Below are positions 1-64,000 of a stretch of DNA of 64,000 nucleotides, piece after piece (positions within the stretch are counted from its first letter, which is position 1; each line of letters opens with the position of its first letter). The notes below the pieces were generated by a model that was given only the letters and a program-made list of their open reading frames with translations, made no database searches and was not told the origin of the DNA. The DNA is from Planctomycetaceae bacterium (GTDB lineage: Bacteria; Planctomycetota; Planctomycetia; Planctomycetales; Planctomycetaceae): NCBI GenBank assembly GCA_021732785.1, contig JAKFUG010000018.1, positions 1 to 64,000 of the forward strand, given 5' to 3'. Made by a program: the position numbers and the translations under genes.

Positions 1-2
1 TG

Positions 3-347
3 ATCATCGAATTCGCCGTCCAGCGCCGCCACGAAGGCTTGAGCCTCCGGGACGCCGCGATCGAAGGGGGCAAGCTGCGCTTCCGGCCGATTGTGATGAC
101 GTCCTTCGCCTTTATCGCCGGTCTCATTCCGTTGGTTCGTGCGACCGGTCCCGGCGCAATCGGCAACCGGACGATCGGCACCACCGCAGTCGGCGGCATG
201 CTCATGGGCACGTTGGTCGGAATTCTGGTCATTCCCGGCCTCTATTACCTGTTCGCTAAAATCTCCGACGGCCGCAAACTCATCCAGGATGAACATGACG
301 AGCCGGTCACGGAGCTGTTTGAAAGCCATCCGACGTCGGGACATTAA
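3..347 (+). CDS. RND efflux permease, C-terminal end (partial)
   Basis: This is the last ~115 residues of an inner-membrane RND (AcrB/HAE1-type) multidrug efflux permease; the 5' part lies outside the window. The phrase RFRPIVMTSFAFIAGLIPL is the conserved start of the penultimate transmembrane helix of the family. It is followed by the GTTAVGGM segment and a last helix ending VIPGLYYLFAK, then a short acidic cytoplasmic tail. AcrB-type pumps use the proton gradient to expel drugs through a periplasmic adaptor and an outer-membrane channel. The outer-membrane partner is probably the next gene, at 916, although 568 bases separate them. Family assignment is firm; substrate is unknown. Confidence 0.9.
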   Translation: MIEFAVQRRHEGLSLRDAAIEGGKLRFRPIVMTSFAFIAGLIPLVRATGPGAIGNRTIGTTAVGGMLMGTLVGILVIPGLYYLFAKISDGRKLIQDEHDEPVTELFESHPTSGH

Positions 348-915
348 CCGCTGCGCGCGGTCCGCGACGGAGTGGGCATGAGCGGGCAGCGGCCTCACTC
401 GCCGCTCGACAGAGGCGCTCTCCGTGCAGCCTCTCGTCGGCTGGGCTTTGCGGCGCGTTCCGTCTGTAACGGCACCGCGAAAGATTCTGTGTAAAGAATG
501 GGCGTGCTCGCTCAACGTCGTTAAAGAACGCGCCGACGTTGCGCCCGTCTTTCTGCATCGGGGTTGCCGCAGAAGCCTTTGACTCTGAAGGTGTTGTAAC
601 CAAATTCGATGAACAATCCGGGCGGAACCGCGTGCGGACGTTTCGCGGCTAAACTTTGCGGGAAGAAAAGAAAAATTCCGCCGATCGCGCATTCCAAAAA
701 TCGCAATTTGAGGCGTGCGTGGGTTGCTCTGCCGATGAGCAATAAGCCGGTTATGACTTCGCTCGTGCGCACGAAGGCCGTTCCTGCACGATCACCAGAT
801 CGGGTGGAAATGAAATCCATGCGGACGACACGTGGAAAAACCGGTTCCTGCCGCATCAAGCACGGGAACCAAGTGTTCCCATTGATGCCATTGGCGATAG
901 TCAAGGACGGACTCC
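348..915. other. 568-base stretch with no convincing gene
   Basis: It lies between the efflux permease and its probable outer-membrane partner. Open frames exist on both strands, but none shows a domain, a good ribosome-binding site or planctomycete-like codon use. No clear terminator or tandem repeat was seen. The gap is long for an efflux operon, so the downstream gene may have its own promoter here. Confidence 0.4.
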
Positions 916-2736
916 ATGCCACAGAACAACCAAGCGGCGCGTTGCTTACGCGCCCATCCCCGACCAAAACGGATTGCGACCCTGACGGCGGGGATCATCT
1001 TGCTGCTCATGTCCGGCTGCCGCATTCCCAATCTCTGCGGCCCGGAACCGGGACGAGTCTTGCCGGCGGACTACAACGGCGTCACGAGTCCCGATAACTC
1101 GGCCCAGTTGAGTATCAACGAATTCTTCGACGATCCGGCGCTGACGCAATTGCTGGTCGAGGGACTGGGCCAGAACCAGGAACTGAAGATCCGGAATCAG
1201 GAAATCCAGATCGCCAGCAATGAGATTCTGGCCCGTCGCGGGGCGTACCTTCCCTTCGTGGGTTTAGGGGCCAACGGCGGCTTCGACAGAACCAGCCGTT
1301 TCACTCCCCTGGGAGCCGCGGAAGATCAACTCACGGCACCCGGCGGCCGGCGATTTAACGATCCGCTGACGAACACGCGGCTCTCCGCCGATCTCGTCTG
1401 GCACGTCGATATCTGGAGGCAATTCCGCAATGCCCAAGCCGCGGCGATGGAGCGTTACGCCGAGGCGATCGAAGCGCGGAATTACTTGATCACACGCATT
1501 GTTGCCGAGATCGCCCAGAATTATTACGAGCTGGCAGCCCTCGATAAACGGCTGACGTATCTGAATCAAACCATCGAGATTCAACAGCAAAGTCTGGAGG
1601 TCGCCAAAGCTCAAAAGGAAGCGGCCCGCGGAACCGAACTGGGTGTGCAGCGGTTTCTGGCCGAAGTGCGCAAGAACGAAAGTCAGCGGCTGATCGTTCG
1701 ACAGAGCATTATCGAAACGGAAAACCGCATCAACTTTCTCGTCGGTCGTTTTCCACAGCCCGTTGACCGTGGGGGGTGGGATTTCATCAAGCTCGACTCG
1801 CAAGCTTTGAGAGTCGGCATGCCCGCAGAGCTCCTGCAAAACCGACGCGATATCCTCGCCGCCGAACGGGAAGTGGCCGCGTCCGGGCTCGACGTGCTGG
1901 TCGCCAAAGCGAACTTCTATCCCAAGCTCGACATTCGGGCCACCGTGGGCTTCGAGGCCTTCAACCCCCGCTATCTGTTCGATCCGGGCTCTTTCATTGC
2001 CGGGACCGCTGGCGAACTGATGGCGCCGCTCATCAATAAGAAAGCCATTCAAGCCGAATACATGAATGCCAACGCCAGGCAGTTGCAGGCGATTTACAAC
2101 TATCAACGGATCGTCCTCAACGCGTTCATCGAAGTGGTCAACAGCGTGAACAAAGTGGATAACTACCGAGGCAGCGTCGCCGTCAAGTTAGACCAGGTGC
2201 AAGCGCTGGAACAGTCCGTCGCGGTCGCCACCAATCTGTTCCAGGGGGCCCGTCCCGAAGTCGAATACATGGATGTCTTGTTCGCCCAGCGCGACCTGCT
2301 GGAAGCGCGCACCGTCCTCATCGAAACCAAGCAGCAGCAACTTTCCGCCATCGTGAATGCCTACCAGGCACTGGGGGGCGGCAGCCTGTTCCTCGAGCAA
2401 CTGTTCGGCCCGGACGGAATGCTCATGCCGCTGCCGGAAGAGCCCGAAGCCGGCGAAGCGCCCAATCCCCCGCCGATTCCGCCGACTCCCAACGGAATGG
2501 CTAGCCTCAAAGGGACTTCGTCCAAAGGGGAGACGGCCGGGTGGGCTTCCATGACAGGCGAAAAGGCGGTCCCTGCGGCGTACGATCTCATCAATGTCCC
2601 TGCTGAACAGGGGCAGGGAAAAGCGGAGGCGAACTCCGACATCCTGCAGTCCAGCGGGGAAGCCCTCGACGAAACGAATGAGAATCCGGACCGGCCACTC
2701 ACCCCGGCGGATCCGACAGTCCTTGACGACATGTAG
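916..2736 (+). CDS. TolC-like outer-membrane efflux lipoprotein (NodT/OprM type)
   Basis: It encodes a 606-residue outer-membrane channel of tripartite efflux systems. The N-terminus has a basic stretch, a hydrophobic core and a lipobox LMSGC (Cys about residue 35), so a lipoprotein is predicted. Long heptad-like helices follow (for example around residues 180-230 and 400-460), matching the two OEP domains of TolC/OprM proteins. The last ~100 residues are rich in Pro, Glu and Ser and are an unusual extension beyond the channel. The preceding RND permease fragment suggests both belong to one pump. The family assignment is strong; the exact start is less certain because no clear Shine-Dalgarno sequence is seen. 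Confidence 0.88.
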   Translation: MPQNNQAARCLRAHPRPKRIATLTAGIILLLMSGCRIPNLCGPEPGRVLPADYNGVTSPDNSAQLSINEFFDDPALTQLLVEGLGQNQELKIRNQEIQIASNEILARRGAYLPFVGLGANGGFDRTSRFTPLGAAEDQLTAPGGRRFNDPLTNTRLSADLVWHVDIWRQFRNAQAAAMERYAEAIEARNYLITRIVAEIAQNYYELAALDKRLTYLNQTIEIQQQSLEVAKAQKEAARGTELGVQRFLAEVRKNESQRLIVRQSIIETENRINFLVGRFPQPVDRGGWDFIKLDSQALRVGMPAELLQNRRDILAAEREVAASGLDVLVAKANFYPKLDIRATVGFEAFNPRYLFDPGSFIAGTAGELMAPLINKKAIQAEYMNANARQLQAIYNYQRIVLNAFIEVVNSVNKVDNYRGSVAVKLDQVQALEQSVAVATNLFQGARPEVEYMDVLFAQRDLLEARTVLIETKQQQLSAIVNAYQALGGGSLFLEQLFGPDGMLMPLPEEPEAGEAPNPPPIPPTPNGMASLKGTSSKGETAGWASMTGEKAVPAAYDLINVPAEQGQGKAEANSDILQSSGEALDETNENPDRPLTPADPTVLDDM

Positions 2737-2928
2737 CCCTGCGACGTGACCGTTCCAACGGCAAGAACGTCGGCCACCGTCGACCTTGGGACCCACACGG
2801 TGGCGTCGCGCGGATGATGCCGGCGGTGCGGTGACGGGGACTCTGACTCGCATCAAGCAGCGTATCGCACGGCCGACCGCCGACTCAGATTGGCCGCGGG
2901 CGAGTCACCACGAACGATTCGCAACCAA

Positions 2929-3243
2929 TTATCGAGGTTGGCTCATCCGTTCCGTCATGTGCGTTTCATCGCGATGGCCGCGTTCATCCGCGCGAAGTTC
3001 GCGGCGTTCCATCCGTTCCTGAGTCCGTTCCACCAGTCGTTCCCGCCCGCGTGCCGTGAAGAACGCCGCGGCATGCGCCGCTAAACCGGCTCCCCAGCCT
3101 CCCGCAACCCACAAGACCCACAACTTGTCGGGGTTTCGCGTGAGATTCAGTACCGCTAATCCTGCCACCACCAGGACGTACGCCGCCAAGTGAATCCAGA
3201 ACCCGCGCTCGACCCGGGTTGCCGCCTGTTCGTGCGTGATCAT
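2929..3243 (-). CDS. Small two-TM (2TM-domain) membrane protein
   Basis: A 104-residue protein beginning MITHEQAATRVERGFWIHLA. The start at 3243 is preferred over the upstream ATG because GGGA lies just before it and the 2TM domain begins there. Two hydrophobic segments (about residues 16-35 and 43-62) are separated by a short polar loop, the pattern of the 2TM domain (PF13239-like). A strongly charged arginine/glutamate-rich helix follows, probably cytoplasmic. In this family the domain is often linked to histidine kinases, and a histidine kinase gene lies just downstream on the same strand (start of 2929-3243 lies upstream of neither kinase, so co-transcription would run 4548 to 2929). Function is unknown. 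Confidence 0.7.
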   Translation of the reverse strand: MITHEQAATRVERGFWIHLAAYVLVVAGLAVLNLTRNPDKLWVLWVAGGWGAGLAAHAAAFFTARGRERLVERTQERMERRELRADERGHRDETHMTERMSQPR

Positions 3244-3330
3244 TTTTGTCCCTTCCCTTGAGATTTCGGCTCGCACTCCTTTACGAATCCGCAAGTCTCG
3301 TGCCGAACAGAGAGGCGACAAGGACACCGA

Positions 3331-4548
3331 TCACGGGGTTCGTCCGGGGAGAGTAAACCGGAATATCGAGCCGACGCCGAGCTCACTTTCCACGGTGACG
3401 ATGCCGTTGTGCGCCTCGACGAAGGTCTTGACGATGGCGAGACCGAGGCCCAAGCCGCCGTCCTTATCGGGATCGGTTTCGTGTTTGTCGAAGACCGTTT
3501 GGCAGCGCTCGGGTGGAATCCCGCTGCCATTGTCGCGGACGAAGCACTCGACATCGCCGCCGGTGCCGGTCTCCCGCGCGCCGATGACCACTTCCCCGCG
3601 CGGCGTGTAGTGGATCGCATTGGCAATCAGGTTCTGGAAAATTCGTCGCACCAGGCTGGCATCGGCGTAAACCACAAAATCCTCGGCCACGGCATTGGTC
3701 AGCCGCGTGGTACTTGTCCCGGCCACCGGGTGAAGGTCGTGAATGAGCGCTTCCACCAGCGGCCAAAGATCAAACTCCCGGCGCTCCAGTTTGACGCCGA
3801 CCTCGGTTTCCAGATTCGTATTTTCCTCGATGACCTTACCGATCAACGTCTCCAGGTGGTTCACGTTTCGGTTGAGCGCCTTCAACATCTGTTTGGCTTG
3901 TGTCGGATCGGTCAGGCCTTGAGCGACGAGCAGTTCCAGGACTCGCGCGGAGAGCGAAATGGCATTGAGCGGGGTCCGCAAGTCATGGGCCACGAATGCC
4001 AGATACTCTTCCCGCCGGTGCTGAACCTCGAGCGCCTTCTGAGACGCGAACGATTGCACGGCCGCTCCAATGGCTCCATCCAGCACGCGGTTGAGAACAT
4101 GGAACGGCCGCCCCTGCATGTTCAAGCCGTTCCGCTCGGCCAAGTCGTGAATACACCCGCGGAGGATGTTGTACTCGGCGACGACTTCCTCGATGTCGAA
4201 GCCGTCTTTCACCCGCTGCACGCCGTGGGCCGGCGGACTCCCTTCAAGCAGCGCCTGAGTGATCGTCTCATTGACCCTGGTTCGGAGAGCGATGGCGAGT
4301 TCGGTCAAAAGAATCGGAATGTGATCGTTGAGCGTCGGCACGTCGAGATTCCGCGCCGCCGGCAGTGCTCGCACTTGTGTCCGCCATTCCGCGAGTAAAG
4401 CCACGCGGTCGTGCTCGATCAACTGTGCCAGTTCGTTGAGGACATCGATAATCTGTTTCCCTTGATGAACGTAATCAGCGGAGACTGCCTCGTCCGTCGA
4501 GATATGTTCCGCCTTGTGAACTGTGTCGAGAACCGCCGCGAAAGTCAA
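3331..4548 (-). CDS. Sensor histidine kinase with RsbRD-like N-terminal domain
   Basis: A 405-residue soluble kinase. Residues ~40-175 are helical and resemble the RsbRD/RsbT co-antagonist N-terminal domain. The HisKA dimerisation helix carries the phospho-acceptor His188 in FVAHDLRTPLNAIS. The ATPase domain shows an N box (NLIANAIHY), G1 (DNGSGIPP) and G2 (GGLGLGLAIV). No transmembrane segment is visible, so it should sense a cytoplasmic signal. It lies downstream of a second kinase of the same architecture (4645-5832), in the same direction, 96 bases away. No response regulator is adjacent. The role is inferred from domains only; the signal and the partner are unknown. Confidence 0.88.
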   Translation of the reverse strand: MTFAAVLDTVHKAEHISTDEAVSADYVHQGKQIIDVLNELAQLIEHDRVALLAEWRTQVRALPAARNLDVPTLNDHIPILLTELAIALRTRVNETITQALLEGSPPAHGVQRVKDGFDIEEVVAEYNILRGCIHDLAERNGLNMQGRPFHVLNRVLDGAIGAAVQSFASQKALEVQHRREEYLAFVAHDLRTPLNAISLSARVLELLVAQGLTDPTQAKQMLKALNRNVNHLETLIGKVIEENTNLETEVGVKLERREFDLWPLVEALIHDLHPVAGTSTTRLTNAVAEDFVVYADASLVRRIFQNLIANAIHYTPRGEVVIGARETGTGGDVECFVRDNGSGIPPERCQTVFDKHETDPDKDGGLGLGLAIVKTFVEAHNGIVTVESELGVGSIFRFTLPGRTP

Positions 4549-4644
4549 TCTTTTAGCGTGAAGCTGTCGAGTGGTACCCCAGTGCTGTCGCGCAGTCCCG
4601 TAGGTTGGTCTGGGCCAACCGCGGTCGACGAACGGACATGTGGC

Positions 4645-5832
4645 TTACATCTTGTCGATATGCTCGACATCCAGGATGGGCTGCCCGATTTTCGGCGCGG
4701 CCTCACGCGGCAGGCGAATCGTGAACGAGGTGCCGCCTTCGACGCTGGATGTGACATCGATTCGTCCATCATGCGATTTGGCGACTTCACGGGCGATGTA
4801 CAAGCCCATGCCAATGCTGCCGGGGCGGTTCCTCGTCGGATGGTCGGCACTGGCTCCGCGGATGAGCGGGTCGAAGATTCTGGGAAGTTCACCCGCGGGA
4901 ATCGGCTCGCCGCCGTTGTGAACGTCGATGAAGACATTCGCCTCTTCGCCGCGGAGCGAAAGCGTGACGGGGAAATCGGCGGAGCCGTGCTGGAGGGCAT
5001 TACCCATCAGGTTGGACATGGCCTGGCGGATGCGATCGGTATCCCACCGGCCGTTCAGGTCGCCATCGATGCGGAACTCGATTTTGCGGTTGGGGTGGGC
5101 GGCGCAGAATTCGGCAATCAGTTCACCGCCCAGGGCAGCGAGGTCCATCGAGGCGGGTTTGACAGGCATGCCGGCACCGAGCCGGGTGCGCGTGTAATCG
5201 AGCAGATCGCGAATCATTCGTTCCATCACGGAAGCGCTGTGGGCGATCGTTAAGCCGCACGCCCGTACCTCGGCCTGGTCTTCGCTCACCATCGGCAGGA
5301 GGATCGCGGACATCGCAATCGCACCGAGCGGATTACGCAAGTCGTGACTGAGGATTGCCAGAAACATGTCGCGGGCCTGATCGACCCGCCTGGTATAACT
5401 GGCGATGGCTTTGGAGAGGGACTGATCGATCGATTCGTTGAAGCGTGTCAGATCATCGACATCGCGCTCGTCGGCACCGGGTGCGGTATCGTGCCAAAGC
5501 TGGAGTACGCTGGCGCGCAAGGCGCGGTACTCGCTCATCACTTCCAGCATGTCAAACCCGAGCCCCAGCCGGTCCACCGCGTGGGCATCGGACGCGCCAT
5601 CGAGGGCGTCGTTCTCAAGCGGACGATCCAGCCCCTTGGATTTCTTCGCCCGTTCGGCAACCGTCTGAGGCGATTTCATGTCTCGCGCGGTGGCTTGCAG
5701 GATTTCCGCGGCGTGATTGCGCAAGGCGAGTTGATCCAGATGCTCCCCCGCACCGAGGCTCCGCGCGAAGATCTCCCACCCAGCCAGAATCGGCTCGACA
5801 TTTGACAGAATGAAATCCGCAAGACGCATCAT
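4645..5832 (-). CDS. Second sensor histidine kinase, same architecture
   Basis: A 395-residue soluble histidine kinase parallel to the one at 3331-4548. The N-terminal ~150 residues are a helical RsbRD-like region. His163 in ILSHDLRNPLGAIAMS is the predicted phosphorylation site. The ATP-binding domain has an N box (NLMGNALQHG), a G1-like NGGEPIPAGELPRIF and G2 GSIGMGLYIA. The G1 box is altered: DxGxG becomes HNGGEPI. This occurs in a branch of kinases, but it is worth noting for activity. No transmembrane helices are seen. The two kinases probably arose by duplication and may be co-transcribed; no regulator gene is next to them. Confidence 0.87.
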   Translation of the reverse strand: MMRLADFILSNVEPILAGWEIFARSLGAGEHLDQLALRNHAAEILQATARDMKSPQTVAERAKKSKGLDRPLENDALDGASDAHAVDRLGLGFDMLEVMSEYRALRASVLQLWHDTAPGADERDVDDLTRFNESIDQSLSKAIASYTRRVDQARDMFLAILSHDLRNPLGAIAMSAILLPMVSEDQAEVRACGLTIAHSASVMERMIRDLLDYTRTRLGAGMPVKPASMDLAALGGELIAEFCAAHPNRKIEFRIDGDLNGRWDTDRIRQAMSNLMGNALQHGSADFPVTLSLRGEEANVFIDVHNGGEPIPAGELPRIFDPLIRGASADHPTRNRPGSIGMGLYIAREVAKSHDGRIDVTSSVEGGTSFTIRLPREAAPKIGQPILDVEHIDKM

Positions 5833-5967
5833 TCACTCCAGAGTCGCTTCTTTTTTTACGTCGGCAGACCGACCTGTCTCATTTGTCGAATTCATCGTAG
5901 GGCGCACAGAGCGCGAAATATAGTCCGTTGGCTAAATTAAGCGTTTGTCAGACGACGGCGGCGTTCG

Positions 5968-6063
5968 GGTAGTTGGTAGTTGGTAGTTGGTAGTTGGTAG
6001 TTGGTAGTTGGTAGTTGGTAGTTGGTAGTTGGTAGTTGGTAGTTGGTAGTTGGTAGTTGGTAG
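5968..6063 (+). repeat. Heptanucleotide tandem repeat (GGTAGTT)n
   Basis: About 13.7 uninterrupted copies of the 7-base unit GGTAGTT. It sits in the 474-base gap (5833-6306) between the histidine kinase and the FabZ-like gene. The unit is not a multiple of three, so the apparent protein read through it (a Thr/Asn/Tyr/Gln/Leu/Pro repeat on the minus strand) is very unlikely to be real. Perfect heptamer arrays of this kind change length by slippage. No gene is supported in the rest of this gap. Confidence 0.95.
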
Positions 6064-6133
6064 GGTGGGCTGTGCCCACCTTTGGAGAATTCCGGCGTTC
6101 TCGACAACAAGAATGGTGGGCACAGCCCATCCT
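6062..6133. repeat. Inverted repeat, 19-bp arms around GTGGGC/GCCCAC
   Basis: The left arm at 6062-6080 (AGGGTGGGCTGTGCCCACC) and right arm at 6115-6133 are inverted copies with one mismatch in 19. Each arm is itself a near-palindrome (GGTGGGC..GCCCACC). The left arm starts exactly where the heptamer array ends. The size and the short spacer (34 bases) suggest a small dispersed repetitive element of REP/MITE type. A genome-wide copy count cannot be made here. Confidence 0.75.
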
Positions 6134-6306
6134 GTTAGACGCGTTCCCTGACGGTCGCCGGGGACCATTGGCCAGCGTCTTCGTGCGCCAGTGCTTCGAC
6201 CGGTCAAGGATGAGGTTGGCACATTGACGACATCACCGCCAAGACAATGGCGGCCCACAACCGCCGCCAGTGGCACACCATGTCGACGTTGGAACCGTCT
6301 TTGAGA

Positions 6307-6822
6307 TTACTCGTCCAGCGCCGCGGCGTTGCGGTCGCGCGAGATGGGGACGCCGATCATGTTGCCGGAGAAGACGAGTTTGTTGTTGACGTAACCCTGG
6401 AAATCGAACTCCGCGCGGCGGCCTTTGCGGACGCGGGTGACTTTCGCCATCACCAGGAGGCGGTCGCCGGGGAAGACCGGGCTGCGAAAGCGGACTTCGT
6501 TCATGCCGCCGAAGCCGAGGAAGTCACCCGCACCGAGCAAGTCATACTTGCGGGCATAGAACCCGGCGAGTTGAGCCGCGACTTCACAGAGCATGACGCC
6601 TGGCATCAGGGCGAACTCGGGCATGTGACCGCGGACCCAGAATTCCTTGTCGGTAATGTCCTTGTAACCCACGATGCTGTGCGTGGCTTCTTCCACCCAC
6701 AGGATGGCCGTGAGCTGCTCCATCTCGAACCGTTGCGGGTTGATCTCCCGGATGTGGTCGATCCCGTACAACGGCTTGTTGAAGTCGAAGTTTTCCAGCG
6801 GAAACAGCGGAGCGGCGGGCAT
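6307..6822 (-). CDS. FabZ-like hydroxyacyl-ACP dehydratase family protein
   Basis: A 171-residue hot-dog fold protein. The start at 6822 (MPAAPLFPLENF) is chosen because AAGGAC lies at a good distance; the longer frame has no such site. The active-site signature is present as GHMPEFALMPGVMLCEVAAQ, with His66 and Glu80 in the places used by FabZ for dehydrating 3-hydroxyacyl-ACP in fatty acid synthesis. The protein is somewhat longer than typical FabZ (~145), with an N-terminal extension. It lies 28 bases after the HAD-like gene on the same strand and is likely co-transcribed. It may be a diverged paralogue rather than the housekeeping FabZ. Confidence 0.82.
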   Translation of the reverse strand: MPAAPLFPLENFDFNKPLYGIDHIREINPQRFEMEQLTAILWVEEATHSIVGYKDITDKEFWVRGHMPEFALMPGVMLCEVAAQLAGFYARKYDLLGAGDFLGFGGMNEVRFRSPVFPGDRLLVMAKVTRVRKGRRAEFDFQGYVNNKLVFSGNMIGVPISRDRNAAALDE

Positions 6823-6850
6823 GGATCGTCCTTGTCGACCGGCGGTTCCG

Positions 6851-7840
6851 TTAAATCCCCAACAGATCACGGACTTGGATCAATTGGGTCAGGAGCCGAT
6901 CCGGTTTGACGGCCGGGTCTTTGAGGTCGGCGGCGGTGGCCTTCAGGCTGAGTTTCTCCCCCGCGAACAAAGCCGTCCGGAATCCGACCGACTTCGCGAT
7001 GACCAGGTCTTCACGCAGCCGCGAACCCACAAACAACACTTGATCGGGAGTCATTCCAGCGTCTCGAAACCGTTTTGCCGCTGCGAGATACAACGACTTC
7101 GACGGTTTCCGCACTCCTTCGAGGAAAGAGAGCGTCGACAGGTCCGGCGAAATCAAACCCAATGGTTCCGGGAGTTTACCTTCCGCCTGTAAGCCCCGCA
7201 ACACCTGTGTGGGCGTGAAGCATTGGCCATCGGCGAGCAGCCCCTGTCGCACCCCGGCATCCGCGAGGGCCATCACGATCGCCGCAGACCCCGCAGACGC
7301 TTCCCAGCCCTGCAAACTGCTATGGTAGAAGTACGCAATCTTCTGGCTCAGGTCGTCCAGATCGCCGTATTGATCGACGTCATACTGGTAATCATTCTTA
7401 TCGAGCTTTTCGAGGATTTTCTGCCAGACGCGGGCGGCGTCAATCTCCGTCAGATCCCCTTTCCGACCCGAGCCGGCCAGCCGCAAGTCGTCATAGGCAT
7501 TCGTGTACAGCGACAGCATGTACTCCCACGGCTTGCCCGGCTTGCGGGACATGCTGTGCCACATGTTGAATTCCTGAATCGTCTTATCGAGAGCGACTTC
7601 CATGCGGAGGGATTGCGGGTGGATGAACAGCAATTCGCCGTCCGCAATCCGCAGCAGCGTGCCGTAGACGTCCCACGCAATCGCCTTGATCCCCGGCAGC
7701 GGCTTGAGAAACGGGGCCGCGGCAATCGGTTCCAACTTCGGCGGGGCCGGCCAGCGCAAATCCCGCTCGGCAAGCCATTGCGCATACTCAGCGAGCGACT
7801 GCGGCATAAATCCGATCACCTTGGCAGAAAATGAAGTCAT
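6851..7840 (-). CDS. HAD-superfamily hydrolase
   Basis: A 329-residue cytoplasmic HAD-fold protein. Motif I is AWDVYGTLL, with nucleophile Asp57. The second Asp of DxDGT is Tyr, as in L-2-haloacid dehalogenase-like members, so the reaction may not be a phosphatase reaction. A later Lys (KPSKSLYLAAAKRF, motif III) and FVGSRLREDLVIAKSVGFRTALFAG (motif IV region) complete the fold. A cap domain would lie around residues 80-200. It is followed after 28 bases by the FabZ-like gene, suggesting a shared operon. The substrate is unknown. Confidence 0.8.
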   Translation of the reverse strand: MTSFSAKVIGFMPQSLAEYAQWLAERDLRWPAPPKLEPIAAAPFLKPLPGIKAIAWDVYGTLLRIADGELLFIHPQSLRMEVALDKTIQEFNMWHSMSRKPGKPWEYMLSLYTNAYDDLRLAGSGRKGDLTEIDAARVWQKILEKLDKNDYQYDVDQYGDLDDLSQKIAYFYHSSLQGWEASAGSAAIVMALADAGVRQGLLADGQCFTPTQVLRGLQAEGKLPEPLGLISPDLSTLSFLEGVRKPSKSLYLAAAKRFRDAGMTPDQVLFVGSRLREDLVIAKSVGFRTALFAGEKLSLKATAADLKDPAVKPDRLLTQLIQVRDLLGI

Positions 7841-8042
7841 GGGTCAGAAACAAGAATTCTACGATGTCATCGACAGCGCTGTCACGGGTGCGCCCTGCTT
7901 GCGCTTCGCGGATCACTCCGACCGCGTTCTCACAAACTCCGCCGCTCTATCAGAATTCCTTAGACAATTTTTCTCTGGACCGTGATCATGTTCTCAGACG
8001 TCCGTTGATGGCGTCGCGACTCCGCCTCGAAGAACCAACCCC

Positions 8043-9704
8043 ATGCCACATCAAATGCCCTACCGCCGCATATTGTATGGCTTGTTCGTAATCGGCGCGG
8101 GTTTAACGTTGGCAGGGTCGGTCATGACCACCAAGGCGGTCGCCCCTACCGAACCGGTAATCGTCCCCTCTGCGACGACAACGCGCGTCACCGCCCCGCT
8201 GGATGCTGACGGATACGTCGACTACCTCGCCGCGCTCAATCAGCATCGGGGACAGGACATTTCACCGGAAGAGAACGCCGCCATCCCCTTGCTGGAAGCG
8301 ATTGGATTCACCGACCACGGTCTGGCAGACACCAACCTCATTCGCATCGAATTGGGGTTGCCTGCATGGGCACCGGGAATGCTGAATCTGGTTTCGATTG
8401 GAGAATTCGTGGATGAAAAGACGGCGGGCTTCAAAGAGAACGGTGTTGTGATCGACGCGGAGAAGTTCCAGGCCGTTTCCAACCGGATTACTCAGCAGAT
8501 TCAATCCAAACCGCAGCCGTGGAAGGAAGCCGAGTTTCCCGATATGGCGGAACTTCTCCAGCGGAACACCGATTCCCTGAAGCTCGTTTCGGAAGCCTCG
8601 CTCCGACCGAAGTATTATCGACCGATGGTGCGGAGAGACCCCCACGAAACCCTGCTGGGTTCTCCGCTGCCGGATGTGCAGGCATACCGCGATTTAGCCC
8701 GACAATTATCGATGCGGGCGATGTTGCACCTTGGTCATGATCGCGTGCAGGAAGCGCAGAATGACCTGCTGACGCTGCATCGGCTTGCTTCGCAGATTTC
8801 GCACGGGGCAACGATCGTCGAAAGTCTTGTGGGGAATGCGATTGACGAGCGCGCCACTGCCGCAGACGCCCAATGGGCTGCCCACCCGCAAACCACTCGG
8901 GCACAACTCGCGACCTATCGTCAGGAGTTGGCAAATTTGCCGCCGATTGGCGACTTTGCCAATCAACTGAACGATACCGAACGGTTCGTGAGCCTCGACC
9001 TCATGCAAGCCGTCGCGCGGGGCCGCGTGAAAGCAGAAGATTTTTTTCCCGTGGTGAGACCGATCACTGCCGCGACCAGTTCCGAAGAAAGCCATGTCGA
9101 GCTCTTCCCCGATTGGGTTCTTCCCGAACAAGTGATGCACAACGTCGTCGGATGGTCCGCGGACTGGAATGTCTCCCTGGCGACCATCAATCAACTGTAC
9201 GATGAGATCGCGGAGATCGTGAAGGATCCAAATCCGCGAACTCGTGCTGCGGCACTGGCGGCCTTCAACACGAAACTTCACGAGGAACGCTTGGAACTGC
9301 AAACCTATGGTGCGGTGGTGTCCTATGTTTTGGGGAGCAGCCAGAGCCGCGGAGAAGACACGGGAAAATCGTTCGCCGCCGAACTCCTGACGGGCCTACA
9401 AACGTATTTTGAGACCGACAACCGTGTGAAGATGCGGCGGCTGACGACGATCGCAGGCCTCGCGATTCTCGAATACCGCACCGTGAAGGGAGCCTGCCCC
9501 GTATCGTTGAAGGATCTCGTTCCTGACTATCTCTCCGCAGTTCCGGAAGACATCAACACCGGCGAGCCGCTGAAGTACGTCACTGAAGGCCTGAATTTCA
9601 ACGTCTACAGCGTTGGCAAGAACCGCGAAAACGATGGCGGTCGCGCTGACACGAACAATCAAAAGTGGGACGATGTCGGTTTCACGATGCCGCCACTGCC
9701 ATAA
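8043..9704 (+). CDS. Secreted/anchored planctomycete protein, paralogue 1
   Basis: A 553-residue protein with an N-terminal hydrophobic segment (YGLFVIGAGLTLAGSVM) typical of a signal peptide or anchor. The middle is helical and begins YVDYLAALNQHRGQDISPEENAA. The last ~90 residues run ENRVKMRRLTTIAGLAILEY, then DLVPDYLSAVPED, TGEPLKY and YSVGKNRENDGG. This order resembles the C-terminal part of type II secretion pseudopilins of the GspG type, in which a Leu-Val-Pro segment, a DP/ED-TG turn and YSxG..DGG appear. I do not know the function. The next gene is a clear paralogue. Confidence 0.75.
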   Translation: MPHQMPYRRILYGLFVIGAGLTLAGSVMTTKAVAPTEPVIVPSATTTRVTAPLDADGYVDYLAALNQHRGQDISPEENAAIPLLEAIGFTDHGLADTNLIRIELGLPAWAPGMLNLVSIGEFVDEKTAGFKENGVVIDAEKFQAVSNRITQQIQSKPQPWKEAEFPDMAELLQRNTDSLKLVSEASLRPKYYRPMVRRDPHETLLGSPLPDVQAYRDLARQLSMRAMLHLGHDRVQEAQNDLLTLHRLASQISHGATIVESLVGNAIDERATAADAQWAAHPQTTRAQLATYRQELANLPPIGDFANQLNDTERFVSLDLMQAVARGRVKAEDFFPVVRPITAATSSEESHVELFPDWVLPEQVMHNVVGWSADWNVSLATINQLYDEIAEIVKDPNPRTRAAALAAFNTKLHEERLELQTYGAVVSYVLGSSQSRGEDTGKSFAAELLTGLQTYFETDNRVKMRRLTTIAGLAILEYRTVKGACPVSLKDLVPDYLSAVPEDINTGEPLKYVTEGLNFNVYSVGKNRENDGGRADTNNQKWDDVGFTMPPLP

Positions 9705-9767
9705 TTTCCCTCACCCCAAGGCCAATGCCATTCGGCTTGGCTCAAACTCTGAAACGAGGTAATTCCT

Positions 9768-11411
9768 ATGATTTCATGGCTGCGCACCATCTCTGTGCCT
9801 CCCCTCGCGGCACTTGCATGCTTCGCGACGATGGGATTGTTGTCGTCGCAATTGATCGATGCCGCCGAGCGTGTGGAACCGGTCAAGCCGGTGATCACGC
9901 CGTCACCGGCCACAACACACATCACCGCGCCGCTGGATGCCGAGGGGTACGTCGATTACCTCGCCGGGCTGAATCAGCATCTGGGGCGCGGGGTCGCAGC
10001 GAATGAGAACGCGGCGATTCCCATTCTGGAAGCGATTGGCGTCGCCGAAGGCAACGTGGAGGTCATGAACCTCATTCGCGCCGAGTTGGGCATGCCGCCG
10101 TGGACACCCGGTTCCATGCAGATGTTCTCGATGGGCGATCTCGTCAAAGAGCGAACCGCAAAATACAGCGACAACGGTGTGGTGGTGGATTCAGCCAGTC
10201 AAGAAGCGGAATCGAAGCGGATTCTCGATCAAAACGGTCCCGCGATGGAGAAACCGTGGAAAGAAGCCGACTTCCCGGAAATGGCGGACGTGCTGAAGCG
10301 CAATGCGGCGGCGTTGAAAGTCCTCGCGGAAGGGGTCAAGCGACCGAAGTATTTTCGCCCCCTGGTCAAACGAAATCCCGAAGATTCCCTCATCGCCATT
10401 CTGCTGCCGGATATTCAGGTCAGCCGCGAGTTTGCCCGCCAGTTGGCCATGCGGGCCATGCTCCATCTGGGCCACGGTCGCGTGCAGGAAGCGAAAGACG
10501 ACATGCTGACGATGCACCGTTTGGCAGCGCACATTTCGCACGGGGGCACGCTGATCGAAGGGTTGGTCGGGGTCGCAATCGACTCCATCGCCGCCGCGGC
10601 CGATAACCGCTGGGCCACCAACCCGCAGGTCAAACCGCTGGACATCGCGGCGTACCGAGCTCAATTGCAAACGTTGCCTGCGGTCGGCAACTTCGCCGAC
10701 CAACTGGATCACGCCGAACGCTACATGGGGCTGGACGTCACCCAGTCCATTGCCCGCGGGCGGATGACGACTACTGCGCTCACGAACGATCAGGTGATGA
10801 AAGCAGACGACATCGGTTCACCGTTGCGACCGGAGCGCCTCATGGAAAGCCTGATCGGCCTGTCGGTCGATTGGACGGTCGCGATGCAAACGTTGAACCA
10901 ACAGTACGACCAGTTATCGGGCATGGCCAAGAATGTCGACCCGCGGGCTCGGGACCAGGGTCTGTTGGCAATCGATGCTCAGTTGCGGGCCAACAAAGCC
11001 GACGCAGGATCGTTCAAGACGGTGGTCTCGTCCGTCCTCGGCGGCAACAAAGGGCGTGGCAAAAACATGGGCAGCACGCTCGGGCAGATGCTCGTTCCCG
11101 CTGTGGTGCAAATTTTCGAAGCCGAGAACCGCGTCCGCATGCGGCGACTGACGACCATCACAGGCTTCGCAATTCTGGAATACCGGGCGGTCAACGGTGC
11201 CTGTCCGACAACCTTGAACGATCTCGTTCCCGAATATCTGCCGACAGTCCCGCAAGATGTTTACACCGGCGAAGCGTTGAAATACACGAACGACGGGGCC
11301 CACTTCCGGGTCTATGCCATCGGTAAAAATCGACTGGACGAGGGCGGGAAAACATTCACCGCCAATAAAACCTGGGACGACGTCGGTTTTTCGGTGCCGC
11401 CGCAGCCATAA
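9768..11411 (+). CDS. Secreted/anchored planctomycete protein, paralogue 2
   Basis: A 547-residue paralogue of the gene at 8043-9704, 63 bases downstream. They align over their whole length: YVDYLAGLNQHLGRG, RAELGMPPWTPGSMQM, RPKYFRPLVKRNPEDSL, AMRAMLHLGHGRVQEAKDDM and the C-terminal YAIGKNRLDEGGKTF all have counterparts. An N-terminal hydrophobic stretch predicts export. A tandem duplication with moderate divergence is inferred. It is followed by a clear terminator at 11439-11479, so the pair is probably one transcript. Function is unknown. Confidence 0.75.
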   Translation: MISWLRTISVPPLAALACFATMGLLSSQLIDAAERVEPVKPVITPSPATTHITAPLDAEGYVDYLAGLNQHLGRGVAANENAAIPILEAIGVAEGNVEVMNLIRAELGMPPWTPGSMQMFSMGDLVKERTAKYSDNGVVVDSASQEAESKRILDQNGPAMEKPWKEADFPEMADVLKRNAAALKVLAEGVKRPKYFRPLVKRNPEDSLIAILLPDIQVSREFARQLAMRAMLHLGHGRVQEAKDDMLTMHRLAAHISHGGTLIEGLVGVAIDSIAAAADNRWATNPQVKPLDIAAYRAQLQTLPAVGNFADQLDHAERYMGLDVTQSIARGRMTTTALTNDQVMKADDIGSPLRPERLMESLIGLSVDWTVAMQTLNQQYDQLSGMAKNVDPRARDQGLLAIDAQLRANKADAGSFKTVVSSVLGGNKGRGKNMGSTLGQMLVPAVVQIFEAENRVRMRRLTTITGFAILEYRAVNGACPTTLNDLVPEYLPTVPQDVYTGEALKYTNDGAHFRVYAIGKNRLDEGGKTFTANKTWDDVGFSVPPQP

Positions 11412-11438
11412 CCGAATTCCGTCCGCGTCGCGAAAACA

Positions 11439-11479
11439 GCACCCCGGTTGCGTCACCGCCGCCGGGGTGCATGCTTTTT
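11439..11479 (+). terminator. Rho-independent terminator after paralogue 2
   Basis: Stem GCACCCCGG / CCGGGGTGC (11439-11447 with 11462-11470), followed by ATGCTTTTTG. It ends the 8043-11411 transcript. Confidence 0.75.
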
Positions 11480-11683
11480 GATCGGCCGGGCCAGCACTGA
11501 ACAGACAAAGCGTCGGCATTGTTTCGTCGGCCTGCGGGTTTGGGTATACTCGCCGACGTTGATGTTGCCCGTAGCCCTGCCGAAACCACACCGCCCTTGC
11601 GAAACCTCCGCGGCGGCCCAGTGTTTAGAGGATTGGGTCCCACACGGTCCCCTACTGGGCGGGTTGCCCCTGACGATTGACTC

Positions 11684-12325
11684 GTGCCACAAGCGAACAG
11701 TCTTCCACCGTCGTCGATCGAAGAATCGGGTTACCTTCACGACCCCGAAGTGCAGTTGATGCTGCGCGCGCGGGAAGGTGATGACACGGCCTTTTCCGAA
11801 CTGGTAAAAACTTACCAGGATCGGTTGATCAATATTTTTTACCACATTGTCGGGAGTCAGGAAGCCGCCGAAGATCTGGCGCAGGAAGTGTTTCTGCGAA
11901 TTTACCGTGCGCGGCACGGGTACGTTCCGACGGCTCGGTTTTCAACGTGGTTGTTCCGGATCGCGAACAATCTTGCCAGCAATTTGCGGCGCGATCAGGG
12001 ACGGCGGAAGGAAACAGCCTTTGCCGGAAGTGAATCGGGACCGCTCGGCCCCCGTCCGGCGGAACAACTGGCGGCCGACAAATCTGCCTTAATGCCCGCC
12101 CGCCAGCTCGACAAACACGAGTTGCTGGGAATGGTGAAGAACGCCCTGGATACGCTGAACGACCGGCAACGGATTGCCGTGCTGCTCCACAAATTCGAAG
12201 ACATGAGCTACCAGGATATTGCGGAAGCTATGGAATTGACGCCGCAAGCCGTAAAATCATTGCTGTCACGGGCTCGCGAAAATCTGCGGACCGTCCTCGA
12301 ACCTTACATGCAATTGGGAAAATAA
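11684..12325 (+). CDS. ECF-type RNA polymerase sigma factor
   Basis: A 213-residue sigma-70 family factor with a GTG start. Region 2 includes LINIFYHIVGSQEAAEDLAQ and RFSTWLFRIANNLASNLRRD, which bind core polymerase and the -10 element. Region 4 includes LNDRQRIAVLLHKFEDMSYQ and the helix-turn-helix ELTPQAVKSLLSRARENLR, which binds -35. There is no region 1 or 3, as in ECF factors. The next gene (12391) is the likely cognate anti-sigma factor, 65 bases away. The two are expected to form a membrane signalling switch. Confidence 0.92.
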   Translation: MPQANSLPPSSIEESGYLHDPEVQLMLRAREGDDTAFSELVKTYQDRLINIFYHIVGSQEAAEDLAQEVFLRIYRARHGYVPTARFSTWLFRIANNLASNLRRDQGRRKETAFAGSESGPLGPRPAEQLAADKSALMPARQLDKHELLGMVKNALDTLNDRQRIAVLLHKFEDMSYQDIAEAMELTPQAVKSLLSRARENLRTVLEPYMQLGK

Positions 12326-12390
12326 CCACGTTTCGAGCGCCGTGCGAACGGACTCACCACGTGCCCGTACCGATTCGAAGTTGATTTGCT

Positions 12391-14019
12391 ATGCAGGATC
12401 GTGCCCTCCGACTGAACGCCGAGCAACGGGATAATCTCGTCGCCTATCTCGACGGCGAGCTGGAGGAAAATACGACCCAGTACATCGATCAGGTGCTGGC
12501 CAAAAGCGAAGTCGCCCGGCATGAAGTCGAAGCCCTCGCCCGGACGTGGGAATTGCTCGACCTGCTGCCAAAGCCGAATGCCACGGAGAACTTTACCGAG
12601 CGGACCCTGACCACGCTGAAGGTTTCGGAAGTACGCACGCAGATCACGGACCAGCCGTGGTTTGCCTATGTCCGCAAGAGTGCCGTCGCCGTGGTCTGGG
12701 TGGTGGTGCTGGCAGCCGCGGCTTCGGTGGGTTATGTCGCCACGTCGCGCTGGGTCCCCAATCCCCATGACGAGTTGCTGACCGATCTTCAGCTCATGAA
12801 GAATCTCGACGTGTATCTCGAAGCGGACTCCATGAGTTTCGTCAACGAGTTACAACGCCTCGGGAGCTTCAGCCCCCCGGCCGATACGGCACCGGCGCGG
12901 GAACTTGACTCCGGCATGCTCCCCACGGCTCCGGGTGAATCCCGGAAAGCCGCCCTCTTCGACCTGGCGTCAAAACTCACCGTGAGTGAGCGCGACTTGG
13001 TGAATCGAAATCGGGAACTGTGGAAGAAGCTGCCTGTCGAGCGGCAGATGGCCATGCGGGCCTTGCATCGCGAGTTGGAAGCCGCGCCGCTCTCGACCCG
13101 TACAACCCTCGAAACATATTACACCTGGCTGCAGACGATAACGCTCGGACAGCGTGACGACTTGCAGACGGCCAAAGATAACCCCGAGCGAGTGGCACTC
13201 GTACTGAAGTACAAAAACGAACAGGATGCCTCGCGCGAGACCGAGTTGTTCGATCTGAATCTCGATCTCAAGCGAATGAAGCCGGTCAGCCGGCCGTCGA
13301 CATTGACCGCGGCGGATTTGAAAGCCATTACCGATATTCTGTATGCGAACCTGTCGACTCCCGCCAAATTTGAAGTTGACCGCGGGACCCCGCTCCTCAT
13401 CGAGAAATACGCCAAGATCATTCACGCCGCCGCAGAACAGGACGGCGGCTTCTTCCAAAAATTCCCGAACGATGAGGTCCTCGACCAGATCATTGACGCC
13501 ATCTCGGAAGAACCGCAGCGGAAGTTGCAATCGAAGGATCCAAACTTTCCGAAGCGCTTCGCTTTCCGCGGGATGCTGGGCTGGGCCTTGCAAGGCATGC
13601 TGATGTCGGAAATGGGCAAGTTCTTCCCAACGGACGAACAACTGCGCGATGTCTTCGTGAAACAATCGGCGGCGGAACGGCAGGAACTGACGCAGTTGAA
13701 TTCCAAGGATCTCACGCGGGAATTACTCAAGAAGCACTTTGAAACGATGATGGAGAATCCCGAATTCAAGCGGCATTGGCAGGTGCAGGCGGAACTCCGG
13801 CGGATGTTTCCGATGGAAGGCTTCATGCACGATCGCGGACGGGGTGGCCCGCCGCGGCCGCCGGGTGAAGGCGGAGGCTTTGGATTCCCGCAACGGGGTG
13901 GACGTCCGCCTGAGGAGCGCGGCGACGGTCCACCGGGTCAGGGTCCGCGCGGAGGTGGTCCGCGGGGTGATGGTCCCCGTGAAAACGGTCCCCGCGAACC
14001 GGGACCGCCGCCGAACTGA
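12391..14019 (+). CDS. Predicted membrane anti-sigma factor with Gly/Arg/Pro tail
   Basis: A 542-residue protein. The first ~75 residues (LVAYLDGELEENTTQYIDQV ...) match the helical anti-sigma N-terminus, although the His-x3-Cys-x2-Cys zinc motif is absent. One transmembrane helix follows at about residues 96-118 (AVVWVVVLAAAASVGYV). A large helical extracytoplasmic domain extends to about residue 470. The last ~65 residues are repeats of Gly, Pro, Arg and Glu (for example RGGGPRGDGPRENGPREPG), likely disordered. Position after an ECF sigma gene supports the role. The signal sensed outside is unknown. Confidence 0.75.
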   Translation: MQDRALRLNAEQRDNLVAYLDGELEENTTQYIDQVLAKSEVARHEVEALARTWELLDLLPKPNATENFTERTLTTLKVSEVRTQITDQPWFAYVRKSAVAVVWVVVLAAAASVGYVATSRWVPNPHDELLTDLQLMKNLDVYLEADSMSFVNELQRLGSFSPPADTAPARELDSGMLPTAPGESRKAALFDLASKLTVSERDLVNRNRELWKKLPVERQMAMRALHRELEAAPLSTRTTLETYYTWLQTITLGQRDDLQTAKDNPERVALVLKYKNEQDASRETELFDLNLDLKRMKPVSRPSTLTAADLKAITDILYANLSTPAKFEVDRGTPLLIEKYAKIIHAAAEQDGGFFQKFPNDEVLDQIIDAISEEPQRKLQSKDPNFPKRFAFRGMLGWALQGMLMSEMGKFFPTDEQLRDVFVKQSAAERQELTQLNSKDLTRELLKKHFETMMENPEFKRHWQVQAELRRMFPMEGFMHDRGRGGPPRPPGEGGGFGFPQRGGRPPEERGDGPPGQGPRGGGPRGDGPRENGPREPGPPPN

Positions 14020-14079
14020 TTCGTCTTCCCCGCCGCGCATCGCTCATTTCAAGACGGTCACAACACGGAGAGGTGCAAC

Positions 14080-14778
14080 ATGGCGGGGCGGATATTGGCG
14101 GTTTCTCTCGGCCTCGTTTTTTGCGGAGGGATGACGGCCGCGACTGCCGCCCCCCCAGTGGAATTGCTCGGTCGCCCGCTTTTGCTTCACGAAGACTTCA
14201 CGTCAAAGGATGCCTCAAAGTGGGAACTCGCCGATCCGAAAGCCTGGCGGTTCGTCGATCAGGATGGGAATTCCGTCTTCAATCAATTCGAACAGAGCAA
14301 AGTCGAGACGCCGGTCCGTTCGCCGTTCAACCGTGCCGTGGTGAAAGATCTGGTGGTCGGCAGCGGCGTGCTGGATGTCAAACTGCAATCCACCGCGCGC
14401 GACTATCCGCACCGCAGTTTGTGCCTGTTCTTTGGGTATCAAGACCCGGCGCACATGTATTACGTCCACTTCGGCCAGAAGACCGACGATCATGCCAACC
14501 AGATTTTTATCGTCAACAACGAGCCGCGGAAAAAGATCTCCACGAAGACCACCGCGGGGACTCCGTGGAACAACGAATGGCATCATGCCCGCATCGTTCG
14601 CGATGTCGATTCCGGAAAGATCGACGTCTTTTTTGACGACATGGAAACCCCGGTCATGACCGCGGTCGACAAAACCTTCACGTGGGGTCAGGTCGGCATC
14701 GGTTCGTTCGACGACACCGGCAACTTCGACGACCTGCTGATCTACGGCGTGAAAGCGGCACGACCGGCTGCCAAGTGA
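14080..14778 (+). CDS. Secreted LamG/DUF1080-like jelly-roll protein
   Basis: A 232-residue protein with a clear signal peptide (MAGRILAVSLGLVFCGGMTA). The body is a beta-rich jelly roll of the concanavalin/DUF1080 type: an early LHEDFTSKDASKWE strand, a middle LCLFFGYQDPAHMYYVHFG and a late WNNEWHHARIVRDVDSGKID, then WGQVGIGSFDDTGNFDDLLI. This order is typical of planctomycete secreted proteins thought to bind or act on sugars. Catalytic residues cannot be identified. It follows the anti-sigma gene in the same direction by 60 bases and may be co-transcribed. Confidence 0.75.
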   Translation: MAGRILAVSLGLVFCGGMTAATAAPPVELLGRPLLLHEDFTSKDASKWELADPKAWRFVDQDGNSVFNQFEQSKVETPVRSPFNRAVVKDLVVGSGVLDVKLQSTARDYPHRSLCLFFGYQDPAHMYYVHFGQKTDDHANQIFIVNNEPRKKISTKTTAGTPWNNEWHHARIVRDVDSGKIDVFFDDMETPVMTAVDKTFTWGQVGIGSFDDTGNFDDLLIYGVKAARPAAK

Positions 14779-14847
14779 TGAGTGATGAATGATGAGTGAT
14801 CAGCCGAATGAGATTGCCCGCTCTCTGACTCATCCATCATCACTCAC
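14775..14847. terminator. Imperfect inverted repeat between convergent genes
   Basis: The left arm is built of GTGATGA/ATGAGT repeats (14775-14800) and the right arm ACTCATCCATCATCACTCAC lies at 14828-14847. They could pair with a few mismatches. Placed between the convergent genes ending at 14778 and 14862, it could stop transcription from both sides. Confidence 0.5.
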
Positions 14848-14861
14848 AACTTATCACTTCC

Positions 14862-15785
14862 TCACCGCACTACCGTCTTGCGTTCGATGTTATCGATATT
14901 CAGCACGTGCTGAATGCGAATGAACCGCGGCGGATTGGCTTTGAAACGGGTCCGGCTTTCCTGCGACTCGAACAGATAGAGTTCGCCGTCATAGAACGCG
15001 CCGTAGCTCGCCGTCCCCGGCACCGCCCGGTCCGTTTCCCACAGGACCACCGGATCGCAACCCAACAGTCGCGGGGCGAAGTCTTCCGGCGCGGCACGGA
15101 ACGAATCGTACTCCTGCTGGTTCAACAGGTAGTAGGTCACCCCTTTGAATTCAAAGGCGAAGTCTTTTGAACCCTTCGCCCATTCTTTATTCACGAGGAT
15201 GGAGACCGGGCTGAATCCGTCGAGGCCGATGATCGGCTTGGGAGACGGTTCCGGATAACGCTCGCTGTCGGTGGGATCAATCGGCGGGCGATTGCGCAGT
15301 CGATTCTTTTCGCGTTCGACGGACGCGAGTCGTTCGGCGTCTTCGTATTTCCTGGCGCTGTTGTCGGCGACAGCCAGATAGCGGCCCAAGTCCTGGAAAC
15401 CGCTCGCCTGGCTGTAAATCTGGCCGGACTGCGGATCAAAAATGATATCCGTGGGGAGACTATGCACGCCGAAACGCTCAACGAGCCGAATGTCTTCTCG
15501 CGTGCAGCCCTGCCCCGCGTTAATCTTCACGCCAATGATGCGGGTCTGCAGGATCGTCTTAGTCTGCGGCTGATTGAGGACTTGCTCTTCCATCGCGCGG
15601 CAAGGGGGGCAACTTGGTCCGTAGAAATGGACCAGCAGTGGACGCTTCAACTTGTCGGCCTGTGCGAAGGCTTCGGCAAAGTTGGTGTACCACGCCTTTT
15701 CGGTTTGAACGGGTGATGACGGAGCCGCCGAGAGACAGGTGGCGGTTAACCCCAGCACAATGCAGGTGCTCCGCCAACCGTTCAT
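14862..15785 (-). CDS. Secreted thioredoxin-fold protein (CPPC)
   Basis: A 307-residue exported protein. A signal peptide (about residues 1-21) precedes a thioredoxin domain with the redox pair Cys59-Pro-Pro-Cys62 in FYGPSCPPCRAMEEQVL. The cis-Pro loop is HSLPTDIIFDP. After a linker rich in charged residues, a second domain (about 215-300, VTYYLLNQQEYDSFRAAPED and GAFYDGELYLFESQESRTRF) resembles a YHS-like metal-binding or stress domain. The CPPC dipeptide suggests disulfide reduction or isomerisation in the periplasm. Substrate is unknown. Confidence 0.82.
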   Translation of the reverse strand: MNGWRSTCIVLGLTATCLSAAPSSPVQTEKAWYTNFAEAFAQADKLKRPLLVHFYGPSCPPCRAMEEQVLNQPQTKTILQTRIIGVKINAGQGCTREDIRLVERFGVHSLPTDIIFDPQSGQIYSQASGFQDLGRYLAVADNSARKYEDAERLASVEREKNRLRNRPPIDPTDSERYPEPSPKPIIGLDGFSPVSILVNKEWAKGSKDFAFEFKGVTYYLLNQQEYDSFRAAPEDFAPRLLGCDPVVLWETDRAVPGTASYGAFYDGELYLFESQESRTRFKANPPRFIRIQHVLNIDNIERKTVVR

Positions 15786-16016
15786 AATCTGCTCCGACCG
15801 CGGATGAAATCACCGTCTGTGGAACGGTGAGTTTGCCGAGGATGATAACGCTGCGGAATGTCCGGGCTGGCTCAGGCGGGCGCGGCCAGAAGCCATACCA
15901 CGTTCATCGGCCGCCGGAAGGCTTCCGCCCCGTCAACAATCTGGAGTGCGGCGCGAGCCATTCATCCGGCAGAACTTGCCACGACCGTCATTGCTGTCCA
16001 ATCCAAAACGCGGACA

Positions 16017-17780
16017 TCAGAACTCCAGCCAGCCGAATCGTTCCGGCGTGTGGAAGCTGGGCTTGAGCACTGGCGAGAATGCCAGCCCGGTGCCGTGCTT
16101 GCGGTCGTGTCGGTAGAAGTTGGCCCGCCAGCGTGTGCCGGGTTGCGGTTTCGTGTCACCGAGGGATGCCAGCGGAATGCGGACTTCGACACGCCAGACC
16201 TTCGCCGGTTCGTCGACTTTGACGACGTACTCCATGCGACTACTCCACGGGAAATCGCTCTTGCCGGTATCGAGCCGCAAGTCGAGCGCTTCGCCGTTCG
16301 GTGCCCATTCGTATTCGGTGTACTTTCGCAACTGCGACGGATCGGGAGCGATGAACGCTTCGACGACGTCATTGTCCCACAAGCCGATGCGTTCTTCTTT
16401 CTGCACCGGGTTAAAAACGCTCAATTCGGTGAAGGGACACTCGTATGCCAGATAGAGAAATTCGTCCGACCACAACGCCCGTACGGGCGTGCTGAGGTTC
16501 GATACCGCGGTGCTGGTCCGCGAGTGGTACTCCATCCGCGCGGGAACGGCGGTCGCCCATTCGGGTTCGCTCAACACGCCATCGGGCACAAAGTCGCGAT
16601 CAATCCGCATTGCCTTCAGAGTTGGCAGCGGTAACGTTCGAGCAAACATTTTGCGGGCGTTATCGAAATAGATTTTACGACACACCGCCGGGGGCAAATC
16701 GATGCTGTTGATCGTCCAGTTCCCCTGGATCGGCGTCATGTGCGCCCAATCGCGATCCGACGTTTCAAACCACCGCCAGCACTTCTGGAAGAACTCCACC
16801 GCATCATCATCGGTCGGTTTGTCATTGTCGCCGCCGGAGCCGAGAATCAGCTTGCCGTAGACCATGAAATCGGTGGCGAACAGGATTCGGTCCTGATGTT
16901 TCTCGAACAGTTTGCGGACCCTGGCCGGATCGTGCCGCCCCACTTCCGGAATGCGGGCGGCCATGTCGGCGTACATATTCGGGCGGGCGTCGAGCGCTTT
17001 GTCGACCCATTCCAGATCTTCCGGATTGTTCGCGAAATGGACACAGATGAACGTCGTTTGCGGATGCCGGGCGATCACGCGATCGAGCGCTTCCAGCAAT
17101 TCCATGCGCGGCGGAAAGCGGGCCGGGTCGCCGAACCACCAGCTCTTATGATCCTTCAGTTCCGTCCAGCGTTCGTTCTGGTCGTCGTACGGCAGCCAGA
17201 ACGCTTTGGGGTCGCCGACATGAATGGAGACCGGCATCCCGAGTACACCGCACTTCTGCCATACGGCGTCGAGTTTCGGATCATCGATCCTGATCAACTG
17301 CCCCGACTTGTCCTTGAGGAACAAGCCCAACCGCTTGAACTCCTTTAGTCCCACTGCCCCGAGAGCGTGACCGTCTTCGATTTGTTGTGCGGCCTTCTCA
17401 CTCCAGCCGGGTTCGTCCCAGCCCGCATAGTCGATGAGCATCGAGTTCACGAATCGCCCCGGATGCGATTGATCGGCAATCCGCTTCGCAGATTCAAATG
17501 CCGACGGCTCCCCCGGTTTGTGCGTGACGGTTCCCGCGCCCAGCACCACACCCAGACCGACACCGGACCGATCGAGAATGCCGACAGCGCGGTCAAACCG
17601 TTCGGGCCTGGGTTCGATGTGCTGATGCAAATCGATAATGCGTTTTTCGCGTCGCCAGACATCCGGCGACATCGCGTCGGCCAGCGGGTGCGGCAATGGC
17701 TCGGCGGCGGTGACGATTTCGTCCGCAAAACTCACACAAATCGCCAGCATCACCGTGATGAAACTCGTTGAGCGCCACAT
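16017..17780 (-). CDS. Secreted amidohydrolase fused to a CBM9-like domain
   Basis: A 587-residue exported protein with a signal peptide ending near residue 26. The N-terminal ~360 residues are an amidohydrolase-2 TIM barrel: metal ligands DLHQH (His52, His54), then SIHVGD, FICVHFANNPEDLEW and the catalytic-type Asp in LFATDFMVYG. Residues ~390-587 form a beta domain of the CBM9/DOMON type (VRALWSDEFLYLAYEC ... WRVEVRIPLASLG ... WRANFYRHD). Such domains bind sugars or haem. Amidohydrolase-2 members act as lactonases or decarboxylases on ring compounds. The exact substrate is unknown. Confidence 0.82.
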   Translation of the reverse strand: MWRSTSFITVMLAICVSFADEIVTAAEPLPHPLADAMSPDVWRREKRIIDLHQHIEPRPERFDRAVGILDRSGVGLGVVLGAGTVTHKPGEPSAFESAKRIADQSHPGRFVNSMLIDYAGWDEPGWSEKAAQQIEDGHALGAVGLKEFKRLGLFLKDKSGQLIRIDDPKLDAVWQKCGVLGMPVSIHVGDPKAFWLPYDDQNERWTELKDHKSWWFGDPARFPPRMELLEALDRVIARHPQTTFICVHFANNPEDLEWVDKALDARPNMYADMAARIPEVGRHDPARVRKLFEKHQDRILFATDFMVYGKLILGSGGDNDKPTDDDAVEFFQKCWRWFETSDRDWAHMTPIQGNWTINSIDLPPAVCRKIYFDNARKMFARTLPLPTLKAMRIDRDFVPDGVLSEPEWATAVPARMEYHSRTSTAVSNLSTPVRALWSDEFLYLAYECPFTELSVFNPVQKEERIGLWDNDVVEAFIAPDPSQLRKYTEYEWAPNGEALDLRLDTGKSDFPWSSRMEYVVKVDEPAKVWRVEVRIPLASLGDTKPQPGTRWRANFYRHDRKHGTGLAFSPVLKPSFHTPERFGWLEF

Positions 17781-17925
17781 TCGCCGTCTCCCTCGTGCTT
17801 CTCAATGTTCTGGACGAAGTGACCGCAGTGTAGCGACGTGGACTATCCAGCGCCAAAGGCGAATGTGATTGCAGAATCGGCATGAGCAACGTACTGTTCG
17901 AGAGGAAATCTCAACGGAGGCAGTG

Positions 17926-18768
17926 ATGCGGATGGTGGCGATGGTCTTCGGCGGGATGACAATCCTCTGCTTGTCGATCCCGTGCTCAGTCGCGGCGCAG
18001 TCCTCGTTTACGGACGATGTCGTCATCGACATCCCCGACTCGGAACTGAACTTGATGCCGTTGATCAATACCGTCACGGAAGCGCAATTCGTCAACATGT
18101 CGGGGTCGAACGAGAATGTGCGGGCCCGACTTCTTCAACAGTACCGTTCGCGACTGCAAAAGATTGACGAGCAGTGCTTGCTCACCGATGAGCAACGCCA
18201 GAAGCTGCAACTCGCGGCCCGAGGGGACATCGCGCGACTGATGAGCAAAGTGGATCATCTCCGCGAGAAGTATGTCAATCAACCGATCCCCGCGGGCGGA
18301 ATGATCGTCGTCAGCGAAGAAATCGTGCGCGATCTGATGGTTCCCCTGACACTGCCGTTTGGCGAAAAATCGTTGTTCGCGAAAGTCTTGCACCACCAGC
18401 TGACCGAAGCGCAATCGGAGCAGTACCAGGCGCTGGATCTCTTCGAGCGGCGAGATGCGGTGCGGAACATGGTCGCTCCTTTTTTCCGCGGGCTACAACC
18501 TCTCTCGCTGGTGCAGGAACGTTTGATCGTCGAGCGGATTGTGTCGCGATATCCGGCCTGGCATCCGCATGCGGTGCCGATGTTGTATGCACACTACATC
18601 GCTATTCTGGTCGCCGATGACATGAGCGATGAACTGCGACCGATTCTGGATGACACTCAGTGGCAGCACCTGCAATCTCAGATCCCTGCCGGGCGACGTC
18701 TCGAACCCCGGCTGCGCAGTTTCGGATTATGGCCGATTCGCGAAGAGCCGATTCGCGGCCGCCAATGA
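17926..18768 (+). CDS. Secreted hypothetical protein
   Basis: A 280-residue protein. Start 17926 is chosen because CGGAGG lies five bases upstream, and a signal peptide (VAMVFGGMTILCLSIPCSVA) follows directly. The mature part is helical (ARLLQQYRSRLQKIDEQCLL, QLAARGDIARLMSKVDHLRE). No recognised domain was found. It is convergent with the App1-type phosphatase gene, 27 bases apart. Similar secreted helical proteins are common in planctomycetes, but the function is unknown. Confidence 0.65.
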   Translation: MRMVAMVFGGMTILCLSIPCSVAAQSSFTDDVVIDIPDSELNLMPLINTVTEAQFVNMSGSNENVRARLLQQYRSRLQKIDEQCLLTDEQRQKLQLAARGDIARLMSKVDHLREKYVNQPIPAGGMIVVSEEIVRDLMVPLTLPFGEKSLFAKVLHHQLTEAQSEQYQALDLFERRDAVRNMVAPFFRGLQPLSLVQERLIVERIVSRYPAWHPHAVPMLYAHYIAILVADDMSDELRPILDDTQWQHLQSQIPAGRRLEPRLRSFGLWPIREEPIRGRQ

Positions 18769-18795
18769 GTTTCTCTGAGTCGGTCATCGAACCCG

Positions 18796-19881
18796 TTACA
18801 CGGCATCGAACGCCGCGGGCGTTTGCACGTGCCGCATGACCGATTCGGCAATATCCGCGGCGGTTTCGTAGAGGGTCCATTTCTCCGGAGGCAATCCGGC
18901 ACAGGCGGCTTCCATGCGGAGAATGTCCACCACGCGGCCGCGGACGGTGCGGATATAGATGTGGGCAATTTGCTCCGGGAAGTCGCGCATCAGGCTGGCA
19001 TAGATGTCCGGGTCCTGCTCGCCGGCATCGCCGATCAGCAGGAACTTCCGCTGCGGATAAGCGGCGATAATCGGTTCGATCGCCGCGCGCTTGTGGGCCT
19101 TCTGAGGCGAGGTCGTCCGCATTTTTCGGGCGGTCTCCCGGAGCCGAAAGCGTTTCAGATGAAACGAACCCAACGGATAGCCGTGATCGATCCAGAACTG
19201 GAACAACGGTTCGTACAACTGCCACGGGCTACCCGAGACATAGTGAAACGCGGCTCCCAGCGTGGCACAGCGCTGGTACAGATCGGGCATGCCAAGAATG
19301 GGAGCGAACGCGCGGGAAAACGTGTTGTGAAAGAGGTCGCGCCGGTTCGGAACGTTGCTGTGCTTGAGAGTGTCGTCGACGTCGGAAATGATCGACACGC
19401 CGTGCGGTTCGAGCAACTGCACCTGCCCGCCGAACGTTCGTTCGTCGCCATTGGCCAGCAAGGCTTTGTATTTGATCCAGGGGATAAGGGGCGTGGAGGG
19501 TTCGGGGACGATGTCGAGCGGATTCACGCTCAACATCAGTTCCGTGCGCATCAGCCCCGCGGCGTCGGTGGGGCCTACAGTGTGATCTTCATGACCGAAC
19601 GTAATCGTGACGTTTCGCCCCGCGGCAGCATGCACGAGGAATTGCCGCATCCGCGTGCGAAAGAATTCTTCGGCAGCGCGATCGACCCGCATGAGGCGAC
19701 GAATGAGTCCCAGGACCGGCTTGCCCCGCAGCCAGGTGACGCGCGGGTGATAGACGCAGCCCTGGATCACCACCGTCCAGCCGCCTTCGGCATTGCGCGC
19801 GCCGAACGACGGATAAAACACCACCGCGTCTTCACGCGATAATGTCGTACGGGGACGGCGAAACGGCAAAAACAACGCCAC
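18796..19881 (-). CDS. App1-type (DUF2183) phosphatase domain protein
   Basis: A 361-residue protein whose C-terminal half is the App1 phosphatidate-phosphatase catalytic domain of the HAD superfamily. Motif I is ISDVDDTLKHSNV (Asp167, Asp169, Thr171). Other motifs are FHYVSGSPWQLYEPLFQF (motif II region, Ser), KRAAIEPIIAAYPQRKF (Lys) and LLIGDAGEQDPDIY (acidic motif). The N-terminal ~150 residues are beta-rich, as in bacterial App1 homologues. In yeast App1 removes phosphate from phosphatidic acid. Whether the bacterial form acts on lipids is inferred only. Confidence 0.85.
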   Translation of the reverse strand: MALFLPFRRPRTTLSREDAVVFYPSFGARNAEGGWTVVIQGCVYHPRVTWLRGKPVLGLIRRLMRVDRAAEEFFRTRMRQFLVHAAAGRNVTITFGHEDHTVGPTDAAGLMRTELMLSVNPLDIVPEPSTPLIPWIKYKALLANGDERTFGGQVQLLEPHGVSIISDVDDTLKHSNVPNRRDLFHNTFSRAFAPILGMPDLYQRCATLGAAFHYVSGSPWQLYEPLFQFWIDHGYPLGSFHLKRFRLRETARKMRTTSPQKAHKRAAIEPIIAAYPQRKFLLIGDAGEQDPDIYASLMRDFPEQIAHIYIRTVRGRVVDILRMEAACAGLPPEKWTLYETAADIAESVMRHVQTPAAFDAV

Positions 19882-20039
19882 CGGGCAACCTCAGTGCGGC
19901 AAACAAAACGAAACCACCGTGCAGGCAATTCGTGAGGAAACAGTTTAACCGATGGCGATCACAATCGGTACGAACAGAGATCGATTGTCATGGGGGATGG
20001 GGTGCATCCGGTGTTTAGTGGAGAACATCCATGAACAAT

Positions 20040-20230
20040 TCCGGACTCCGGAGCCCCAACGGTGTGTGACTCTTTCGGTGTGTGACGCTTTCAGCATAAA
20101 GCGTCGCGCCCCTTTGGGGCTTGACGATGTCCTCCGATCCGCTCACCCAGGGCTGCGCGAAGACGCTTCGCCACTGGGCTCTCGAATCGCGCCCCCTTCG
20201 GGGCTGAAGGCCCACCTTTCTGCAACCACC
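20040..20230. repeat. REP-like palindrome cluster in a 446-base gene-free gap
   Basis: The gap 19882-20327 has no supported gene. It holds a 16-base direct duplication (GGTGTGTGACTCTTTC at 20061-20076, then the same with one change at 20077-20092) and small perfect palindromes GCCCCTTTGGGGC (20108-20120) and GCCCCCTTCGGGGC (20191-20204). The words CCCAGGGCTG and CACTGGGCTCTC lie between them. The layout looks like a dispersed non-coding repeat of the kind that gives false ORFs in many genomes. Copy number elsewhere is not visible. Confidence 0.6.
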
Positions 20231-20327
20231 AGTCGCCCGATGCACCCCACGGGGATGAGATACCACATAACCCACCCCGGTAGCACAAGATCTGCTGCTC
20301 TGACATCCGACTCGAATTCGCGGAGGC

Positions 20328-21293
20328 TTAATTCCCTGCGTCGCGGCGAACTTCGGGTGTATTCATCAACTCTTCGTGACCCCGCAACTGCAGAAGTTTG
20401 CTCCGCACCTGCTGACGCAACACGACCCATTGCTGCAAGGCATTCCGAAATTCTTCCGCGGCGAGAACCAGGGCCATCGGCGATTCCGTACTTTCGGCAG
20501 CCACGCGAGTCATGGAATGCAGCCGCCGCTCCACCTGCTCATGCAAATGGACAGCGCAGGCTTCGCTGAGCGTTTTGATTTCCTGCGCGATCGTCCAGAC
20601 ATGTTGACGGTCTTCATGACGCTCCGAGTCGGTCAGCTCCCGTTCAAAGGTAACCTGCACGGCGGATTTTTGCGTCTGTGAGTCGATCAGTCGTCCGAAA
20701 GGATTCCGGCTGGCACGGGCCTTTTCGATCGCATCTTCCGCACGGTTCAAACCGACGCGCGCCTTTTCAAAGTCGGGACGAACCTCCAGCGCTTTTTGAA
20801 AGCTCGACACCGCCAGTTGATGGCTGCCGATTTCCAGGTAGACATTGCCCAGATTTTGGTACGCCTCGGCCATTTCCGGATCGATGCGGATGGCTTCTTT
20901 GTAGGCGGAGACGGCCATGCTGGGCTGCTTGAGATGGCGCTGGGCGATTCCCAGATTGTAATAGGCGTCGGCGCTCTTGCGGTTCCGCTGAATGGCCTTC
21001 CGCAGGATGTCGGCCGCATCCTTGTGCTTGCCCATCCGGTTGAGCACGGCCCCCCAATTGACGTAGTGCCGGGCTTCCGTGGGCTGCAACATGGTCAACC
21101 GCTCGAAGTTATCCAGCGCCGCCGCGAATTTGCCGGAGATGAAACAGGCCATCGCGAGCCCTTCGCAGCCCTCGACGGAATCGGGATCGGCTTCCAGCAG
21201 TTCCTGAAAGGCAAGAATGGCGTCCGAATAATTCCGTTCACGGGTGAGCGCTCGGGCGCGCTGCAGCAACGGATCGTGAGTCGTTGAGGGCAA
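20328..21293 (-). CDS. TPR-repeat protein
   Basis: A 321-residue cytoplasmic protein. Residues 1-185 form about five tetratricopeptide repeats, with the usual spacing of Ala, Gly, Tyr and Pro (ADAYYNLGIAQRHLKQPSMA, MAEAYQNLGNVYLEIGSHQL). TPRs serve as scaffolds for protein binding. The C-terminal ~130 residues are helical, with no known domain. No signal peptide is seen. It is divergent from the large zinc-ribbon protein at 21658. Confidence 0.85.
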   Translation of the reverse strand: MPSTTHDPLLQRARALTRERNYSDAILAFQELLEADPDSVEGCEGLAMACFISGKFAAALDNFERLTMLQPTEARHYVNWGAVLNRMGKHKDAADILRKAIQRNRKSADAYYNLGIAQRHLKQPSMAVSAYKEAIRIDPEMAEAYQNLGNVYLEIGSHQLAVSSFQKALEVRPDFEKARVGLNRAEDAIEKARASRNPFGRLIDSQTQKSAVQVTFERELTDSERHEDRQHVWTIAQEIKTLSEACAVHLHEQVERRLHSMTRVAAESTESPMALVLAAEEFRNALQQWVVLRQQVRSKLLQLRGHEELMNTPEVRRDAGN

Positions 21294-21657
21294 CGTTCAG
21301 CCTCCGGAGCGCAGAAGGGTCGAATTCCATCGCGCGTGAAGAGCACGCGAGATTGTGGAGTATACGAGTTTTTCCGGTCCCGCGTCAAAACGTCTTTATG
21401 AACAAGTGAAGAATCTGCCCTTCTTTTACAATGCGGTCGGACATCGAAAGCCGATCCGCACGCCTCTGGAAAAACTTTTGTCCACTTCCTCATTTCCGCG
21501 TGAGAAGTGCCGAGTGAACGGATTCATCCGGGAGGGGAAGCGGGGATTGCGAAGGCTTCGCACGGAGGGCATTATGCTGTGGGCGCTTCGCGTTCCGGTC
21601 TTCATTCGATTCCGTTCCTCGGTTTTTCCTGCCAAGTGGCAGCCAAAGGGCGACTTT
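21294..21657. other. Divergent intergenic region, 364 bases
   Basis: An open frame extends the downstream gene to 21355, but this extension has no domain and no suitable ribosome-binding site. The region most likely holds the promoters of the two divergent genes. No clear operator was identified. Confidence 0.4.
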
Positions 21658-24600
21658 ATGGCGATTGCAGTTGAATGCGATCTCTGCGGCAAGCAGTACA
21701 AACTCAACGATACGCTGGCCGGAAAAAAAGTGAATTGCAAAGCCTGCGGTTCGTCGATGGTCATTCCCGGCGGGGACGATGACGAGGTGATGGAACTAGA
21801 GGAACGCCCCGCGCGTCGTTCGGGCACCGGGAAAAAGCCCGGCCGCGGGAAGAAAAAATCCTCTGGTGCGGGATTGATCATCGGGCTGCTGGTGGGCGGC
21901 GGGCTGGCGGTGCTGCTGGTGGGGGGCATCGTGATTTACGTGGCGATGAAGTTGTTGACCCCGCAACTCGCCCTGAACCCGGTGGCCCCCACGCCGCCCC
22001 CCGTCACACCCGCGGGACAAACTGTTCCTGTCATCGTCACCCCGGCGATACCGAACCTCAATGCTTCGTCCAACACCACGCCCCCGACACCGACGACACC
22101 CAACAACACCGCGCCGACCGTTCCCGCCGTGGCTTCTCCCAAAGCAAATCCCGATTCCAAGTTCATCGTCGAACCGGTTGCCCCGATCAATTGGACCGCA
22201 CAAGCCGATCCCCCAGCAACGCCCTTGCCTGCCGACTGGAAGTCCGACTTTCAAATCCCCGTTACCGCGCGACGAATCGACGACGACCACGTGACATACC
22301 CCGTGATTGCCAGCCCGTATGTCATGGTGGGGAACAATGAAGACCCGAAATCGCAACGGGATCTGTGGAACCTCTCGACCGGCAAAAAAGAAGGCAAACT
22401 GAACGGGATCAACTTCCACTCATCCTACAAAACCAGTCTCAGTCCAGACGGACACTATTTTGCGTTCGGCGGTTCCGGCGATGGCATCAGCGTCTTCGAC
22501 GTACAGAAGAATAAGCTTGCCGTCGCGATCCCGGTGAAGGGTCTGGAGTTCAACCTGGGAAGCCTCGCCCTGGTTCCCGGCGATCGGTTGGTCGCCCTTT
22601 CGTCGGTCCATGACAGAATGCGGGTCTGGCAGATCCCGCAGGGCGATCTCCTCCATGACATCGATCTCGGCAAACAGTTCGCTTATCCCGAAAAGACGGC
22701 TTACAGCCCCGGCGGGAAATATGTCGCCGTCGAAAGTGAATTCCTCAAAGGCTGGACCACCGTGTACGACTTAACTACAGGCAAGTCGGTGGGAGAACTG
22801 CAGGTGGCGCGGGGTGGCAACGGCGGTTATACGCAGTTCTTCCAGCTTGCGTTCTCGGCCGATGGTTCCCAACTCGCGGGCTTGTGGGATGCCAGCGGTT
22901 CGAGTTCGGCGTCGCAAATCGTCATCTGGAATATGGCCGATGGCCTAGCCGAAAAAATTCAGGTATCGCCCGGAATCAAAGAGAAATATAACCCGGATTC
23001 CCAAGCCGTGGGCCTGCAATGGTTCCCCGATGGCCGCAAGTTTCTGGTCCACGGTTTGGCCGTGGTCGATCGTGCCAAACAGCAGACCGTTTACAATTTC
23101 GAGAAACTGGAAATCCACTCACGAACCGTGCGTCGTCCCCTCTCCGCGGAGTTGGTGGCCGCATTCGTGGGAAACCATGAGAAGGCGTCAGTGGTCAGAA
23201 TCACACTGAGTGACGCCGAACTGGCCCGAGCCGAAAATCTCGCGGCCGTGGGCGGATTGCCCGAAGACCTGAAGCTCCCGCCGTTGACCAAGACGGATTA
23301 CACCGCAGCGGCTTCCACACGGACCGCCAGTTCGTGGAGCGCCCAGCCGGACCCTGCTCCGGCCCTTGCTGCGGATGTCGTATCAAAGCCGTTACCACTG
23401 TCGTCGGGTTCCGGAACGGTTCGCGATGTTTATCTCACAGGGGGAGCGACACCCCGCGCATTTGCCCGGGTCGCCGAAGGAGAAAATCTCAAGGATTCCA
23501 AGCTGGGATACCCCGACACGCGGTTTCGCGCCGGAAAAAATGGCGTGGAAACCATCGTGCTGATGCGGCCGGTGATCGCCGAAAAGAACCGGATTGAAGT
23601 CGTCAATCTGGCGGACCGCAAGCCTGGCACCGCCATCGAGATACCCTTCTCCGCCGATCTGGTTAGCGCGACGCCTGACGCCGTGCTCGTCAAAGCCCAC
23701 AATGCCAAGGGACGCCTCGACGTCTTCGATGTTTCCGGTAAACACATCGCGGGTTTCCGACCGTACAAAGGGGTCGCCGATGAAAACGATCTGGAACTCC
23801 GCAGTGCCGCGTTGATTGATGCCACCCACGTACTCACGGCGAACCTCAGTCGACAACTCGTCGGCTGGGAACTGCCGGCGTGCAGTCCGTCTTTTTTGAT
23901 CGACGACGTGAGTGTCTTCGCAGTCTCCCCCGGCGGACGTGATGTCGCGTGCGCCACGGCAGACGGCATCGATTTCCGCGATACGCGCACCGGCACCAGC
24001 CGCGGCGTCGTGGGCATTCGCGGTAGCGTTCTCGCGATGGCCTTTCATCCGAACGGCGAGCAACTCGCGATCGTGCTTTCTGAAAAGGGTGGCAATTATC
24101 TTTACATCGCCGATCTCAAAACCGGGGCCGTCGGAGCCGAAATCCCCAGCCCGGTGGCAGGTGAAAAGATGCGATGGTGCGGCGACAAGCATCTGCTCAT
24201 CTACACCGAAGCGCTGCGGACACCAATGTCGAATGCTCTCAGCATGGCCTTGTTCGACATCAATGCGAAAACGGTCGCCTGGACTTACAAACTGCCAGCC
24301 GGGGCGATGGCCGAGAATATGATTGATGGCCGCACATGGTACGTCGCGCCAAAATCGGAACGTGTTCCGGCGTTGCAGTTGGTGGCCGTCCATTTGCCTG
24401 AAACCAAAGTCGCCGAAGCCGTCACCGCCAATAAGCTGGAGCCCGAACTCCTCGTTCAGCCCGGCGGACAAGTCAGTTTGACCATGAGCGTGCCGGGCAT
24501 TCCGTGGCAAGGTAATCTTTCACAAACGATGCAGGACGAGTTGAAAAAGGCGATTGAAAGAACCGGCGTGGGCATCGGCACCGGTGGCGGCATCCGCGTG

Positions 24601-25005
24601 GAAATCATCGCCAAGCCGGCCAGCGGAAAAACCTTTCAGGTCAGTCAACTCGGTGAACGGACGAATGTCACCACCGTTCAGGAAAACAATATCGAACTCA
24701 CGATCAAATACCTGCGCGGGCAGGAGATCCTGCATTACAAGGATTTTCGATCGTCCAACAATCTGGGTTTCGGGATCAAACATCTCAAGCCGGGACAAAG
24801 TGTGCAACAGGCCTTCGATGACGATCTCTCGCAGAAGATCACGCAGTTTTGCGAAGGACTTGTGCTCCCGGCGTACGTCTTCTCCCGCCGTTCGGCGACC
24901 GGATTGGGGAGCAGCACGCTCAACGGTGACGGCCCCGTCACCGGTCCCGTCAGCAAAAAGAACGAGCCCGTCGCGATGTTGGACCATCTGCTGAGGCAGA
25001 ATTGA
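21658..25005 (+). CDS. Large membrane protein: MJ0042-type zinc ribbon, TM helix, WD40-like propeller
   Basis: An 1115-residue protein. The start at 21658 is set by the zinc ribbon that begins at once: Cys7, Cys10, Cys27 and Cys30 in two CxxC pairs. A basic linker and one transmembrane helix (about residues 72-99) follow. A Pro/Thr/Asn-rich spacer then leads to a long region of WD40/beta-propeller-like repeats (FGGSGDGISVFDVQKNKLAV, QIVIWNMADGL, LYIADLKTGAVG). The C-terminal ~170 residues form a separate domain. Such layouts are common in planctomycetes, with unknown roles, perhaps as scaffolds. AAAGGG lies before the chosen start. Confidence 0.78.
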   Translation: MAIAVECDLCGKQYKLNDTLAGKKVNCKACGSSMVIPGGDDDEVMELEERPARRSGTGKKPGRGKKKSSGAGLIIGLLVGGGLAVLLVGGIVIYVAMKLLTPQLALNPVAPTPPPVTPAGQTVPVIVTPAIPNLNASSNTTPPTPTTPNNTAPTVPAVASPKANPDSKFIVEPVAPINWTAQADPPATPLPADWKSDFQIPVTARRIDDDHVTYPVIASPYVMVGNNEDPKSQRDLWNLSTGKKEGKLNGINFHSSYKTSLSPDGHYFAFGGSGDGISVFDVQKNKLAVAIPVKGLEFNLGSLALVPGDRLVALSSVHDRMRVWQIPQGDLLHDIDLGKQFAYPEKTAYSPGGKYVAVESEFLKGWTTVYDLTTGKSVGELQVARGGNGGYTQFFQLAFSADGSQLAGLWDASGSSSASQIVIWNMADGLAEKIQVSPGIKEKYNPDSQAVGLQWFPDGRKFLVHGLAVVDRAKQQTVYNFEKLEIHSRTVRRPLSAELVAAFVGNHEKASVVRITLSDAELARAENLAAVGGLPEDLKLPPLTKTDYTAAASTRTASSWSAQPDPAPALAADVVSKPLPLSSGSGTVRDVYLTGGATPRAFARVAEGENLKDSKLGYPDTRFRAGKNGVETIVLMRPVIAEKNRIEVVNLADRKPGTAIEIPFSADLVSATPDAVLVKAHNAKGRLDVFDVSGKHIAGFRPYKGVADENDLELRSAALIDATHVLTANLSRQLVGWELPACSPSFLIDDVSVFAVSPGGRDVACATADGIDFRDTRTGTSRGVVGIRGSVLAMAFHPNGEQLAIVLSEKGGNYLYIADLKTGAVGAEIPSPVAGEKMRWCGDKHLLIYTEALRTPMSNALSMALFDINAKTVAWTYKLPAGAMAENMIDGRTWYVAPKSERVPALQLVAVHLPETKVAEAVTANKLEPELLVQPGGQVSLTMSVPGIPWQGNLSQTMQDELKKAIERTGVGIGTGGGIRVEIIAKPASGKTFQVSQLGERTNVTTVQENNIELTIKYLRGQEILHYKDFRSSNNLGFGIKHLKPGQSVQQAFDDDLSQKITQFCEGLVLPAYVFSRRSATGLGSSTLNGDGPVTGPVSKKNEPVAMLDHLLRQN

Positions 25006-25090
25006 TCCACCTGCTGAACGGCACGCCATAGCTGGTCCGTCGCGAAGATGATACGTTGTGGGGATTCGTCCTCCTCAACTCGGAGCTTCC

Positions 25091-26248
25091 GTGAATTCTG
25101 TCCCCTGGTCCGATCTTCTGTCCGCGACGGTTCAACGCCGTACCCTTTTTCGCCTGGTTCTGAGTCGTCCGCGCGCTTCGGGAACAATTCAGAAAGTAAC
25201 GGTTCGCCCCGTGCAACTGCAGGACGGCTTGCGGTATCAATGGATCGCCCGCATCGGTCAACAGGAACGGCACGAAAACCTGACGGAAGACGAATTGCTC
25301 GGCCGGGTGAATCAACAATTCAGCACGGCCTGGGGCGATCTCCACTGGTTCGCCGATGATGGCGATTTCACCGTTCGGCACAAGCCACGGAGCCAGGTGC
25401 AATTCAAACGGAAGCCGCCGACATTATCACCGCCGCCGAATCAACATAATCAGTCTCGGAAGTACATCCTTCCCGACGGTCAGCCCTGCCCGTTTTTGAT
25501 CGCCGCCGGCATCATGACCTCGGAAGGGAAAGTGAAACCCACGGCCTATCACAAGTTCCGCCAGATCAACCGTTATCTCGAATTCATCGCCGATGTCCTG
25601 CCGCAACTTCCCGCCGAAGGAACTTTGCACGTCGTCGATTTCGGCTGCGGCAAAAGCTATCTCACGTTCGCGCTACATCATTTCCTCACCGCAATCCACC
25701 GCCGCGAAGTCGATATTGTTGGCCTGGACCGAAAGGTCGATGTGATTGCGACGTGCGCTGAAACGGCGAAAAAACTGGCTTGCCGCGGTCTGCATTTCCA
25801 GGAAGGCGACATTGCCCACTTTACGCCCACGGGTGCCGTGCATCTCGCCGTCTCATTGCATGCTTGTGATACCGCCACCGATGACGCGCTGGCAGCCGCG
25901 TTGCGCTGGAACTGCGATGCCATTCTTGCCGTCCCGTGCTGTCAGCACGAACTCAATCAGCACTGGTCGGGCCGTCTCCCGGGAATGACCGAATACGGGC
26001 TGTTGAAAGAACGTTTCGCCGCGATGGCCACCGATGCCCTGCGCGCCCGTTTTCTCGACTGCCACGGCTATCGAACGCAAGTCGTGGAATTTATCGAAAC
26101 CGAGCACACTCCGAAGAATGTGCTGATCCGCGCGATCAAGCGACCGGCAAGCGACCTCGATCGCACACCGGCTCAATCGGCCTACGAATCGCTCAAACGC
26201 GATCTTGGCGTCACCACGTTCCACCTCGAACGGGCCTGTTCCGGTTGA
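25091..26248 (+). CDS. SAM-dependent methyltransferase (Methyltransf_32-like)
   Basis: A 385-residue protein. The GTG start at 25091 has GGAG five bases upstream; an earlier in-frame GTG (25058) lacks one. The N-terminal ~110 residues are an accessory domain. The Rossmann methyltransferase begins at VVDFGCGKSYLTFALHHFL (motif I, SAM binding), followed by VDIVGLDRKVDV and VHLAVSLHACDTATDDAL. The HACD/PCCQHE segment is typical of the family that includes METTL25/RRNAD1-like enzymes. The likely substrate is RNA or protein, but this is inference from the family. Confidence 0.82.
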   Translation: MNSVPWSDLLSATVQRRTLFRLVLSRPRASGTIQKVTVRPVQLQDGLRYQWIARIGQQERHENLTEDELLGRVNQQFSTAWGDLHWFADDGDFTVRHKPRSQVQFKRKPPTLSPPPNQHNQSRKYILPDGQPCPFLIAAGIMTSEGKVKPTAYHKFRQINRYLEFIADVLPQLPAEGTLHVVDFGCGKSYLTFALHHFLTAIHRREVDIVGLDRKVDVIATCAETAKKLACRGLHFQEGDIAHFTPTGAVHLAVSLHACDTATDDALAAALRWNCDAILAVPCCQHELNQHWSGRLPGMTEYGLLKERFAAMATDALRARFLDCHGYRTQVVEFIETEHTPKNVLIRAIKRPASDLDRTPAQSAYESLKRDLGVTTFHLERACSG

Positions 26249-26650
26249 GCCGAATGCCAAGCGTTCATTTGCGTACGCTCCGATCAGAGTTTCGCGAGTT
26301 GAGCCGACGGTGCAGAAACGACGGGTTGGAAACGGCATTCGACCGGGCGTTGTCCGCTTCCGCCACAGTGCCGATTCCGCGCTGTTCATTGTTAGAATCG
26401 ATCGGTATGACCGGCCAGTCAAAACGATCCGCAAAGTCGATGGCGTCTGAAGCGGCATGACGGTGCCTGCGAGCTCTCCCGTCAATGCGTGATCGCCAAT
26501 CGCGCAAGGTGAGGGATGAACGCCCACGGCCTCCCTTCGGGACCGTGTTAATGATCTGTCATGTCCGTTTGGTGCAGCAGTTGCTACGGGAAATTCATCG
26601 CGCGTCAAGAGGGCCGCGCCGGGAGCAAATCGACCACTTCGGGAGAGCTG

Positions 26651-26749
26651 ATGATGCAACAACTGACCTGGACACTGCGGATCATCGAAGCCGGTTTTTG
26701 GGTTTGGACAGCGCTGGAAACCCTGATCGTCAGTCCGTTCGCGAATTAA
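26651..26749 (+). CDS. Possible 32-residue membrane microprotein
   Basis: A short frame, MMQQLTWTLRIIEAGFWVWT followed by 12 more residues. It is preceded by GGGAGAG at a good distance and contains one hydrophobic segment. It lies in an otherwise empty stretch (26249-26943). It may be real, but such short frames occur by chance. The other frames in this gap show no domain. Confidence 0.3.
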   Translation: MMQQLTWTLRIIEAGFWVWTALETLIVSPFAN

Positions 26750-26943
26750 CGACCGACGCGATTTCCCTCACCGAACCGTTGCGAGCGGATGGACTCACAC
26801 CAGCCGGTGCCTGGCAGCCCTCAATGGCACGGCGGTTGCTTCGTGGCATGCCAGCATCGTTGCGATTCGGCAATTGACGGACGGTTTCGTGCAAGGAAGA
26901 TCGAGCCATGGTCATTCATGGCTGGGCTCTTCCTCAGCACCGA

Positions 26944-26985
26944 CGCGGCATTCTGTTTCGGGGGAGCAGGATGCCGCGTTTTTTT
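26944..26985 (+). terminator. Rho-independent terminator upstream of the hybrid kinase
   Basis: Stem CGCGGCAT / ATGCCGCG (26944-26951 with 26971-26978), followed by seven T. It argues that the kinase gene starts downstream of 26985 and not at the earlier in-frame ATG at 26908. Confidence 0.8.
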
Positions 26986-27102
26986 GAGCACAATTCAAAC
27001 GGAGGTGCAAATGACAGACTCCGCGGTTTCATGGGGTTCAGGCGTCGATTACAATTCGGGAGATTGGCGGAGCCCGGTAAATCTCCTGTGGGATTCGTTC
27101 AA

Positions 27103-29379
27103 ATGGGCAGTTGGCCGCGATTCCAGGGCTCACGAGTCGATGCTCGGCAGTATGCCCTCACACTGCTCGCGGTGATCATTGCCGGCGTCGCTCGATGGCT
27201 GATGGATTCGTGGCTGGGCGAGAGTAATTTTTTCTTTACTTTTCTGATTGCGGTCGTCTTCGCCGCATGGATTGGTGGCTGGCGGACGGCCCTCGTCGCC
27301 ACGGTCTTGGGGACCTTGTTGTCGTGGTACTGCTTCGTCCCCCCGCGATTTTCTTTCGCCGGGATCTCTCAGAAAAATTTCGCCGGGGTCGTCATTTATT
27401 CGCTGATTTGTGTGCTGTTTAATGTCTTTGGCGAAGCGATGCGGCAGGCGCAAAAGCAAGCCCGCGCGCATGCGGACCTCCTGCAAATCACGCTGGGCAG
27501 TATCGGTGATGCGGTCATTGCCACGGACCGGCACGGACGGATCACTTTTCTGAATCAAGTGGCGGAACGATTGGCGGGACAGACCGATGCCCAAGCACAC
27601 GGCCGACCGTTTGCCGAGGTGTTTCAGGCCATCCATGAGGCCACGCAGCAGCCGATCGATCGGCAGACGTTGGGGGCTTTCCTCGAAGAGATGACCGCCG
27701 CGTCATCGCGACCGATGCTGTTAGTCGGTCGCGAGGGGCAAACGCGGCCAATGGACTGCAACTCCGCGCCTCTGCGTGATGAGGCGGGAAAGATCGTCGG
27801 TCATGTGCTCGTGTTTCGAGATGCCACGGAACGGCGTCAACTGGAACGGGCGAATGCCGAAAAACTACAGTCCGCGCGCTTCCTGGCGGCGATTATCGAG
27901 TCCTCCGCAGACGCCATTCTCAGCAAGTCGCTCGAGGGGAACATTCAGACCTGGAACGCCGCGTCGGAAAGACTCTTTGGCTATACCGCGGAAGAAGCGA
28001 TTGGCCGTCACATTTCGCTCCTGATTCCTGAGACACGGGCGCATGAGGAAGAGGAGATTATCGCTCGACTGCGCGCGAATGAGCGGATTGAACAATTCGA
28101 TACCGAACGAGTCGGAAAGGATAGACGGATTATTCCGGTTTCGTTGACGATTTCTCCCATCAAGGACGAACGTGGGCAGGTTGTGGGGGAATCCAAGATT
28201 GTCCGGGATATCAGCGATCGAAAGCGGGCCGAGGAGCAATCCAACCGGCTGACCGCCGAGTTGTCGGAAGCCGCACGTCGCAAGGACGAGTTCCTTGCCA
28301 CGCTGGCACACGAACTTCGCAATCCGCTGGCACCCATTCGCAGCGGACTGCAAATCCTGCAACTGACCGGCGGGACGGCCGAAGATGCTGTCGAAATCCT
28401 GAAAATTATGGAACGACAGATGGACCAGATGGTTCGCCTGGTCGACGACTTGCTGGACGTGAGTCGCATCAACCACGGCAAGCTGGAAGTGCGGCGGACT
28501 CCCACGACGCTCGACGTCGTCATTCAGAGTGCCGTGGAAACCAGTCGGCCGGTGATCGAGGAAATGAATCACGAATTAACGGTGACGCTGCCACAGTCGC
28601 CGATCCCTCTCGATGCCGATTTAACGCGATTGGCGCAAGTATTTTTAAACTTGCTCAACAATGCCGCAAAATACGGCGAGCGGGACGGGCACATCTGGTT
28701 GACCGCGGAACGTGAGGGGAATGAAGCGGTCATTTCGGTGCGCGACTCCGGAATTGGAATTGCCCCCGAAGAGCAGTCGCGGATTTTTGAAATGTTCTCC
28801 CAGGCCGATCACTCGCTGGCGAAAGCACAAGGAGGCTTGGGGATCGGTTTAACGCTCGTGCGACGCATCGTCGAATTGCACGGCGGACACGTGACCGTCC
28901 ACAGCGAAGGCCTCGGCAAAGGGAGCGAGTTTGTGGTCCGGTTGCCAATTGCGCCTGAGGTTCCCCATTCTCCGACTCCCACTGCGACCGGAAGCGCGAT
29001 GAGCCAACATCGCATTCTTGTGGTCGACGATAACCGTGATGGAGCGACGAGCCTCTCCAAACTGTTATCGCTGATGGGGAATGAGACCAGCAGCGCTTTC
29101 GACGGCGAAGAAGCCGTCTCTGCCGCGATGAAGTTCCGTCCGAACGTCATCCTGCTGGACATCGGGCTGCCAAAACTCAACGGCTATGAAGCCTGCCGGC
29201 AAATTCGCGAACAAGCGAACGGGAGGGGGATTGTCATCATCGCGCAGACCGGTTGGGGGAAGGACGAAGACCGGCAACGCTCGCGTGAGGCGGGCTTCGA
29301 TCACCATCTGGTCAAGCCGATTGACCCCCATGCACTGATGACAATCCTGGACGCCGTACCCAAAGTCGTTCGTCATTGA
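27103..29379 (+). CDS. Hybrid sensor histidine kinase (DUF4118-PAS-PAS-HisKA-HATPase-REC)
   Basis: About 758 residues from ATG 27103. The N-terminus has the membrane DUF4118 (KdpD-like) helices (YALTLLAVIIAGVARWLM to VIYSLICVLFNVFGEAM). Two PAS domains follow (SIGDAVIATDRHGRITFLN; IIESSADAILSKSLEGNIQT). The kinase core has His in LATLAHELRNPLAPIRSG, an N box (NLLNNAAKYGE), and G1/G2 (DSGIGIAP, GGLGIGLTLV). A receiver domain ends the protein, with Asp in NVILLDIGLPKLNGYE and Lys in HHLVKPIDPH. The start is uncertain: the best ribosome-binding site (GGAGG, 26999-27003 region) precedes an ATG at 27011 in another frame that stops at 27175. Confidence 0.88.
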   Translation: MGSWPRFQGSRVDARQYALTLLAVIIAGVARWLMDSWLGESNFFFTFLIAVVFAAWIGGWRTALVATVLGTLLSWYCFVPPRFSFAGISQKNFAGVVIYSLICVLFNVFGEAMRQAQKQARAHADLLQITLGSIGDAVIATDRHGRITFLNQVAERLAGQTDAQAHGRPFAEVFQAIHEATQQPIDRQTLGAFLEEMTAASSRPMLLVGREGQTRPMDCNSAPLRDEAGKIVGHVLVFRDATERRQLERANAEKLQSARFLAAIIESSADAILSKSLEGNIQTWNAASERLFGYTAEEAIGRHISLLIPETRAHEEEEIIARLRANERIEQFDTERVGKDRRIIPVSLTISPIKDERGQVVGESKIVRDISDRKRAEEQSNRLTAELSEAARRKDEFLATLAHELRNPLAPIRSGLQILQLTGGTAEDAVEILKIMERQMDQMVRLVDDLLDVSRINHGKLEVRRTPTTLDVVIQSAVETSRPVIEEMNHELTVTLPQSPIPLDADLTRLAQVFLNLLNNAAKYGERDGHIWLTAEREGNEAVISVRDSGIGIAPEEQSRIFEMFSQADHSLAKAQGGLGIGLTLVRRIVELHGGHVTVHSEGLGKGSEFVVRLPIAPEVPHSPTPTATGSAMSQHRILVVDDNRDGATSLSKLLSLMGNETSSAFDGEEAVSAAMKFRPNVILLDIGLPKLNGYEACRQIREQANGRGIVIIAQTGWGKDEDRQRSREAGFDHHLVKPIDPHALMTILDAVPKVVRH

Positions 29380-29577
29380 ACGACGCTCGCAGGGCTCTCG
29401 GTCCTGATATGCCGCATCCTTCGGTGAGCGGTCTCTCGAAAAGTTCAGGATCGCTGCGGCTCACCCTTGAAGCGGGGAATTCGTCGTGTTAGCGTGACAC
29501 CAACACTCTTACGAATATAAGATCGTTAGTGCGTCTTCCCGCCTGTTCAACCCGTCTTCTTCCGAGGACTGCCCGCC

Positions 29578-30549
<972 letters not shown>

Positions 30550-30605
30550 GCCACCGCCGGGCGACTCACCGTCCGCCAATTGACGTTCACAGTTCGGGCA
30601 CTCTA

Positions 30606-30643
30606 CATTGCCTCCAGTGATCCGCGCATCACTGGAGGCAATG
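30606..30643 (+). promoter_or_regulatory. Perfect 16-6-16 palindrome covering the phyH ribosome-binding site
   Basis: CATTGCCTCCAGTGAT (30606-30621) is exactly complementary to 30628-30643, with a CCGCGC spacer. The right arm contains the GGAGG Shine-Dalgarno sequence (30634-30638) of the gene starting at 30647. As DNA, it is a good candidate operator for the ArsR-type protein at 33645. As RNA, it would hide the ribosome-binding site. Which, if either, operates is not known. Confidence 0.7.
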
Positions 30644-30646
30644 GGG

Positions 30647-31417
30647 ATGTTATCGACGGCTGCATCGGACTTATGCACGCAATACACTCGCGATGGGTAC
30701 GTCATCGTGCGGGGATTATTTCCCGCCGCCTTGATGACGGAATTGGTGCGCGAATCCGAGCGGTTACTGGCCCGGAAAGATCTGATCGATCTCCGGAACC
30801 TGCGGTGTCGCTGGCAGAATCATTGTCACACCGGGGAATGCCGGTTCGATGCGTTCGACCCGATCACCGACCTCAGCCCGCCCGTCGCGAAGATCACCAG
30901 CGATGAGCGGTTGCTCGAGGTGTTGCAGCAGGTGTTTGGCGAACCGGCATGCCTGTTCAAAGATAAACTGATCTACAAACCGCCCGGAGCCACGGGGTAT
31001 GGTCTGCATCAGGATTATATCGCATGGCCCGGCTTCCCCCGCAGCTTTCTCTCGGTGGTCATCCCGCTGGAGACGACGACTCAATCGAACGGCTGCACGA
31101 TTCTCTATCCCGGCCGACATCGGGAAGGATGTCTCTCCGCAGCCGATGGCGATTATCACGAATTGCCTTTATCGACCGTGGATGACGCGACCGCTGTGCC
31201 GCTGGAACTGGACCCCGGCGACATCGCCCTGTTCAGCGGATTCGCACCGCATCGCTCCAACAACAACGATTCAACCCAATGGCGGCGGCAACTTTACCTG
31301 AGCTACAATGCCCTGTCCGACGGCGGCGAACAGCGCGCGGCCCATTACCGCGAGTTCCATACCTGGCTCAAGAAGAAGTACGCGGAATACGATCGGCATG
31401 ACACGTACTTCGATTGA
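30647..31417 (+). CDS. Phytanoyl-CoA dioxygenase (PhyH) family protein
   Basis: A 256-residue Fe(II)/2-oxoglutarate-dependent oxygenase. The start at 30647 gives an eight-base spacing to GGAGG; the ATG at 30641 is too close. The iron-binding facial triad is visible: His121 and Asp123 in GYGLHQDYIAWPGFP, and His202 in GFAPHRSNNN; a downstream Arg (QWRRQLYLSY) should bind 2-oxoglutarate. PhyH enzymes hydroxylate varied small molecules. It starts a run of four plus-strand genes with two VOC fusions and an ArsR-type regulator, so an organo-metalloid or toxic-compound substrate is an inference. Confidence 0.86.
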   Translation: MLSTAASDLCTQYTRDGYVIVRGLFPAALMTELVRESERLLARKDLIDLRNLRCRWQNHCHTGECRFDAFDPITDLSPPVAKITSDERLLEVLQQVFGEPACLFKDKLIYKPPGATGYGLHQDYIAWPGFPRSFLSVVIPLETTTQSNGCTILYPGRHREGCLSAADGDYHELPLSTVDDATAVPLELDPGDIALFSGFAPHRSNNNDSTQWRRQLYLSYNALSDGGEQRAAHYREFHTWLKKKYAEYDRHDTYFD

Positions 31418-31471
31418 GCGACCCCTGAAGTTCAACGAAGCACGACACGGCCTACGGAGCGAACGGACAAC

Positions 31472-32590
31472 ATGAATCCGCAGCGTGCCGACGTGCTCTC
31501 CGTGATCGAAGCTCCCCTTTGTTGCACGATCGATCCGTCGCCGCCCGGTGTGCGATTTCATTGTGCGCTGAACGTGTCCAATCTGGCGCAGTCCGTCGAG
31601 TTCTACCGCATCTTCTTTGGAGTACGTCCGGCCAAGTACGAGTCGGACTACGCCAAGTTTGAGCTGACGCGCCCGCCGCTGGTTTTTTCGCTCATACCGC
31701 ATCCGCAGGGATTGGGCCGAAGTCTGCGACACTTCGCGTTTCCGGTGCATCATCCGTCCGAAGTGGAAGCCCTCGGCGTGCGCCTCGCCACGGCGGGCCT
31801 GGTGGTCACCTGGGAACGGGACACGATCCTGGACGATGCCCGTCAAACCGCCGTGAAGCTGTGCGATCCCGATGGCAATGTCTGGCGCGTGAATTGCCGA
31901 CTCGAAGATGTCGACGCGATCAGGGAAGAACCGACGTCGCCCACGACCAGGCCTTCGGTCAAAGCCGCCGTAGGATGGGAACATCGCATTCTGCTGCCTT
32001 GTCCCGAATCGATTCCCCACAAAGACGGCAGCGTCGATTTCATTCGTCTGGAAGGGACGTTCAATGCGGACCTCACTCTTCAGGAACGGACCCGCCTGCT
32101 GGCGGAGGTGCGTCGGGTCTTGAAGCCGGGGGGAGCGGTGTCTGTGCATGGATTGGCGGCGAATCGGGTCTTGCCGAAGTGCCCGGTACTCCAAGGTGTG
32201 GCGGCGCTCGTCCGCCGCGTGCCGCATGAAACCGAGCCGCTCGACGAACTTCGCGCCGCGGGATTAATCGATCATCACATCGAAAAGTTGCCAGCCAAGG
32301 CGGTCTTTCAGTGGGACGGGATCGAACTCCGCGAGTTCAAACTCGCGGCCTGGGCTCCGTATGCGAATGACTCCGAAACAGAATGCGTGCTCTATCGGGG
32401 ACCGTTTGCCAGGCTGACCACCGACGGCGGGCACACCTTCCTTCGCGGCGTTCCTCAATCGGTCGATACCATCACCGCGGCGGCCTTGCAGCGCGGCCCG
32501 TGGCGCGGACAGTTTCTCGCCTTGAACAACACCGCCGTCACGCCACAACACCCCGCGTGTCCGATGCAGAACGGGGCGTCCTCCCCATGA
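31472..32590 (+). CDS. VOC (glyoxalase) domain fused to a half methyltransferase, copy 1
   Basis: A 372-residue protein. Residues ~25-150 are a VOC/glyoxalase domain close to the ArsI/CadI type: RFHCALNVSNLAQSVEFYRI, RHFAFPVHHP and DPDGNVWRVN. The third metal ligand, normally Glu in GNxWE, is Arg here, and the ArsI vicinal-Cys pair is absent. Residues ~170-300 match the second half of a class I methyltransferase (DGSVDFIRLEG, LLAEVRRVLKPGGAVSVHGL, LDELRAAGLIDHHIE), but the SAM motif I half is missing. The last ~60 residues (VLYRGPFARLTTDGGHTFLR) resemble the C-terminus of ArsM-type proteins. It overlaps the next gene by ATGA. Confidence 0.72.
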   Translation: MNPQRADVLSVIEAPLCCTIDPSPPGVRFHCALNVSNLAQSVEFYRIFFGVRPAKYESDYAKFELTRPPLVFSLIPHPQGLGRSLRHFAFPVHHPSEVEALGVRLATAGLVVTWERDTILDDARQTAVKLCDPDGNVWRVNCRLEDVDAIREEPTSPTTRPSVKAAVGWEHRILLPCPESIPHKDGSVDFIRLEGTFNADLTLQERTRLLAEVRRVLKPGGAVSVHGLAANRVLPKCPVLQGVAALVRRVPHETEPLDELRAAGLIDHHIEKLPAKAVFQWDGIELREFKLAAWAPYANDSETECVLYRGPFARLTTDGGHTFLRGVPQSVDTITAAALQRGPWRGQFLALNNTAVTPQHPACPMQNGASSP

Positions 32591-33570
32591 GCCAGATCAG
32601 TGAGACCTCGTTCAAGCTGGAATTGAACTTGCTCGTGGCTGACTTACCGGCGGCGATCCGGTTTTATGGATCGCTCCTGGGTCTCCCGCCGGTGCGCCAA
32701 TGGCCCGAGTTTGCGCGGTTCGATATCGATGAACCGCCGGTGTCCCTCACCTTGCGCTCGGGAACCGAGACCCACGCGGGAGCGATCAATCATGTGGGGT
32801 TCCGCCTCGACGATGTCGCCCGGTTGATCGACGTGCAGCATCGCCTCGAACTCGCGGGGATTGCGACCGAACGGGAAGAAGGCGTCGAATGCTGCTACTC
32901 GCAGCAAACCAAGTTCTGGGTCACCGATCCCGATGGCAATCTGTGGGAGATTTACACGCTCGATGACGATGCGGACTCGCCCGCGGTGCATGCTTCGGCG
33001 GACTCCACAGCCGAAGGCGATCCGCCCGTCATCTGGGGACACCGGCAGGGGGAACCGCTTCCGATCCCGCTCGCGATGTCCGACGACACCGTCGATGAAA
33101 TCCATCTCGACCGGTCGTGGAATCACGAGACGGCCCCCGCGCTGCGGACCTCCCTGTTGCAAGAAACGTGGCGGGTGTTGAAGCCGCGCGGCAGCCTGGC
33201 CATCGCGATCGAACTTCCCCATCCGGATGCCATTGCCGAAGTGCTCAATCAGCTCACGATCGCAGGATTCAATGGCGTGCAAATTGAACATTGGCGGCCG
33301 AGTGCCAGCACGGACCCGCCGTCCCGCGGGTTGTTGCGCGTTTCCGCCGTGAAAGGGTCATCAACCGTTGATTCCGAAGCCGATTCGTGGATTTATCAAG
33401 TGCTGTATCGCGGGCCCGGTCTCGAAGTGGAACTCGATGATGGTCGAGTCTTCCACCGGGGGGATCGCGTCGCTGTGGATCGGGCGACGTGGGATTTCTG
33501 CCAATCCGCCGAATGCGCCGCCCATTTCACGTGCTTTCCGCTGTCGAAGGGACCGGCGGCGTTGTTATAA
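32587..33570 (+). CDS. ArsI-like VOC domain fused to a half methyltransferase, copy 2
   Basis: A 327-residue paralogue of the preceding gene, starting in its ATGA stop/start overlap. The VOC domain keeps ArsI features: a vicinal cysteine pair in GVECCYSQQTKFWVTDPDGN and Glu in NLWEIYT, and His in INHVGFRLDD. The first metal ligand (His in ArsI) appears as Glu in KLELNLLVADL. ArsI cleaves the carbon-arsenic bond of trivalent organoarsenicals. The C-terminal part again contains only the later half of a methyltransferase (LLQETWRVLKPRGSLAIAIE) and an ArsM-like tail (VLYRGPGLEVELDDGRVFHR). Activity on arsenic is inference. Confidence 0.72.
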   Translation: MSQISETSFKLELNLLVADLPAAIRFYGSLLGLPPVRQWPEFARFDIDEPPVSLTLRSGTETHAGAINHVGFRLDDVARLIDVQHRLELAGIATEREEGVECCYSQQTKFWVTDPDGNLWEIYTLDDDADSPAVHASADSTAEGDPPVIWGHRQGEPLPIPLAMSDDTVDEIHLDRSWNHETAPALRTSLLQETWRVLKPRGSLAIAIELPHPDAIAEVLNQLTIAGFNGVQIEHWRPSASTDPPSRGLLRVSAVKGSSTVDSEADSWIYQVLYRGPGLEVELDDGRVFHRGDRVAVDRATWDFCQSAECAAHFTCFPLSKGPAALL

Positions 33571-33644
33571 TCCGCGATGTTGTCTTCTCAAATCCATTCT
33601 GATCGAACGTGTTTCGCCGTGCCCAACAAACTTTCGGAGTACGC

Positions 33645-33965
33645 ATGATGCGTCCTCAATCGCTGGAACCGGAACAGTGTGCGGAATCGTTGAAAGCCCT
33701 CGGCGATCCGGCGCGGCTGCGGATTATCGAACTGTTGCGCAGCGGCCCGCTGAATGTCGGTGACTTGGCCACCGCGACGGACAGCACGACGGTGAATGTC
33801 TCGCACCACCTCGGCATCCTCTACCATGCGGGCTTCGTACATCGCGCCAAACGGGGCCGGTTCGTGCAATACCGGCTGAATCAAACCGTTTTCGTCCGCA
33901 CCCCCCGCGGCGTCGAACACATCGATCTGAAATGCTGCCGACTCGAACTCCCGAGCCGGTCTTAA
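33645..33965 (+). CDS. ArsR-family transcriptional regulator
   Basis: A 106-residue winged-helix regulator. Start 33645 has GGAG five bases upstream. The domain is LKALGDPARLRIIELLRSGP, then the recognition helix DSTTVNVSHHLGILYHAGFV and the wing HRAKRGRFVQYRL. The C-terminus carries HIDLKCCRLELP, with adjacent cysteines that could bind As(III) or another soft metal. Position 75 bases after the VOC fusions, and the palindrome at 30606, suggest autoregulation of the four-gene cluster. Confidence 0.86.
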   Translation: MMRPQSLEPEQCAESLKALGDPARLRIIELLRSGPLNVGDLATATDSTTVNVSHHLGILYHAGFVHRAKRGRFVQYRLNQTVFVRTPRGVEHIDLKCCRLELPSRS

Positions 33966-34004
33966 CGATCCAGGTCGCTCAGACGATCGATCGGCTCATT
34001 CCGG

Positions 34005-35321
34005 CTACGCCAAAATCTCATGCAGCGGCTTGGCTAAGGGATCGGCCAGACGGATCGGACGCGCGACGTTGGAAATGTTCTGCTTGCGCGGATCGAGTCC
34101 CATCGCGAGGAAGAGGGTGGCCAGCAGATCGGGTGTGGTGACGGGACGATCGTTGACGGTGAGGCCATCGGCTTCGGTCTTGCCGATGACCTGTCCGCCG
34201 CGGATGCCCCCGCCGCCGAGGACCACACTCCACGCTTTGGGATAGTGATCGCGACCTTGGCGGGGATTGATCGTGGGCGTGCGGCCGAACTCGCCCATCC
34301 AGACCACCAGCGTCGATTCGACCAGCCCGCGGTTGTGCAGATCCTGCATCAATGCAGACCACGCTTTGTCGAGCACGCCGCACAGATCCTGCACGCGGGG
34401 GAAGTTTTCTTCGTGCGTGTCCCAACCGCCGAGCGAGACCTCGACAAACGGCACGTTTCGTTCCACCAAACGGCGAGCGAGTAAACAACCCTGACCGAAC
34501 TGCGAGCGGCCGTATTGTTCCTGCAAAGCGGCCGGTTCGTCATCGAACGAAAATGCCCGTGCCGCAGCGGGACTCGTCAACCGTGCGGCTTTCGCATACG
34601 CGCTGAGATGGCTCTCGGCCGCGGCTCCCGGACGGGCATCGAGAAATGGCTTCTGGATCGATTCCAGCAATTGCAGACGTTCGTACGCCTGATCTGGCGT
34701 CACACCGCGCGCGGTGGCGAGATTCTCGACCGTCAACCGGCCGCCGTCGTTGCGGCCTTCACCATCACGGCCCACCAGCAGCGGCGCGTGCGCTGGTCCG
34801 AGAAAGCCCGCGGGAGGCATCCCCGGTCCAAACAACCCGCGCGAAAAAATGCTGACATAGTTCGGTAAGTCGCCGGTCTGCTCCCCCATTTCATTCGATA
34901 CCAGCGACCCGATGACCGGGAACTGGATCGATGCCTGCGGGACATAACCCGTGCGGAGATGATCACGGGCGCGGGAATGATCCCCTTCCCGCGTCGACAT
35001 GGACCGCACCACGGCCAACTGATTCGTCCATTGCGCGATCCCCGGCAGATGCTCGCAAACGGTGATCCCCGGTGTCTTCGTTTCAATCGCTTTGAACGGT
35101 CCGCCGTTGTCGTGACCGGGCTTCATGTCGAAGGTGTCGGTCTGGCTCGGTCCGCCGTTCATCCACAACAGAATGCACGAGCGCTTCGGCCGCGGCTGGC
35201 CTTCATTTGCCATCGCCAGCGCGGGCATCCAGCTCCGCAACGAGGAACCCACCACCGCTCCCGAGGTCCCGGCGAGCCATGCACGGCGATTGACAGCAGC
35301 ATTGAAGAATCGGTCGGTCAT
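34005..35321 (-). CDS. DUF1501 secreted protein
   Basis: A 438-residue protein. Start 35321 has GGTGGG just upstream. A twin-arginine-like signal is present (NRRAWLAGTSGAVVGSSL). The alkaline phosphatase-like fold of DUF1501 is shown by LLWMNGGPSQTDTFDMKPGH, SREGDH-type TREGDHSRARDHLRTG, GWDTHEENFPRVQDLC and VVWMGEFGRTPTINPRQGRD. In planctomycetes DUF1501 genes are paired with DUF1549/DUF1553 genes, as here. The substrate is unknown. They may share a transcript with the gene at 35358-36914, 36 bases upstream. Confidence 0.92.
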   Translation of the reverse strand: MTDRFFNAAVNRRAWLAGTSGAVVGSSLRSWMPALAMANEGQPRPKRSCILLWMNGGPSQTDTFDMKPGHDNGGPFKAIETKTPGITVCEHLPGIAQWTNQLAVVRSMSTREGDHSRARDHLRTGYVPQASIQFPVIGSLVSNEMGEQTGDLPNYVSIFSRGLFGPGMPPAGFLGPAHAPLLVGRDGEGRNDGGRLTVENLATARGVTPDQAYERLQLLESIQKPFLDARPGAAAESHLSAYAKAARLTSPAAARAFSFDDEPAALQEQYGRSQFGQGCLLARRLVERNVPFVEVSLGGWDTHEENFPRVQDLCGVLDKAWSALMQDLHNRGLVESTLVVWMGEFGRTPTINPRQGRDHYPKAWSVVLGGGGIRGGQVIGKTEADGLTVNDRPVTTPDLLATLFLAMGLDPRKQNISNVARPIRLADPLAKPLHEILA

Positions 35322-35357
35322 ATCCCACCTCATGTGTGGACGGAACGGAGGCTTGTA

Positions 35358-36914
35358 TCAATGATTCCAACGAAATTCCGGCGAATTCAGCAGCACCCAG
35401 AAGACATCGCCCAACCGGCGGGCCTGCTCTTCCGCCCCGCCGCGCTGACAGTATTTCATGAACTCCAGTTGCTCGGTTTCCGTCGGGCAACGGCTCAGCG
35501 TGACGAGCGTGAGGGCTTCAATTTGCCGATCAAGCGCATCCGGAAACGCCGCCGTTGTTTTTCGCAGTTGCGGGCTGGTCGCCAACTTCGCGGCCCGATC
35601 CACGACAGTGCCGTTCATCAGTGCGAGAGCCTGCACGACCGACGTTTCCGGATCGGACGATTTTCCGTCGCTGGCGAAGAGATCGATCACGCGCCGGCGG
35701 AACGGGTCGTCGTTCATGTCCCCGCGTTCTTCGTCATTCGTGGCTTCATGATCGATGGCCTGCACCAGACTGTCCGCGAACTGATCCGGCGACATCGGTT
35801 TGATGGCCATACGGGCGAACAACTCCGGCCGTGTTTGACTGTCATGGGTTTGCCGGCTCGTGCGCTGATACGCCGCGCTGCGACAGATGCCGCGCATCAG
35901 TTGCGTGAGGTCATACCCTGAAGACTTGAACGTCGTCGCGAGTTCGTCCAGCAGCACGGGATGACAAGGTGGGTTGGCGGCGCTGAAGTCGTCGACCGGA
36001 TCCGACAACGGCGTGCCCATCAGTTGCGACCAGACCCGATTCACGATCGCCCGCGCGAAGTACGGGTTCTCGCGCGCGGTCATCCACTCGGCGAACCCAA
36101 TGCGGGCCGGTTGGTTCACATCCGTCGCCAATGCTGTCTTGTCGAGATAGGCCGCGGGGATCATTTCTTCGGTGTCGTGCATCTTGATCGACCGGCGGTC
36201 GACCGTTTCCACCAACGGCGCGAACGTACCCCGACCGCGGCGTTCGATTCCGGCAAAGAACGCTGCCTGGTTCCAGAACTGCTGCCGAGTCCACTGCTCG
36301 AACGGATGGTTGTGACACTGGGCACATTCAATCCGCAAGCCGAGAAACAGGCGGATGGAACTCGACGCGATCTTCGCCGGATCGGCATCCTTCGAAGCCA
36401 TGAACGCCAGTGGGTTGGGTCGCTTGATGTCGCGCAACACGAACTCGGGCGTGTCGTTCGGCCCGGCAATGGGGACCGTGAGCAGCTCACGGACGAGCGC
36501 ATCGAAGCCCGCGTTCGCGTGCCGCCGTTCCGTCAGCCAGACTTCCAGCCCCGGTTGCAGATAACGGATTTGCGGTTCGGTTTCGGCTTCGGGTAAGAGG
36601 AGAGACCGCCAGACACGAGCGAAGTGTCGCGCGTGCTGCGAATCGGCGAGCAACTTGTCGATCATCAGCGCGCGTTTGTCCGCGCGCATGTCCTCGAAAA
36701 AGCTGCGGACTTCGTTCGCCGTGGGAATGCGACCGATCAGGTCGAGACTTAATCGACGCAAAAACTCGGCATCATCGGCAATCGGGGCGGCAACGGTTTG
36801 GTCTTCACGATGCCGCGCATCAATCAGGGCGTCGATCCGAACGGCGAGTTCGTCTGCGCGCACCGCCCCGACAGGCATCGCGAACAAGCAACCCATCATG
36901 AACCAACGAAGCAT
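35358..36914 (-). CDS. DUF1549/DUF1553 secreted protein
   Basis: A 518-residue exported protein with a signal peptide (about residues 1-20). DUF1549 (PSCyt2) occupies the first half: EFLRRLSLDLIGRIPTANEV and the region with CAQCHNHPFEQWTRQQFW, in which the CxxCH is a haem c-like motif. DUF1553 (PSD1) follows: ENPYFARAIVNRVWSQLMGT and TLVTLSRCPTETEQLEF. The family is a hallmark of Planctomycetes and is always linked to DUF1501. Role is unknown; it is probably periplasmic. Confidence 0.92.
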   Translation of the reverse strand: MLRWFMMGCLFAMPVGAVRADELAVRIDALIDARHREDQTVAAPIADDAEFLRRLSLDLIGRIPTANEVRSFFEDMRADKRALMIDKLLADSQHARHFARVWRSLLLPEAETEPQIRYLQPGLEVWLTERRHANAGFDALVRELLTVPIAGPNDTPEFVLRDIKRPNPLAFMASKDADPAKIASSSIRLFLGLRIECAQCHNHPFEQWTRQQFWNQAAFFAGIERRGRGTFAPLVETVDRRSIKMHDTEEMIPAAYLDKTALATDVNQPARIGFAEWMTARENPYFARAIVNRVWSQLMGTPLSDPVDDFSAANPPCHPVLLDELATTFKSSGYDLTQLMRGICRSAAYQRTSRQTHDSQTRPELFARMAIKPMSPDQFADSLVQAIDHEATNDEERGDMNDDPFRRRVIDLFASDGKSSDPETSVVQALALMNGTVVDRAAKLATSPQLRKTTAAFPDALDRQIEALTLVTLSRCPTETEQLEFMKYCQRGGAEEQARRLGDVFWVLLNSPEFRWNH

Positions 36915-37005
36915 GTCATGGTCTCGAATCGGTCAGGATCGGCTTCAGTGAGACGTGTTCTGAAGACACTGCTTCGCGGACGAACCAGTGCCACATCGGC
37001 AACTG

Positions 37006-38283
37006 TCATTTCGTCTCGGCGGGAGTCGCGGCGGTGATGGTCGGGAGTTGCAGGCAGAGGATTTCTTTTTCGTCGCGCACATACAAGCGACTGTTGGACA
37101 GGGCCGGGTTGGTCAATGTGCCGCCGCTGACGGTGGATTTTGCGAGCGGAGTCATGCCTTCGCGCGTCACTTCCGCCAAGGTGAGGCTGCCGCCATCGCT
37201 CAGCATCAGCACCTTGCCGTCTCCCAGCAGAATCAACCCGGCGTGGAAGTAACCCTGGTTTTCTTTCTTCCAGAGTTGATCTCCCCTGGCGACATCGAAG
37301 CAGGTGATATCGGCCCGCGGCAACGGATTTGTCAGATTCGTAATGACGAGCACGGTGTCTTTCGGTCCGACGCTTCCCGTCGAGAAATAACTCGTCGCAT
37401 CCTGCTTCCACCATGCCGCTTTCGGAGTGGCGGATGCGGTTCCCGTGGGAAACAACAGAGACATCGTGCCGGTGTCCTGCGTGGTGACAATCAGCGATTG
37501 CCCGATGGCGAGTGGTGTCGGCGAGACTCCCGACGGCTGGAAGACCAGGGGATGTTCCCATTTCACGGAGCCATCTGTGGGCGACAGCCCGGCGACGCGC
37601 AACGTGGTTTGAATCACGATGTCCGTTTCTTCACCGCGCCGAAAGGCAACGAGTGAGGACGAACTGGCGGGCTCATCGAGCACCTTCCACGCGAGTTCGC
37701 CCGTCGTGAGATCGTAAGCCGCGACTGCGCTTCCCCCGCCCCCAACCATCACGATCACCCGGCCGTCTGCGATGACGGGGGAACTGCACACGCCGTAGCG
37801 TGGCAACGTCCCTTTGTATTCTTCGTACGGATTGGTTTGCCACAGGCGTTTGCCCGCTTTGATGTCGTAGCAACTGAGAACGCCTGTGATGCCGTAGGTG
37901 ACGAGTTTCCCGTCGACTGCCGTGGGCGTGGTCCGCGGCCCGGCACCGAACATGCTGCGATAACGACTACGGGGATAACGGTCGGACCAGAGTTTTTCGC
38001 CGGTGTCGGCCTTCAGGGCCAGCACTTCTTCCGACTCTTCCCCCTCGACGGCGGAGTGCAGAATGGCAACACCCTCGACCACGATGGGCGAGCTATAAGC
38101 CCGCGTCACCTTCTGCTTCCAGACGACGTTCGGCGTGTCTGTCCAGGGCGTGACGATTTCCGATGTGGTGCTATTCCGATTCGGTCCCAGCCATTGTGGC
38201 CAGTCTGCCCCCGGGGCCTTGGTGACGGCACACAAAACCGCGACGAGACCCCACACCATTCGCAATTGATCAGCACGTTTCAT
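37006..38283 (-). CDS. PQQ-like beta-propeller protein 1
   Basis: A 425-residue exported protein, start 38283 (MKRADQLRMVWGLVAVLCAV), because a signal peptide follows directly. The blades are PQQ-type (DWPQWLGPNRNSTT, SEEVLALKADTGEKLWSDRY, LSCYDIKAGKRLWQTNPYEE, ITCFDVARGDQLWKKENQGY). The repeated Ala-x-Asp-x-x-Thr-Gly-x-x-x-Trp pattern is the family mark. No dehydrogenase catalytic residues are seen, so a scaffold or binding role is more likely than PQQ catalysis. A similar protein lies upstream on the same strand. Confidence 0.87.
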   Translation of the reverse strand: MKRADQLRMVWGLVAVLCAVTKAPGADWPQWLGPNRNSTTSEIVTPWTDTPNVVWKQKVTRAYSSPIVVEGVAILHSAVEGEESEEVLALKADTGEKLWSDRYPRSRYRSMFGAGPRTTPTAVDGKLVTYGITGVLSCYDIKAGKRLWQTNPYEEYKGTLPRYGVCSSPVIADGRVIVMVGGGGSAVAAYDLTTGELAWKVLDEPASSSSLVAFRRGEETDIVIQTTLRVAGLSPTDGSVKWEHPLVFQPSGVSPTPLAIGQSLIVTTQDTGTMSLLFPTGTASATPKAAWWKQDATSYFSTGSVGPKDTVLVITNLTNPLPRADITCFDVARGDQLWKKENQGYFHAGLILLGDGKVLMLSDGGSLTLAEVTREGMTPLAKSTVSGGTLTNPALSNSRLYVRDEKEILCLQLPTITAATPAETK

Positions 38284-38635
38284 GACAGTCCGTCCGAAAG
38301 TTCGAGACCCGCAGCGATCACGCATCGACATTCTGACGTGTGTCATAATGTGTTCCTCGACGGAATTCAATCGCGGTGGCTTCGCCCGCCGACTCACGTA
38401 TCCCCGCGGCGCTCCTGCTCGATGGTTGTCGCGAACGTGAACGAAGCGGACTTAACCGCTTCGGCGGCGACCAGACGCGCCGGTGTTTTACGGGCTGGCG
38501 GTCGTCACAAGCGTGCTTGCCGTTCTCGGTTTTTGGGTGCCGCTGCGCACCACCGTCGTGAGCGAAGACGTGTCGCCAGAAATCGCCCCCGCGCTGGTTT
38601 GAATCTCTTCGTCGTGATGCGCTGAGAACATCATT
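38284..38635. other. 352-base gap between the two propeller genes
   Basis: No convincing gene, repeat or terminator was seen. Frames here have no domains. It probably contains the promoter of the 37006-38283 gene. Confidence 0.4.
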
Positions 38636-39940
38636 TCAGGGCGATTTGGTTTTGATGTCCGACACGAGCGGGGACTTGCCGGGCTTGCCACCGACGGCGA
38701 TGAGTTTCGAATACGTCCGTAGATAGAGGCATCCATTCGCCACGGCCGGTGTGGATCGCGATCCTTCCCCCAGTGACATGCGGCCGAGTTCTTCGAATTC
38801 CTTGTTGGCGGCCAGTACGATCACGTCCCCTTCCACACTCACGCAATAAAATTTGTCCGCAATGCGTATTGGTGATCCCTGGTAGTTTCCACCGATCCGT
38901 TTGCGCCAGTGGACCTCGCCCGTGTTGAGGTCCACGCAGGTGGCGATGCCGGCGTCGCTGAGCAGTAACAGCAGATCGCCCTTGGCGACCACCGTCGGAA
39001 CGTAGGGTGCCTGGACCTTGATCTGATAAGCCACTTCCGCCTGTTTGCCGTCACTGCGGACCGACGTGACATAGCTGCCGCCGCCGCCCGAACCGGTACT
39101 GCCGAAGATCAGATCGCCTTTGACAACCGGCGAACTGACGGTTCGCTTGTCGAAGACGACGGTGGACCAGAGTTCGGCTCCCGTGCGGGGATCGATCGCA
39201 TACATGCCGCTGCCCGTACTGGTATTCACCAGTTGCGCCGCGCCAGTCTTGGGAATAAAAATGGCCGGAACCGAATAGCTGACGTTGTCGGTGCTGCGAA
39301 GTGTCCGCCAGCGTTCCGCGCCGGTTTTCCGATCGAATGCCATGAGATAACTCTCCGGCTTGGCGTCCACCATCTTCGGTCCGTCTTTGGGCTCCTGCGA
39401 GTTCGACAGAATCACGAGATCCTCGAATAACATCGGCGAGGTGCCGAAACCGTGCTGGCTCATCCACGGCCCCAAATTTTTCTCCCAGACAATGTCTCCG
39501 TCGAGCGTCAACGCCATCAACGTCAGATTCGCGGGAGTGGACCAGGCGACGTAAACCTGCTCTTCATCCACGGCGGGCGTACACGAAGCGTAGCTGCTCA
39601 TGGGATGCAGATGATGCGCTGTCGAGGCAAACTCCTTTTTCCAGAGTGGCTTCCCCGAAAACGAATCCAGGCAAAGCACATACCGCGTCGCGGTCTCCGG
39701 ATCGGCACTCATCACGAATAACCGCTGCCCCCACAGAACGGGCGAAGAATGGCCCATCCCCGGCAGCGCAGCGGTCCACCGATAATCGCTCTCCGTCCAC
39801 TTCGCGGGAATCGTCGCGTCGTCGCTCTCACCGGTGCCGTTGGGACCGCGAAACCGCGTCCACTCCTGCGCTGGGGAATCCACCGGCAGCGAGAACATGC
39901 CGATCAGCAACAATGACATCAAACGTGCCAGACGTCCCAT
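38636..39940 (-). CDS. PQQ-like beta-propeller protein 2
   Basis: A 434-residue exported protein. Start 39940 has GGGAG nine bases upstream, then a signal peptide (LARLMSLLLIGMFSLPVDSP). The propeller opens with WTRFRGPNGTGESD, and blades include YVLCLDSFSGKPLWKKEF, MAFDRKTGAERWRTL, YAIDPRTGAELWSTVVF and TCVDLNTGEVHWRKRIGG. It is related to the gene at 37006-38283. It may bind cell-surface partners; PQQ use is not shown. Function is unknown. Confidence 0.87.
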   Translation of the reverse strand: MGRLARLMSLLLIGMFSLPVDSPAQEWTRFRGPNGTGESDDATIPAKWTESDYRWTAALPGMGHSSPVLWGQRLFVMSADPETATRYVLCLDSFSGKPLWKKEFASTAHHLHPMSSYASCTPAVDEEQVYVAWSTPANLTLMALTLDGDIVWEKNLGPWMSQHGFGTSPMLFEDLVILSNSQEPKDGPKMVDAKPESYLMAFDRKTGAERWRTLRSTDNVSYSVPAIFIPKTGAAQLVNTSTGSGMYAIDPRTGAELWSTVVFDKRTVSSPVVKGDLIFGSTGSGGGGSYVTSVRSDGKQAEVAYQIKVQAPYVPTVVAKGDLLLLLSDAGIATCVDLNTGEVHWRKRIGGNYQGSPIRIADKFYCVSVEGDVIVLAANKEFEELGRMSLGEGSRSTPAVANGCLYLRTYSKLIAVGGKPGKSPLVSDIKTKSP

Positions 39941-40173
39941 GCTCAACGGCTCCCGACAATCTTGCGGACCATCACCCTGTTCGATGAATCGGACAGACCG
40001 CGGACGCGATGGAAACAACTCTCGCTTCCGCGATTCTACCGCTGACCAACCGATCATAATACACACTCTCGACACGCCGCGGGTAGGCGAACGGCGGGAA
40101 CTGAGGGTAGGGTTTTCTTGCGACAGCAGATTCGATAGACTTCGTGACGCATCGCCTTAGATAGAAGCTGGGC

Positions 40174-40255
40174 GGTGTCAGACACCCGACGGTTACCGCC
40201 GGGCGGGTGTCATTTGCTGGATTTTTTCAGGGACAGGTGTCACACGCGGGTGTCA
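40174..40255. repeat. Cluster of four GGTGTCA words upstream of the tRNA
   Basis: GGTGTCAGACACC (40174-40186, palindromic), then GGGTGTCA (40205), AGGTGTCA (40235) and GGGTGTCA (40248). The words lie within 82 bases in the 368-base gap 39941-40308, which holds no gene. It looks like a repetitive non-coding element; a promoter for the tRNA may also lie here. Confidence 0.5.
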
Positions 40256-40308
40256 ACAGCCACGACAACCGGAGAGACAGCAACAGAACAGCCCTGGAAA
40301 ACCAGTCT

Positions 40309-40395
40309 GGAGAGGTGACAGAGTGGCCGATTGTGCCGGTCTCGAAAACCGGTGTGGGTGCAAGCTCACCGAGGGTTCGAATCCCTCCCTCTCCG
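40309..40395 (+). tRNA. tRNA-Ser (anticodon CGA)
   Basis: The 87-base sequence folds as a class II tRNA. The acceptor GGAGAGG pairs with CCTCTCC (40388-40394), with G as discriminator. The anticodon loop is CTCGAAA, giving CGA (Ser, UCG). A long variable arm (GTGGGTGCAAGCTCACC) is typical of tRNA-Ser, and the T arm contains GTTCGAATC. No CCA is encoded. A tyrosine recombinase gene starts 136 bases downstream, so the 3' end is a probable attachment site. Confidence 0.95.
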
Positions 40396-40404
40396 CTTCG
40401 TTGA

Positions 40405-40449
40405 CTGCCCGCGAGGCGCAACATATTGCCTCGCGGGCAGTTGCGTTTC
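40405..40449 (+). terminator. Terminator after tRNA-Ser
   Basis: Perfect 13-bp stem CTGCCCGCGAGGC / GCCTCGCGGGCAG (40405-40417 with 40428-40440), followed by TTGCGTTTC. It ends the tRNA transcript and is the first of several hairpins of the same layout. Confidence 0.75.
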
Positions 40450-40530
40450 TGGAGTCTTCCGACTCCTTCCCGTTTGTGGCGCTGTTTGTGGCGTTTTGTG
40501 GCGGGAGGGTTCTCTGCTCGGAGACTTTCA

Positions 40531-41910
40531 ATGGCAACGGCCAAACCCCGTTCACGGCATACGGAGACCGAGTTTCGCGTCGGTAAAGTCAAAGGCTATC
40601 GGCGCGGACTGGTCTGGTATCTGTACTACTTTGAAGAGGGGCGACGACGACGCCCGCGCGTCGGTCCCAGTCAGGATGTCGCCCGTCAAATGGCGGCGCA
40701 GATCAATGGACAGTTGGAGGTCGGCGCTCCCGCCGCACTCTCGTTCGATCCGATTACCATTCCAGCACTGCGTGAGGCCTGGTTGGGCCACCATGAGCAC
40801 GTCCGCCGCTCGTCATTGCAAACCCTGCGTCGGTATCGAACCGCGACCGAACACTTGCTGCGGTTTCTGAATCAACGGCCTGTGAAGTCGGCGTCCAACT
40901 TTCATGTGGCCCACGCTGAAGCCTTCGTCCGCTATCTGCGCGAATTGCGAGTCGCACCGAACGGACATCCCCATTCCAAGAAGCGGCCATTACTCGACAA
41001 AGGCATCCAGTTCATTCTGGAAGCCTGCCGCTCTCTATTTGTCTTCGCGGCCAAGCGCCGGCATCTCACTCCGTATGCCGAGAATCCCTTCTCGGCGCTG
41101 GAGCTGAGTCGAATGCCGATCGAACATCGCCGGGAGATCGTGCTGCCAACGGGCGAACAGGCGGCCCAGTTGCTTTCAACTGCGGACGATTGGGCATTCG
41201 CCATTCTCGTCACGCTGGCGCTTACGGGACTGCGACCAGGCGAACTGGTGCACCTGCTTGTCGAGGATTTCGATCCGGTCGGACGACTGCTCCACGTTCG
41301 CAATCGTCCGGCGCTCGGATGGCAGGTCAAGACGCGGCAGGACCGCTTCGTGCCCTTGCTGGTCCCACATGCCCAACTGCTGATGGCGCGGCTTGGCGCG
41401 CGCCGCGGAGGGACGCTGTTCCAGCGGCCCCGATTCTCTGCGGATCAACTGCCATCATGGACCATTTCGTCTGCATCAGCCGCTCAGGAAGCGAGCCGGC
41501 GTTGCACGGCGCGCGAGACGACCAAGAGGGACGCACTGACGCGGACTGAACAAGCCATCGAGAGTCGGCGAATTTGGTCAGAATTGGGGATGATCAAAAC
41601 CGATGCGATCCGGATTGCTCTCGGGCGGTTGGCCCGTCGGACAGAGACACCGCAATTGAACACGCCAAAGGTCTTTCGACACCTCTTTGCCACCACGCTA
41701 CAAGAAGGCCGGGTAGACCCCCTAATTCGGAATGAGCTACTCGGTCATATGCCCGAAGATGGTCCCCGATCGGGCGGCGGTCTGGGCATGACGGCGAACT
41801 ACACACATACGCGGTTGGAGACAAAACGCAGCCAACTGGAGTCGGCATTCGTGGAACTCCCAATGCTCCAAGTGCTGAGCATGCGCATGGCAGCACTTGG
41901 AGTCCATTGA
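40531..41910 (+). CDS. Tyrosine recombinase (integrase) adjacent to tRNA-Ser
   Basis: A 459-residue site-specific recombinase, start 40531 with GGAG upstream. The N-terminal ~200 residues form a SAM-like DNA-binding part. The catalytic domain shows Arg235 (ALTGLRPGEL), the K/H-x-x-R-H motif Lys380-VF-Arg383-His384 (TPKVFRHLFATTLQEG), and the nucleophile Tyr424 (TANYTHTRLE). It is expected to integrate or excise an element at the tRNA 3' end. A helical insert of about 50 residues lies before the second motif. A second recombinase of related layout is at 53861-55411. Confidence 0.9.
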   Translation: MATAKPRSRHTETEFRVGKVKGYRRGLVWYLYYFEEGRRRRPRVGPSQDVARQMAAQINGQLEVGAPAALSFDPITIPALREAWLGHHEHVRRSSLQTLRRYRTATEHLLRFLNQRPVKSASNFHVAHAEAFVRYLRELRVAPNGHPHSKKRPLLDKGIQFILEACRSLFVFAAKRRHLTPYAENPFSALELSRMPIEHRREIVLPTGEQAAQLLSTADDWAFAILVTLALTGLRPGELVHLLVEDFDPVGRLLHVRNRPALGWQVKTRQDRFVPLLVPHAQLLMARLGARRGGTLFQRPRFSADQLPSWTISSASAAQEASRRCTARETTKRDALTRTEQAIESRRIWSELGMIKTDAIRIALGRLARRTETPQLNTPKVFRHLFATTLQEGRVDPLIRNELLGHMPEDGPRSGGGLGMTANYTHTRLETKRSQLESAFVELPMLQVLSMRMAALGVH

Positions 41911-42055
41911 TACTACCAGTTGCTTCAATGGGGCCAGTCTTCAGCGGACCGGATGACCACGGTGACCAGTGTTCCCCCCAAAGCACCACGGGGACATCTT
42001 TCGGCGATGTCGTTTGTCGATGATGTGGAAAAGGCTCGCATGGTGGGCGGCGTAA

Positions 42056-42220
42056 TCACGGCGGCAGCGTGCCATCTCCGGTGAGTCCAGTCACGTCGCT
42101 GTCCTGTGCCTTTTCCAAGGTGAGCTTGATGTCGAGTTTACAGGCCGGACGCGTGATCTTGAACACGGCGAAGCCCTTCGCAAATTGATTTGGGAACGGT
42201 TCTTTTGCTGCCGTCTCCAT
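42056..42220 (-). CDS. Possible small protein (54 aa)
   Basis: A 54-residue frame starting METAAKEPFPNQFAKGFAVF. An in-frame stop lies just upstream, so it is complete. The sequence looks protein-like (KITRPACKLDIKLTLEKAQD), but there is no good ribosome-binding site. It lies in the 560-base gap 41911-42470, in which nothing else is supported. Confidence 0.35.
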   Translation of the reverse strand: METAAKEPFPNQFAKGFAVFKITRPACKLDIKLTLEKAQDSDVTGLTGDGTLPP

Positions 42221-42470
42221 TCCCGTTCAAGAAACTCCCACTCGCGCCATCATGATCTGTCGAGGCCAACAAATCTAAATCCAAGCAACTTTCGCGTCAT
42301 ATAAGGTGATGCGATTGGTATAGCTCTGGGAAGCGATTCCTGGAGTCCATCCGGCCTCGCGCAGATTGGTTTCAACGGGTTTACGCGGGGTTGTTTTCGT
42401 TTTTGTCACCTCGCAAACGGGATCGTTCGTCGATCCTGTCACAGTTTCACCAAAGTGGAGGATCAACATC

Positions 42471-42833
42471 GTGTCGCACATTGTGCAGATTCAGGCCGAG
42501 ATTCGTGACCCGGTCGCCATTCGGGCGGCGTGTGGTCGGTTGTCGCTGCCGGAGCCCGTCTTCGGCGAGACGAAGCTCTTCACCAGTTCGGCCGTGGGCT
42601 GGGCGGTGCGGTTGCCGGAATGGCGGTATCCGGTGGTCTGTGATGTCACCACCGCCAAGATTGCCTTCGACAACTTTGAAGGCCGTTGGGGTGAGCAGAA
42701 GGAGTTGGACAGGTTCCTTCAAAGGTACTCGGTGGAGAAGGCCGGCATCGAAGCGCGGCGACAGGGACATACCGTCAGCGAGGAACAACTTGCCGACGGT
42801 TCGATTCGTGTGCGGATCGCGGTGGCAGGTTGA
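42471..42833 (+). CDS. DUF1257 (Ycf35-like) protein
   Basis: A 120-residue protein with a GTG start at 42471 and GGAGG nine bases upstream. It begins (V)SHIVQIQAEIRDPVAIRAAC, the typical opening of DUF1257/Ycf35 proteins known from cyanobacteria, algal plastids and planctomycetes. The later part (RYSVEKAGIEARRQGHTVSE) also fits the family. In cyanobacteria the family is neighbour to DUF2997; here DUF2997 lies at 43102, and a Ycf46-like ATPase follows. The function of the family is unknown. Confidence 0.8.
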   Translation: MSHIVQIQAEIRDPVAIRAACGRLSLPEPVFGETKLFTSSAVGWAVRLPEWRYPVVCDVTTAKIAFDNFEGRWGEQKELDRFLQRYSVEKAGIEARRQGHTVSEEQLADGSIRVRIAVAG

Positions 42834-42883
42834 GATGACCTCACTCTCTGCGATCGACTTTCCTTTGCGATTGAGGAGACAGT

Positions 42884-43102
42884 ATGACCAGCACACGCCG
42901 TCGCCGTGTTCTTCGTCCGGTGGCATCAACGTCCACAGTCGTCTCGGCACAGCTGTCCCGATGGCGGGGGCGGCTGGCGGAAGAGCAGCAGGCATTGAGT
43001 CGCTGGATGACGAGACTGAAGCGAGCCTTTCACTCATTGGAAAAACATCAACAGCGAGTCGCCCGGCTGGAACGGCAGATTCGCCAAGTGGAGGAGACCT
43101 GA
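42884..43102 (+). CDS. Small basic coiled-coil protein
   Basis: A 72-residue basic protein (MTSTRRRRVLRPVASTST ...), whose second half is a predicted coiled coil (SLEKHQQRVARLERQIRQVE). Its TGA overlaps the ATG of the DUF2997 gene (TGATG), which supports translational coupling. No known domain. It lies 50 bases after DUF1257, probably in one transcript. Confidence 0.65.
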   Translation: MTSTRRRRVLRPVASTSTVVSAQLSRWRGRLAEEQQALSRWMTRLKRAFHSLEKHQQRVARLERQIRQVEET

Positions 43103-43290
43103 TGTCCAAGATCATCGAAGTCACGGTGTCGCCCAAGGGCGAGACCACCATTCAAACGAAGGGTTTCACCGGCGATCAATGTCGTGACGCCACGCGCAAC
43201 CTCGAAGCGGCACTGGGTGTGCGGACGCGCGAACAACTGACGGACGAGTTCCACGCCACGGCCGCGAATGCTCAAGAAGCACACCAGTAA
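43102..43290 (+). CDS. DUF2997 protein
   Basis: A 62-residue protein starting MSKIIEVTVSPKGETTIQTK. The order of a short beta-hairpin (EVTVSPKGETTIQTKGFTG), then CRDATRNLEAALG, matches DUF2997, a family found next to Ycf35 in cyanobacteria. It overlaps the stop of the preceding small gene by one base. The function is unknown. A hairpin follows at 43324. Confidence 0.75.
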   Translation: MSKIIEVTVSPKGETTIQTKGFTGDQCRDATRNLEAALGVRTREQLTDEFHATAANAQEAHQ

Positions 43291-43323
43291 CAGTGCGATG
43301 CGTTCATCCGTTGAATCCCAATC

Positions 43324-43360
43324 CGCTCCGCATCGCTCGTCGTGATGCGGAGCGTTTTCG
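43324..43360 (+). terminator. Hairpin between DUF2997 and the AAA ATPase
   Basis: Stem CGCTCCGCATC / GATGCGGAGCG (43324-43334 with 43344-43354), then TTTTCGTTT. It may terminate or attenuate the upstream transcript. Confidence 0.7.
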
Positions 43361-43414
43361 TTTCTGGAGTGCGGACCGCCGCGCTCGGACCGCTCAACGC
43401 AAGGAATCTCTCTC

Positions 43415-44929
43415 ATGAGTCTGGTGACGCAACTTAACGACTACATCAACGCGGCCTTCAGCGGGCTGTGGGTCACGACCGTCGAGCCCGACGAAGCCGA
43501 GCGGGAATTGGTGGAACACGCCCGCCGTCGACAGTGGACGTTGGCAGTGTGGGATCTCGCGCGGGGCTTGCGATTTCCCGCGAATGCCCCCGCAACCGTG
43601 CCCCAAGTCGATGATCCTCTGGCGGTATTGAAAGCTCTGCCCACACTGGCACCGGTTCCCACCGGCGAAGACGCGACCACCAGCGAGCCGACCACGCTGC
43701 TCGTCCTGCCGAACTTTCATCGGTTCTTGAACAGTCCCGAAATCGTTCAAAACCTGTTCGAGCAACTCGTCGCGGGCAAGCAGAGCCGGACATTTATCGT
43801 TGTGCTCTCGCCCGTCGTCGCGATCCCGGTCGAACTCGATCGGGTTTTCGTGGTGATCGACCATGCGTTGCCGACGCCGGATCAACTCGGTCAGATTGCC
43901 CAGGATGTCCTCGCCGACCATCCGGATGGCATCCCCACCAATCGAGCGTGGCAAAGTTTGTTGGAGGCGGCCGCCGGGTTGACGCGTGCTGAGGCCGAAG
44001 GCGCGTTTGCCCTGAGCCTGGCCCGACACGACGAACTCCGACCGGAAGTCATTTGGGAATTGAAGGCCCAGACGTTGCGGAAGCAGAACTTGCTTACACT
44101 GCATCGCGGGCCGGGGGACTTCACATCGCTGGGTGGTTTGACGGCCCTGAAGGACTTCTGTCGCCGGGCACTCCAACCGGGCCGGTCGGTGAAACCCCGT
44201 GGAGCACTCCTCTTGTCGCCGCCGGGTTGCGGCAAGTCGGCGTTCTGCCGGGCGCTGGGCAACGAGACAGGCCGACCGGTACTGACGCTCGACATCGGCA
44301 ATCTGATGGGCGGACTGGTCGGCGACACGGAGCGCAATGTCCGGCAGGCGCTCAAGATCGCTGATGCGATGAGTCCCTGCATTTTGTTCGCCGATGAACT
44401 GGAGAAAGGGTTATCGGGCGTGGGCGGCAGTGGCGATTCGGGCGTTTCAACACGACTGTTTGGCACGCTCTTGAGCTGGCTGGCCGATCACGAGTCCGAT
44501 GTGTTCTTCATCGGCACGGCGAACGACATTAGCCGGTTGCCGCCGGAGTTCACCCGCGCCGAGCGTCTCGACGCGGTGTTCTTCGTGGATCTTCCCGTTG
44601 CCGCGGAACGGCAGACGATCTGGCAACTCTATCGCCGCCAGTACGACATCGCGGCCAATCAGCCCATTCCGACGGACACCGACTGGACGGGGGCCGAGAT
44701 CAAGTCGTGCTGTCGGTTGTCGGCACTGCTGGATGTCTCACTGACCGAAGCGGCGAAGAATGTCGTGCCGGTCGCCCACACGGCCGCGGAAGCCGTCGCG
44801 AAACTCCGTCAGTGGGCGAGTGGCCGGTGTCTGTCGGCCGATCGTCCCGGTCTCTATGTCCATTCGCCGGAGGCGGGGGATACTTCGCGCCGCAAGGTGC
44901 GCCGGCCTGCCGACCCGCAGAATAACTGA
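43415..44929 (+). CDS. AAA+ ATPase, Ycf46-like
   Basis: A 504-residue ATPase. The N-terminal ~235 residues match the Ycf46 type regulatory part (LNDYINAAFSGLWVTTVEPD, TLLVLPNFHRFLNSPEIVQN, VFVVIDHALPTPDQLGQIAQ). The AAA module has Walker A GCGKS at 271-275 (LLLSPPGCGKSAF), Walker B CILFADELEK, and sensor-1/Arg-finger regions (VFFIGTANDISRLPPEFTRA). Ycf46 is a conserved AAA of cyanobacteria and plastids. The gene lies with Ycf35-like and DUF2997 genes and may serve as unfoldase or remodeller. The substrate is unknown. Confidence 0.85.
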   Translation: MSLVTQLNDYINAAFSGLWVTTVEPDEAERELVEHARRRQWTLAVWDLARGLRFPANAPATVPQVDDPLAVLKALPTLAPVPTGEDATTSEPTTLLVLPNFHRFLNSPEIVQNLFEQLVAGKQSRTFIVVLSPVVAIPVELDRVFVVIDHALPTPDQLGQIAQDVLADHPDGIPTNRAWQSLLEAAAGLTRAEAEGAFALSLARHDELRPEVIWELKAQTLRKQNLLTLHRGPGDFTSLGGLTALKDFCRRALQPGRSVKPRGALLLSPPGCGKSAFCRALGNETGRPVLTLDIGNLMGGLVGDTERNVRQALKIADAMSPCILFADELEKGLSGVGGSGDSGVSTRLFGTLLSWLADHESDVFFIGTANDISRLPPEFTRAERLDAVFFVDLPVAAERQTIWQLYRRQYDIAANQPIPTDTDWTGAEIKSCCRLSALLDVSLTEAAKNVVPVAHTAAEAVAKLRQWASGRCLSADRPGLYVHSPEAGDTSRRKVRRPADPQNN

Positions 44930-44985
44930 GAGGTTGACTTGTGCCTGCGGGTGTTTCACTCTTCCTCCAACAGGAGACTCTCACG

Positions 44986-45708
44986 ATGGGATTAACGATT
45001 CACTGGAAACTCAAAGCCGATGTCCGCAGGGCAGGGGAGGCCCGTGCGCTCGTTGAGCGACTCAGGCAACGGGCACGCGATCTGCCGTTGGCAAACGTCA
45101 GCGAGATGGTGGAACTGGCGGGGGAGGACACCGATTTTGCAAAGTTGCCGCGCGAGTCCCCCGCGCGCTGGTTGCTCATTCAAGCGGGAGCATACATCAA
45201 GGTGGACGGCTGCGATTATCACGTTACCCCGCAACACGTGATTGCGTTCACGACCCAACCGGGTGATGGCTGCGAACCGGCCAACTTCGGTCTGTGCCGG
45301 TACCCCGCGACCATTGAAGTCGACGATCACCGGCCCGGTGCGACGGGTGGGAAGCGGCGCGTGAAGACCGGCCTCACCGGGTGGCGCTGGGAGAGCTTCT
45401 GCAAGACGCAGTATGCCAGCAACCCGGATTGCGGCGGGATTGAGAACTTTCTGCGCTGCCATCTTTCGGTGATCGCCTTGCTCGACTTCGCCCGGTCGTT
45501 GGGTTTCGTCGAGGAAGTCTCCGACGAGGGAAACTATTGGGAAGCGCGCGACGCAGAAGCGCTCGCGAAAGAGGTCGGAGTGTGGAATGCGATGATTGCC
45601 GGGTTCGCCGGCCAATTGAAGGATGCTCTCGGTAACGGTGTCGTGAGCGCGATCACGCAGTTCCCCAACTTCGAGCATCTCGAAGCCCACGGCCGACGCG
45701 ACTCGTAG
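44986..45708 (+). CDS. Hypothetical protein (MGLTIHW family)
   Basis: A 240-residue protein, start 44986 with AGGAG upstream (the frame opens earlier without a site). It begins MGLTIHWKLKADVRRAGEAR. I recall similar openings in planctomycete hypothetical proteins, but cannot confirm this. It is mixed alpha/beta with no recognised motif. Position after the AAA ATPase, in the same direction, suggests a shared role. Function is unknown. Confidence 0.65.
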   Translation: MGLTIHWKLKADVRRAGEARALVERLRQRARDLPLANVSEMVELAGEDTDFAKLPRESPARWLLIQAGAYIKVDGCDYHVTPQHVIAFTTQPGDGCEPANFGLCRYPATIEVDDHRPGATGGKRRVKTGLTGWRWESFCKTQYASNPDCGGIENFLRCHLSVIALLDFARSLGFVEEVSDEGNYWEARDAEALAKEVGVWNAMIAGFAGQLKDALGNGVVSAITQFPNFEHLEAHGRRDS

Positions 45709-45778
45709 TTGAAACGGTCGTGCTGCTGCGGTTGGCCGGATTATTTGTGAACTGCTTACGACAGAAAGAGAGGCTCGA

Positions 45779-46084
45779 TTGCTGACGAGAAGGCATCTCG
45801 CCGTCCTCCGGGCGGCACTGCAATTCTTTGATGAGGAAATCATGCCGCATGGCGTTCGTGTCATGCGGCCCTATTTCGATGAACCGCTGCACAGAAAACT
45901 GAAGCCGGGAGAGCTTCAAAAACTCCGAACCTTTCTGCGGGGCTGTGAACTGAAATACGCTTGTTATGATCCCGCGTCTGGTCGGCTGACCAGCCCAAAG
46001 CTATCTCCACCGGCGGAAAAGACTCGGTTGAAAACTGGCGATCCCGCGTCGCAGATCGCCGTGGTCTTGTTGCCGCCAGGCTGA
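45779..46084 (+). CDS. Hypothetical protein
   Basis: A 101-residue frame with a TTG start and GAGAGG upstream. Helix-rich beginning (LTRRHLAVLRAALQFFDEEI), then PHGVRVMRPYFDEPLHRKLK. No domain recognised. Convergent with the XRE regulator at 46096. A small inverted repeat (GAAGCGGGCCCGCTTC-like, ~46083-46098) lies between and may stop both. Confidence 0.55.
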   Translation: MLTRRHLAVLRAALQFFDEEIMPHGVRVMRPYFDEPLHRKLKPGELQKLRTFLRGCELKYACYDPASGRLTSPKLSPPAEKTRLKTGDPASQIAVVLLPPG

Positions 46085-46095
46085 AGCGGCCCGCT

Positions 46096-46326
46096 TCATA
46101 AGCCGTCCATCAACTCCGCCAACGTGATGCCGAGCGTCAGCGCCATGGCCTCGATATTTCGCAAGGCAACATTCCGCTCACCGCGCTCGATCCCGCCGAT
46201 GTAGGTCCGGTCCAGTTCACAGGCCGCGGCAAATCCTTCCTGGGAATAACCCTGCTCCTTGCGCAGTTCGCGGACGCGCAGTCCAAATCGCTCCAAAATG
46301 TCAGCTCGCTTTCCCATGCGGGCCAT
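46096..46326 (-). CDS. XRE-family HTH regulator
   Basis: A 76-residue DNA-binding protein ([20 protein letters not shown]). The helix-turn-helix is [20 protein letters not shown], followed by the typical [20 protein letters not shown]. It is essentially only the HTH_3 domain, as in phage and restriction-modification controllers. The start is uncertain (46317, 46326 or 46371). It is divergent from the lipoprotein gene at 46455, with a palindrome between them that may be its operator. Confidence 0.85.
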
Positions 46327-46333
46327 TTGAATG

Positions 46334-46383
46334 TTGACAACGAGCGCCGCTCTACGGACTATGCGCATCATTTGAAAATGATG
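46334..46383 (+). promoter_or_regulatory. Possible promoter and XRE operator
   Basis: TTGACA (46334-46339), a 17-base spacer and GACTAT (46357-46362) resemble a sigma-70 promoter facing right. The perfect palindrome CATCATTT-GA-AAATGATG (46366-46383) overlaps the expected start of transcription. It could be the binding site of the adjacent XRE protein. Inference from sequence only. Confidence 0.5.
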
Positions 46384-46454
46384 CTTATCCGTATCACTTC
46401 GTTCATTGGCCTCTGGTCGGATGAACCCAGGTCCCGTTAAAGAAAGGAACTATT

Positions 46455-47681
46455 TTGCGTATGGCATGTCCGCTCATTCTCTTTCTGTGTGGGTGCGTTC
46501 TCACGTCGGGCTGCGGCCCCGCTCCGCAACCCGTTTGGAACAAAGACTCCCGGAGTTTTTTCTACACGCACACGGATGGTTCGGTGCTGCAATATGACTT
46601 GGATAAAAGCGCGACACGGGTGTTACTGAAGCCCGGCCTCTATCGTCCGCGTCAAGTGGCGCTCAGCCCGAAGTTGGCGTTCGTCGCCTTTGCTCAATCC
46701 GCTTTCGGTCCCGAAGGCCGAGCGGTGCAGATGGGTCTTGCTTCATTGCTTGATGGCAAGACGAACTGGAGCAATCTGGAGGAATGGGGCGATGCCAAGG
46801 GGCAACGGCAGGTGTCGACTTCCAGTTGCTACTGGTGCCCCACGGGTCGGAGGATTTTGATTTGGTATCAGCACGCACTGGATAGTCCCGGAACACTCGA
46901 GTCAGCGACTCTCTATGGTCACTTCGCGGTCTACGATGTTAATTCCCGCAAGCTCTCTGAACTGACGACCGCTCCGCCAGCGATGTTGTTCTGTCAGGCG
47001 ATCAACGTCTCGCCCCTGTGCCCGGATGGTTCGGGCTATCTGGCGATGAAGCTGAACAACGAGAAATCGACGTTCTCTTTTGTCAGTTGGGACGGCTGGG
47101 AGTATCCCATGACCGTCACTGAAGAAGTTGAGGCGTTACTGAAATCTGCAACCGGTTCTGAACCGCGGGATGCGACGACGACGCGAACGGGTTGCCCACT
47201 ACCTCAAGGGGTCTGGACGGAGCATGTTTTGAAGTTCTCGGCATGCTTTGGATCGATCGCCATGAATCTGAAAGATCGACGGATCACTTTGGAGCCGTTG
47301 ACGGCCTCGCAGAAACAGGAGTTTGATCAAATCGCTGCGGCCGACATCGCCGACGCGCCGTGGACCACTCTCCAGGTGGCAACTTTTCACGGCGGTGCCT
47401 ACTCCCTCCATTGCCGAACGATCATGGGTGATGCCGAGTGCCCGGCACGAGTCGAATTCGTCGACAACAAAGTCCAACGACGACGAGTGCTCCTGGAAGG
47501 CACGCTGCCGCAAATCCTCTTGGTCCACCATCTGATGCCCGCCCCCGATGGGCAATTGATTCTGGCCAGCCTACGCGAGGCGAGAACGAAAACGTCCTGG
47601 ATTCATGTCGTCCAGCCTGACGGAAAAGTTCTAGTCAAAGTGGATGCTGGCTCTGCCGCCAGTGGAGGGCTCTCCCGATGA
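46455..47681 (+). CDS. Lipoprotein with WD40/TolB-like repeats
   Basis: A 408-residue protein. The TTG at 46455 is six bases from AAGGA; an ATG two codons later is the alternative. The N-terminus is a lipoprotein signal (PLILFLCGCVLTSGCG). The body looks like a propeller (WNKDSRSFFYTHTDGSVLQY, DLDKSATRVLLKPGLYRPRQ, HFAVYDVNSRKLSELTTAPP). It overlaps the next gene by four bases (ATGA). Function unknown. Confidence 0.65.
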   Translation: MRMACPLILFLCGCVLTSGCGPAPQPVWNKDSRSFFYTHTDGSVLQYDLDKSATRVLLKPGLYRPRQVALSPKLAFVAFAQSAFGPEGRAVQMGLASLLDGKTNWSNLEEWGDAKGQRQVSTSSCYWCPTGRRILIWYQHALDSPGTLESATLYGHFAVYDVNSRKLSELTTAPPAMLFCQAINVSPLCPDGSGYLAMKLNNEKSTFSFVSWDGWEYPMTVTEEVEALLKSATGSEPRDATTTRTGCPLPQGVWTEHVLKFSACFGSIAMNLKDRRITLEPLTASQKQEFDQIAAADIADAPWTTLQVATFHGGAYSLHCRTIMGDAECPARVEFVDNKVQRRRVLLEGTLPQILLVHHLMPAPDGQLILASLREARTKTSWIHVVQPDGKVLVKVDAGSAASGGLSR

Positions 47682-48154
47682 GTGAACGATACTGGTATCA
47701 GGACGGCGGTACGGTCTTCGGCATTGTTCTCGTGACCGCCTTCATCGGCTTCCTGGGGTATTCTTTCCGACAGAAAGCCCAGGAAGAGGCTCGGCCGTAT
47801 GTCATTCCCGATGTGGCCGCCAATATCAATCAGCCGTTGTTCGGATCGCCAAGCCTGGTAGTCACGGTCTGGCACACACATACCGGCGTTCTTCGCAACG
47901 GACGCCTCACCGTCTCGACAAGTGGTGAGCTGGTGGAGACGCGGAGCGGGCTCCATTCGCAGTCTCACAGTTTCGAAGTCTGGGAGCCAAACCGGGATCG
48001 CGCCGTCACGCTGACATTTCCTCTCAAACACTTCGACGCGACACGCGAGATTCCGATTTCGTTCACGTTGATCGGCCAGGGAATCAAACCGTTTACCTAC
48101 TCGGACGCCTGGTTGGGGAATACTTGGAAATCCAATAAAAAGGCAAGCCCTTAA
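47678..48154 (+). CDS. Hypothetical membrane-anchored protein
   Basis: A 158-residue protein translationally coupled (ATGA) to the preceding lipoprotein. One N-terminal hydrophobic segment (TVFGIVLVTAFIGFLGYSF) should anchor it. The rest is beta-rich (LTVSTSGELVETRSGLHSQS). No domain recognised. A strong terminator follows at 48185. Confidence 0.6.
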   Translation: MSERYWYQDGGTVFGIVLVTAFIGFLGYSFRQKAQEEARPYVIPDVAANINQPLFGSPSLVVTVWHTHTGVLRNGRLTVSTSGELVETRSGLHSQSHSFEVWEPNRDRAVTLTFPLKHFDATREIPISFTLIGQGIKPFTYSDAWLGNTWKSNKKASP

Positions 48155-48184
48155 CTCGACTCCGCTAGCTATCTTTTCCATCCG

Positions 48185-48227
48185 ACGCCGCTCGATCCTG
48201 AATTGGATCGAGCGGCGTTTTCATTTT
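48185..48227 (+). terminator. Strong Rho-independent terminator
   Basis: Perfect 14-bp stem ACGCCGCTCGATCC / GGATCGAGCGGCGT (48185-48198 with 48205-48218), then TTTCATTTT. It closes the 46455-48154 pair and lies 42 bases before the next start codon. Confidence 0.88.
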
Positions 48228-48259
48228 GGCACCACACCTTCCTTCACGAAAGGTACACG

Positions 48260-49225
48260 ATGAGTGCATCATTGCTCGCCGAACCACCGACCGGTTCGTC
48301 ACAACGGTCGATCGCTTCCGCACGGCTGCACAGCACCATGGCGGCCGCACGGCTGAGTTTTACCTGGCTCGGCGTCCGCAAATCGCTCACGACGGAGCAG
48401 AAGAATCAGGCGGCCGATTCATTCGGAGCCGAAGGGAAGTTCTTGTCGGCGGGCAAGAAACTCCTCGACACGTCGCATCCCGCGTTCAAAGCCGTGACGG
48501 CCATCAAAGGTCGCTGCCAGAGCTACTGGCGGGCAGTATCGCTGCCGTACCCGGAGCCGGGGATTCGCCTGATCCGGCAACAAGCCATCCGCGATTTCGA
48601 CAAACAGATCGGGAGCTTTCGGGAAGAACTCACCGCAGCGGTCGAAGAACTCGATCGGCACTACGCCGACCTGCGGTCTGCGGCGCGGCGACGCCTCGGA
48701 GGCTTGTTCGATCCCCGTGATTATCCCGTTTCGTTGATTGGGCTGTTCGGGATCGAGCATGAGTATCCCTCCGTCGAGCCGCCCAGTTACCTGCGACAAC
48801 TCAATCCCGAACTGTACGAACAAGAATGCCAACGGATGCAGGCTCGTTTCGATGAAGCCGTGCGGTTGGCGGAGCAGGCCTTCACGGAAGAACTCTCGAA
48901 GCTCGTCGAACATCTCAGCGACCGGCTCAGTGGAGGCGTCGATGGCAAATCGAAGGTCTTCCGCGATTCGGCGGTCACCCATCTGACGGAGTTCTTTGAA
49001 CGGTTTGGGGCACTCAATGTCAGGTCGAATGACCAACTGGAGGACCTCGTCCATCGAGCGCGACAAATTCTCGGTGGCGTGGAACCGCAGCACCTGCGTG
49101 CCAGCTCGTCGCTCCGACAACGTCTGGTGACTCAACTCGCGGGCGTGCAATCGTCCCTGGACGGCCTGATGGTCGACCGGCCGCGACGCAGCATCATTCG
49201 CCCGAGCCAAGGGAAGCACTCCTGA
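48260..49225 (+). CDS. Helical hypothetical protein (DUF3150-like?)
   Basis: A 321-residue protein, start 48260 with AAAGG six bases upstream. It is largely helical (FDKQIGSFREELTAAVEELD, FDEAVRLAEQAFTEELSKLV). The segment HPAFKAVTAIKGRCQSYWRA and LPYPEPGIRLIRQ suggest the DUF3150-type family seen on mobile elements, but this is a weak match by eye. The stop overlaps the next ATG by one base. Confidence 0.6.
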   Translation: MSASLLAEPPTGSSQRSIASARLHSTMAAARLSFTWLGVRKSLTTEQKNQAADSFGAEGKFLSAGKKLLDTSHPAFKAVTAIKGRCQSYWRAVSLPYPEPGIRLIRQQAIRDFDKQIGSFREELTAAVEELDRHYADLRSAARRRLGGLFDPRDYPVSLIGLFGIEHEYPSVEPPSYLRQLNPELYEQECQRMQARFDEAVRLAEQAFTEELSKLVEHLSDRLSGGVDGKSKVFRDSAVTHLTEFFERFGALNVRSNDQLEDLVHRARQILGGVEPQHLRASSSLRQRLVTQLAGVQSSLDGLMVDRPRRSIIRPSQGKHS

Positions 49226-49467
49226 TGGATCTGTTAATTGCTCCCGATGGAACGGCGACGGCGATCTACGGCGAATCGATTGACCTGCACGCGCTCGGTG
49301 CGGTCTCAATCACCCGCGCGAGCCACGTGGAACCGGATGACTTTGGCCAATGGTTTGCCGAGATCGTCGATGGACCCACGCTGGGCCCGTTCCCCCGCCG
49401 CAGTGAGGCGCTCGCGGCGGAAGTCGTCTGGTTGACCGAGCATCGACTGTTCCCATTCCCGCACTAA
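49225..49467 (+). CDS. Small hypothetical protein
   Basis: An 80-residue protein coupled (TGATG) to the 48260 gene. It starts MDLLIAPDGTATAIYGESID and contains RASHVEPDDFGQWFAEIVDG. Such proteins are common on mobile elements as companions of larger genes. No known domain. A hairpin follows at 49500. Confidence 0.6.
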   Translation: MDLLIAPDGTATAIYGESIDLHALGAVSITRASHVEPDDFGQWFAEIVDGPTLGPFPRRSEALAAEVVWLTEHRLFPFPH

Positions 49468-49499
49468 CTCCGCCATTGAAACCTTCGCGCTCACGTACG

Positions 49500-49540
49500 C
49501 AGCCGCCCCGGAACTGGTCCGAGGCGGCTGATTTTGTTCT
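49500..49540 (+). terminator. Hairpin with T-rich flank
   Basis: CAGCCGCC / GGCGGCTG (49500-49507 with 49523-49530), with an inner CGGA/TCCG extension, followed by ATTTTGTTC. It lies 42 bases before the start at 49572. Confidence 0.7.
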
Positions 49541-49571
49541 GGCCCTGTCTCGATTCAAAGGAATCCGCACC

Positions 49572-49769
49572 ATGACCCAAGCCCAACTCGACCGTGCCGT
49601 TTCGAAAGCCACTGGTGAAAGCTTTGAAGTGATTGCCCGGCGTGGGTTTTCTCTCGTCAATGAAGACTCCCCCGACGACGACCAGGAGAGGTTCATCGAT
49701 TGGGATCAGCATGACGCCAAGCAACGCGTGGCCCTGTTTCGGGACCGACAGCACGGCAACCTTGTCTGA
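49572..49769 (+). CDS. Small hypothetical protein
   Basis: A 65-residue protein, start 49572 with AAAGGA upstream. It begins MTQAQLDRAVSKATGESFEV and continues IARRGFSLVNEDSPDDDQER. Many mobile elements of planctomycetes carry similar short ORFs. Function unknown. Confidence 0.6.
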   Translation: MTQAQLDRAVSKATGESFEVIARRGFSLVNEDSPDDDQERFIDWDQHDAKQRVALFRDRQHGNLV

Positions 49770-49820
49770 CACATTTCCGGGCAGCGTCCTGCTCAAAACA
49801 TTTCCTCTCCGGAGACCGTC

Positions 49821-50129
49821 ATGAATCCACACCATCCTCCGCGGCGGCCGCATCCGCGCCGCCGCGTCGTGATGACGCTGCTCGTCGCCGCGACCTGGCT
49901 GTGCGTCCCGCTGGTCCCTGGCTGCGATCACCGCACCCGTGCCCCGACCTCTGACCCATCGACCCCGGAACCTTCACCAACGGCCCCGATCCGTCCTGAG
50001 CAACCTTCCCCGACCACACCTTCGTCTGGTCGGAACATTCAGTTTCAGGGGCTGGATCAAGATTACCGTGGCTCGACCCGTGTCATGCCCAATGACCGGG
50101 TGATTCATCGAAAGGACGCGGATGACTGA
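49821..50129 (+). CDS. Small predicted lipoprotein
   Basis: A 102-residue protein, GGAG seven bases upstream. A basic N-terminus, a hydrophobic core and lipobox LVPGC predict a lipoprotein. The rest is rich in Pro, Ser and Thr, then RNIQFQGLDQDYRGSTRVMP. It overlaps the next gene by eight bases. Function unknown. Confidence 0.6.
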   Translation: MNPHHPPRRPHPRRRVVMTLLVAATWLCVPLVPGCDHRTRAPTSDPSTPEPSPTAPIRPEQPSPTTPSSGRNIQFQGLDQDYRGSTRVMPNDRVIHRKDADD

Positions 50130-50709
50130 ACTCACAAAACAGATGCTCAGACTGCTGATCGGAGTCCTCAGTGTGCTGCTGGCGGCGCTCTCGGCGAGCC
50201 TGGGATTCTGGCTGGGCAGCCAGGATCCGCCACCGCGCTCCTTCCGGTCAATGGCCCCGACGGTGACCCAATTGGAGCGAATTAGCGAAGTTGCCGCCAC
50301 CCGTGTCCACGTGACCGACATTCTGCTCGCCGAAGGTGAGGGGTATCGCGGCTCCTGGCTGATCAAAGGGGACGCGCTCCTGTCGCTCGACGTGTCACAG
50401 GCCAAGATCGTCGATGTGAACACCGCGGCCCGAACCGCCACCATCCGGCTGCCCCAGCCACGGGTCGTTTCCGCACGGGTTGATCACGACAAGACCCAAA
50501 TCTGGAGCGTGGAGAAGACCACTTGGCTTCCCTGGAAATGGGGTGACCAAGGCTTATTACGCGATGCCGCCATGCGCCATGCCCAGCAACTCATCGAATC
50601 CTCGGTCGGCAAAGAGCACCACTTGGCGCTGGCCCGACTTCAGACCGAACTGCTGATCTACCGCATGTACGATCGGCTCGACTGGAAGATGAACGTGGAA
50701 TGGGAATGA
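50122..50709 (+). CDS. DUF4230 membrane protein
   Basis: A 195-residue protein with one N-terminal transmembrane helix ([20 protein letters not shown]). The outer part matches DUF4230: [40 protein letters not shown]. Members are of unknown function. It shares an overlap with the lipoprotein at 49821 and lies just before the Ubl gene, separated by 196 bases. Confidence 0.7.
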
Positions 50710-50905
50710 TTCTTGCCAATTCATTCCAAAAGCCAACCCCGGCCCCTCCTTTCTACGGACCGCGAAGAATCCCAGCGGACAGGGACGTCTTTCTCCCCGA
50801 AGTAGCGCTGGATCTCGCGGGGACTTGAGAGTCGACGGTCACCAACCCTCCCCCCTCCACGGCCAATTGCCGACTCACCACCCCTTTTGTCAGGAGCGAA
50901 CATCC

Positions 50906-51124
50906 ATGCACATTCTCTACATCAACAACGACGGAGCCGGATTTGCCGACCAGATTCATGTGGAGGACGGCACGACCGTCTCCAAGCTGTTTACGCAACG
51001 CGTTCCTCACGGCCGGACCAGTGACTACCTGATCCGCGTGAACCGTCAGCCGACGACATCCGACCAGGTGCTCCAACCGGGCGACCGCGTCAGCTTCACA
51101 CCCGTGAAGATTGAAGGGGCGTAA
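50906..51124 (+). CDS. ThiS/MoaD-like beta-grasp (ubiquitin-like) protein
   Basis: A 72-residue protein, GGAG upstream. The order beta-strand, loop, helix ([15 protein letters not shown]), strand ([11 protein letters not shown]) and late [17 protein letters not shown] matches sulfur-carrier and ubiquitin-like beta-grasp proteins. The tail ends Gly-Ala rather than Gly-Gly. With the following E2-like, JAMM and E1-like genes, it is the probable tag of a bacterial conjugation system. An alternative is a sulfur carrier. Confidence 0.72.
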
Positions 51125-51177
51125 CTCACTCTGCCTCGTGCCGCCTGATCGCTGATATCTGATTCCTGAATTCCCCG

Positions 51178-51216
51178 TGCGGCCGTCGAGTCACCGCTCG
51201 ACGGCCACCTTTCTCT
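51178..51216 (+). terminator. Hairpin between the Ubl and E2-like genes
   Basis: Perfect 10-bp stem GGCCGTCGAG / CTCGACGGCC (51181-51190 with 51197-51206), then ACCTTTCTCTT. It may reduce transcription of downstream genes relative to the Ubl gene. Confidence 0.65.
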
Positions 51217-51230
51217 TGGAAGGAGACGCC

Positions 51231-52271
51231 ATGCCTCCGTTCGATGCCCAGCTGTGGCGGCTGGCGGGACGACTCGCTACCCGGATTGCCCCTCTCTCCC
51301 GCCAGGCGATTCAAGTCGACCTTGCACCCGATCCGCTGGCGGCTGCCCGTCAATTGCTCAACCGGTTGCGTGACGTCACGGAGCGTGGCTGGACCGTTGC
51401 CGTCGATCATCTCGGTTGGCAAGTTCGCTCGCGGTTGAATGAGTGCCAGAAACAGCTCCACGCGGTTTCGCAGATGCTGCCCCCAGGAACATTTGGGCGA
51501 ATGCCACCGACCCAGCGACTGATCTACGACGAACTGGTCGCGGTGCGTACCGAATTCGCTGAGTTTACCTACGATCTACCGGACGAAACCGTCACCGTGT
51601 TCACGGACCAGATCACCTTGGAAGGCATTGAACTCGGTGCTTTCGAGATTCGATTGCAGGGCCGTGAATTGGGAGGGACGCCTTACATCGTTATCCCCGA
51701 GTCACCCCATTACCCGCACAGCCGCTCGGATGTTCCCCATCCCCACGTCCTGGGCGAACGGCTCTGTGAGGGTGAGGCCAGCGCGCCGCTGGCCCACGCA
51801 CTTCGTACGGGTCGCTTCAGCGACTACTTCCAGATTATTCAGCAGACGCTTTCCAGCTACAACAGCGAGAGTCCGTATGTCGCGCTCGACGCCTGGTACG
51901 GCAGCGACTGTTATGCCTGCGGCGGACACGTTTGCGACGACGACGCCTGCTACTGCGACGGTTGTAATGCGACCGTCTGCTCCGATTGCAGCCGTTCCTG
52001 TTCACACTGCGGCCACTCCGGCTGCGACACCTGCCTGCCGCGATGCCCGGAGTGCCACGACGATTCCTGCTCCGGCTGCCTGAAACGGTGCGCAGGCTGC
52101 TCGAAACTCCGCTGTCCCGATTGCCTCACGAACCAACTCTGCGAGGACTGCCATGCCCAAACTGCTACCGAACAAGATCATGACGAGAGAATGTCCGCTG
52201 CGGATCCGACGACCACAGCCCACGCTCCGCTTCCAGCCGACGGCGTGGGCGAAGTTGCTGTTCTTGCGTGA
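51231..52271 (+). CDS. Predicted E2-like (UBC-fold) protein with cysteine-rich RING-like tail
   Basis: A 346-residue protein, start 51231 with GGAAGGAG upstream. Residues ~120-215 fit a UBC fold: strands [30 protein letters not shown], a VPHPHV flap, then Cys179 in [14 protein letters not shown] as the candidate thioester Cys, and a helix [16 protein letters not shown]. Residues 227-307 hold 22 Cys in ten CxxC pairs ([20 protein letters not shown] ...), a binuclear or multinuclear zinc region like RING/treble-clef domains. It overlaps the JAMM gene by 119 bases. The E2/RING reading is by eye and needs a structure model. Confidence 0.7.
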
Positions 52272-52824
52272 TCTCGGCCATACCGAGGTCGGCGGCTTCG
52301 GCATTTCCGCAGCCGACGATCTGCTGCTGATCGAAGACGTTGTCCTCGTCCGCCAGCAGTGTTCCGTCGTCACGGTGGCGTTCGAGGATGAATCGGTCGC
52401 CGAGTTCTTTGATCGGCAGATTGATCGCGGCTTACGCCCCGAGCAGTTCGGACGCGTCTGGGTTCACACGCATCCGGGCGATTCGGCCCTGCCCAGCTCG
52501 GTTGATGAAGAGACGTTTGCCCGCGTGTTCGGCCGCAGCGACTGGGCCGTGATGGCGATCGTCGCCTGCGGTGGCGACACATTCGCGCGTTTGCAGTTCC
52601 CCGCGGGACCGGGTGGTTCCGTGGATCTGCCGCTGGCCGTCGACTACCGGCAGCCGTTCCACGGCAGTGACCACGACGCCTGGATCGACGAATATCTCAC
52701 AAACGTCCAGAGCGTACCCGACTTCTTGTTTCCAGAGTCGCCATGCCTCTCGCTCCCGTCTCACGGCGCGATTTCTTCACGGACGTATTCACCGCTGGAG
52801 TTAGCGGACTGGCCCGCGTGGTGA
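52153..52824 (+). CDS. JAMM/MPN-domain metallopeptidase
   Basis: A 223-residue protein; the start at 52153 has GAGGA six bases upstream and lies inside the preceding gene. The JAMM zinc motif is complete: Glu45 ([10 protein letters not shown]), then His105-x-His107-Pro-x6-Ser115-x2-Asp118 in [23 protein letters not shown] enzymes remove ubiquitin-like tags or process their tails. The neighbours make this a likely deconjugase or Ubl-processing peptidase. The C-terminal ~80 residues are an extension that overlaps the next small ORF. Confidence 0.88.
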
Positions 52825-53000
52825 ACGCGGCTGCTCCCGCAGCGCTCCCTCCACAGCCGGTGCGGATCATCGTGGTGGTCGGCGAGGAGTTGCTCCTTCG
52901 TCCCTGGATGTCTGGCCGCCGCCGAATCTTTGCGATAACGCCATCATGGCACTCGCTGCCGCGGACCAACCAACCCTTCACTGGAGTTCCGGATGACTGA
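52743..53000 (+). CDS. Small ORF overlapping the JAMM and E1 genes
   Basis: An 85-residue frame in a different phase from the JAMM gene (82-base overlap) and overlapping the E1 start by eight bases. It starts [26 protein letters not shown] followed by a hydrophobic stretch resembles a Tat-like signal. It fills the otherwise empty gap between JAMM and E1, which supports it. It may still be chance. Confidence 0.42.
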
Positions 53001-53655
53001 TCGCTTCTCGCGTCAACAGGATCTCGTCCCCGCGGACAAACTTCTCACGCTCGCCGCCACCGTGATCGGTGTCGGTGCCATCGGTCGCCAAGTGGCCCTG
53101 CAACTCGCGGCCCTCGGAGTTCACCGACTGCAACTGATCGACTTCGACACGGTCGAAGCGATCAATATCACCTCGCAGGGCTACTACACCGGAGACCTTG
53201 GGACGCCCAAGGTCTCCGCCACGGCACGGATCATCCACCACATCGACCCCACGATCGCGGTGGCCACCCTTCCCGACCGGTTTCGCCCTCGCCACGAGGC
53301 CGGCGAGGTCGTCTTCTGCTGTGTGGATTCCATTGCCACACGGGCTGCCATCTGGCGCGCCGTCCACAAATCGTGTGCATTCTGGACGGATGGTCGAATG
53401 CTCGGCGAAGTCCTCCGCATTCTCAGTGCCGCCGATCCACGGAGTCGCGAGCATTACCCGACGACGCTCTTTGAACCCTCCGAGGCTCAGGCCGGCCAAT
53501 GTACCGCCCGCAGTACGATCTACAGCGCCAACCTCGCCGCGGCGCTGATGCTGCATCAGTTTGTACGTTGGCTCCGTCAAATCCCTGTCGACCCCGATCT
53601 CTCCTTCAACTTGCTGGCGAGTGAACTCGGCGTCGTCGGCAATGCCATCAGCTAA
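52993..53655 (+). CDS. ThiF/E1-like adenylyltransferase
   Basis: A 220-residue Rossmann protein. The nucleotide site is [20 protein letters not shown] (GxGxxG at 26-31), followed by [20 protein letters not shown] (Asp50, Asp52, Asn58) and [12 protein letters not shown] with Lys73. VVFCCVDS gives Asp112. Cys170 in [15 protein letters not shown] is the likely thioester or catalytic Cys. It should adenylate the Ubl tail. The protein is small and lacks the CxxC zinc pairs of MoeB/ThiF. Confidence 0.85.
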
Positions 53656-53699
53656 CGGTAGCAGCGGGCGGTCAGGTCCATCATCATCTTGCCTTCAGG

Positions 53700-53740
53700 G
53701 GGGCCGCCGAGCAGTGCGTTCGGCGGCCCCGTTCTCATTT
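53700..53740 (+). terminator. Terminator after the E1-like gene
   Basis: Perfect 11-bp stem GGGGCCGCCGA / TCGGCGGCCCC (53700-53710 with 53720-53730), then GTTCTCATTTCATT. It closes the conjugation cluster. Confidence 0.75.
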
Positions 53741-53811
53741 CATTCGTGATCGGGAACCCGTTGACGTAAATATTACGCACGGCATCTGCGGCGAAAACGC
53801 ACGGTGGTTCT

Positions 53812-53865
53812 TCACACGCGCCCCACGACCGTCGCGTCGCTGAGCGTCTTGATCTCGATGTTACG
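53812..53865 (-). pseudogene. Possible C-terminal remnant of a DUF1080-like gene
   Basis: Reading leftwards from 53865, the frame gives RNIEIKTLSDATVVGRV then stop. RNIxIK is the usual last strand of DUF1080 (3-keto-disaccharide hydrolase-like) proteins. It begins within a few bases of the integrase stop (53861), so the integrase element could have entered the 3' end of such a gene. The match is short, so this is tentative. Confidence 0.35.
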
Positions 53866-55411
53866 GCACCTTTTGGATCGATGACGGCGGCGGGGAACAG
53901 GCCGTTCTCTTGTGCCTTTTCGTCACCGCGGTCGTGTCGGTATCCGAAATCGGTGAACGGAAGAGATCCGCAGCGCGAGACCGCAAAGCCGACACCACAT
54001 CGGCGTACTCCTGCACAAGGAAATTCTGAAAGTGTCTTTGAAGCTGATCGAGATGGGTGTAATGGAGGGACGCGGCACGACCGGGACTGTGCCCGAGAAA
54101 AAAGCGCCGGTACGTTTCGGGGCATCCCGAGTTCTCCAGCGCCGTAGCAAAGAGATGTCGAAAGCCTTTCAACGTCGCCGTGGCTTTCCAACCCACTGTT
54201 CGTGCCACTCGTCGAAATTCACCGTCAATCTGGTCGTAGTTGAGTGCGCCCGCCTCCCGAATCAGACGGTCACGAATCTGTCGCCGGGCCACGACCGTCA
54301 AAGCGTGCTTGTCCTGGCACAACGCGCGATAAGTGGCAACCAGGGCGTCGTAGGACCGATCGACTGCAGACGATTTCGACTCGTCCGTCCAAGCCCGCCG
54401 CAGTAGCACAGGCCCCTGTGCGCCGAGGGGAGACCAGGCTTCCCACAGGTCACTCAGATCGTCGACCAGGGGAAAGCGCTTGTCGCGTTGTCCTTTGGTC
54501 AAGTAGTCGAGGTCCGGATGGCAACAAACATTCAACCAGCCGCGATCCACATCTTCGTGGAACAGCCACATCGGTTCCGAGGCGCGCAGTCCAAACAGGA
54601 TCAAGGGCAGAAACAGTCGCAGTTGAAATTCATCACAGACGTGGATGAATTGGACCGTCATGTCCACCGTAATCGGTGGATCGCGGGTCAAATCCAGACT
54701 GGGGCGACGGAACGTCCCCTGTTTGGACTGGAACGGACTCCGAAAATCGGCGGGAAGCAGATTCCCTCGTTCCGGATCGGTCGCCCAACAAAAGACCGCC
54801 CTCACAATTTGAAGCACGTAATGCTGGCCACGCATCGGTCGAGGGGTGGCATTCTCATGTCCATTAGGCGAGATCACCTGTTCTTGGAGAAAAGAACCGA
54901 ACTGCAACAGAAACGGCCGATCGATGGACGTGGCATAAGGGTACGACCGACCCACACCCGGTTGATCGGCAAACTGTCGCAGGTATTCCAACGCCGACCG
55001 GTAGCGGACGACCGTGCGCAGGTCGATCTCTCCGCAGGCCGCCCGTTTCGCCGCATCGTCCAAATAGCACTCAATCAGTTCCAAAAACGCCAATCGCCGC
55101 CGCCCCATCCCGGAGCGGCCAACCTCGGACAATCGCCGCTCGATTTCCCGTGCACGCATGAGCGCGGCCACAAGATCCCCATCTACCCGATCGGACAGCG
55201 TTCGTCGTTCCGGGGGATCCCACCATTGCAGCACGTAATGATCCCGCCGCCAGTACAGCCGGATTTTGTCGGGCGGAGCGATCCCTCGTGGAAAGTCCAT
55301 GATCCGTTCCAGCTTGTGGCGATCGCCGTAACGGGTCGACCAGGACTTCACTTCCTGTGGAGATCCTATTAGTGTGGATTGAGGAGCAACAGTGGAACTC
55401 GGGGGCGGCAT
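53861..55411 (-). CDS. Tyrosine recombinase (second integrase)
   Basis: A 516-residue recombinase. The catalytic Arg is in LILFGLRASEPMWLF, the second motif is K-x-x-R-H in TLKGFRHLFATALENSG, and the nucleophile Tyr is in ASLHYTHLDQLQ. It shares the KxFRH variant and general layout with the integrase at 40531, but is longer at the N-terminus. It reads towards the DUF1080-like remnant, so its attachment site may be near 53865. The last ~35 residues are basic and probably flexible. Confidence 0.88.
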   Translation of the reverse strand: MPPPSSTVAPQSTLIGSPQEVKSWSTRYGDRHKLERIMDFPRGIAPPDKIRLYWRRDHYVLQWWDPPERRTLSDRVDGDLVAALMRAREIERRLSEVGRSGMGRRRLAFLELIECYLDDAAKRAACGEIDLRTVVRYRSALEYLRQFADQPGVGRSYPYATSIDRPFLLQFGSFLQEQVISPNGHENATPRPMRGQHYVLQIVRAVFCWATDPERGNLLPADFRSPFQSKQGTFRRPSLDLTRDPPITVDMTVQFIHVCDEFQLRLFLPLILFGLRASEPMWLFHEDVDRGWLNVCCHPDLDYLTKGQRDKRFPLVDDLSDLWEAWSPLGAQGPVLLRRAWTDESKSSAVDRSYDALVATYRALCQDKHALTVVARRQIRDRLIREAGALNYDQIDGEFRRVARTVGWKATATLKGFRHLFATALENSGCPETYRRFFLGHSPGRAASLHYTHLDQLQRHFQNFLVQEYADVVSALRSRAADLFRSPISDTDTTAVTKRHKRTACSPPPSSIQKVP

Positions 55412-55521
55412 GATCGGGTGCAGTGCGGCAGTAGGATCGATTCAGTAACTGATCCACGCAGCCTAGAAGATCGCTCTCACACCAGGATCACACAGTCAGT
55501 CGCATCTTGTGATACCTCCTG

Positions 55522-56913
55522 ATGGAAGCCCGGCTCCAGAATTTGAAAAGGGAATCACACATGCAGCGTTGGAAATCTGTGGCGCGGCGTTACACCGATT
55601 TGAATCCTGAGCCCGGCGGGATGCACAACCAAACCGAAATGAATCGCCTTCGGGTTTGGTTGGAGGACGACGTTGTCCCTTTGCTGGTCGAGGTCACCAG
55701 ACTGACACGATTTCGAGAACTTTCCACGTTTTCGTCGCGGACTCTCGTGCGCGGAAGCACCGCCGACCAGCGCCGTGTCGTTGAACGTGTCGATCGCGGT
55801 CTAATTGACGCGGCAAGAGCACTGCTCTCTGTTGTCGATGATCCCAGTGTCTACGCAACGCTGCAGAACATGCCTTCGACGCCGATATTTTTGAATGGCG
55901 AGGAGACTGTGGAGATCGGGATCGCTATCGATCACAATACGCCGGTCTTGACGAGCGCGGAGACGACGGTGTCAACGATTAGGGACGGCTTGGGTCTCGG
56001 GATTGCTGCCGTACGACGGGTCGCGGAACGAGACTGGGACGATCTTGTCGAGCCAGAGGATTACTTCTCCACACGGCAGGAGTTTGTGGAAGGCGACGCT
56101 GGGACGCGGTTACAGCGCGGCGAAATGATCAACGGTCTGAACGCGCGATTGCTGCCAATCGGTGACCTCGTTGCCCGGAGTCTGCGCCGAAGGATTGATG
56201 TTCGGTTGGGAGTGATTCGCGACTTGCAAAGACGAATCAACCAAGTGCTGGCCGATCCTCAACTCCGACGCCCGGTGCGCTGGCACCATGCCGAAGAAGA
56301 ATTGGTCGAAGCCATTCGTCAGTTGGAAACCATGGTCTTCGCAGACCCCGATTCCATCTTGCGAGACTCGTGTGTGATCCTCACCCAAGTTTATGCCGCG
56401 GTGAATCCGTCTCCGGAATTAGACTGGCTGGGAATTCGCGACGAATTGCTGGTCGAGGCGCGGGGAGTCTTCCCCGCGCTCTTGCAGGGACCAATGGGAA
56501 GCGTCATCCACGACCGCATTGCACGAGCGGTTGAAGATATGGGACAGCTGTACCGCGGCTTCGACCCGACCGTTTCGGAACTGGAAATCGCCATTGCATC
56601 GGGCGGTCTTGTCATCCACCTCCCGGATCAATCGGCTTGGTGGGAAGGAACGCCAATCAACTTGGGGAACAGCAGGAAAGACAGGGAGTTTCTGGCAATC
56701 TTAGCCCGTAAGGCCTTCCGGCGATTGGCCGTTGGTGAAGCGGATTTGTACCTGGACGGAAGCCAGTCCAAGTCAACCATGGCCACTCGCTGGGGTCGAT
56801 TGGGGCCATTACTTCCGCGTTCACTGGCTCAGCGGATTCAACCGGGCCATCACCCCCGTACTTATCAGCTTCACCTCGAAACCCATCGAATCTTTCTGAT
56901 TCCCGGTCGCTAA
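55522..56913 (+). CDS. Orphan hypothetical protein, 463 aa
   Basis: No family was recognised. The protein is helical through ~360 residues (VEEAIRQLE-type segments, LRRRIDVRLGVIRDLQRRIN). Its last ~85 residues (DREFLAILARKAFRRLAVGE, HPRTYQLHLETHRIFLIPGR) could be a winged-helix domain. It lies between two recombinase genes and is oriented with the serine recombinase. An ATG at 55561 (MQRWKSVARRY) is an alternative start. A defence or regulatory cargo role is only a guess. Confidence 0.62.
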   Translation: MEARLQNLKRESHMQRWKSVARRYTDLNPEPGGMHNQTEMNRLRVWLEDDVVPLLVEVTRLTRFRELSTFSSRTLVRGSTADQRRVVERVDRGLIDAARALLSVVDDPSVYATLQNMPSTPIFLNGEETVEIGIAIDHNTPVLTSAETTVSTIRDGLGLGIAAVRRVAERDWDDLVEPEDYFSTRQEFVEGDAGTRLQRGEMINGLNARLLPIGDLVARSLRRRIDVRLGVIRDLQRRINQVLADPQLRRPVRWHHAEEELVEAIRQLETMVFADPDSILRDSCVILTQVYAAVNPSPELDWLGIRDELLVEARGVFPALLQGPMGSVIHDRIARAVEDMGQLYRGFDPTVSELEIAIASGGLVIHLPDQSAWWEGTPINLGNSRKDREFLAILARKAFRRLAVGEADLYLDGSQSKSTMATRWGRLGPLLPRSLAQRIQPGHHPRTYQLHLETHRIFLIPGR

Positions 56914-57092
56914 AACAGCGCCCGGGAATCGTGACGGGATCAGATTGTTGTATCCGGTTTCGATCGACGAGAGTGACGTGTTGGAGTTCAGACGCGCCGT
57001 CTTTGCGACGGTGATTCTGATATGCAGTCGCCTGTCTCACAAGGATTGCGCTACCGTGTGATCGCCGTGTGATCGACATTTTTTAACGTATA

Positions 57093-57121
57093 GGCCAGCG
57101 GGATTCGCTGGCCTTTTTTTA
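57093..57121 (+). terminator. Rho-independent terminator
   Basis: Stem GGCCAGCG / CGCTGGCC (57093-57100 with 57106-57113), followed by seven T. It lies 16 bases before the next start codon. Confidence 0.9.
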
Positions 57122-57136
57122 TTGGAAAGGCCGGTC

Positions 57137-57385
57137 ATGTTGCAGATCCCGAAACTTCCCCCTGACGCCGCTCCCGACCACGGGACCGCAGACGAGGTCG
57201 CGACGGATTTTGGAAAGTTGCCCCAGCTCATTGCGGACGGAGAGATTCCCTTCCCCATGGACCGGCAAATCCAAGAACGGCGGCGACTCGCGGTCCTCGT
57301 CCGTCAACGGCGTCGCCAGCGGCTGATCGAGTATCTCGCACAGCAGATTGCGAGAGCGATTCTGGCCGATGGAGAACCATCCTGA
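57137..57385 (+). CDS. Small protein before the serine recombinase
   Basis: An 82-residue protein, start 57137 with AAAGG six bases upstream. The C-terminal half is a strongly basic helix (QIQERRRLAVLVRQRRRQRL). It lies 13 bases before the serine recombinase and may be a companion. No known domain. Confidence 0.6.
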   Translation: MLQIPKLPPDAAPDHGTADEVATDFGKLPQLIADGEIPFPMDRQIQERRRLAVLVRQRRRQRLIEYLAQQIARAILADGEPS

Positions 57386-57398
57386 AGGAGGCAAGACG

Positions 57399-58634
57399 AT
57401 GCTCAGAAACAGGTTCGAGCCCAATCGCAAGTGCCACGTCGTGATCTACGTGCGGATGTCGACGGACCACCAAAACCCCCGGTCTCCCGATCAGCAGATC
57501 GCGACGATCAAGGAACTCATCAATCGCCTGAAATTGCCGTGGACCATCGTCATGATCTACCGCGACGATGGCAAGTCCGGACGTTACAAACGCAAGCGGC
57601 CCCAATTTCTGAAGATGATGCGCGATCTGCGATGTGGAGCCGTCAAAGCGCAGCTGGTGCTGGTTGACACCTTCGAACGTCTGTCCCGCGGCGATGACAA
57701 CGCCGAGATCCGCCGCAAGCTCTCGCGGGCGGGGGTGTTGGTGCTGACCGCCGATAGTCAATTCCAGGATCCCACCAGCGTCTCGGGGCAAGCCCTCACG
57801 ATGGTGGAATCGATCCGGGCCACGGAAGAGGGCCGCGTGAAAGCGCATAATGTGGTCCGCGGCAAAAAGGATGCGATTCGCCTCGGCCATTGGCCGGGCG
57901 GACCGGTGCCATTCGGTTTTCGCCTCAAGAACGTGATGATCATCTGCCATGGCATTGAAGAAATCGACTACCGCCTCCTCGTGCCCGTCGAGGAATTGCG
58001 CCCCCTCGTGCTGCGGATCTTTGAACTGGCCGCCAAGAAAAAGTGGGGCGCGATTCGGATCTGCAAAGCGCTGAATGCGGATCCCGATATTTCGGACGCG
58101 CTGAAGCCGTTCGTCGTATCGTCGATCGACTACATGCTCGATTCCGAACTCTACTTTGGAGAGATGGTCTGGGGAAAGAACTGCACCGGAATCGAAGATG
58201 ATGTTCGGGTCGTACAGCCAAACCCTGAAGAGGAGTGGGAGCGAAACCCTAACTTCTGTGAGCCGCTGGTCCCCCGCCCGTTGTGGGAAGAAGCGCAAGC
58301 GCATCGGGCCGAACGGCGGCGCCGTCATCAGGCAGCGCTGGAGCACGCGGCGACTGCTGAAGACGGGAGCGCCTGCCCGCGCTTGCGCGGCGTGGCCCTC
58401 ACGTATCCGCTCTCCGGACTCGTGATGTGCGATGCCTGCGGCCGCGCGATGGTCGCCTCGTCGAGTTCGGTCTACCTGACGGTCGACGGGCACGAGCGCC
58501 GTTATGTGGCGTATGTCTGCCCGGCCGCCTTATCCGGCGCATGTCCCAACACCCGTCGGATTCCGGAGGACTGGCTTCGGGAAACGGTCATGGAACTGAT
58601 TTGTCAGCGGCTGTTTCTAAAGCGGACGGCGTAA
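57399..58634 (+). CDS. Large serine recombinase (N-terminal, recombinase and zinc-ribbon parts)
   Basis: A 411-residue recombinase, GGAGG upstream of 57399. The resolvase domain has the catalytic Ser21 in IYVRMSTDHQNPRSPDQQ, then the Arg-rich ERLSRGDDNAEIRRKL. The Recombinase domain (LGHWPGGPVPFGFRLK) and a zinc ribbon (VMCDACGRAM ... SGAC) follow. It ends soon after the ribbon, without the coiled-coil C-terminal part of large serine recombinases; the next gene seems to supply it. It mediates DNA integration or excision. Confidence 0.87.
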   Translation: MLRNRFEPNRKCHVVIYVRMSTDHQNPRSPDQQIATIKELINRLKLPWTIVMIYRDDGKSGRYKRKRPQFLKMMRDLRCGAVKAQLVLVDTFERLSRGDDNAEIRRKLSRAGVLVLTADSQFQDPTSVSGQALTMVESIRATEEGRVKAHNVVRGKKDAIRLGHWPGGPVPFGFRLKNVMIICHGIEEIDYRLLVPVEELRPLVLRIFELAAKKKWGAIRICKALNADPDISDALKPFVVSSIDYMLDSELYFGEMVWGKNCTGIEDDVRVVQPNPEEEWERNPNFCEPLVPRPLWEEAQAHRAERRRRHQAALEHAATAEDGSACPRLRGVALTYPLSGLVMCDACGRAMVASSSSVYLTVDGHERRYVAYVCPAALSGACPNTRRIPEDWLRETVMELICQRLFLKRTA

Positions 58635-58649
58635 ATCGGACTTCAAGAC

Positions 58650-58673
58650 GGGGCCGCGCCCTGGCGCGGCCCC
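58650..58673 (+). terminator. Hairpin between the two recombinase-related genes
   Basis: Perfect 11-bp stem GGGGCCGCGCC / GGCGCGGCCCC (58650-58660 with 58663-58673), loop of two bases. The following GACTTCCTTGG is not a clear T-run, so it may be an attenuator rather than a terminator. Confidence 0.6.
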
Positions 58674-58709
58674 GACTTCCTTGGCGCATTCTTGTCTGGG
58701 AGATAACAA

Positions 58710-59807
58710 ATGGAAACTCAGCAGCGAATTCTCGCCTCACCAGCGTTCCGAGAGTTTCTGGAACAGGTTCAGAAGAAGCTGAGGGAGGGTTTGCCAGATG
58801 CGTCCACCCTTGAGGTCTCCCTGCAGGCGGAACGGTCGCAACTGGAACGACAGTGCCAGGGGTGGAGGGTCTCGTTGAGCAATCCCAGCCTGTCTGCAAC
58901 TGTTCGCTGTGCCCTGGAAACGGACATGGGGCAGGCAATGGAGCGGATGACGGCCCTCGACATCCGAGTGGCCGCGCTCCAGTTATCTGCGACAAGGAAC
59001 CAGACGGCCGTGGATTCCGGGGCCGTCGCGGAGCGCCTCGCGAATCTCAGTGAGATTCTGGCGGCTGAGAATGCCTCTGCCACCAATCTCATCCTCGCCC
59101 AGCACATCGCGGGCATCTATTGCGATGCTGACGGGAAAGTTGTGGTCCGACTTTGCCAATTGGGGGCGCTTGGAAATCCAGAGCAGCTTGGCGTCGTTGG
59201 GAATGAAGGGCAACAAGACGGTGCCGAGTCCGAACCGGTGACCAGAGCGCCGGGACGCCGTCGCCGCACCAGGAGAAATGTGGATCCCGACTTTCACGAG
59301 GATCAGGAAGTCATCGACGCGGCCAATGATTTCGCCGTCGATCCGGCGCGCTTTGCCGGGCTGGGGCCGGAGTGGTTTACGGACGATGTCTTTCATGTCC
59401 CGCCGCGGCTGTCGTGGGCGGAGGAACATGCCAGGGAAGTGGCTGAGTTCCGGCTGAAAACGAATGCGACGATGGCGAAGACCGCCAAGCACTTCGGCAA
59501 AACCATCCCGACGATTCGTCAGGCGTTACGACACGCTCAGGAGCAACATGATCTCCACGCCTTTGGAAAGGGCATTTCAGTCCCGACTCGGGCCTACTGG
59601 CCCCGCGACAACGCCGATGCGGTCGTGGCGTTCTTCAGCCAGCCGGGGACAACGATGAAGGCGGCCCAGGAGCATTTTGGCAAATCGCAGCCCTGGATCT
59701 CGAAAGCCAGGAAGCTTGCCCACGAACGGACCTCAACGACACCCACGGACGGTCCCCTTCCACCGGTGGTTACCGACCAAGATCATGAAGAGGAAAACGC
59801 TGCGTGA
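58710..59807 (+). CDS. Recombinase-associated coiled-coil protein with two HTH motifs
   Basis: A 365-residue protein. The first ~130 residues (PAFREFLEQVQKKLREGLPD, LEVSLQAERSQLERQCQGWR) resemble the coiled-coil tail of large serine recombinases. Then come a variable basic linker (RAPGRRRRTRRN) and two similar helix-turn-helix units (MAKTAKHFGKTIPTIRQALR; MKAAQEHFGKSQPWISKARK). It may work with the serine recombinase at 57399, 75 bases upstream, as its DNA-binding second part. Confidence 0.65.
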   Translation: METQQRILASPAFREFLEQVQKKLREGLPDASTLEVSLQAERSQLERQCQGWRVSLSNPSLSATVRCALETDMGQAMERMTALDIRVAALQLSATRNQTAVDSGAVAERLANLSEILAAENASATNLILAQHIAGIYCDADGKVVVRLCQLGALGNPEQLGVVGNEGQQDGAESEPVTRAPGRRRRTRRNVDPDFHEDQEVIDAANDFAVDPARFAGLGPEWFTDDVFHVPPRLSWAEEHAREVAEFRLKTNATMAKTAKHFGKTIPTIRQALRHAQEQHDLHAFGKGISVPTRAYWPRDNADAVVAFFSQPGTTMKAAQEHFGKSQPWISKARKLAHERTSTTPTDGPLPPVVTDQDHEEENAA

Positions 59808-59850
59808 GTTCACAAACTGCAAAGTGCAGACTTTGTGAACCGCAAACAGG

Positions 59851-59893
59851 CGGGGTCTCCGGGGGTAAACCTCCGGAGCACCCCGTTTTTTTT
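59851..59893 (+). terminator. Rho-independent terminator
   Basis: CGGGGT and CTCCGG (59851-59862) pair with CCGGAG and ACCCCG (59873-59885) around GGGGTAAACCT, then eight T. It closes the recombinase transcript. Confidence 0.85.
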
Positions 59894-59947
59894 AGCTATC
59901 AGCGATCCTTCCGCTTTCTCGTTTTACATTGGACATCCCAGAACACT

Positions 59948-60238
59948 ATGCTGCATTTGTACTTACACCGGAAAACTCAAACGGCAATCTATCTCGTACA
60001 GCCCCATGAATATGGTCATGTTCCCCCTGAAATACGAGAATTGTTGGCGATCAAGTTTCAAGCCAAAGCATGTGACCGTTGCCCAGCACATTTAGGGATC
60101 TCCATTGAGATCGACATTGATAGAGTATCGGTCGGGGCGTTGCCGGCTCCGATCGATTTCCACAAGCCTGTCGCTCTGGTGACCACGGTTCCCATGGGTG
60201 CATCACTGCCGACCAAATCATCGCGAACGCTCAACTGA
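59948..60238 (+). CDS. Hypothetical protein
   Basis: A 96-residue frame from ATG 59948 (MLHLYLHRKTQTAIYLVQPH). The start downstream of the terminator is preferred to the longer frame opening at 59804. KACDRCPAHLGISIEIDIDR contains a CxxC. No known domain and only a weak ribosome-binding site. Confidence 0.5.
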   Translation: MLHLYLHRKTQTAIYLVQPHEYGHVPPEIRELLAIKFQAKACDRCPAHLGISIEIDIDRVSVGALPAPIDFHKPVALVTTVPMGASLPTKSSRTLN

Positions 60239-60279
60239 AAAATCCGAACTTCGTTTTGCCCCGTTACTCTCCAAAACAA

Positions 60280-60315
60280 AAGGGGGCGAGAACGGGATCC
60301 GTTTCTCACCCCCTT
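60280..60315. terminator. Bidirectional terminator between convergent genes
   Basis: AAGGGGGCGAGAA (60280-60292) pairs with TTCTCACCCCCTT (60303-60315) with one mismatch. It lies between the plus-strand gene ending 60238 and the minus-strand gene ending 60370. Confidence 0.75.
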
Positions 60316-60369
60316 GCTTGGTTGAAGCGCTCTGTGGTTGTTGCCTGCGCAACGTCCGTGGAAGGAGTA

Positions 60370-60840
60370 TTATGGCTGACTCGGCGGCGGGGCTTCTTCA
60401 CGCGGAGCGGCTGGATCAGGAATCGAGGCTTCGTCGCCCGGTTCGTCGTGAGACGGTTTGACCCCAATTTCAAACATCAGGTGGTGAAGAACCGCTTCAA
60501 ACTCCTCGGTCTTCGCGGCCAAGTTCATCTGTCCCACTTGACGGCGATTCGCGCTTCGCCAGTCGCGAATGTCCCTCTGCACATGATGGAACGCTTCGTC
60601 AATGCTGTTCACCGACCGCTGGATGGCAGCTTTATCGCCCGCATGCTCTTTACCATGAACGTACTTGGCCGCTTGCAGCAGCTTGTACGCCGTGCCGTAG
60701 ACTTCATCGAACTCGGGATTATCCTGATAGTTGGCATGGAGGTCGAGACAAAGCTGATTTGCCAGCATTTCCAAGCGCTCGGCAAGCTCTTCGTGCTTCT
60801 GGAAGCCGCCGAATTTAACAGGCTCGGGCCGTGGGACGGG
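60370..60840 (-). pseudogene. Secreted protein gene interrupted by an IS: 3' segment
   Basis: Encodes the C-terminal part, from PRPEPVKFGGFQKHEELAER to the end (helical, LLQAAKYVHGKEHAGDKAAI, then a Pro/Glu-rich tail). An apparent GTG start at 60855 is created by the IS terminal repeat. The 5' segment lies at 62511-62806 on the other side of the IS. Removing the IS and one target copy gives a continuous 252-residue frame, which is strong evidence of interruption. Confidence 0.85.
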
Positions 60841-62510
60841 CTTTGCTTTAGGCACATTTCTTCATTTTTCTGACGGCGTTGGCTCCTTCCATCATGAGTT
60901 GCAATTGCGTCCAACCACGCCAGAGGACGATCCAGCCGGGGTCGTGAACGTGTTTGCGGTTGAGATGGCCGCCGAGTCGAGCCAGAGCCATGCAGAAGTC
61001 GTGGATTGACCATTGCGGAATGGCTCGACCTCGACGCCAGAGGCTCAGCAGACAGACGTAGTCTTCGGCGATAATGTCCGTGGCCAGCCGTGTTTTCGCT
61101 TCGGCGCGACGGCTCAACTCACGGAGATTCAACAGCGATAAGGCGACCACGCTGAGCAGCGCAATCATCGCGTGGAGTCGGCCTGATGTGGTGAACTGAG
61201 GATTTTCGATGCCGCAACCGGTCTTTTGAGCCTTGTGATACTCTTCAATGATCCAGCGACATTCATACCAACCCACGACATCCCAAGCGGCCTGGAAGGA
61301 CTCCACCGGATGATTCGTCAGCAGCAGCCATTCCATGGGTTCTGCGCCGAGAGGCGGCTGTCCTTCCCAGACGCGCACGATCCAGAGTTGCAGCGCTTCG
61401 GTTCCATAATCGCCGGACTTGTCGCAGGGTAAACAAATCTCGACCGGGAGCGCCGCGACTTGCACGACGGCGTCATGCTTCGGGCGATGGATGATTTTGT
61501 CCTGGCCCGTTTGTCTCGGCTTCTTGACGAGCCGGGCGGCAGGAACGCTCAGCGTCCATTGCCCCAACGCGGGGGCTTCTCGGACCAGGTCATGGAGCAA
61601 TCCGCGTCGCATCGTCGACCCGTGTTTGGGAACGGCTCCCCGATTGTAGGCGGAACGAATGACGAACGTTCGACCGCTGTGGACCTCGTGTTCGAGGAAT
61701 TCAAAGGTGTCCGCGCCACGATCGCAGACATCGACCAGTTGGCGACTGGCAGGGAGGGCTTTGGTTCCTTCCAGCCACAAGCGGCTCTCACGAGTGGTAC
61801 GTTCGCGTCGGGATTTCATCGATTCCTGCGCGGGAGCGGCGGCGCGCCGATGCAGAATCTGACTGGCCAGCCCCAGGACTTCGCGGTGCGGGAAACTCAC
61901 TGCCAATGAGTTATGGCACAGCCAGCCCTTGCGCGAGCCGTTACCGATCGGACCAACATCCTCAAGCGATTCACGAGTGGTGTAATCCAGCTCCGTAGTG
62001 TCATGCAGAATGAGCACGGGACCATCCTGCGCTGCGACCTTCTGTAACGTCAGGCCGCGATGCGGCGCGAGAATCGCTTCGTGTGTCACGGTCGGGCTTT
62101 TCAGCAGATGATAGAGACCGTCCAGTTCACCGGGATTTCGCAACTTTTCCGGGAGTGATCCACCGGGGTGGCGCACCAAAGCATCGGCCACACGGATGAG
62201 TCGTCTCGTTCGCCGCCGATCTCCCAATTCCGCTTTTTCAAAATGCGTTTCGCCAAAACTCCGACTCTGCGAATCCGCCAGCGGAACGCTTTCGCGCGAG
62301 GACACATTCTGCATTGGGGTTATTCATCCTTAACCCGGCCCTCGCCCTCAAAAACGAATGGCACGGACCGGGAAGACAACCCAACCTCTTGTTGCAAGAA
62401 ATTCCACAGTGCTCACAGCCAGCGGGAATCCATCCTGGCAGAAATTACAAACCCGACGAGATCTCAGCGAATCGACAACGAATTACGCAAGAAATGTGCC
62501 TAAAGCAAAG
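60841..62510 (-). mobile_element. IS4-family insertion sequence, intact
   Basis: A 1670-base element. The terminal inverted repeats are 22 bases and perfect: CTTTGCTTTAGGCACATTTC plus TT at 60841-60862, and the inverse at 62489-62510. The 8-base target duplication GGGACGGG flanks it (60833-60840 and 62511-62518). It carries a single transposase whose stop codon lies inside the left repeat. Intact ends and an exact duplication suggest recent insertion. Confidence 0.95.
60848..62314 (-). CDS. IS4-family transposase
   Basis: A 488-residue DDE transposase, full length. The N-terminal DNA-binding domain is Tn5-like (LGDRRRTRRLIRVADALVRH). The catalytic residues are Asp105 (LILHDTTELDY), Asp198 (VDVCDRGADTFEFLEH) and Glu357. 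The YREK signature is complete: Tyr350, Arg353, Glu357, Lys364 in YECRWIIEEYHKAQKTG. The gene fills the IS and appears active. Confidence 0.95.
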   Translation of the reverse strand: MQNVSSRESVPLADSQSRSFGETHFEKAELGDRRRTRRLIRVADALVRHPGGSLPEKLRNPGELDGLYHLLKSPTVTHEAILAPHRGLTLQKVAAQDGPVLILHDTTELDYTTRESLEDVGPIGNGSRKGWLCHNSLAVSFPHREVLGLASQILHRRAAAPAQESMKSRRERTTRESRLWLEGTKALPASRQLVDVCDRGADTFEFLEHEVHSGRTFVIRSAYNRGAVPKHGSTMRRGLLHDLVREAPALGQWTLSVPAARLVKKPRQTGQDKIIHRPKHDAVVQVAALPVEICLPCDKSGDYGTEALQLWIVRVWEGQPPLGAEPMEWLLLTNHPVESFQAAWDVVGWYECRWIIEEYHKAQKTGCGIENPQFTTSGRLHAMIALLSVVALSLLNLRELSRRAEAKTRLATDIIAEDYVCLLSLWRRGRAIPQWSIHDFCMALARLGGHLNRKHVHDPGWIVLWRGWTQLQLMMEGANAVRKMKKCA

Positions 62511-62806
62511 GGGACGGGCGGTGCCTGCTGTCCAATGACGCGCGCCACTGGCGGCGTGTAGTAGTTCGCATTGTCATGCGAGTAGAACGCGCCGTATCGC
62601 CCGGTCGCCGGGACGACGTATCGATACTGATCTTGATGGTCAGTCACACGAACTCCCATCGGGCTGTAAATCTGAATCCCAATGCGGTGTTTGGCCACTC
62701 CCCGGCGACGGTGTTGGTGATCGTCTTCCGCAAGACCGACATGCGTCGCTGTCACCAGCCATCCGATGGCAAGTGTCGCGGCAACACCCAAACGTAGACC
62801 CTGCAT
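62511..62806 (-). pseudogene. Secreted protein gene interrupted by an IS: 5' segment
   Basis: Start 62806 with AAGGTGG upstream. A signal peptide (GLRLGVAATLAIGWLVTATH) is followed by HQHRRRGVAKHRIGIQIYSP and YYTPPVARVIGQQAPPVP, where the IS enters. Read-through into the IS adds a few residues (FALGTFLA) before a stop. A truncated secreted product is therefore possible. The 3' part is at 60370-60840. Confidence 0.85.
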
Positions 62807-63623
62807 GATTCCACCTTCCGTGAACGTGTTCTCAATCCGCCGCCCAAACTCCGATAGGACGTGGGTAGCGAGAGACATCACACGCAAAGCCCATTCCACG
62901 CGATGCACAAATACCACCTCCGTCCACCGTGCTGGAGATTCACTCGGCCGCGGTCAAGCGGGAACCAACGCTGCCCGAGCCGAACTTATCAATCAGTCCG
63001 CCCGAATTGCCCCAGAGGACTTGATGCATTCGAGTTCAACGCCGATCGGATCGACGCCATGACCGGACAAAACAGCAGCTACAGCCTGTCAAATCGATCT
63101 TGCGCGTCGTCTATCGGACGACAGGATTGTCGTGGCAGGTAACTGATTGATTCGGCCATCCGGTGACATCCACAGCGTGCTAGGTGAGAGACGCATCCGC
63201 ATGCGTGATGAAGTCGAGATCACCTGTGACGATGTCGTAAAATCGCACCGATGATCGAGACTCATCCATCCCGGTGCAGGTTGCTGAGCGTCTGGCTTTG
63301 CCCCGGCACCATTTCTGTGACGTGGGAGACATTGGCGCGAGCCACGGCAGTCACAAAGGCTTCCTTCTCAGTGGCCGACATTTATCCCAAATCCTGGCAA
63401 TCGAGCGGTGCAATCGATTGTTGAATCACATCCACAATCGGCCCAAGATGTTGACAGCCGATGCCGTCGATAGCCACCGGGGGATTCGAAGGCGGAAGGG
63501 GGGTTGGGAATGAAGACACAAACGGTTTCACCGCCCACGTTTTGCTGTTCGTGCTTCGATTGTGCTGAACGCATTGCCGAAGGTCCATTTGCGTCGTACA
63601 ATCCTGACTGGAGTAATGTGCGC
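62807..63623. other. 817-base region with no convincing gene
   Basis: Frames exist on both strands but show no domain. One minus-strand frame (about 63265-63383, MSATEKEAFVTAVARANVSH) looks protein-like, and could be a degraded gene. An upstream in-frame extension of the last gene (to 63510) is possible but lacks support. Confidence 0.4.
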
Positions 63624-64000
63624 ATGCGATTTGTGATTGCGATTTTGGTGATCGTTCAACTGCTCCTTCGAGGGGCAGCGGTTCCTCATTGCCATGCGCA
63701 CGATGGTCGGACCCAATCTGCCGATCATGCGAATCGTCCCCATGTGCATGTTCCGGGGCACTCGCATTCACATGCCGGTGATCGCCATCACTCGAATCAA
63801 CGGCATTCGCACGGCCACGATGAATCGCGTCGAGAAGGCCACTTGCCCGCCACGCCGCTCCCAATCGATCCAGGGTCCGTCCCGTTAGAGCACGATCAAG
63901 ACACCGTTTACCTTGTTGGCGAGACTCCCACGGCAACTGTGGGTCGGATTCAAGTTCCAGCGCCCACTGACGCCTGCTGGTTTTCGACCAATATCGATGG
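63624..64000 (+). CDS. Histidine-rich secreted protein (partial, runs off the end)
   Basis: At least 125 residues from ATG 63624; the stop lies beyond the window. A signal peptide (FVIAILVIVQLLLRGAAVPH) is followed by a histidine-rich stretch: 15 His between residues 22 and 73, in HxH pairs (HVHVPGHSHSHAGDRHH). Binding of Zn, Ni, Cu or Co is inferred. GGAG lies ten bases upstream; a GTG two codons earlier is the alternative start. In planctomycetes similar proteins often precede metal-efflux genes, but the neighbour is not visible. Confidence 0.65.
   Translation, partial: MRFVIAILVIVQLLLRGAAVPHCHAHDGRTQSADHANRPHVHVPGHSHSHAGDRHHSNQRHSHGHDESRREGHLPATPLPIDPGSVPLEHDQDTVYLVGETPTATVGRIQVPAPTDACWFSTNID

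Follow-up and report, generated by a model that had tools for sequence, protein, structure and literature searches.

Class 6d operons encode a ubiquitin-like protein (Ubl), a JAB peptidase, an E1 and an E2 as separate proteins (Iyer, Burroughs and Aravind 2006; passages of PMC1779556), and the Bil operon (BilABCD) brings Ubl, E1, E2 and JAMM components together (passages of PMC11354881). In Caldiarchaeum subterraneum, the Ub precursor is trimmed by CsRpn11, as described in sections of PMC6043591. Related operons in Planctomycetes are mentioned in sections of a review (PMC4197634) that cites Burroughs 2011, and these may be the same as the present loci; the word ubiquitin does not occur in the available sections of PMC7203096. 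Here, a compact gene set was analysed in a 64,000-nt stretch of the Planctomycetaceae contig JAKFUG010000018.1 (the window), and it probably represents a mobile-element-borne, reversible Ubl-conjugation system. The sequence-only reading of this DNA had claimed a set of four genes on one strand, all of which could be located by computation:

50906..51124, + strand: Ubl gene; 72-aa beta-grasp ubiquitin-like protein with the end TPVKIEGA
51231..52271, + strand: E2/Cys-rich gene; 346 aa, with N-terminal helices to about residue 82, a UBC-like region at about 91-223 and a tail at about 225-310
52153..52824, + strand: JAMM/JAB metallopeptidase gene; 223 aa, with E45 and H105-x-H107-P-x6-S115-x2-D118
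52993..53655, + strand: gene of a predicted E1-like ThiF-fold adenylating enzyme; 220 aa, with an invariant C170

The JAMM gene starts inside the E2 gene, giving an overlap of 119 nt. A co-occurrence check revealed the order Ubl-E2-JAMM-E1 on one strand in 58 of the 66 relatives' loci with enough sequence. For the Ubl and the JAMM core, dN/dS against the closest copy (L031) was approximately 0.10 each; the UBC region gave 0.07 and the E1 0.15. These ratios were formed from the dN and dS values, and all four genes are under purifying selection. The set is beyond chance, because 45 of the 170 genomes from this order, the present one counted, have the E2, the gene order recurs across loci and dN/dS is low. 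The divergence of the E2 correlated weakly with that of the other three proteins (Spearman 0.31-0.39). An 85-aa ORF at 52743-53000 was considered as a fifth gene and rejected; a codon-based caller skips it, and among 40 loci L031 alone matches, in two separate pieces. It is probably not a gene and may be left over from the small genes f25/f17, which some relatives have, as judged by eye, in the JAMM-E1 interval.

The Ubl consists of a single 72-aa beta-grasp domain. The window protein alone matched Pfam ThiS below the cut-off (E 0.0069), while the identity is firm because 61 of 66 family members match ThiS at E ≤0.1 (best 7e-7). The AlphaFold model had a mean pLDDT of 94.0 and a pTM of 0.82, with approximately 55 at the final two residues. 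MoaD, TtuB, SAMP1, ThiS, ubiquitin and ISG15 were among the 50 rows listed by VIA-align (Z 8.1-9.6), and Foldseek against the PDB gave one match at E ≤0.001, 8ahx_H of an RNF complex (2e-4). The beta-grasp fold first read from the letters is thus borne out by the model, the VIA-align rows and the ThiS matches of the relatives. The motif KIEGA stands near the end of 86 of 95 distinct Ubl sequences (window sequence counted) and is followed across the relatives by a variable tail of 0-48 residues. The window protein ends in Gly-Ala and has no C-terminal Gly-Gly; KIEGG was seen in 2/95 distinct Ubls and is absent from the window Ubl. Ubls shorter than 65 aa and E2s shorter than 270 aa were dropped from the KIEGA, gene-order and E2-pattern counts. 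Variable tails after a near-invariant KIEGA would fit a precursor that is processed, as with CsUb trimmed by CsRpn11 (sections of PMC6043591). The JAMM would trim the variable tail after KIEG or KIEGA, and would also take the Ubl off again, making the tagging reversible.

A sulfur-carrier pathway of the ThiS/ThiF kind, serving a cofactor or tRNA thiolation without protein conjugation, would agree with the ThiS/MoaD-like Ubl and the ThiF-like E1. However, the Ubl end is Gly-Ala and not Gly-Gly, an E2 with HPH and Cys and a JAMM stand alongside in the 58 ordered loci, and the Pfam-scanned neighbours include no thiazole, molybdopterin or thiolation genes; this pathway is considered very improbable.

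The JAMM protein matched Pfam Prok-JAB at 1.2e-4 with 22.3 bits, which does not reach the cut-off of 25 bits. The complete zinc motif claimed for it is present and nearly invariant: all 68 sequences compared have E45, H105, S115 and D118, and 99% of them have H107. The E1 matched Pfam ThiF at 8.7e-24. All 62 sequences of one set had G26, G28, D50, D52, N58, Q62, K73, D112 and C170; another set, of 26 sequences, again had an invariant C170, with the other key residues at ≥90%. Sequences shorter than 190 aa and identical ones were dropped from these JAMM and E1 sets. When compared with the PDB, the E1 profile matched PaaA, MccB, ThiF, MoeB, UBA5 and bacterial BubCD; these alignments span E1 positions 9-123 only and so do not pair Cys170 with any known catalytic Cys. 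The ThiF match and the invariant C170 agree with the ThiF/E1-like enzyme and candidate active Cys proposed earlier, Cys170 being the putative catalytic residue. The E1 would adenylate the Ubl C-terminus and hand the Ubl via Cys170 to Cys179 of the E2, which would conjugate it to some target.

Pfam gave no match on the window E2. Its AlphaFold model had a mean pLDDT of 89.7, and 18 of the 50 rows listed by VIA-align were E2s (Z 6.3-7.0, with alignments reaching residue 213-225); among the rows listed, helical matches to the N-terminus outranked the UBC matches, and a Z of 6-7 can reflect a common arrangement. Foldseek of the model against the PDB gave no match at E ≤0.001 (best 0.089). Across 70 sequences, H170, P171, H172, C179 and G181 were invariant, the HPHV motif and the candidate active Cys179 lying inside the UBC-like domain, and no His after the Cys was invariant or at 90%. 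Of 90 distinct E2s, 77 show the stricter pattern HPH[VIL]...C[EV]G, and the remaining 13 belong to the alignment in which HPH, Cys and Gly are invariant. The claimed UBC-fold protein thus appears, at moderate scores, as a UBC-like domain with the candidate active Cys179.

The fusion of E2-like and RING-like parts in one gene held in part. A Cys-rich tail, an array of CxxC pairs, is indeed fused to the E2, but a canonical RING is not supported. No tail His was invariant or at 90%, as a C3HC4 or C3H2C3 cross-brace would require, and RING was absent from the 24 families matched by the 70 E2 members, with one weak zf-B_box. The first six tail Cys have the TFIIH p44 C4C4 spacing (hmmsearch E 0.0043 to 1z60, borderline), and the last spacing is 3, not 10. 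Fold searches of the E2 barely reach this tail, which may bind zinc and would serve as a substrate-binding or E1/Ubl-binding, E3-like part. Many E2 proteins share a VGQ-AVPA end. It was rejected as a functional motif, since it coincides with the JAMM overlap in another frame and dN exceeds dS there; the resemblance probably arises from the conserved JAMM start encoded in that stretch.

Two hairpins could be located in and behind the operon:

51181..51206, + strand: Ubl-E2 intergenic hairpin with an 11-bp stem and a 4-nt loop; its 3' end lies 24 nt upstream of the E2 start codon
53700..53730, + strand: terminator-like hairpin with a 13-bp stem, between E1 and a convergent integrase gene

An uninterrupted stem of ≥11 bp was found in 44 of 65 Ubl-E2 gaps, compared to 2 of 78 for the control, the 90-nt stretch preceding the Ubl; the other 21 gaps were without an 11-bp stem, and the hairpin sequence varies widely among loci. 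Identical Ubl genes were counted once, and gaps outside 25-300 nt were dropped. As a second control, 0 of 5 JAMM-E1 gaps had a long stem, only five being long enough. Dinucleotide shuffles were used for the 44/65 count and mononucleotide shuffles in one other hairpin analysis. Terminator-like sites in the region numbered 6 against a shuffle mean of 3.1 (sd 1.8), and no sigma-70-like promoter was found in 49400-54000. The Ubl-E2 hairpin may act so that more Ubl mRNA than enzyme mRNA is made.

Upstream of the operon, the following genes were identified:

42471..42833, + strand: DUF1257 (Ycf35)-like gene, first of the module; Pfam 3.8e-4, its 21.1 bits falling just short of the 22.2-bit cut-off, position conserved
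43102..43290, + strand: DUF2997 gene; Pfam 9.3e-16
43415..44929, + strand: AAA ATPase gene; Pfam AAA 1.5e-25, Ycf46-type by its neighbours only
48338..49225, + strand: conserved gene A; matches no Pfam family and covaries with the AAA module
49225..49467, + strand: conserved gene B; no Pfam family
49572..49769, + strand: conserved small gene C, frequently the one directly preceding the Ubl

Genes of the Ycf46/Ycf35/DUF2997 type are known from plastids and cyanobacteria. The linkage to Ycf35/DUF1257 and DUF2997 genes expected from the first inspection could be recovered, and an AAA ATPase (general family match) was present in 22 of 53 loci with ≥5 kb upstream and not found in the other 31. DUF4230, expected alongside them, was found in 3 of 82 loci only and is incidental. 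The AAA ATPase matched phrog_8638, of unknown function, at 4.9e-82, and genes A and B gave no Pfam family beyond one stray weak match. Pfam matches to DUF1257 were obtained in 2 of 10 E2-carrying genomes, so the model catches few of these proteins; among 14 control genomes, Synechococcus alone matched. A minus-strand ORF at 42447-43151 was rejected as a conserved gene, being the antisense of the real DUF1257 gene. The module (Ycf35, DUF2997, AAA, A and B), which directly precedes many copies of the operon, probably acts on the tagged protein.

The operon is patchily distributed, with up to 6 copies per genome. A Ubl search across the phylum, in which no more than 15 candidates were scored in each genome so that copies may have been overlooked, revealed the Ubl in at least 14 of 392 genomes (own counted). 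A contig scan with the E2 alone as query found nothing, and the Ubl alignment as query gave 126 relatives, of which the best 80 were kept. Among these best 80 of 126, 75 were planctomycete by title, 3 were titled 'bacterium' only and 2 named other phyla (L119, Actinomycetes; L123, Chloroflexota), both being MAGs and possibly misbinned. Named strains with the operon include Lacipirellula limnantheis I41 and Rhodopirellula sp. SM50.

Two recombinase genes lie downstream of the E1:

53861..55411, - strand: tyrosine integrase gene adjoining E1; Pfam Phage_integrase 1.3e-6
57348..58634, + strand: serine recombinase gene that probably belongs to the same element; Pfam Resolvase 1.2e-18, Recombinase 5.7e-14

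An integrase relative was found ≤1 kb from E1 in 7 of 40 loci (L033, L034, L037, L057, L060, L061 and L066). In ten genomes chosen for carrying the E2, 14 of 25 operon copies lay ≤12 kb from a serine recombinase, against a random mean of 0.37, although this linkage may reflect duplicates of few elements; seen from the 32 serine recombinases, 14 were ≤12 kb and 15 ≤15 kb from such an operon. The carriers differ among loci (large serine recombinase, tyrosine integrase, Tn5053-like TniB/TniQ). As to the claimed tRNA island, an integrase gene starts 30-135 nt after a tRNA-Ser, depending on the start codon taken; the tRNA end, however, is not repeated, no 14-nt piece of it recurring on the rest of the 103-kb contig. 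The case for mobility rests on the recombinases instead of a tRNA repeat.

The operon may serve its carrier in maintenance or transfer, for example if a host factor, the carrier's recombinase or a replication protein were tagged for AAA remodelling. That nearly half of the serine recombinases in the ten genomes lie near the operon, and that its carriers are of several types, speaks for such a role, which we hold to be rather unlikely; none of the tracked recombinase families was seen in 17 of 36 loci with both flanks.

The PRTRC cassettes, which we take to be the class 6d operons, sit on plasmids. Among PLSDB plasmids no relative of the window E2 was found, and the window E1 gave distant matches on 107 plasmids, all at <60% identity. 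One IMG/VR viral contig carries the operon; genes for an HNH endonuclease and a phage-type DNA polymerase are also found on it. No terminase match was obtained on either viral contig searched; a terminase small subunit is present in L151. INPHARED phages, queried with the L152 proteins, held no E2 or Ubl relative. In crAss-like/Flavobacterium phages (L155, L156), a larger gene is followed by a JAB-like gene (HxHS by eye) and then a ThiF gene. The Flavobacterium phage JAB-like protein matched PRTRC_A at E 0.054. Similar order is claimed here and kinship is not, because profile comparison of two proteins of these phages against the families of the E2 and the Ubl yielded no match.

A further reading takes the operon as cargo for defence against phages or plasmids, in which the Ubl would be attached to phage or host proteins upon infection (cf. 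Cap2/Cap3 of CBASS, Bil) and the AAA protein or the conjugate would stop the infection. A related bacterial E1/E2/JAB system is anti-phage (passages of PMC10097602), the Bil operon is of like composition (passages of PMC11354881), and the present operon is patchy, multi-copy and near recombinases. In a PADLOC scan of six window proteins, the E1 matched part of E1-E2 models, at best with 2.6e-14, and the JAMM matched a JAB model at 2.4e-5, but the Ubl and E2 had no match. Furthermore, one operon copy is itself on a viral contig, and in the part of the neighbours scanned with Pfam and NCBIfam, neither a known effector tied to the operon nor a constant effector or nucleotide-signalling gene was seen. 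A defence role is a guess, possible though somewhat unlikely. For the preferred reading, a reversible conjugation system on mobile elements, the purpose would be conflict or upkeep of the element and not host housekeeping. A bolder form, which we regard as doubtful, is a distinct type on recombinase elements and phages, with E2 and E3-like zinc adaptor in one chain, a Gly-Ala Ubl, a hairpin-set Ubl excess and conjugates passed to a dedicated AAA unfoldase (Ycf46/Ycf35/DUF2997), that is, a minimal ubiquitin-unfoldase pathway in element-host conflict.

If the conjugation reading is true, ubiquitin-like tagging would be tied to mobile DNA and phages through a set that is compact yet complete, with Ubl, E1, JAMM and an E2 carrying its own Cys-rich tail, a simple, testable model of how such tagging works and of its purpose. 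The function of Ycf46/Ycf35/DUF2997-type genes, being linked to a tagging pathway, therefore becomes testable, and the intergenic hairpin could be a simple rule for obtaining much modifier and little enzyme from one operon.

Judged from its predicted beta-grasp Ubl, E1, E2 and JAMM, the locus is of the general kind of bacterial ubiquitin-like conjugation operons. It resembles class 6d in having Ubl, JAB, E1 and E2 as separate proteins of one operon. The class 6d E2, according to passages of PMC1779556, has no His before the Cys and an absolutely conserved His after it, whereas HPH precedes the Cys here. The E2 of the present loci also has a Cys-rich tail, and an AAA/DUF1257/DUF2997 module often stands in place of the class 6d helical protein. 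The E1 scored 29.2 bits against a PRTRC model, not reaching the cut-off of 144.75, and no PRTRC model was listed for the Ubl, E2 or JAMM at E ≤1. Bil/Bub systems share the four components in one operon, with the E1 profile matching Citrobacter BubCD at 5.4e-9 and the E1 matching PADLOC BilD at 8.4e-6. BilA, however, carries two Ubl domains in tandem, and in BilB the His follows the Cys within a CEHH motif (passages of PMC11354881), while here the Ubl has one domain and the E2 has HPH before the Cys and no CEHH; BubCD is one chain of 458 aa, and here a separate 220-aa E1 is found. CBASS Cap2/Cap3 share the E1, E2 and JAB chemistry, predicted here from the genes, but Cap2 joins E1 and E2 domains and conjugates a cGAS-like enzyme (passages of PMC10097602), in contrast to the separate genes and true Ubl of this locus. 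The Caldiarchaeum subterraneum operon (Ub, E1, E2, RING, Rpn11) is likewise a complete set with a JAMM; CsUb has Gly-Gly and the RING is a separate gene, whereas the Ubl here has Gly-Ala and the E2 carries its Cys-rich tail in the same chain. New in the present loci are the KIEGA end, the Ubl-E2 hairpin, the linkage to serine recombinases and the presence of the operon on an IMG/VR contig.

By its sequence, the four-gene operon has the parts of a bacterial-kind ubiquitin-like conjugation operon. These parts, their conserved catalytic residues, the gene order, a hairpin between the Ubl and E2 genes, and a linkage to recombinases were established computationally.

Features of the operon and its 3' flank, in window coordinates
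50906–53655, + strand: four-gene operon (Ubl, E2-like, JAMM, E1)
+ strand: Ubl, first gene of the operon, 72 aa
51231–52271, + strand: E2-like protein with a cysteine-rich tail (P0002), 346 aa
52153–52824, + strand: JAMM peptidase, 223 aa; gene shares 119 nt with the E2 gene
+ strand: E1 with ThiF fold, last gene of the operon, 220 aa
53700–53730: terminator-like hairpin with a 13-bp stem, 3' of E1

Within the order, 45 of 170 genomes carried an E2 relative, and across the phylum at least 14 of 392 sampled genomes carried a Ubl relative, own genome included in both counts. A one-genome-per-species collection held 126 Ubl relatives; among the best 80 of these, 75 record titles name planctomycete taxa, Phycisphaerae among them. 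The order Ubl-E2-JAMM-E1 on one strand was found at 58 of the 66 of these 80 loci with at least 3.3 kb downstream, and at the other eight at least one of E2, JAMM, and E1 was not found. The own genome (6.69 Mb, 96 contigs), planctomycete as judged by its relatives, gave one E2 match, and the closest operon copy lies in a MAG titled Schlesneria paludicola (identity 70% for E2, 88% for Ubl). Against this relative (L031), dN/dS was approximately 0.10 for Ubl, 0.07 for the UBC region, 0.10 for the JAMM core, and 0.15 for E1, while the N-terminal helices and cysteine-rich tail of E2 diverge faster (dN 0.33 and 0.21). The end of E2 probably looks conserved because the E2 and JAMM reading frames overlap; in the overlapping tail, dN exceeded dS. 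This long overlap is also present in many relatives.

The nearest Pfam family of the window Ubl was ThiS (E 0.0069, under the cut-off), which was matched by 61 of 66 Ubl relatives with E no higher than 0.1 (lowest 7e-7). Its AlphaFold model was confident (mean pLDDT 94.0, pTM 0.82). Foldseek placed a chain of an RNF complex first (E 2e-4), and no other match had E ≤ 0.001; next came SUMO, ISG15, TtuB, ubiquitin, SAMP1, and ThiS at E 0.003–0.008; the 50 VIA-align matches listed included MoaD, TtuB, SAMP1, ThiS, ubiquitin, and others (Z 8.1–9.6, 61–71 residues). A Gly-Gly end is not the rule in the family: among 95 distinct sequences the end motif was KIEGA in 86, KIDGA in 4, KIEGG in 2, and KVEGA, KIECA, and RIEGA in one each. 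Twelve of 94 pattern-fitting sequences stop there, and 82 go on for 1–48 variable residues. The mature Ubl may end either in Gly-Ala, or in Gly after JAMM cleavage between Gly and Ala. One published account describes the CsUb precursor as cut by CsRpn11 after its Gly-Gly (PMC6043591), and another describes more thioester with Cap2 when the last Gly of the CBASS cGAS is changed to Ala (PMC10097602).

Pfam analysis revealed no family match for the window E2, and no E2 or RING family among the 24 families weakly matched by any of 70 E2 relatives. In the AlphaFold model (mean pLDDT 89.7), three N-terminal helices extend to residue ~82, a helix-sheet-helix-helix domain follows at ~95–208, and short turns span the cysteines. 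Among the 50 VIA-align matches listed, 18 were eukaryotic E2s (Z 6.3–7.0, 109–121 residues, rmsd 3.2–4.2), whose alignments start at residue 89–95 in nine and 5–16 in nine and end at 213–225; the remaining 32 match the N-terminal helices, several at higher Z than the E2s. The best Foldseek matches were UBE2H chains (E 0.089–0.095). The UBC-like reading, weak on fold scores alone, is strengthened because none of the 70 aligned sequences departs from HPH (170–172) or Cys179, whose place and spacing are close to those of the HPN...C signature of E2s. In the tail, 9–11 overlapping CxxC motifs were present in 74 of 90 distinct E2s, and the first eight cysteines follow CxxC-x(10-14)-CxxC-x4-CxxC-x3-CxxC in 87 (first spacer 11 residues long in 78). 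The spacing of the first six is that of the TFIIH p44 domain 1z60 (profile alignment at E 0.0043). This cysteine-rich tail is probably zinc-binding, and its start is possibly RING-like. The sequence-only reading had placed a RING-like part on E2; what stands of this is the fused tail, which we name cysteine-rich rather than RING: no RING family was matched, and only the first six cysteines share the p44 spacing.

In the JAMM peptidase, E45, H105, S115, and D118 were found in 100% and H107 in 99% of 68 sequences, forming the canonical E...HxHPx6Sx2D set. In E1, D50, D52, N58, Q62, K73, D112, and the candidate catalytic C170 were found in 100% of 62 sequences; in a second alignment of 26 sequences, to which the viral E1 and one divergent sequence belong, C170 was invariant and the others reached at least 90%. 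The E1 profile matched PaaA, MccB, ThiF, MoeB, UBA5, and Citrobacter BubCD in the PDB. Because these matches span positions 9–123 only, the catalytic role of C170 is putative.

An unbroken stem of at least 11 bp was observed in the Ubl-E2 gap at 44 of 65 distinct loci, compared with 0.6% of dinucleotide shuffles, 2 of 78 stretches of 90 nt before Ubl, and none of five JAMM-E1 gaps; the 90 nt after E1, where terminators are to be expected, gave 17 of 62. In 60 of 66 Ubl-E2 gaps, the folding energy was lower than that of mononucleotide shuffles by over 2 sd. Structure rather than sequence is kept, since the stems, similar in close relatives, differ widely among loci. The stems printed lie 12–62 nt (mostly 17–37) before the E2 start codon, with a 3' T run in some loci and none in others. 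The hairpin may be a partial terminator or 3'-end protector, which would give more Ubl than enzyme mRNA.

Upstream in the same direction lie a DUF1257 (Ycf35)-like gene (just under the cut-off), DUF2997, an AAA ATPase, and then genes A, B, and C, conserved genes without a Pfam family. Among 53 loci with 5 kb or more 5' of Ubl, AAA was present in 22, gene A in 24, and gene B in 24, bearing out the linkage of the sequence-only reading; DUF4230, also named there, was found in 3 of 82 loci and is taken as incidental. At 4 of 53 loci a GHKL-type ATPase (HATPase_c_3 at 1.3e-4, below the cut-off) takes the place of the AAA module, and at 5 a DUF2958 protein does; most of these loci have titles that name Phycisphaerae or just Planctomycetota. 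The GHKL-type ATPase was seen upstream at loci L103, L113, L120, L142, L147, and L149, and DUF2958 at L119, L120, L128, L142, L145, L149, and L150. Pairwise distances correlated within Ubl-E1-JAMM (Spearman 0.40–0.60, no significance test) and within AAA-A-B-Ycf35-DUF2997 (0.45–0.60, except B/Ycf35 0.34 and Ycf35/DUF2997 0.28); E2 gave 0.31–0.39 with its three partners, and values between the two groups were −0.03 to 0.36. Thus, operon and AAA module seem, from these sequence distances, to be two modules, often joined but exchangeable. Gene C (49572–49769), small, conserved, and directly before Ubl in many loci, is possibly a substrate or regulator.

Ten complete genomes, picked for carrying E2, held 25 E2 matches, including one fragment, with as many as 6 in a single genome. 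Of the 25, 14 lay no more than 12 kb from a PF07508 serine recombinase and 11 no more than 8 kb. Random placement at 12 kb gave a mean of 0.37 and a maximum of 5 in 20,000 trials, and 14 of the 32 PF07508 recombinases of these genomes were that close to an E2. Since several copies in a genome may stem from duplication of a single element, the events cannot all be counted as independent. Recombinase or transposase families among those tracked were present at 19 of 36 loci with both flanks, the kinds being large serine recombinase, tyrosine integrase, and Tn5053-like TniB/TniQ. Facing E1 in the window is a tyrosine integrase, with a serine recombinase beyond it; a second integrase gene, also of the tyrosine type (40309–41910), adjoins tRNA-Ser(CGA) and comes shortly after it. 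A search of the contig with 14-nt pieces of the tRNA-Ser end gave no copy, and the element ends were not located.

A Tn5-like transposase lies at 60848–62314 (Pfam Tnp_DNA_bind 2.8e-12). Bases 64001–84000 of the same contig carry, by eye, two long RND-type heavy-metal efflux pump-like and two P-type ATPase-like genes, beside a stretch repeated at 63240 and 72401; this is likely another mobile region.

The viral contig L152 (IMG/VR 3300029258_002338) carries a complete Ubl-E2-JAMM-E1 set (9998–12813) amid phage-type DNA polymerase and HNH endonuclease genes; its hairpin is absent (Ubl-E2 gap ~12 nt), and the AAA module was unmatched in the stretch searched. On contig L151, Ubl lies near the end of the stretch examined, and DNA polymerase and the small subunit of a terminase are encoded on the same contig. 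The crAss-like phage cr111_1 (L155:2731–6606) and Flavobacterium phage FpV4 (L156:1571–5582) encode an unknown-fold protein, a 420-aa protein, JAB-like, and ThiF; in FpV4 the JAB-like gene overlaps the 420-aa gene by 125 nt. This order resembles the operon, and homology of two of their proteins is unsupported.

In the proposed mechanism, E1 would activate Ubl, which Cys179 of E2 would receive; the cysteine-rich tail may help target choice, JAMM would trim Ubl and reverse tagging, and the AAA module may act on tagged proteins. Such tagging may serve defence or, about as probably, the upkeep of the mobile element itself; both are tentative suggestions.

Among the matches listed from open-licence literature, titles and abstract openings gave no account of the hairpin, Gly-Ala end, recombinase linkage, or AAA linkage. 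Compared with known systems, the PRTRC/6d models match none of three of the four window parts, and the PRTRC/6d E2 has its His on the opposite side of the Cys. The operon differs from Bil by its single Ubl domain and an E2 without CEHH, and from CBASS type II by the lack of an E1-E2 fusion. The archaeal type ends in Gly-Gly, whereas the window Ubl does not; a review citing Burroughs et al. 2011 states that relatives of the archaeal operon occur in Planctomycetes (PMC4197634).
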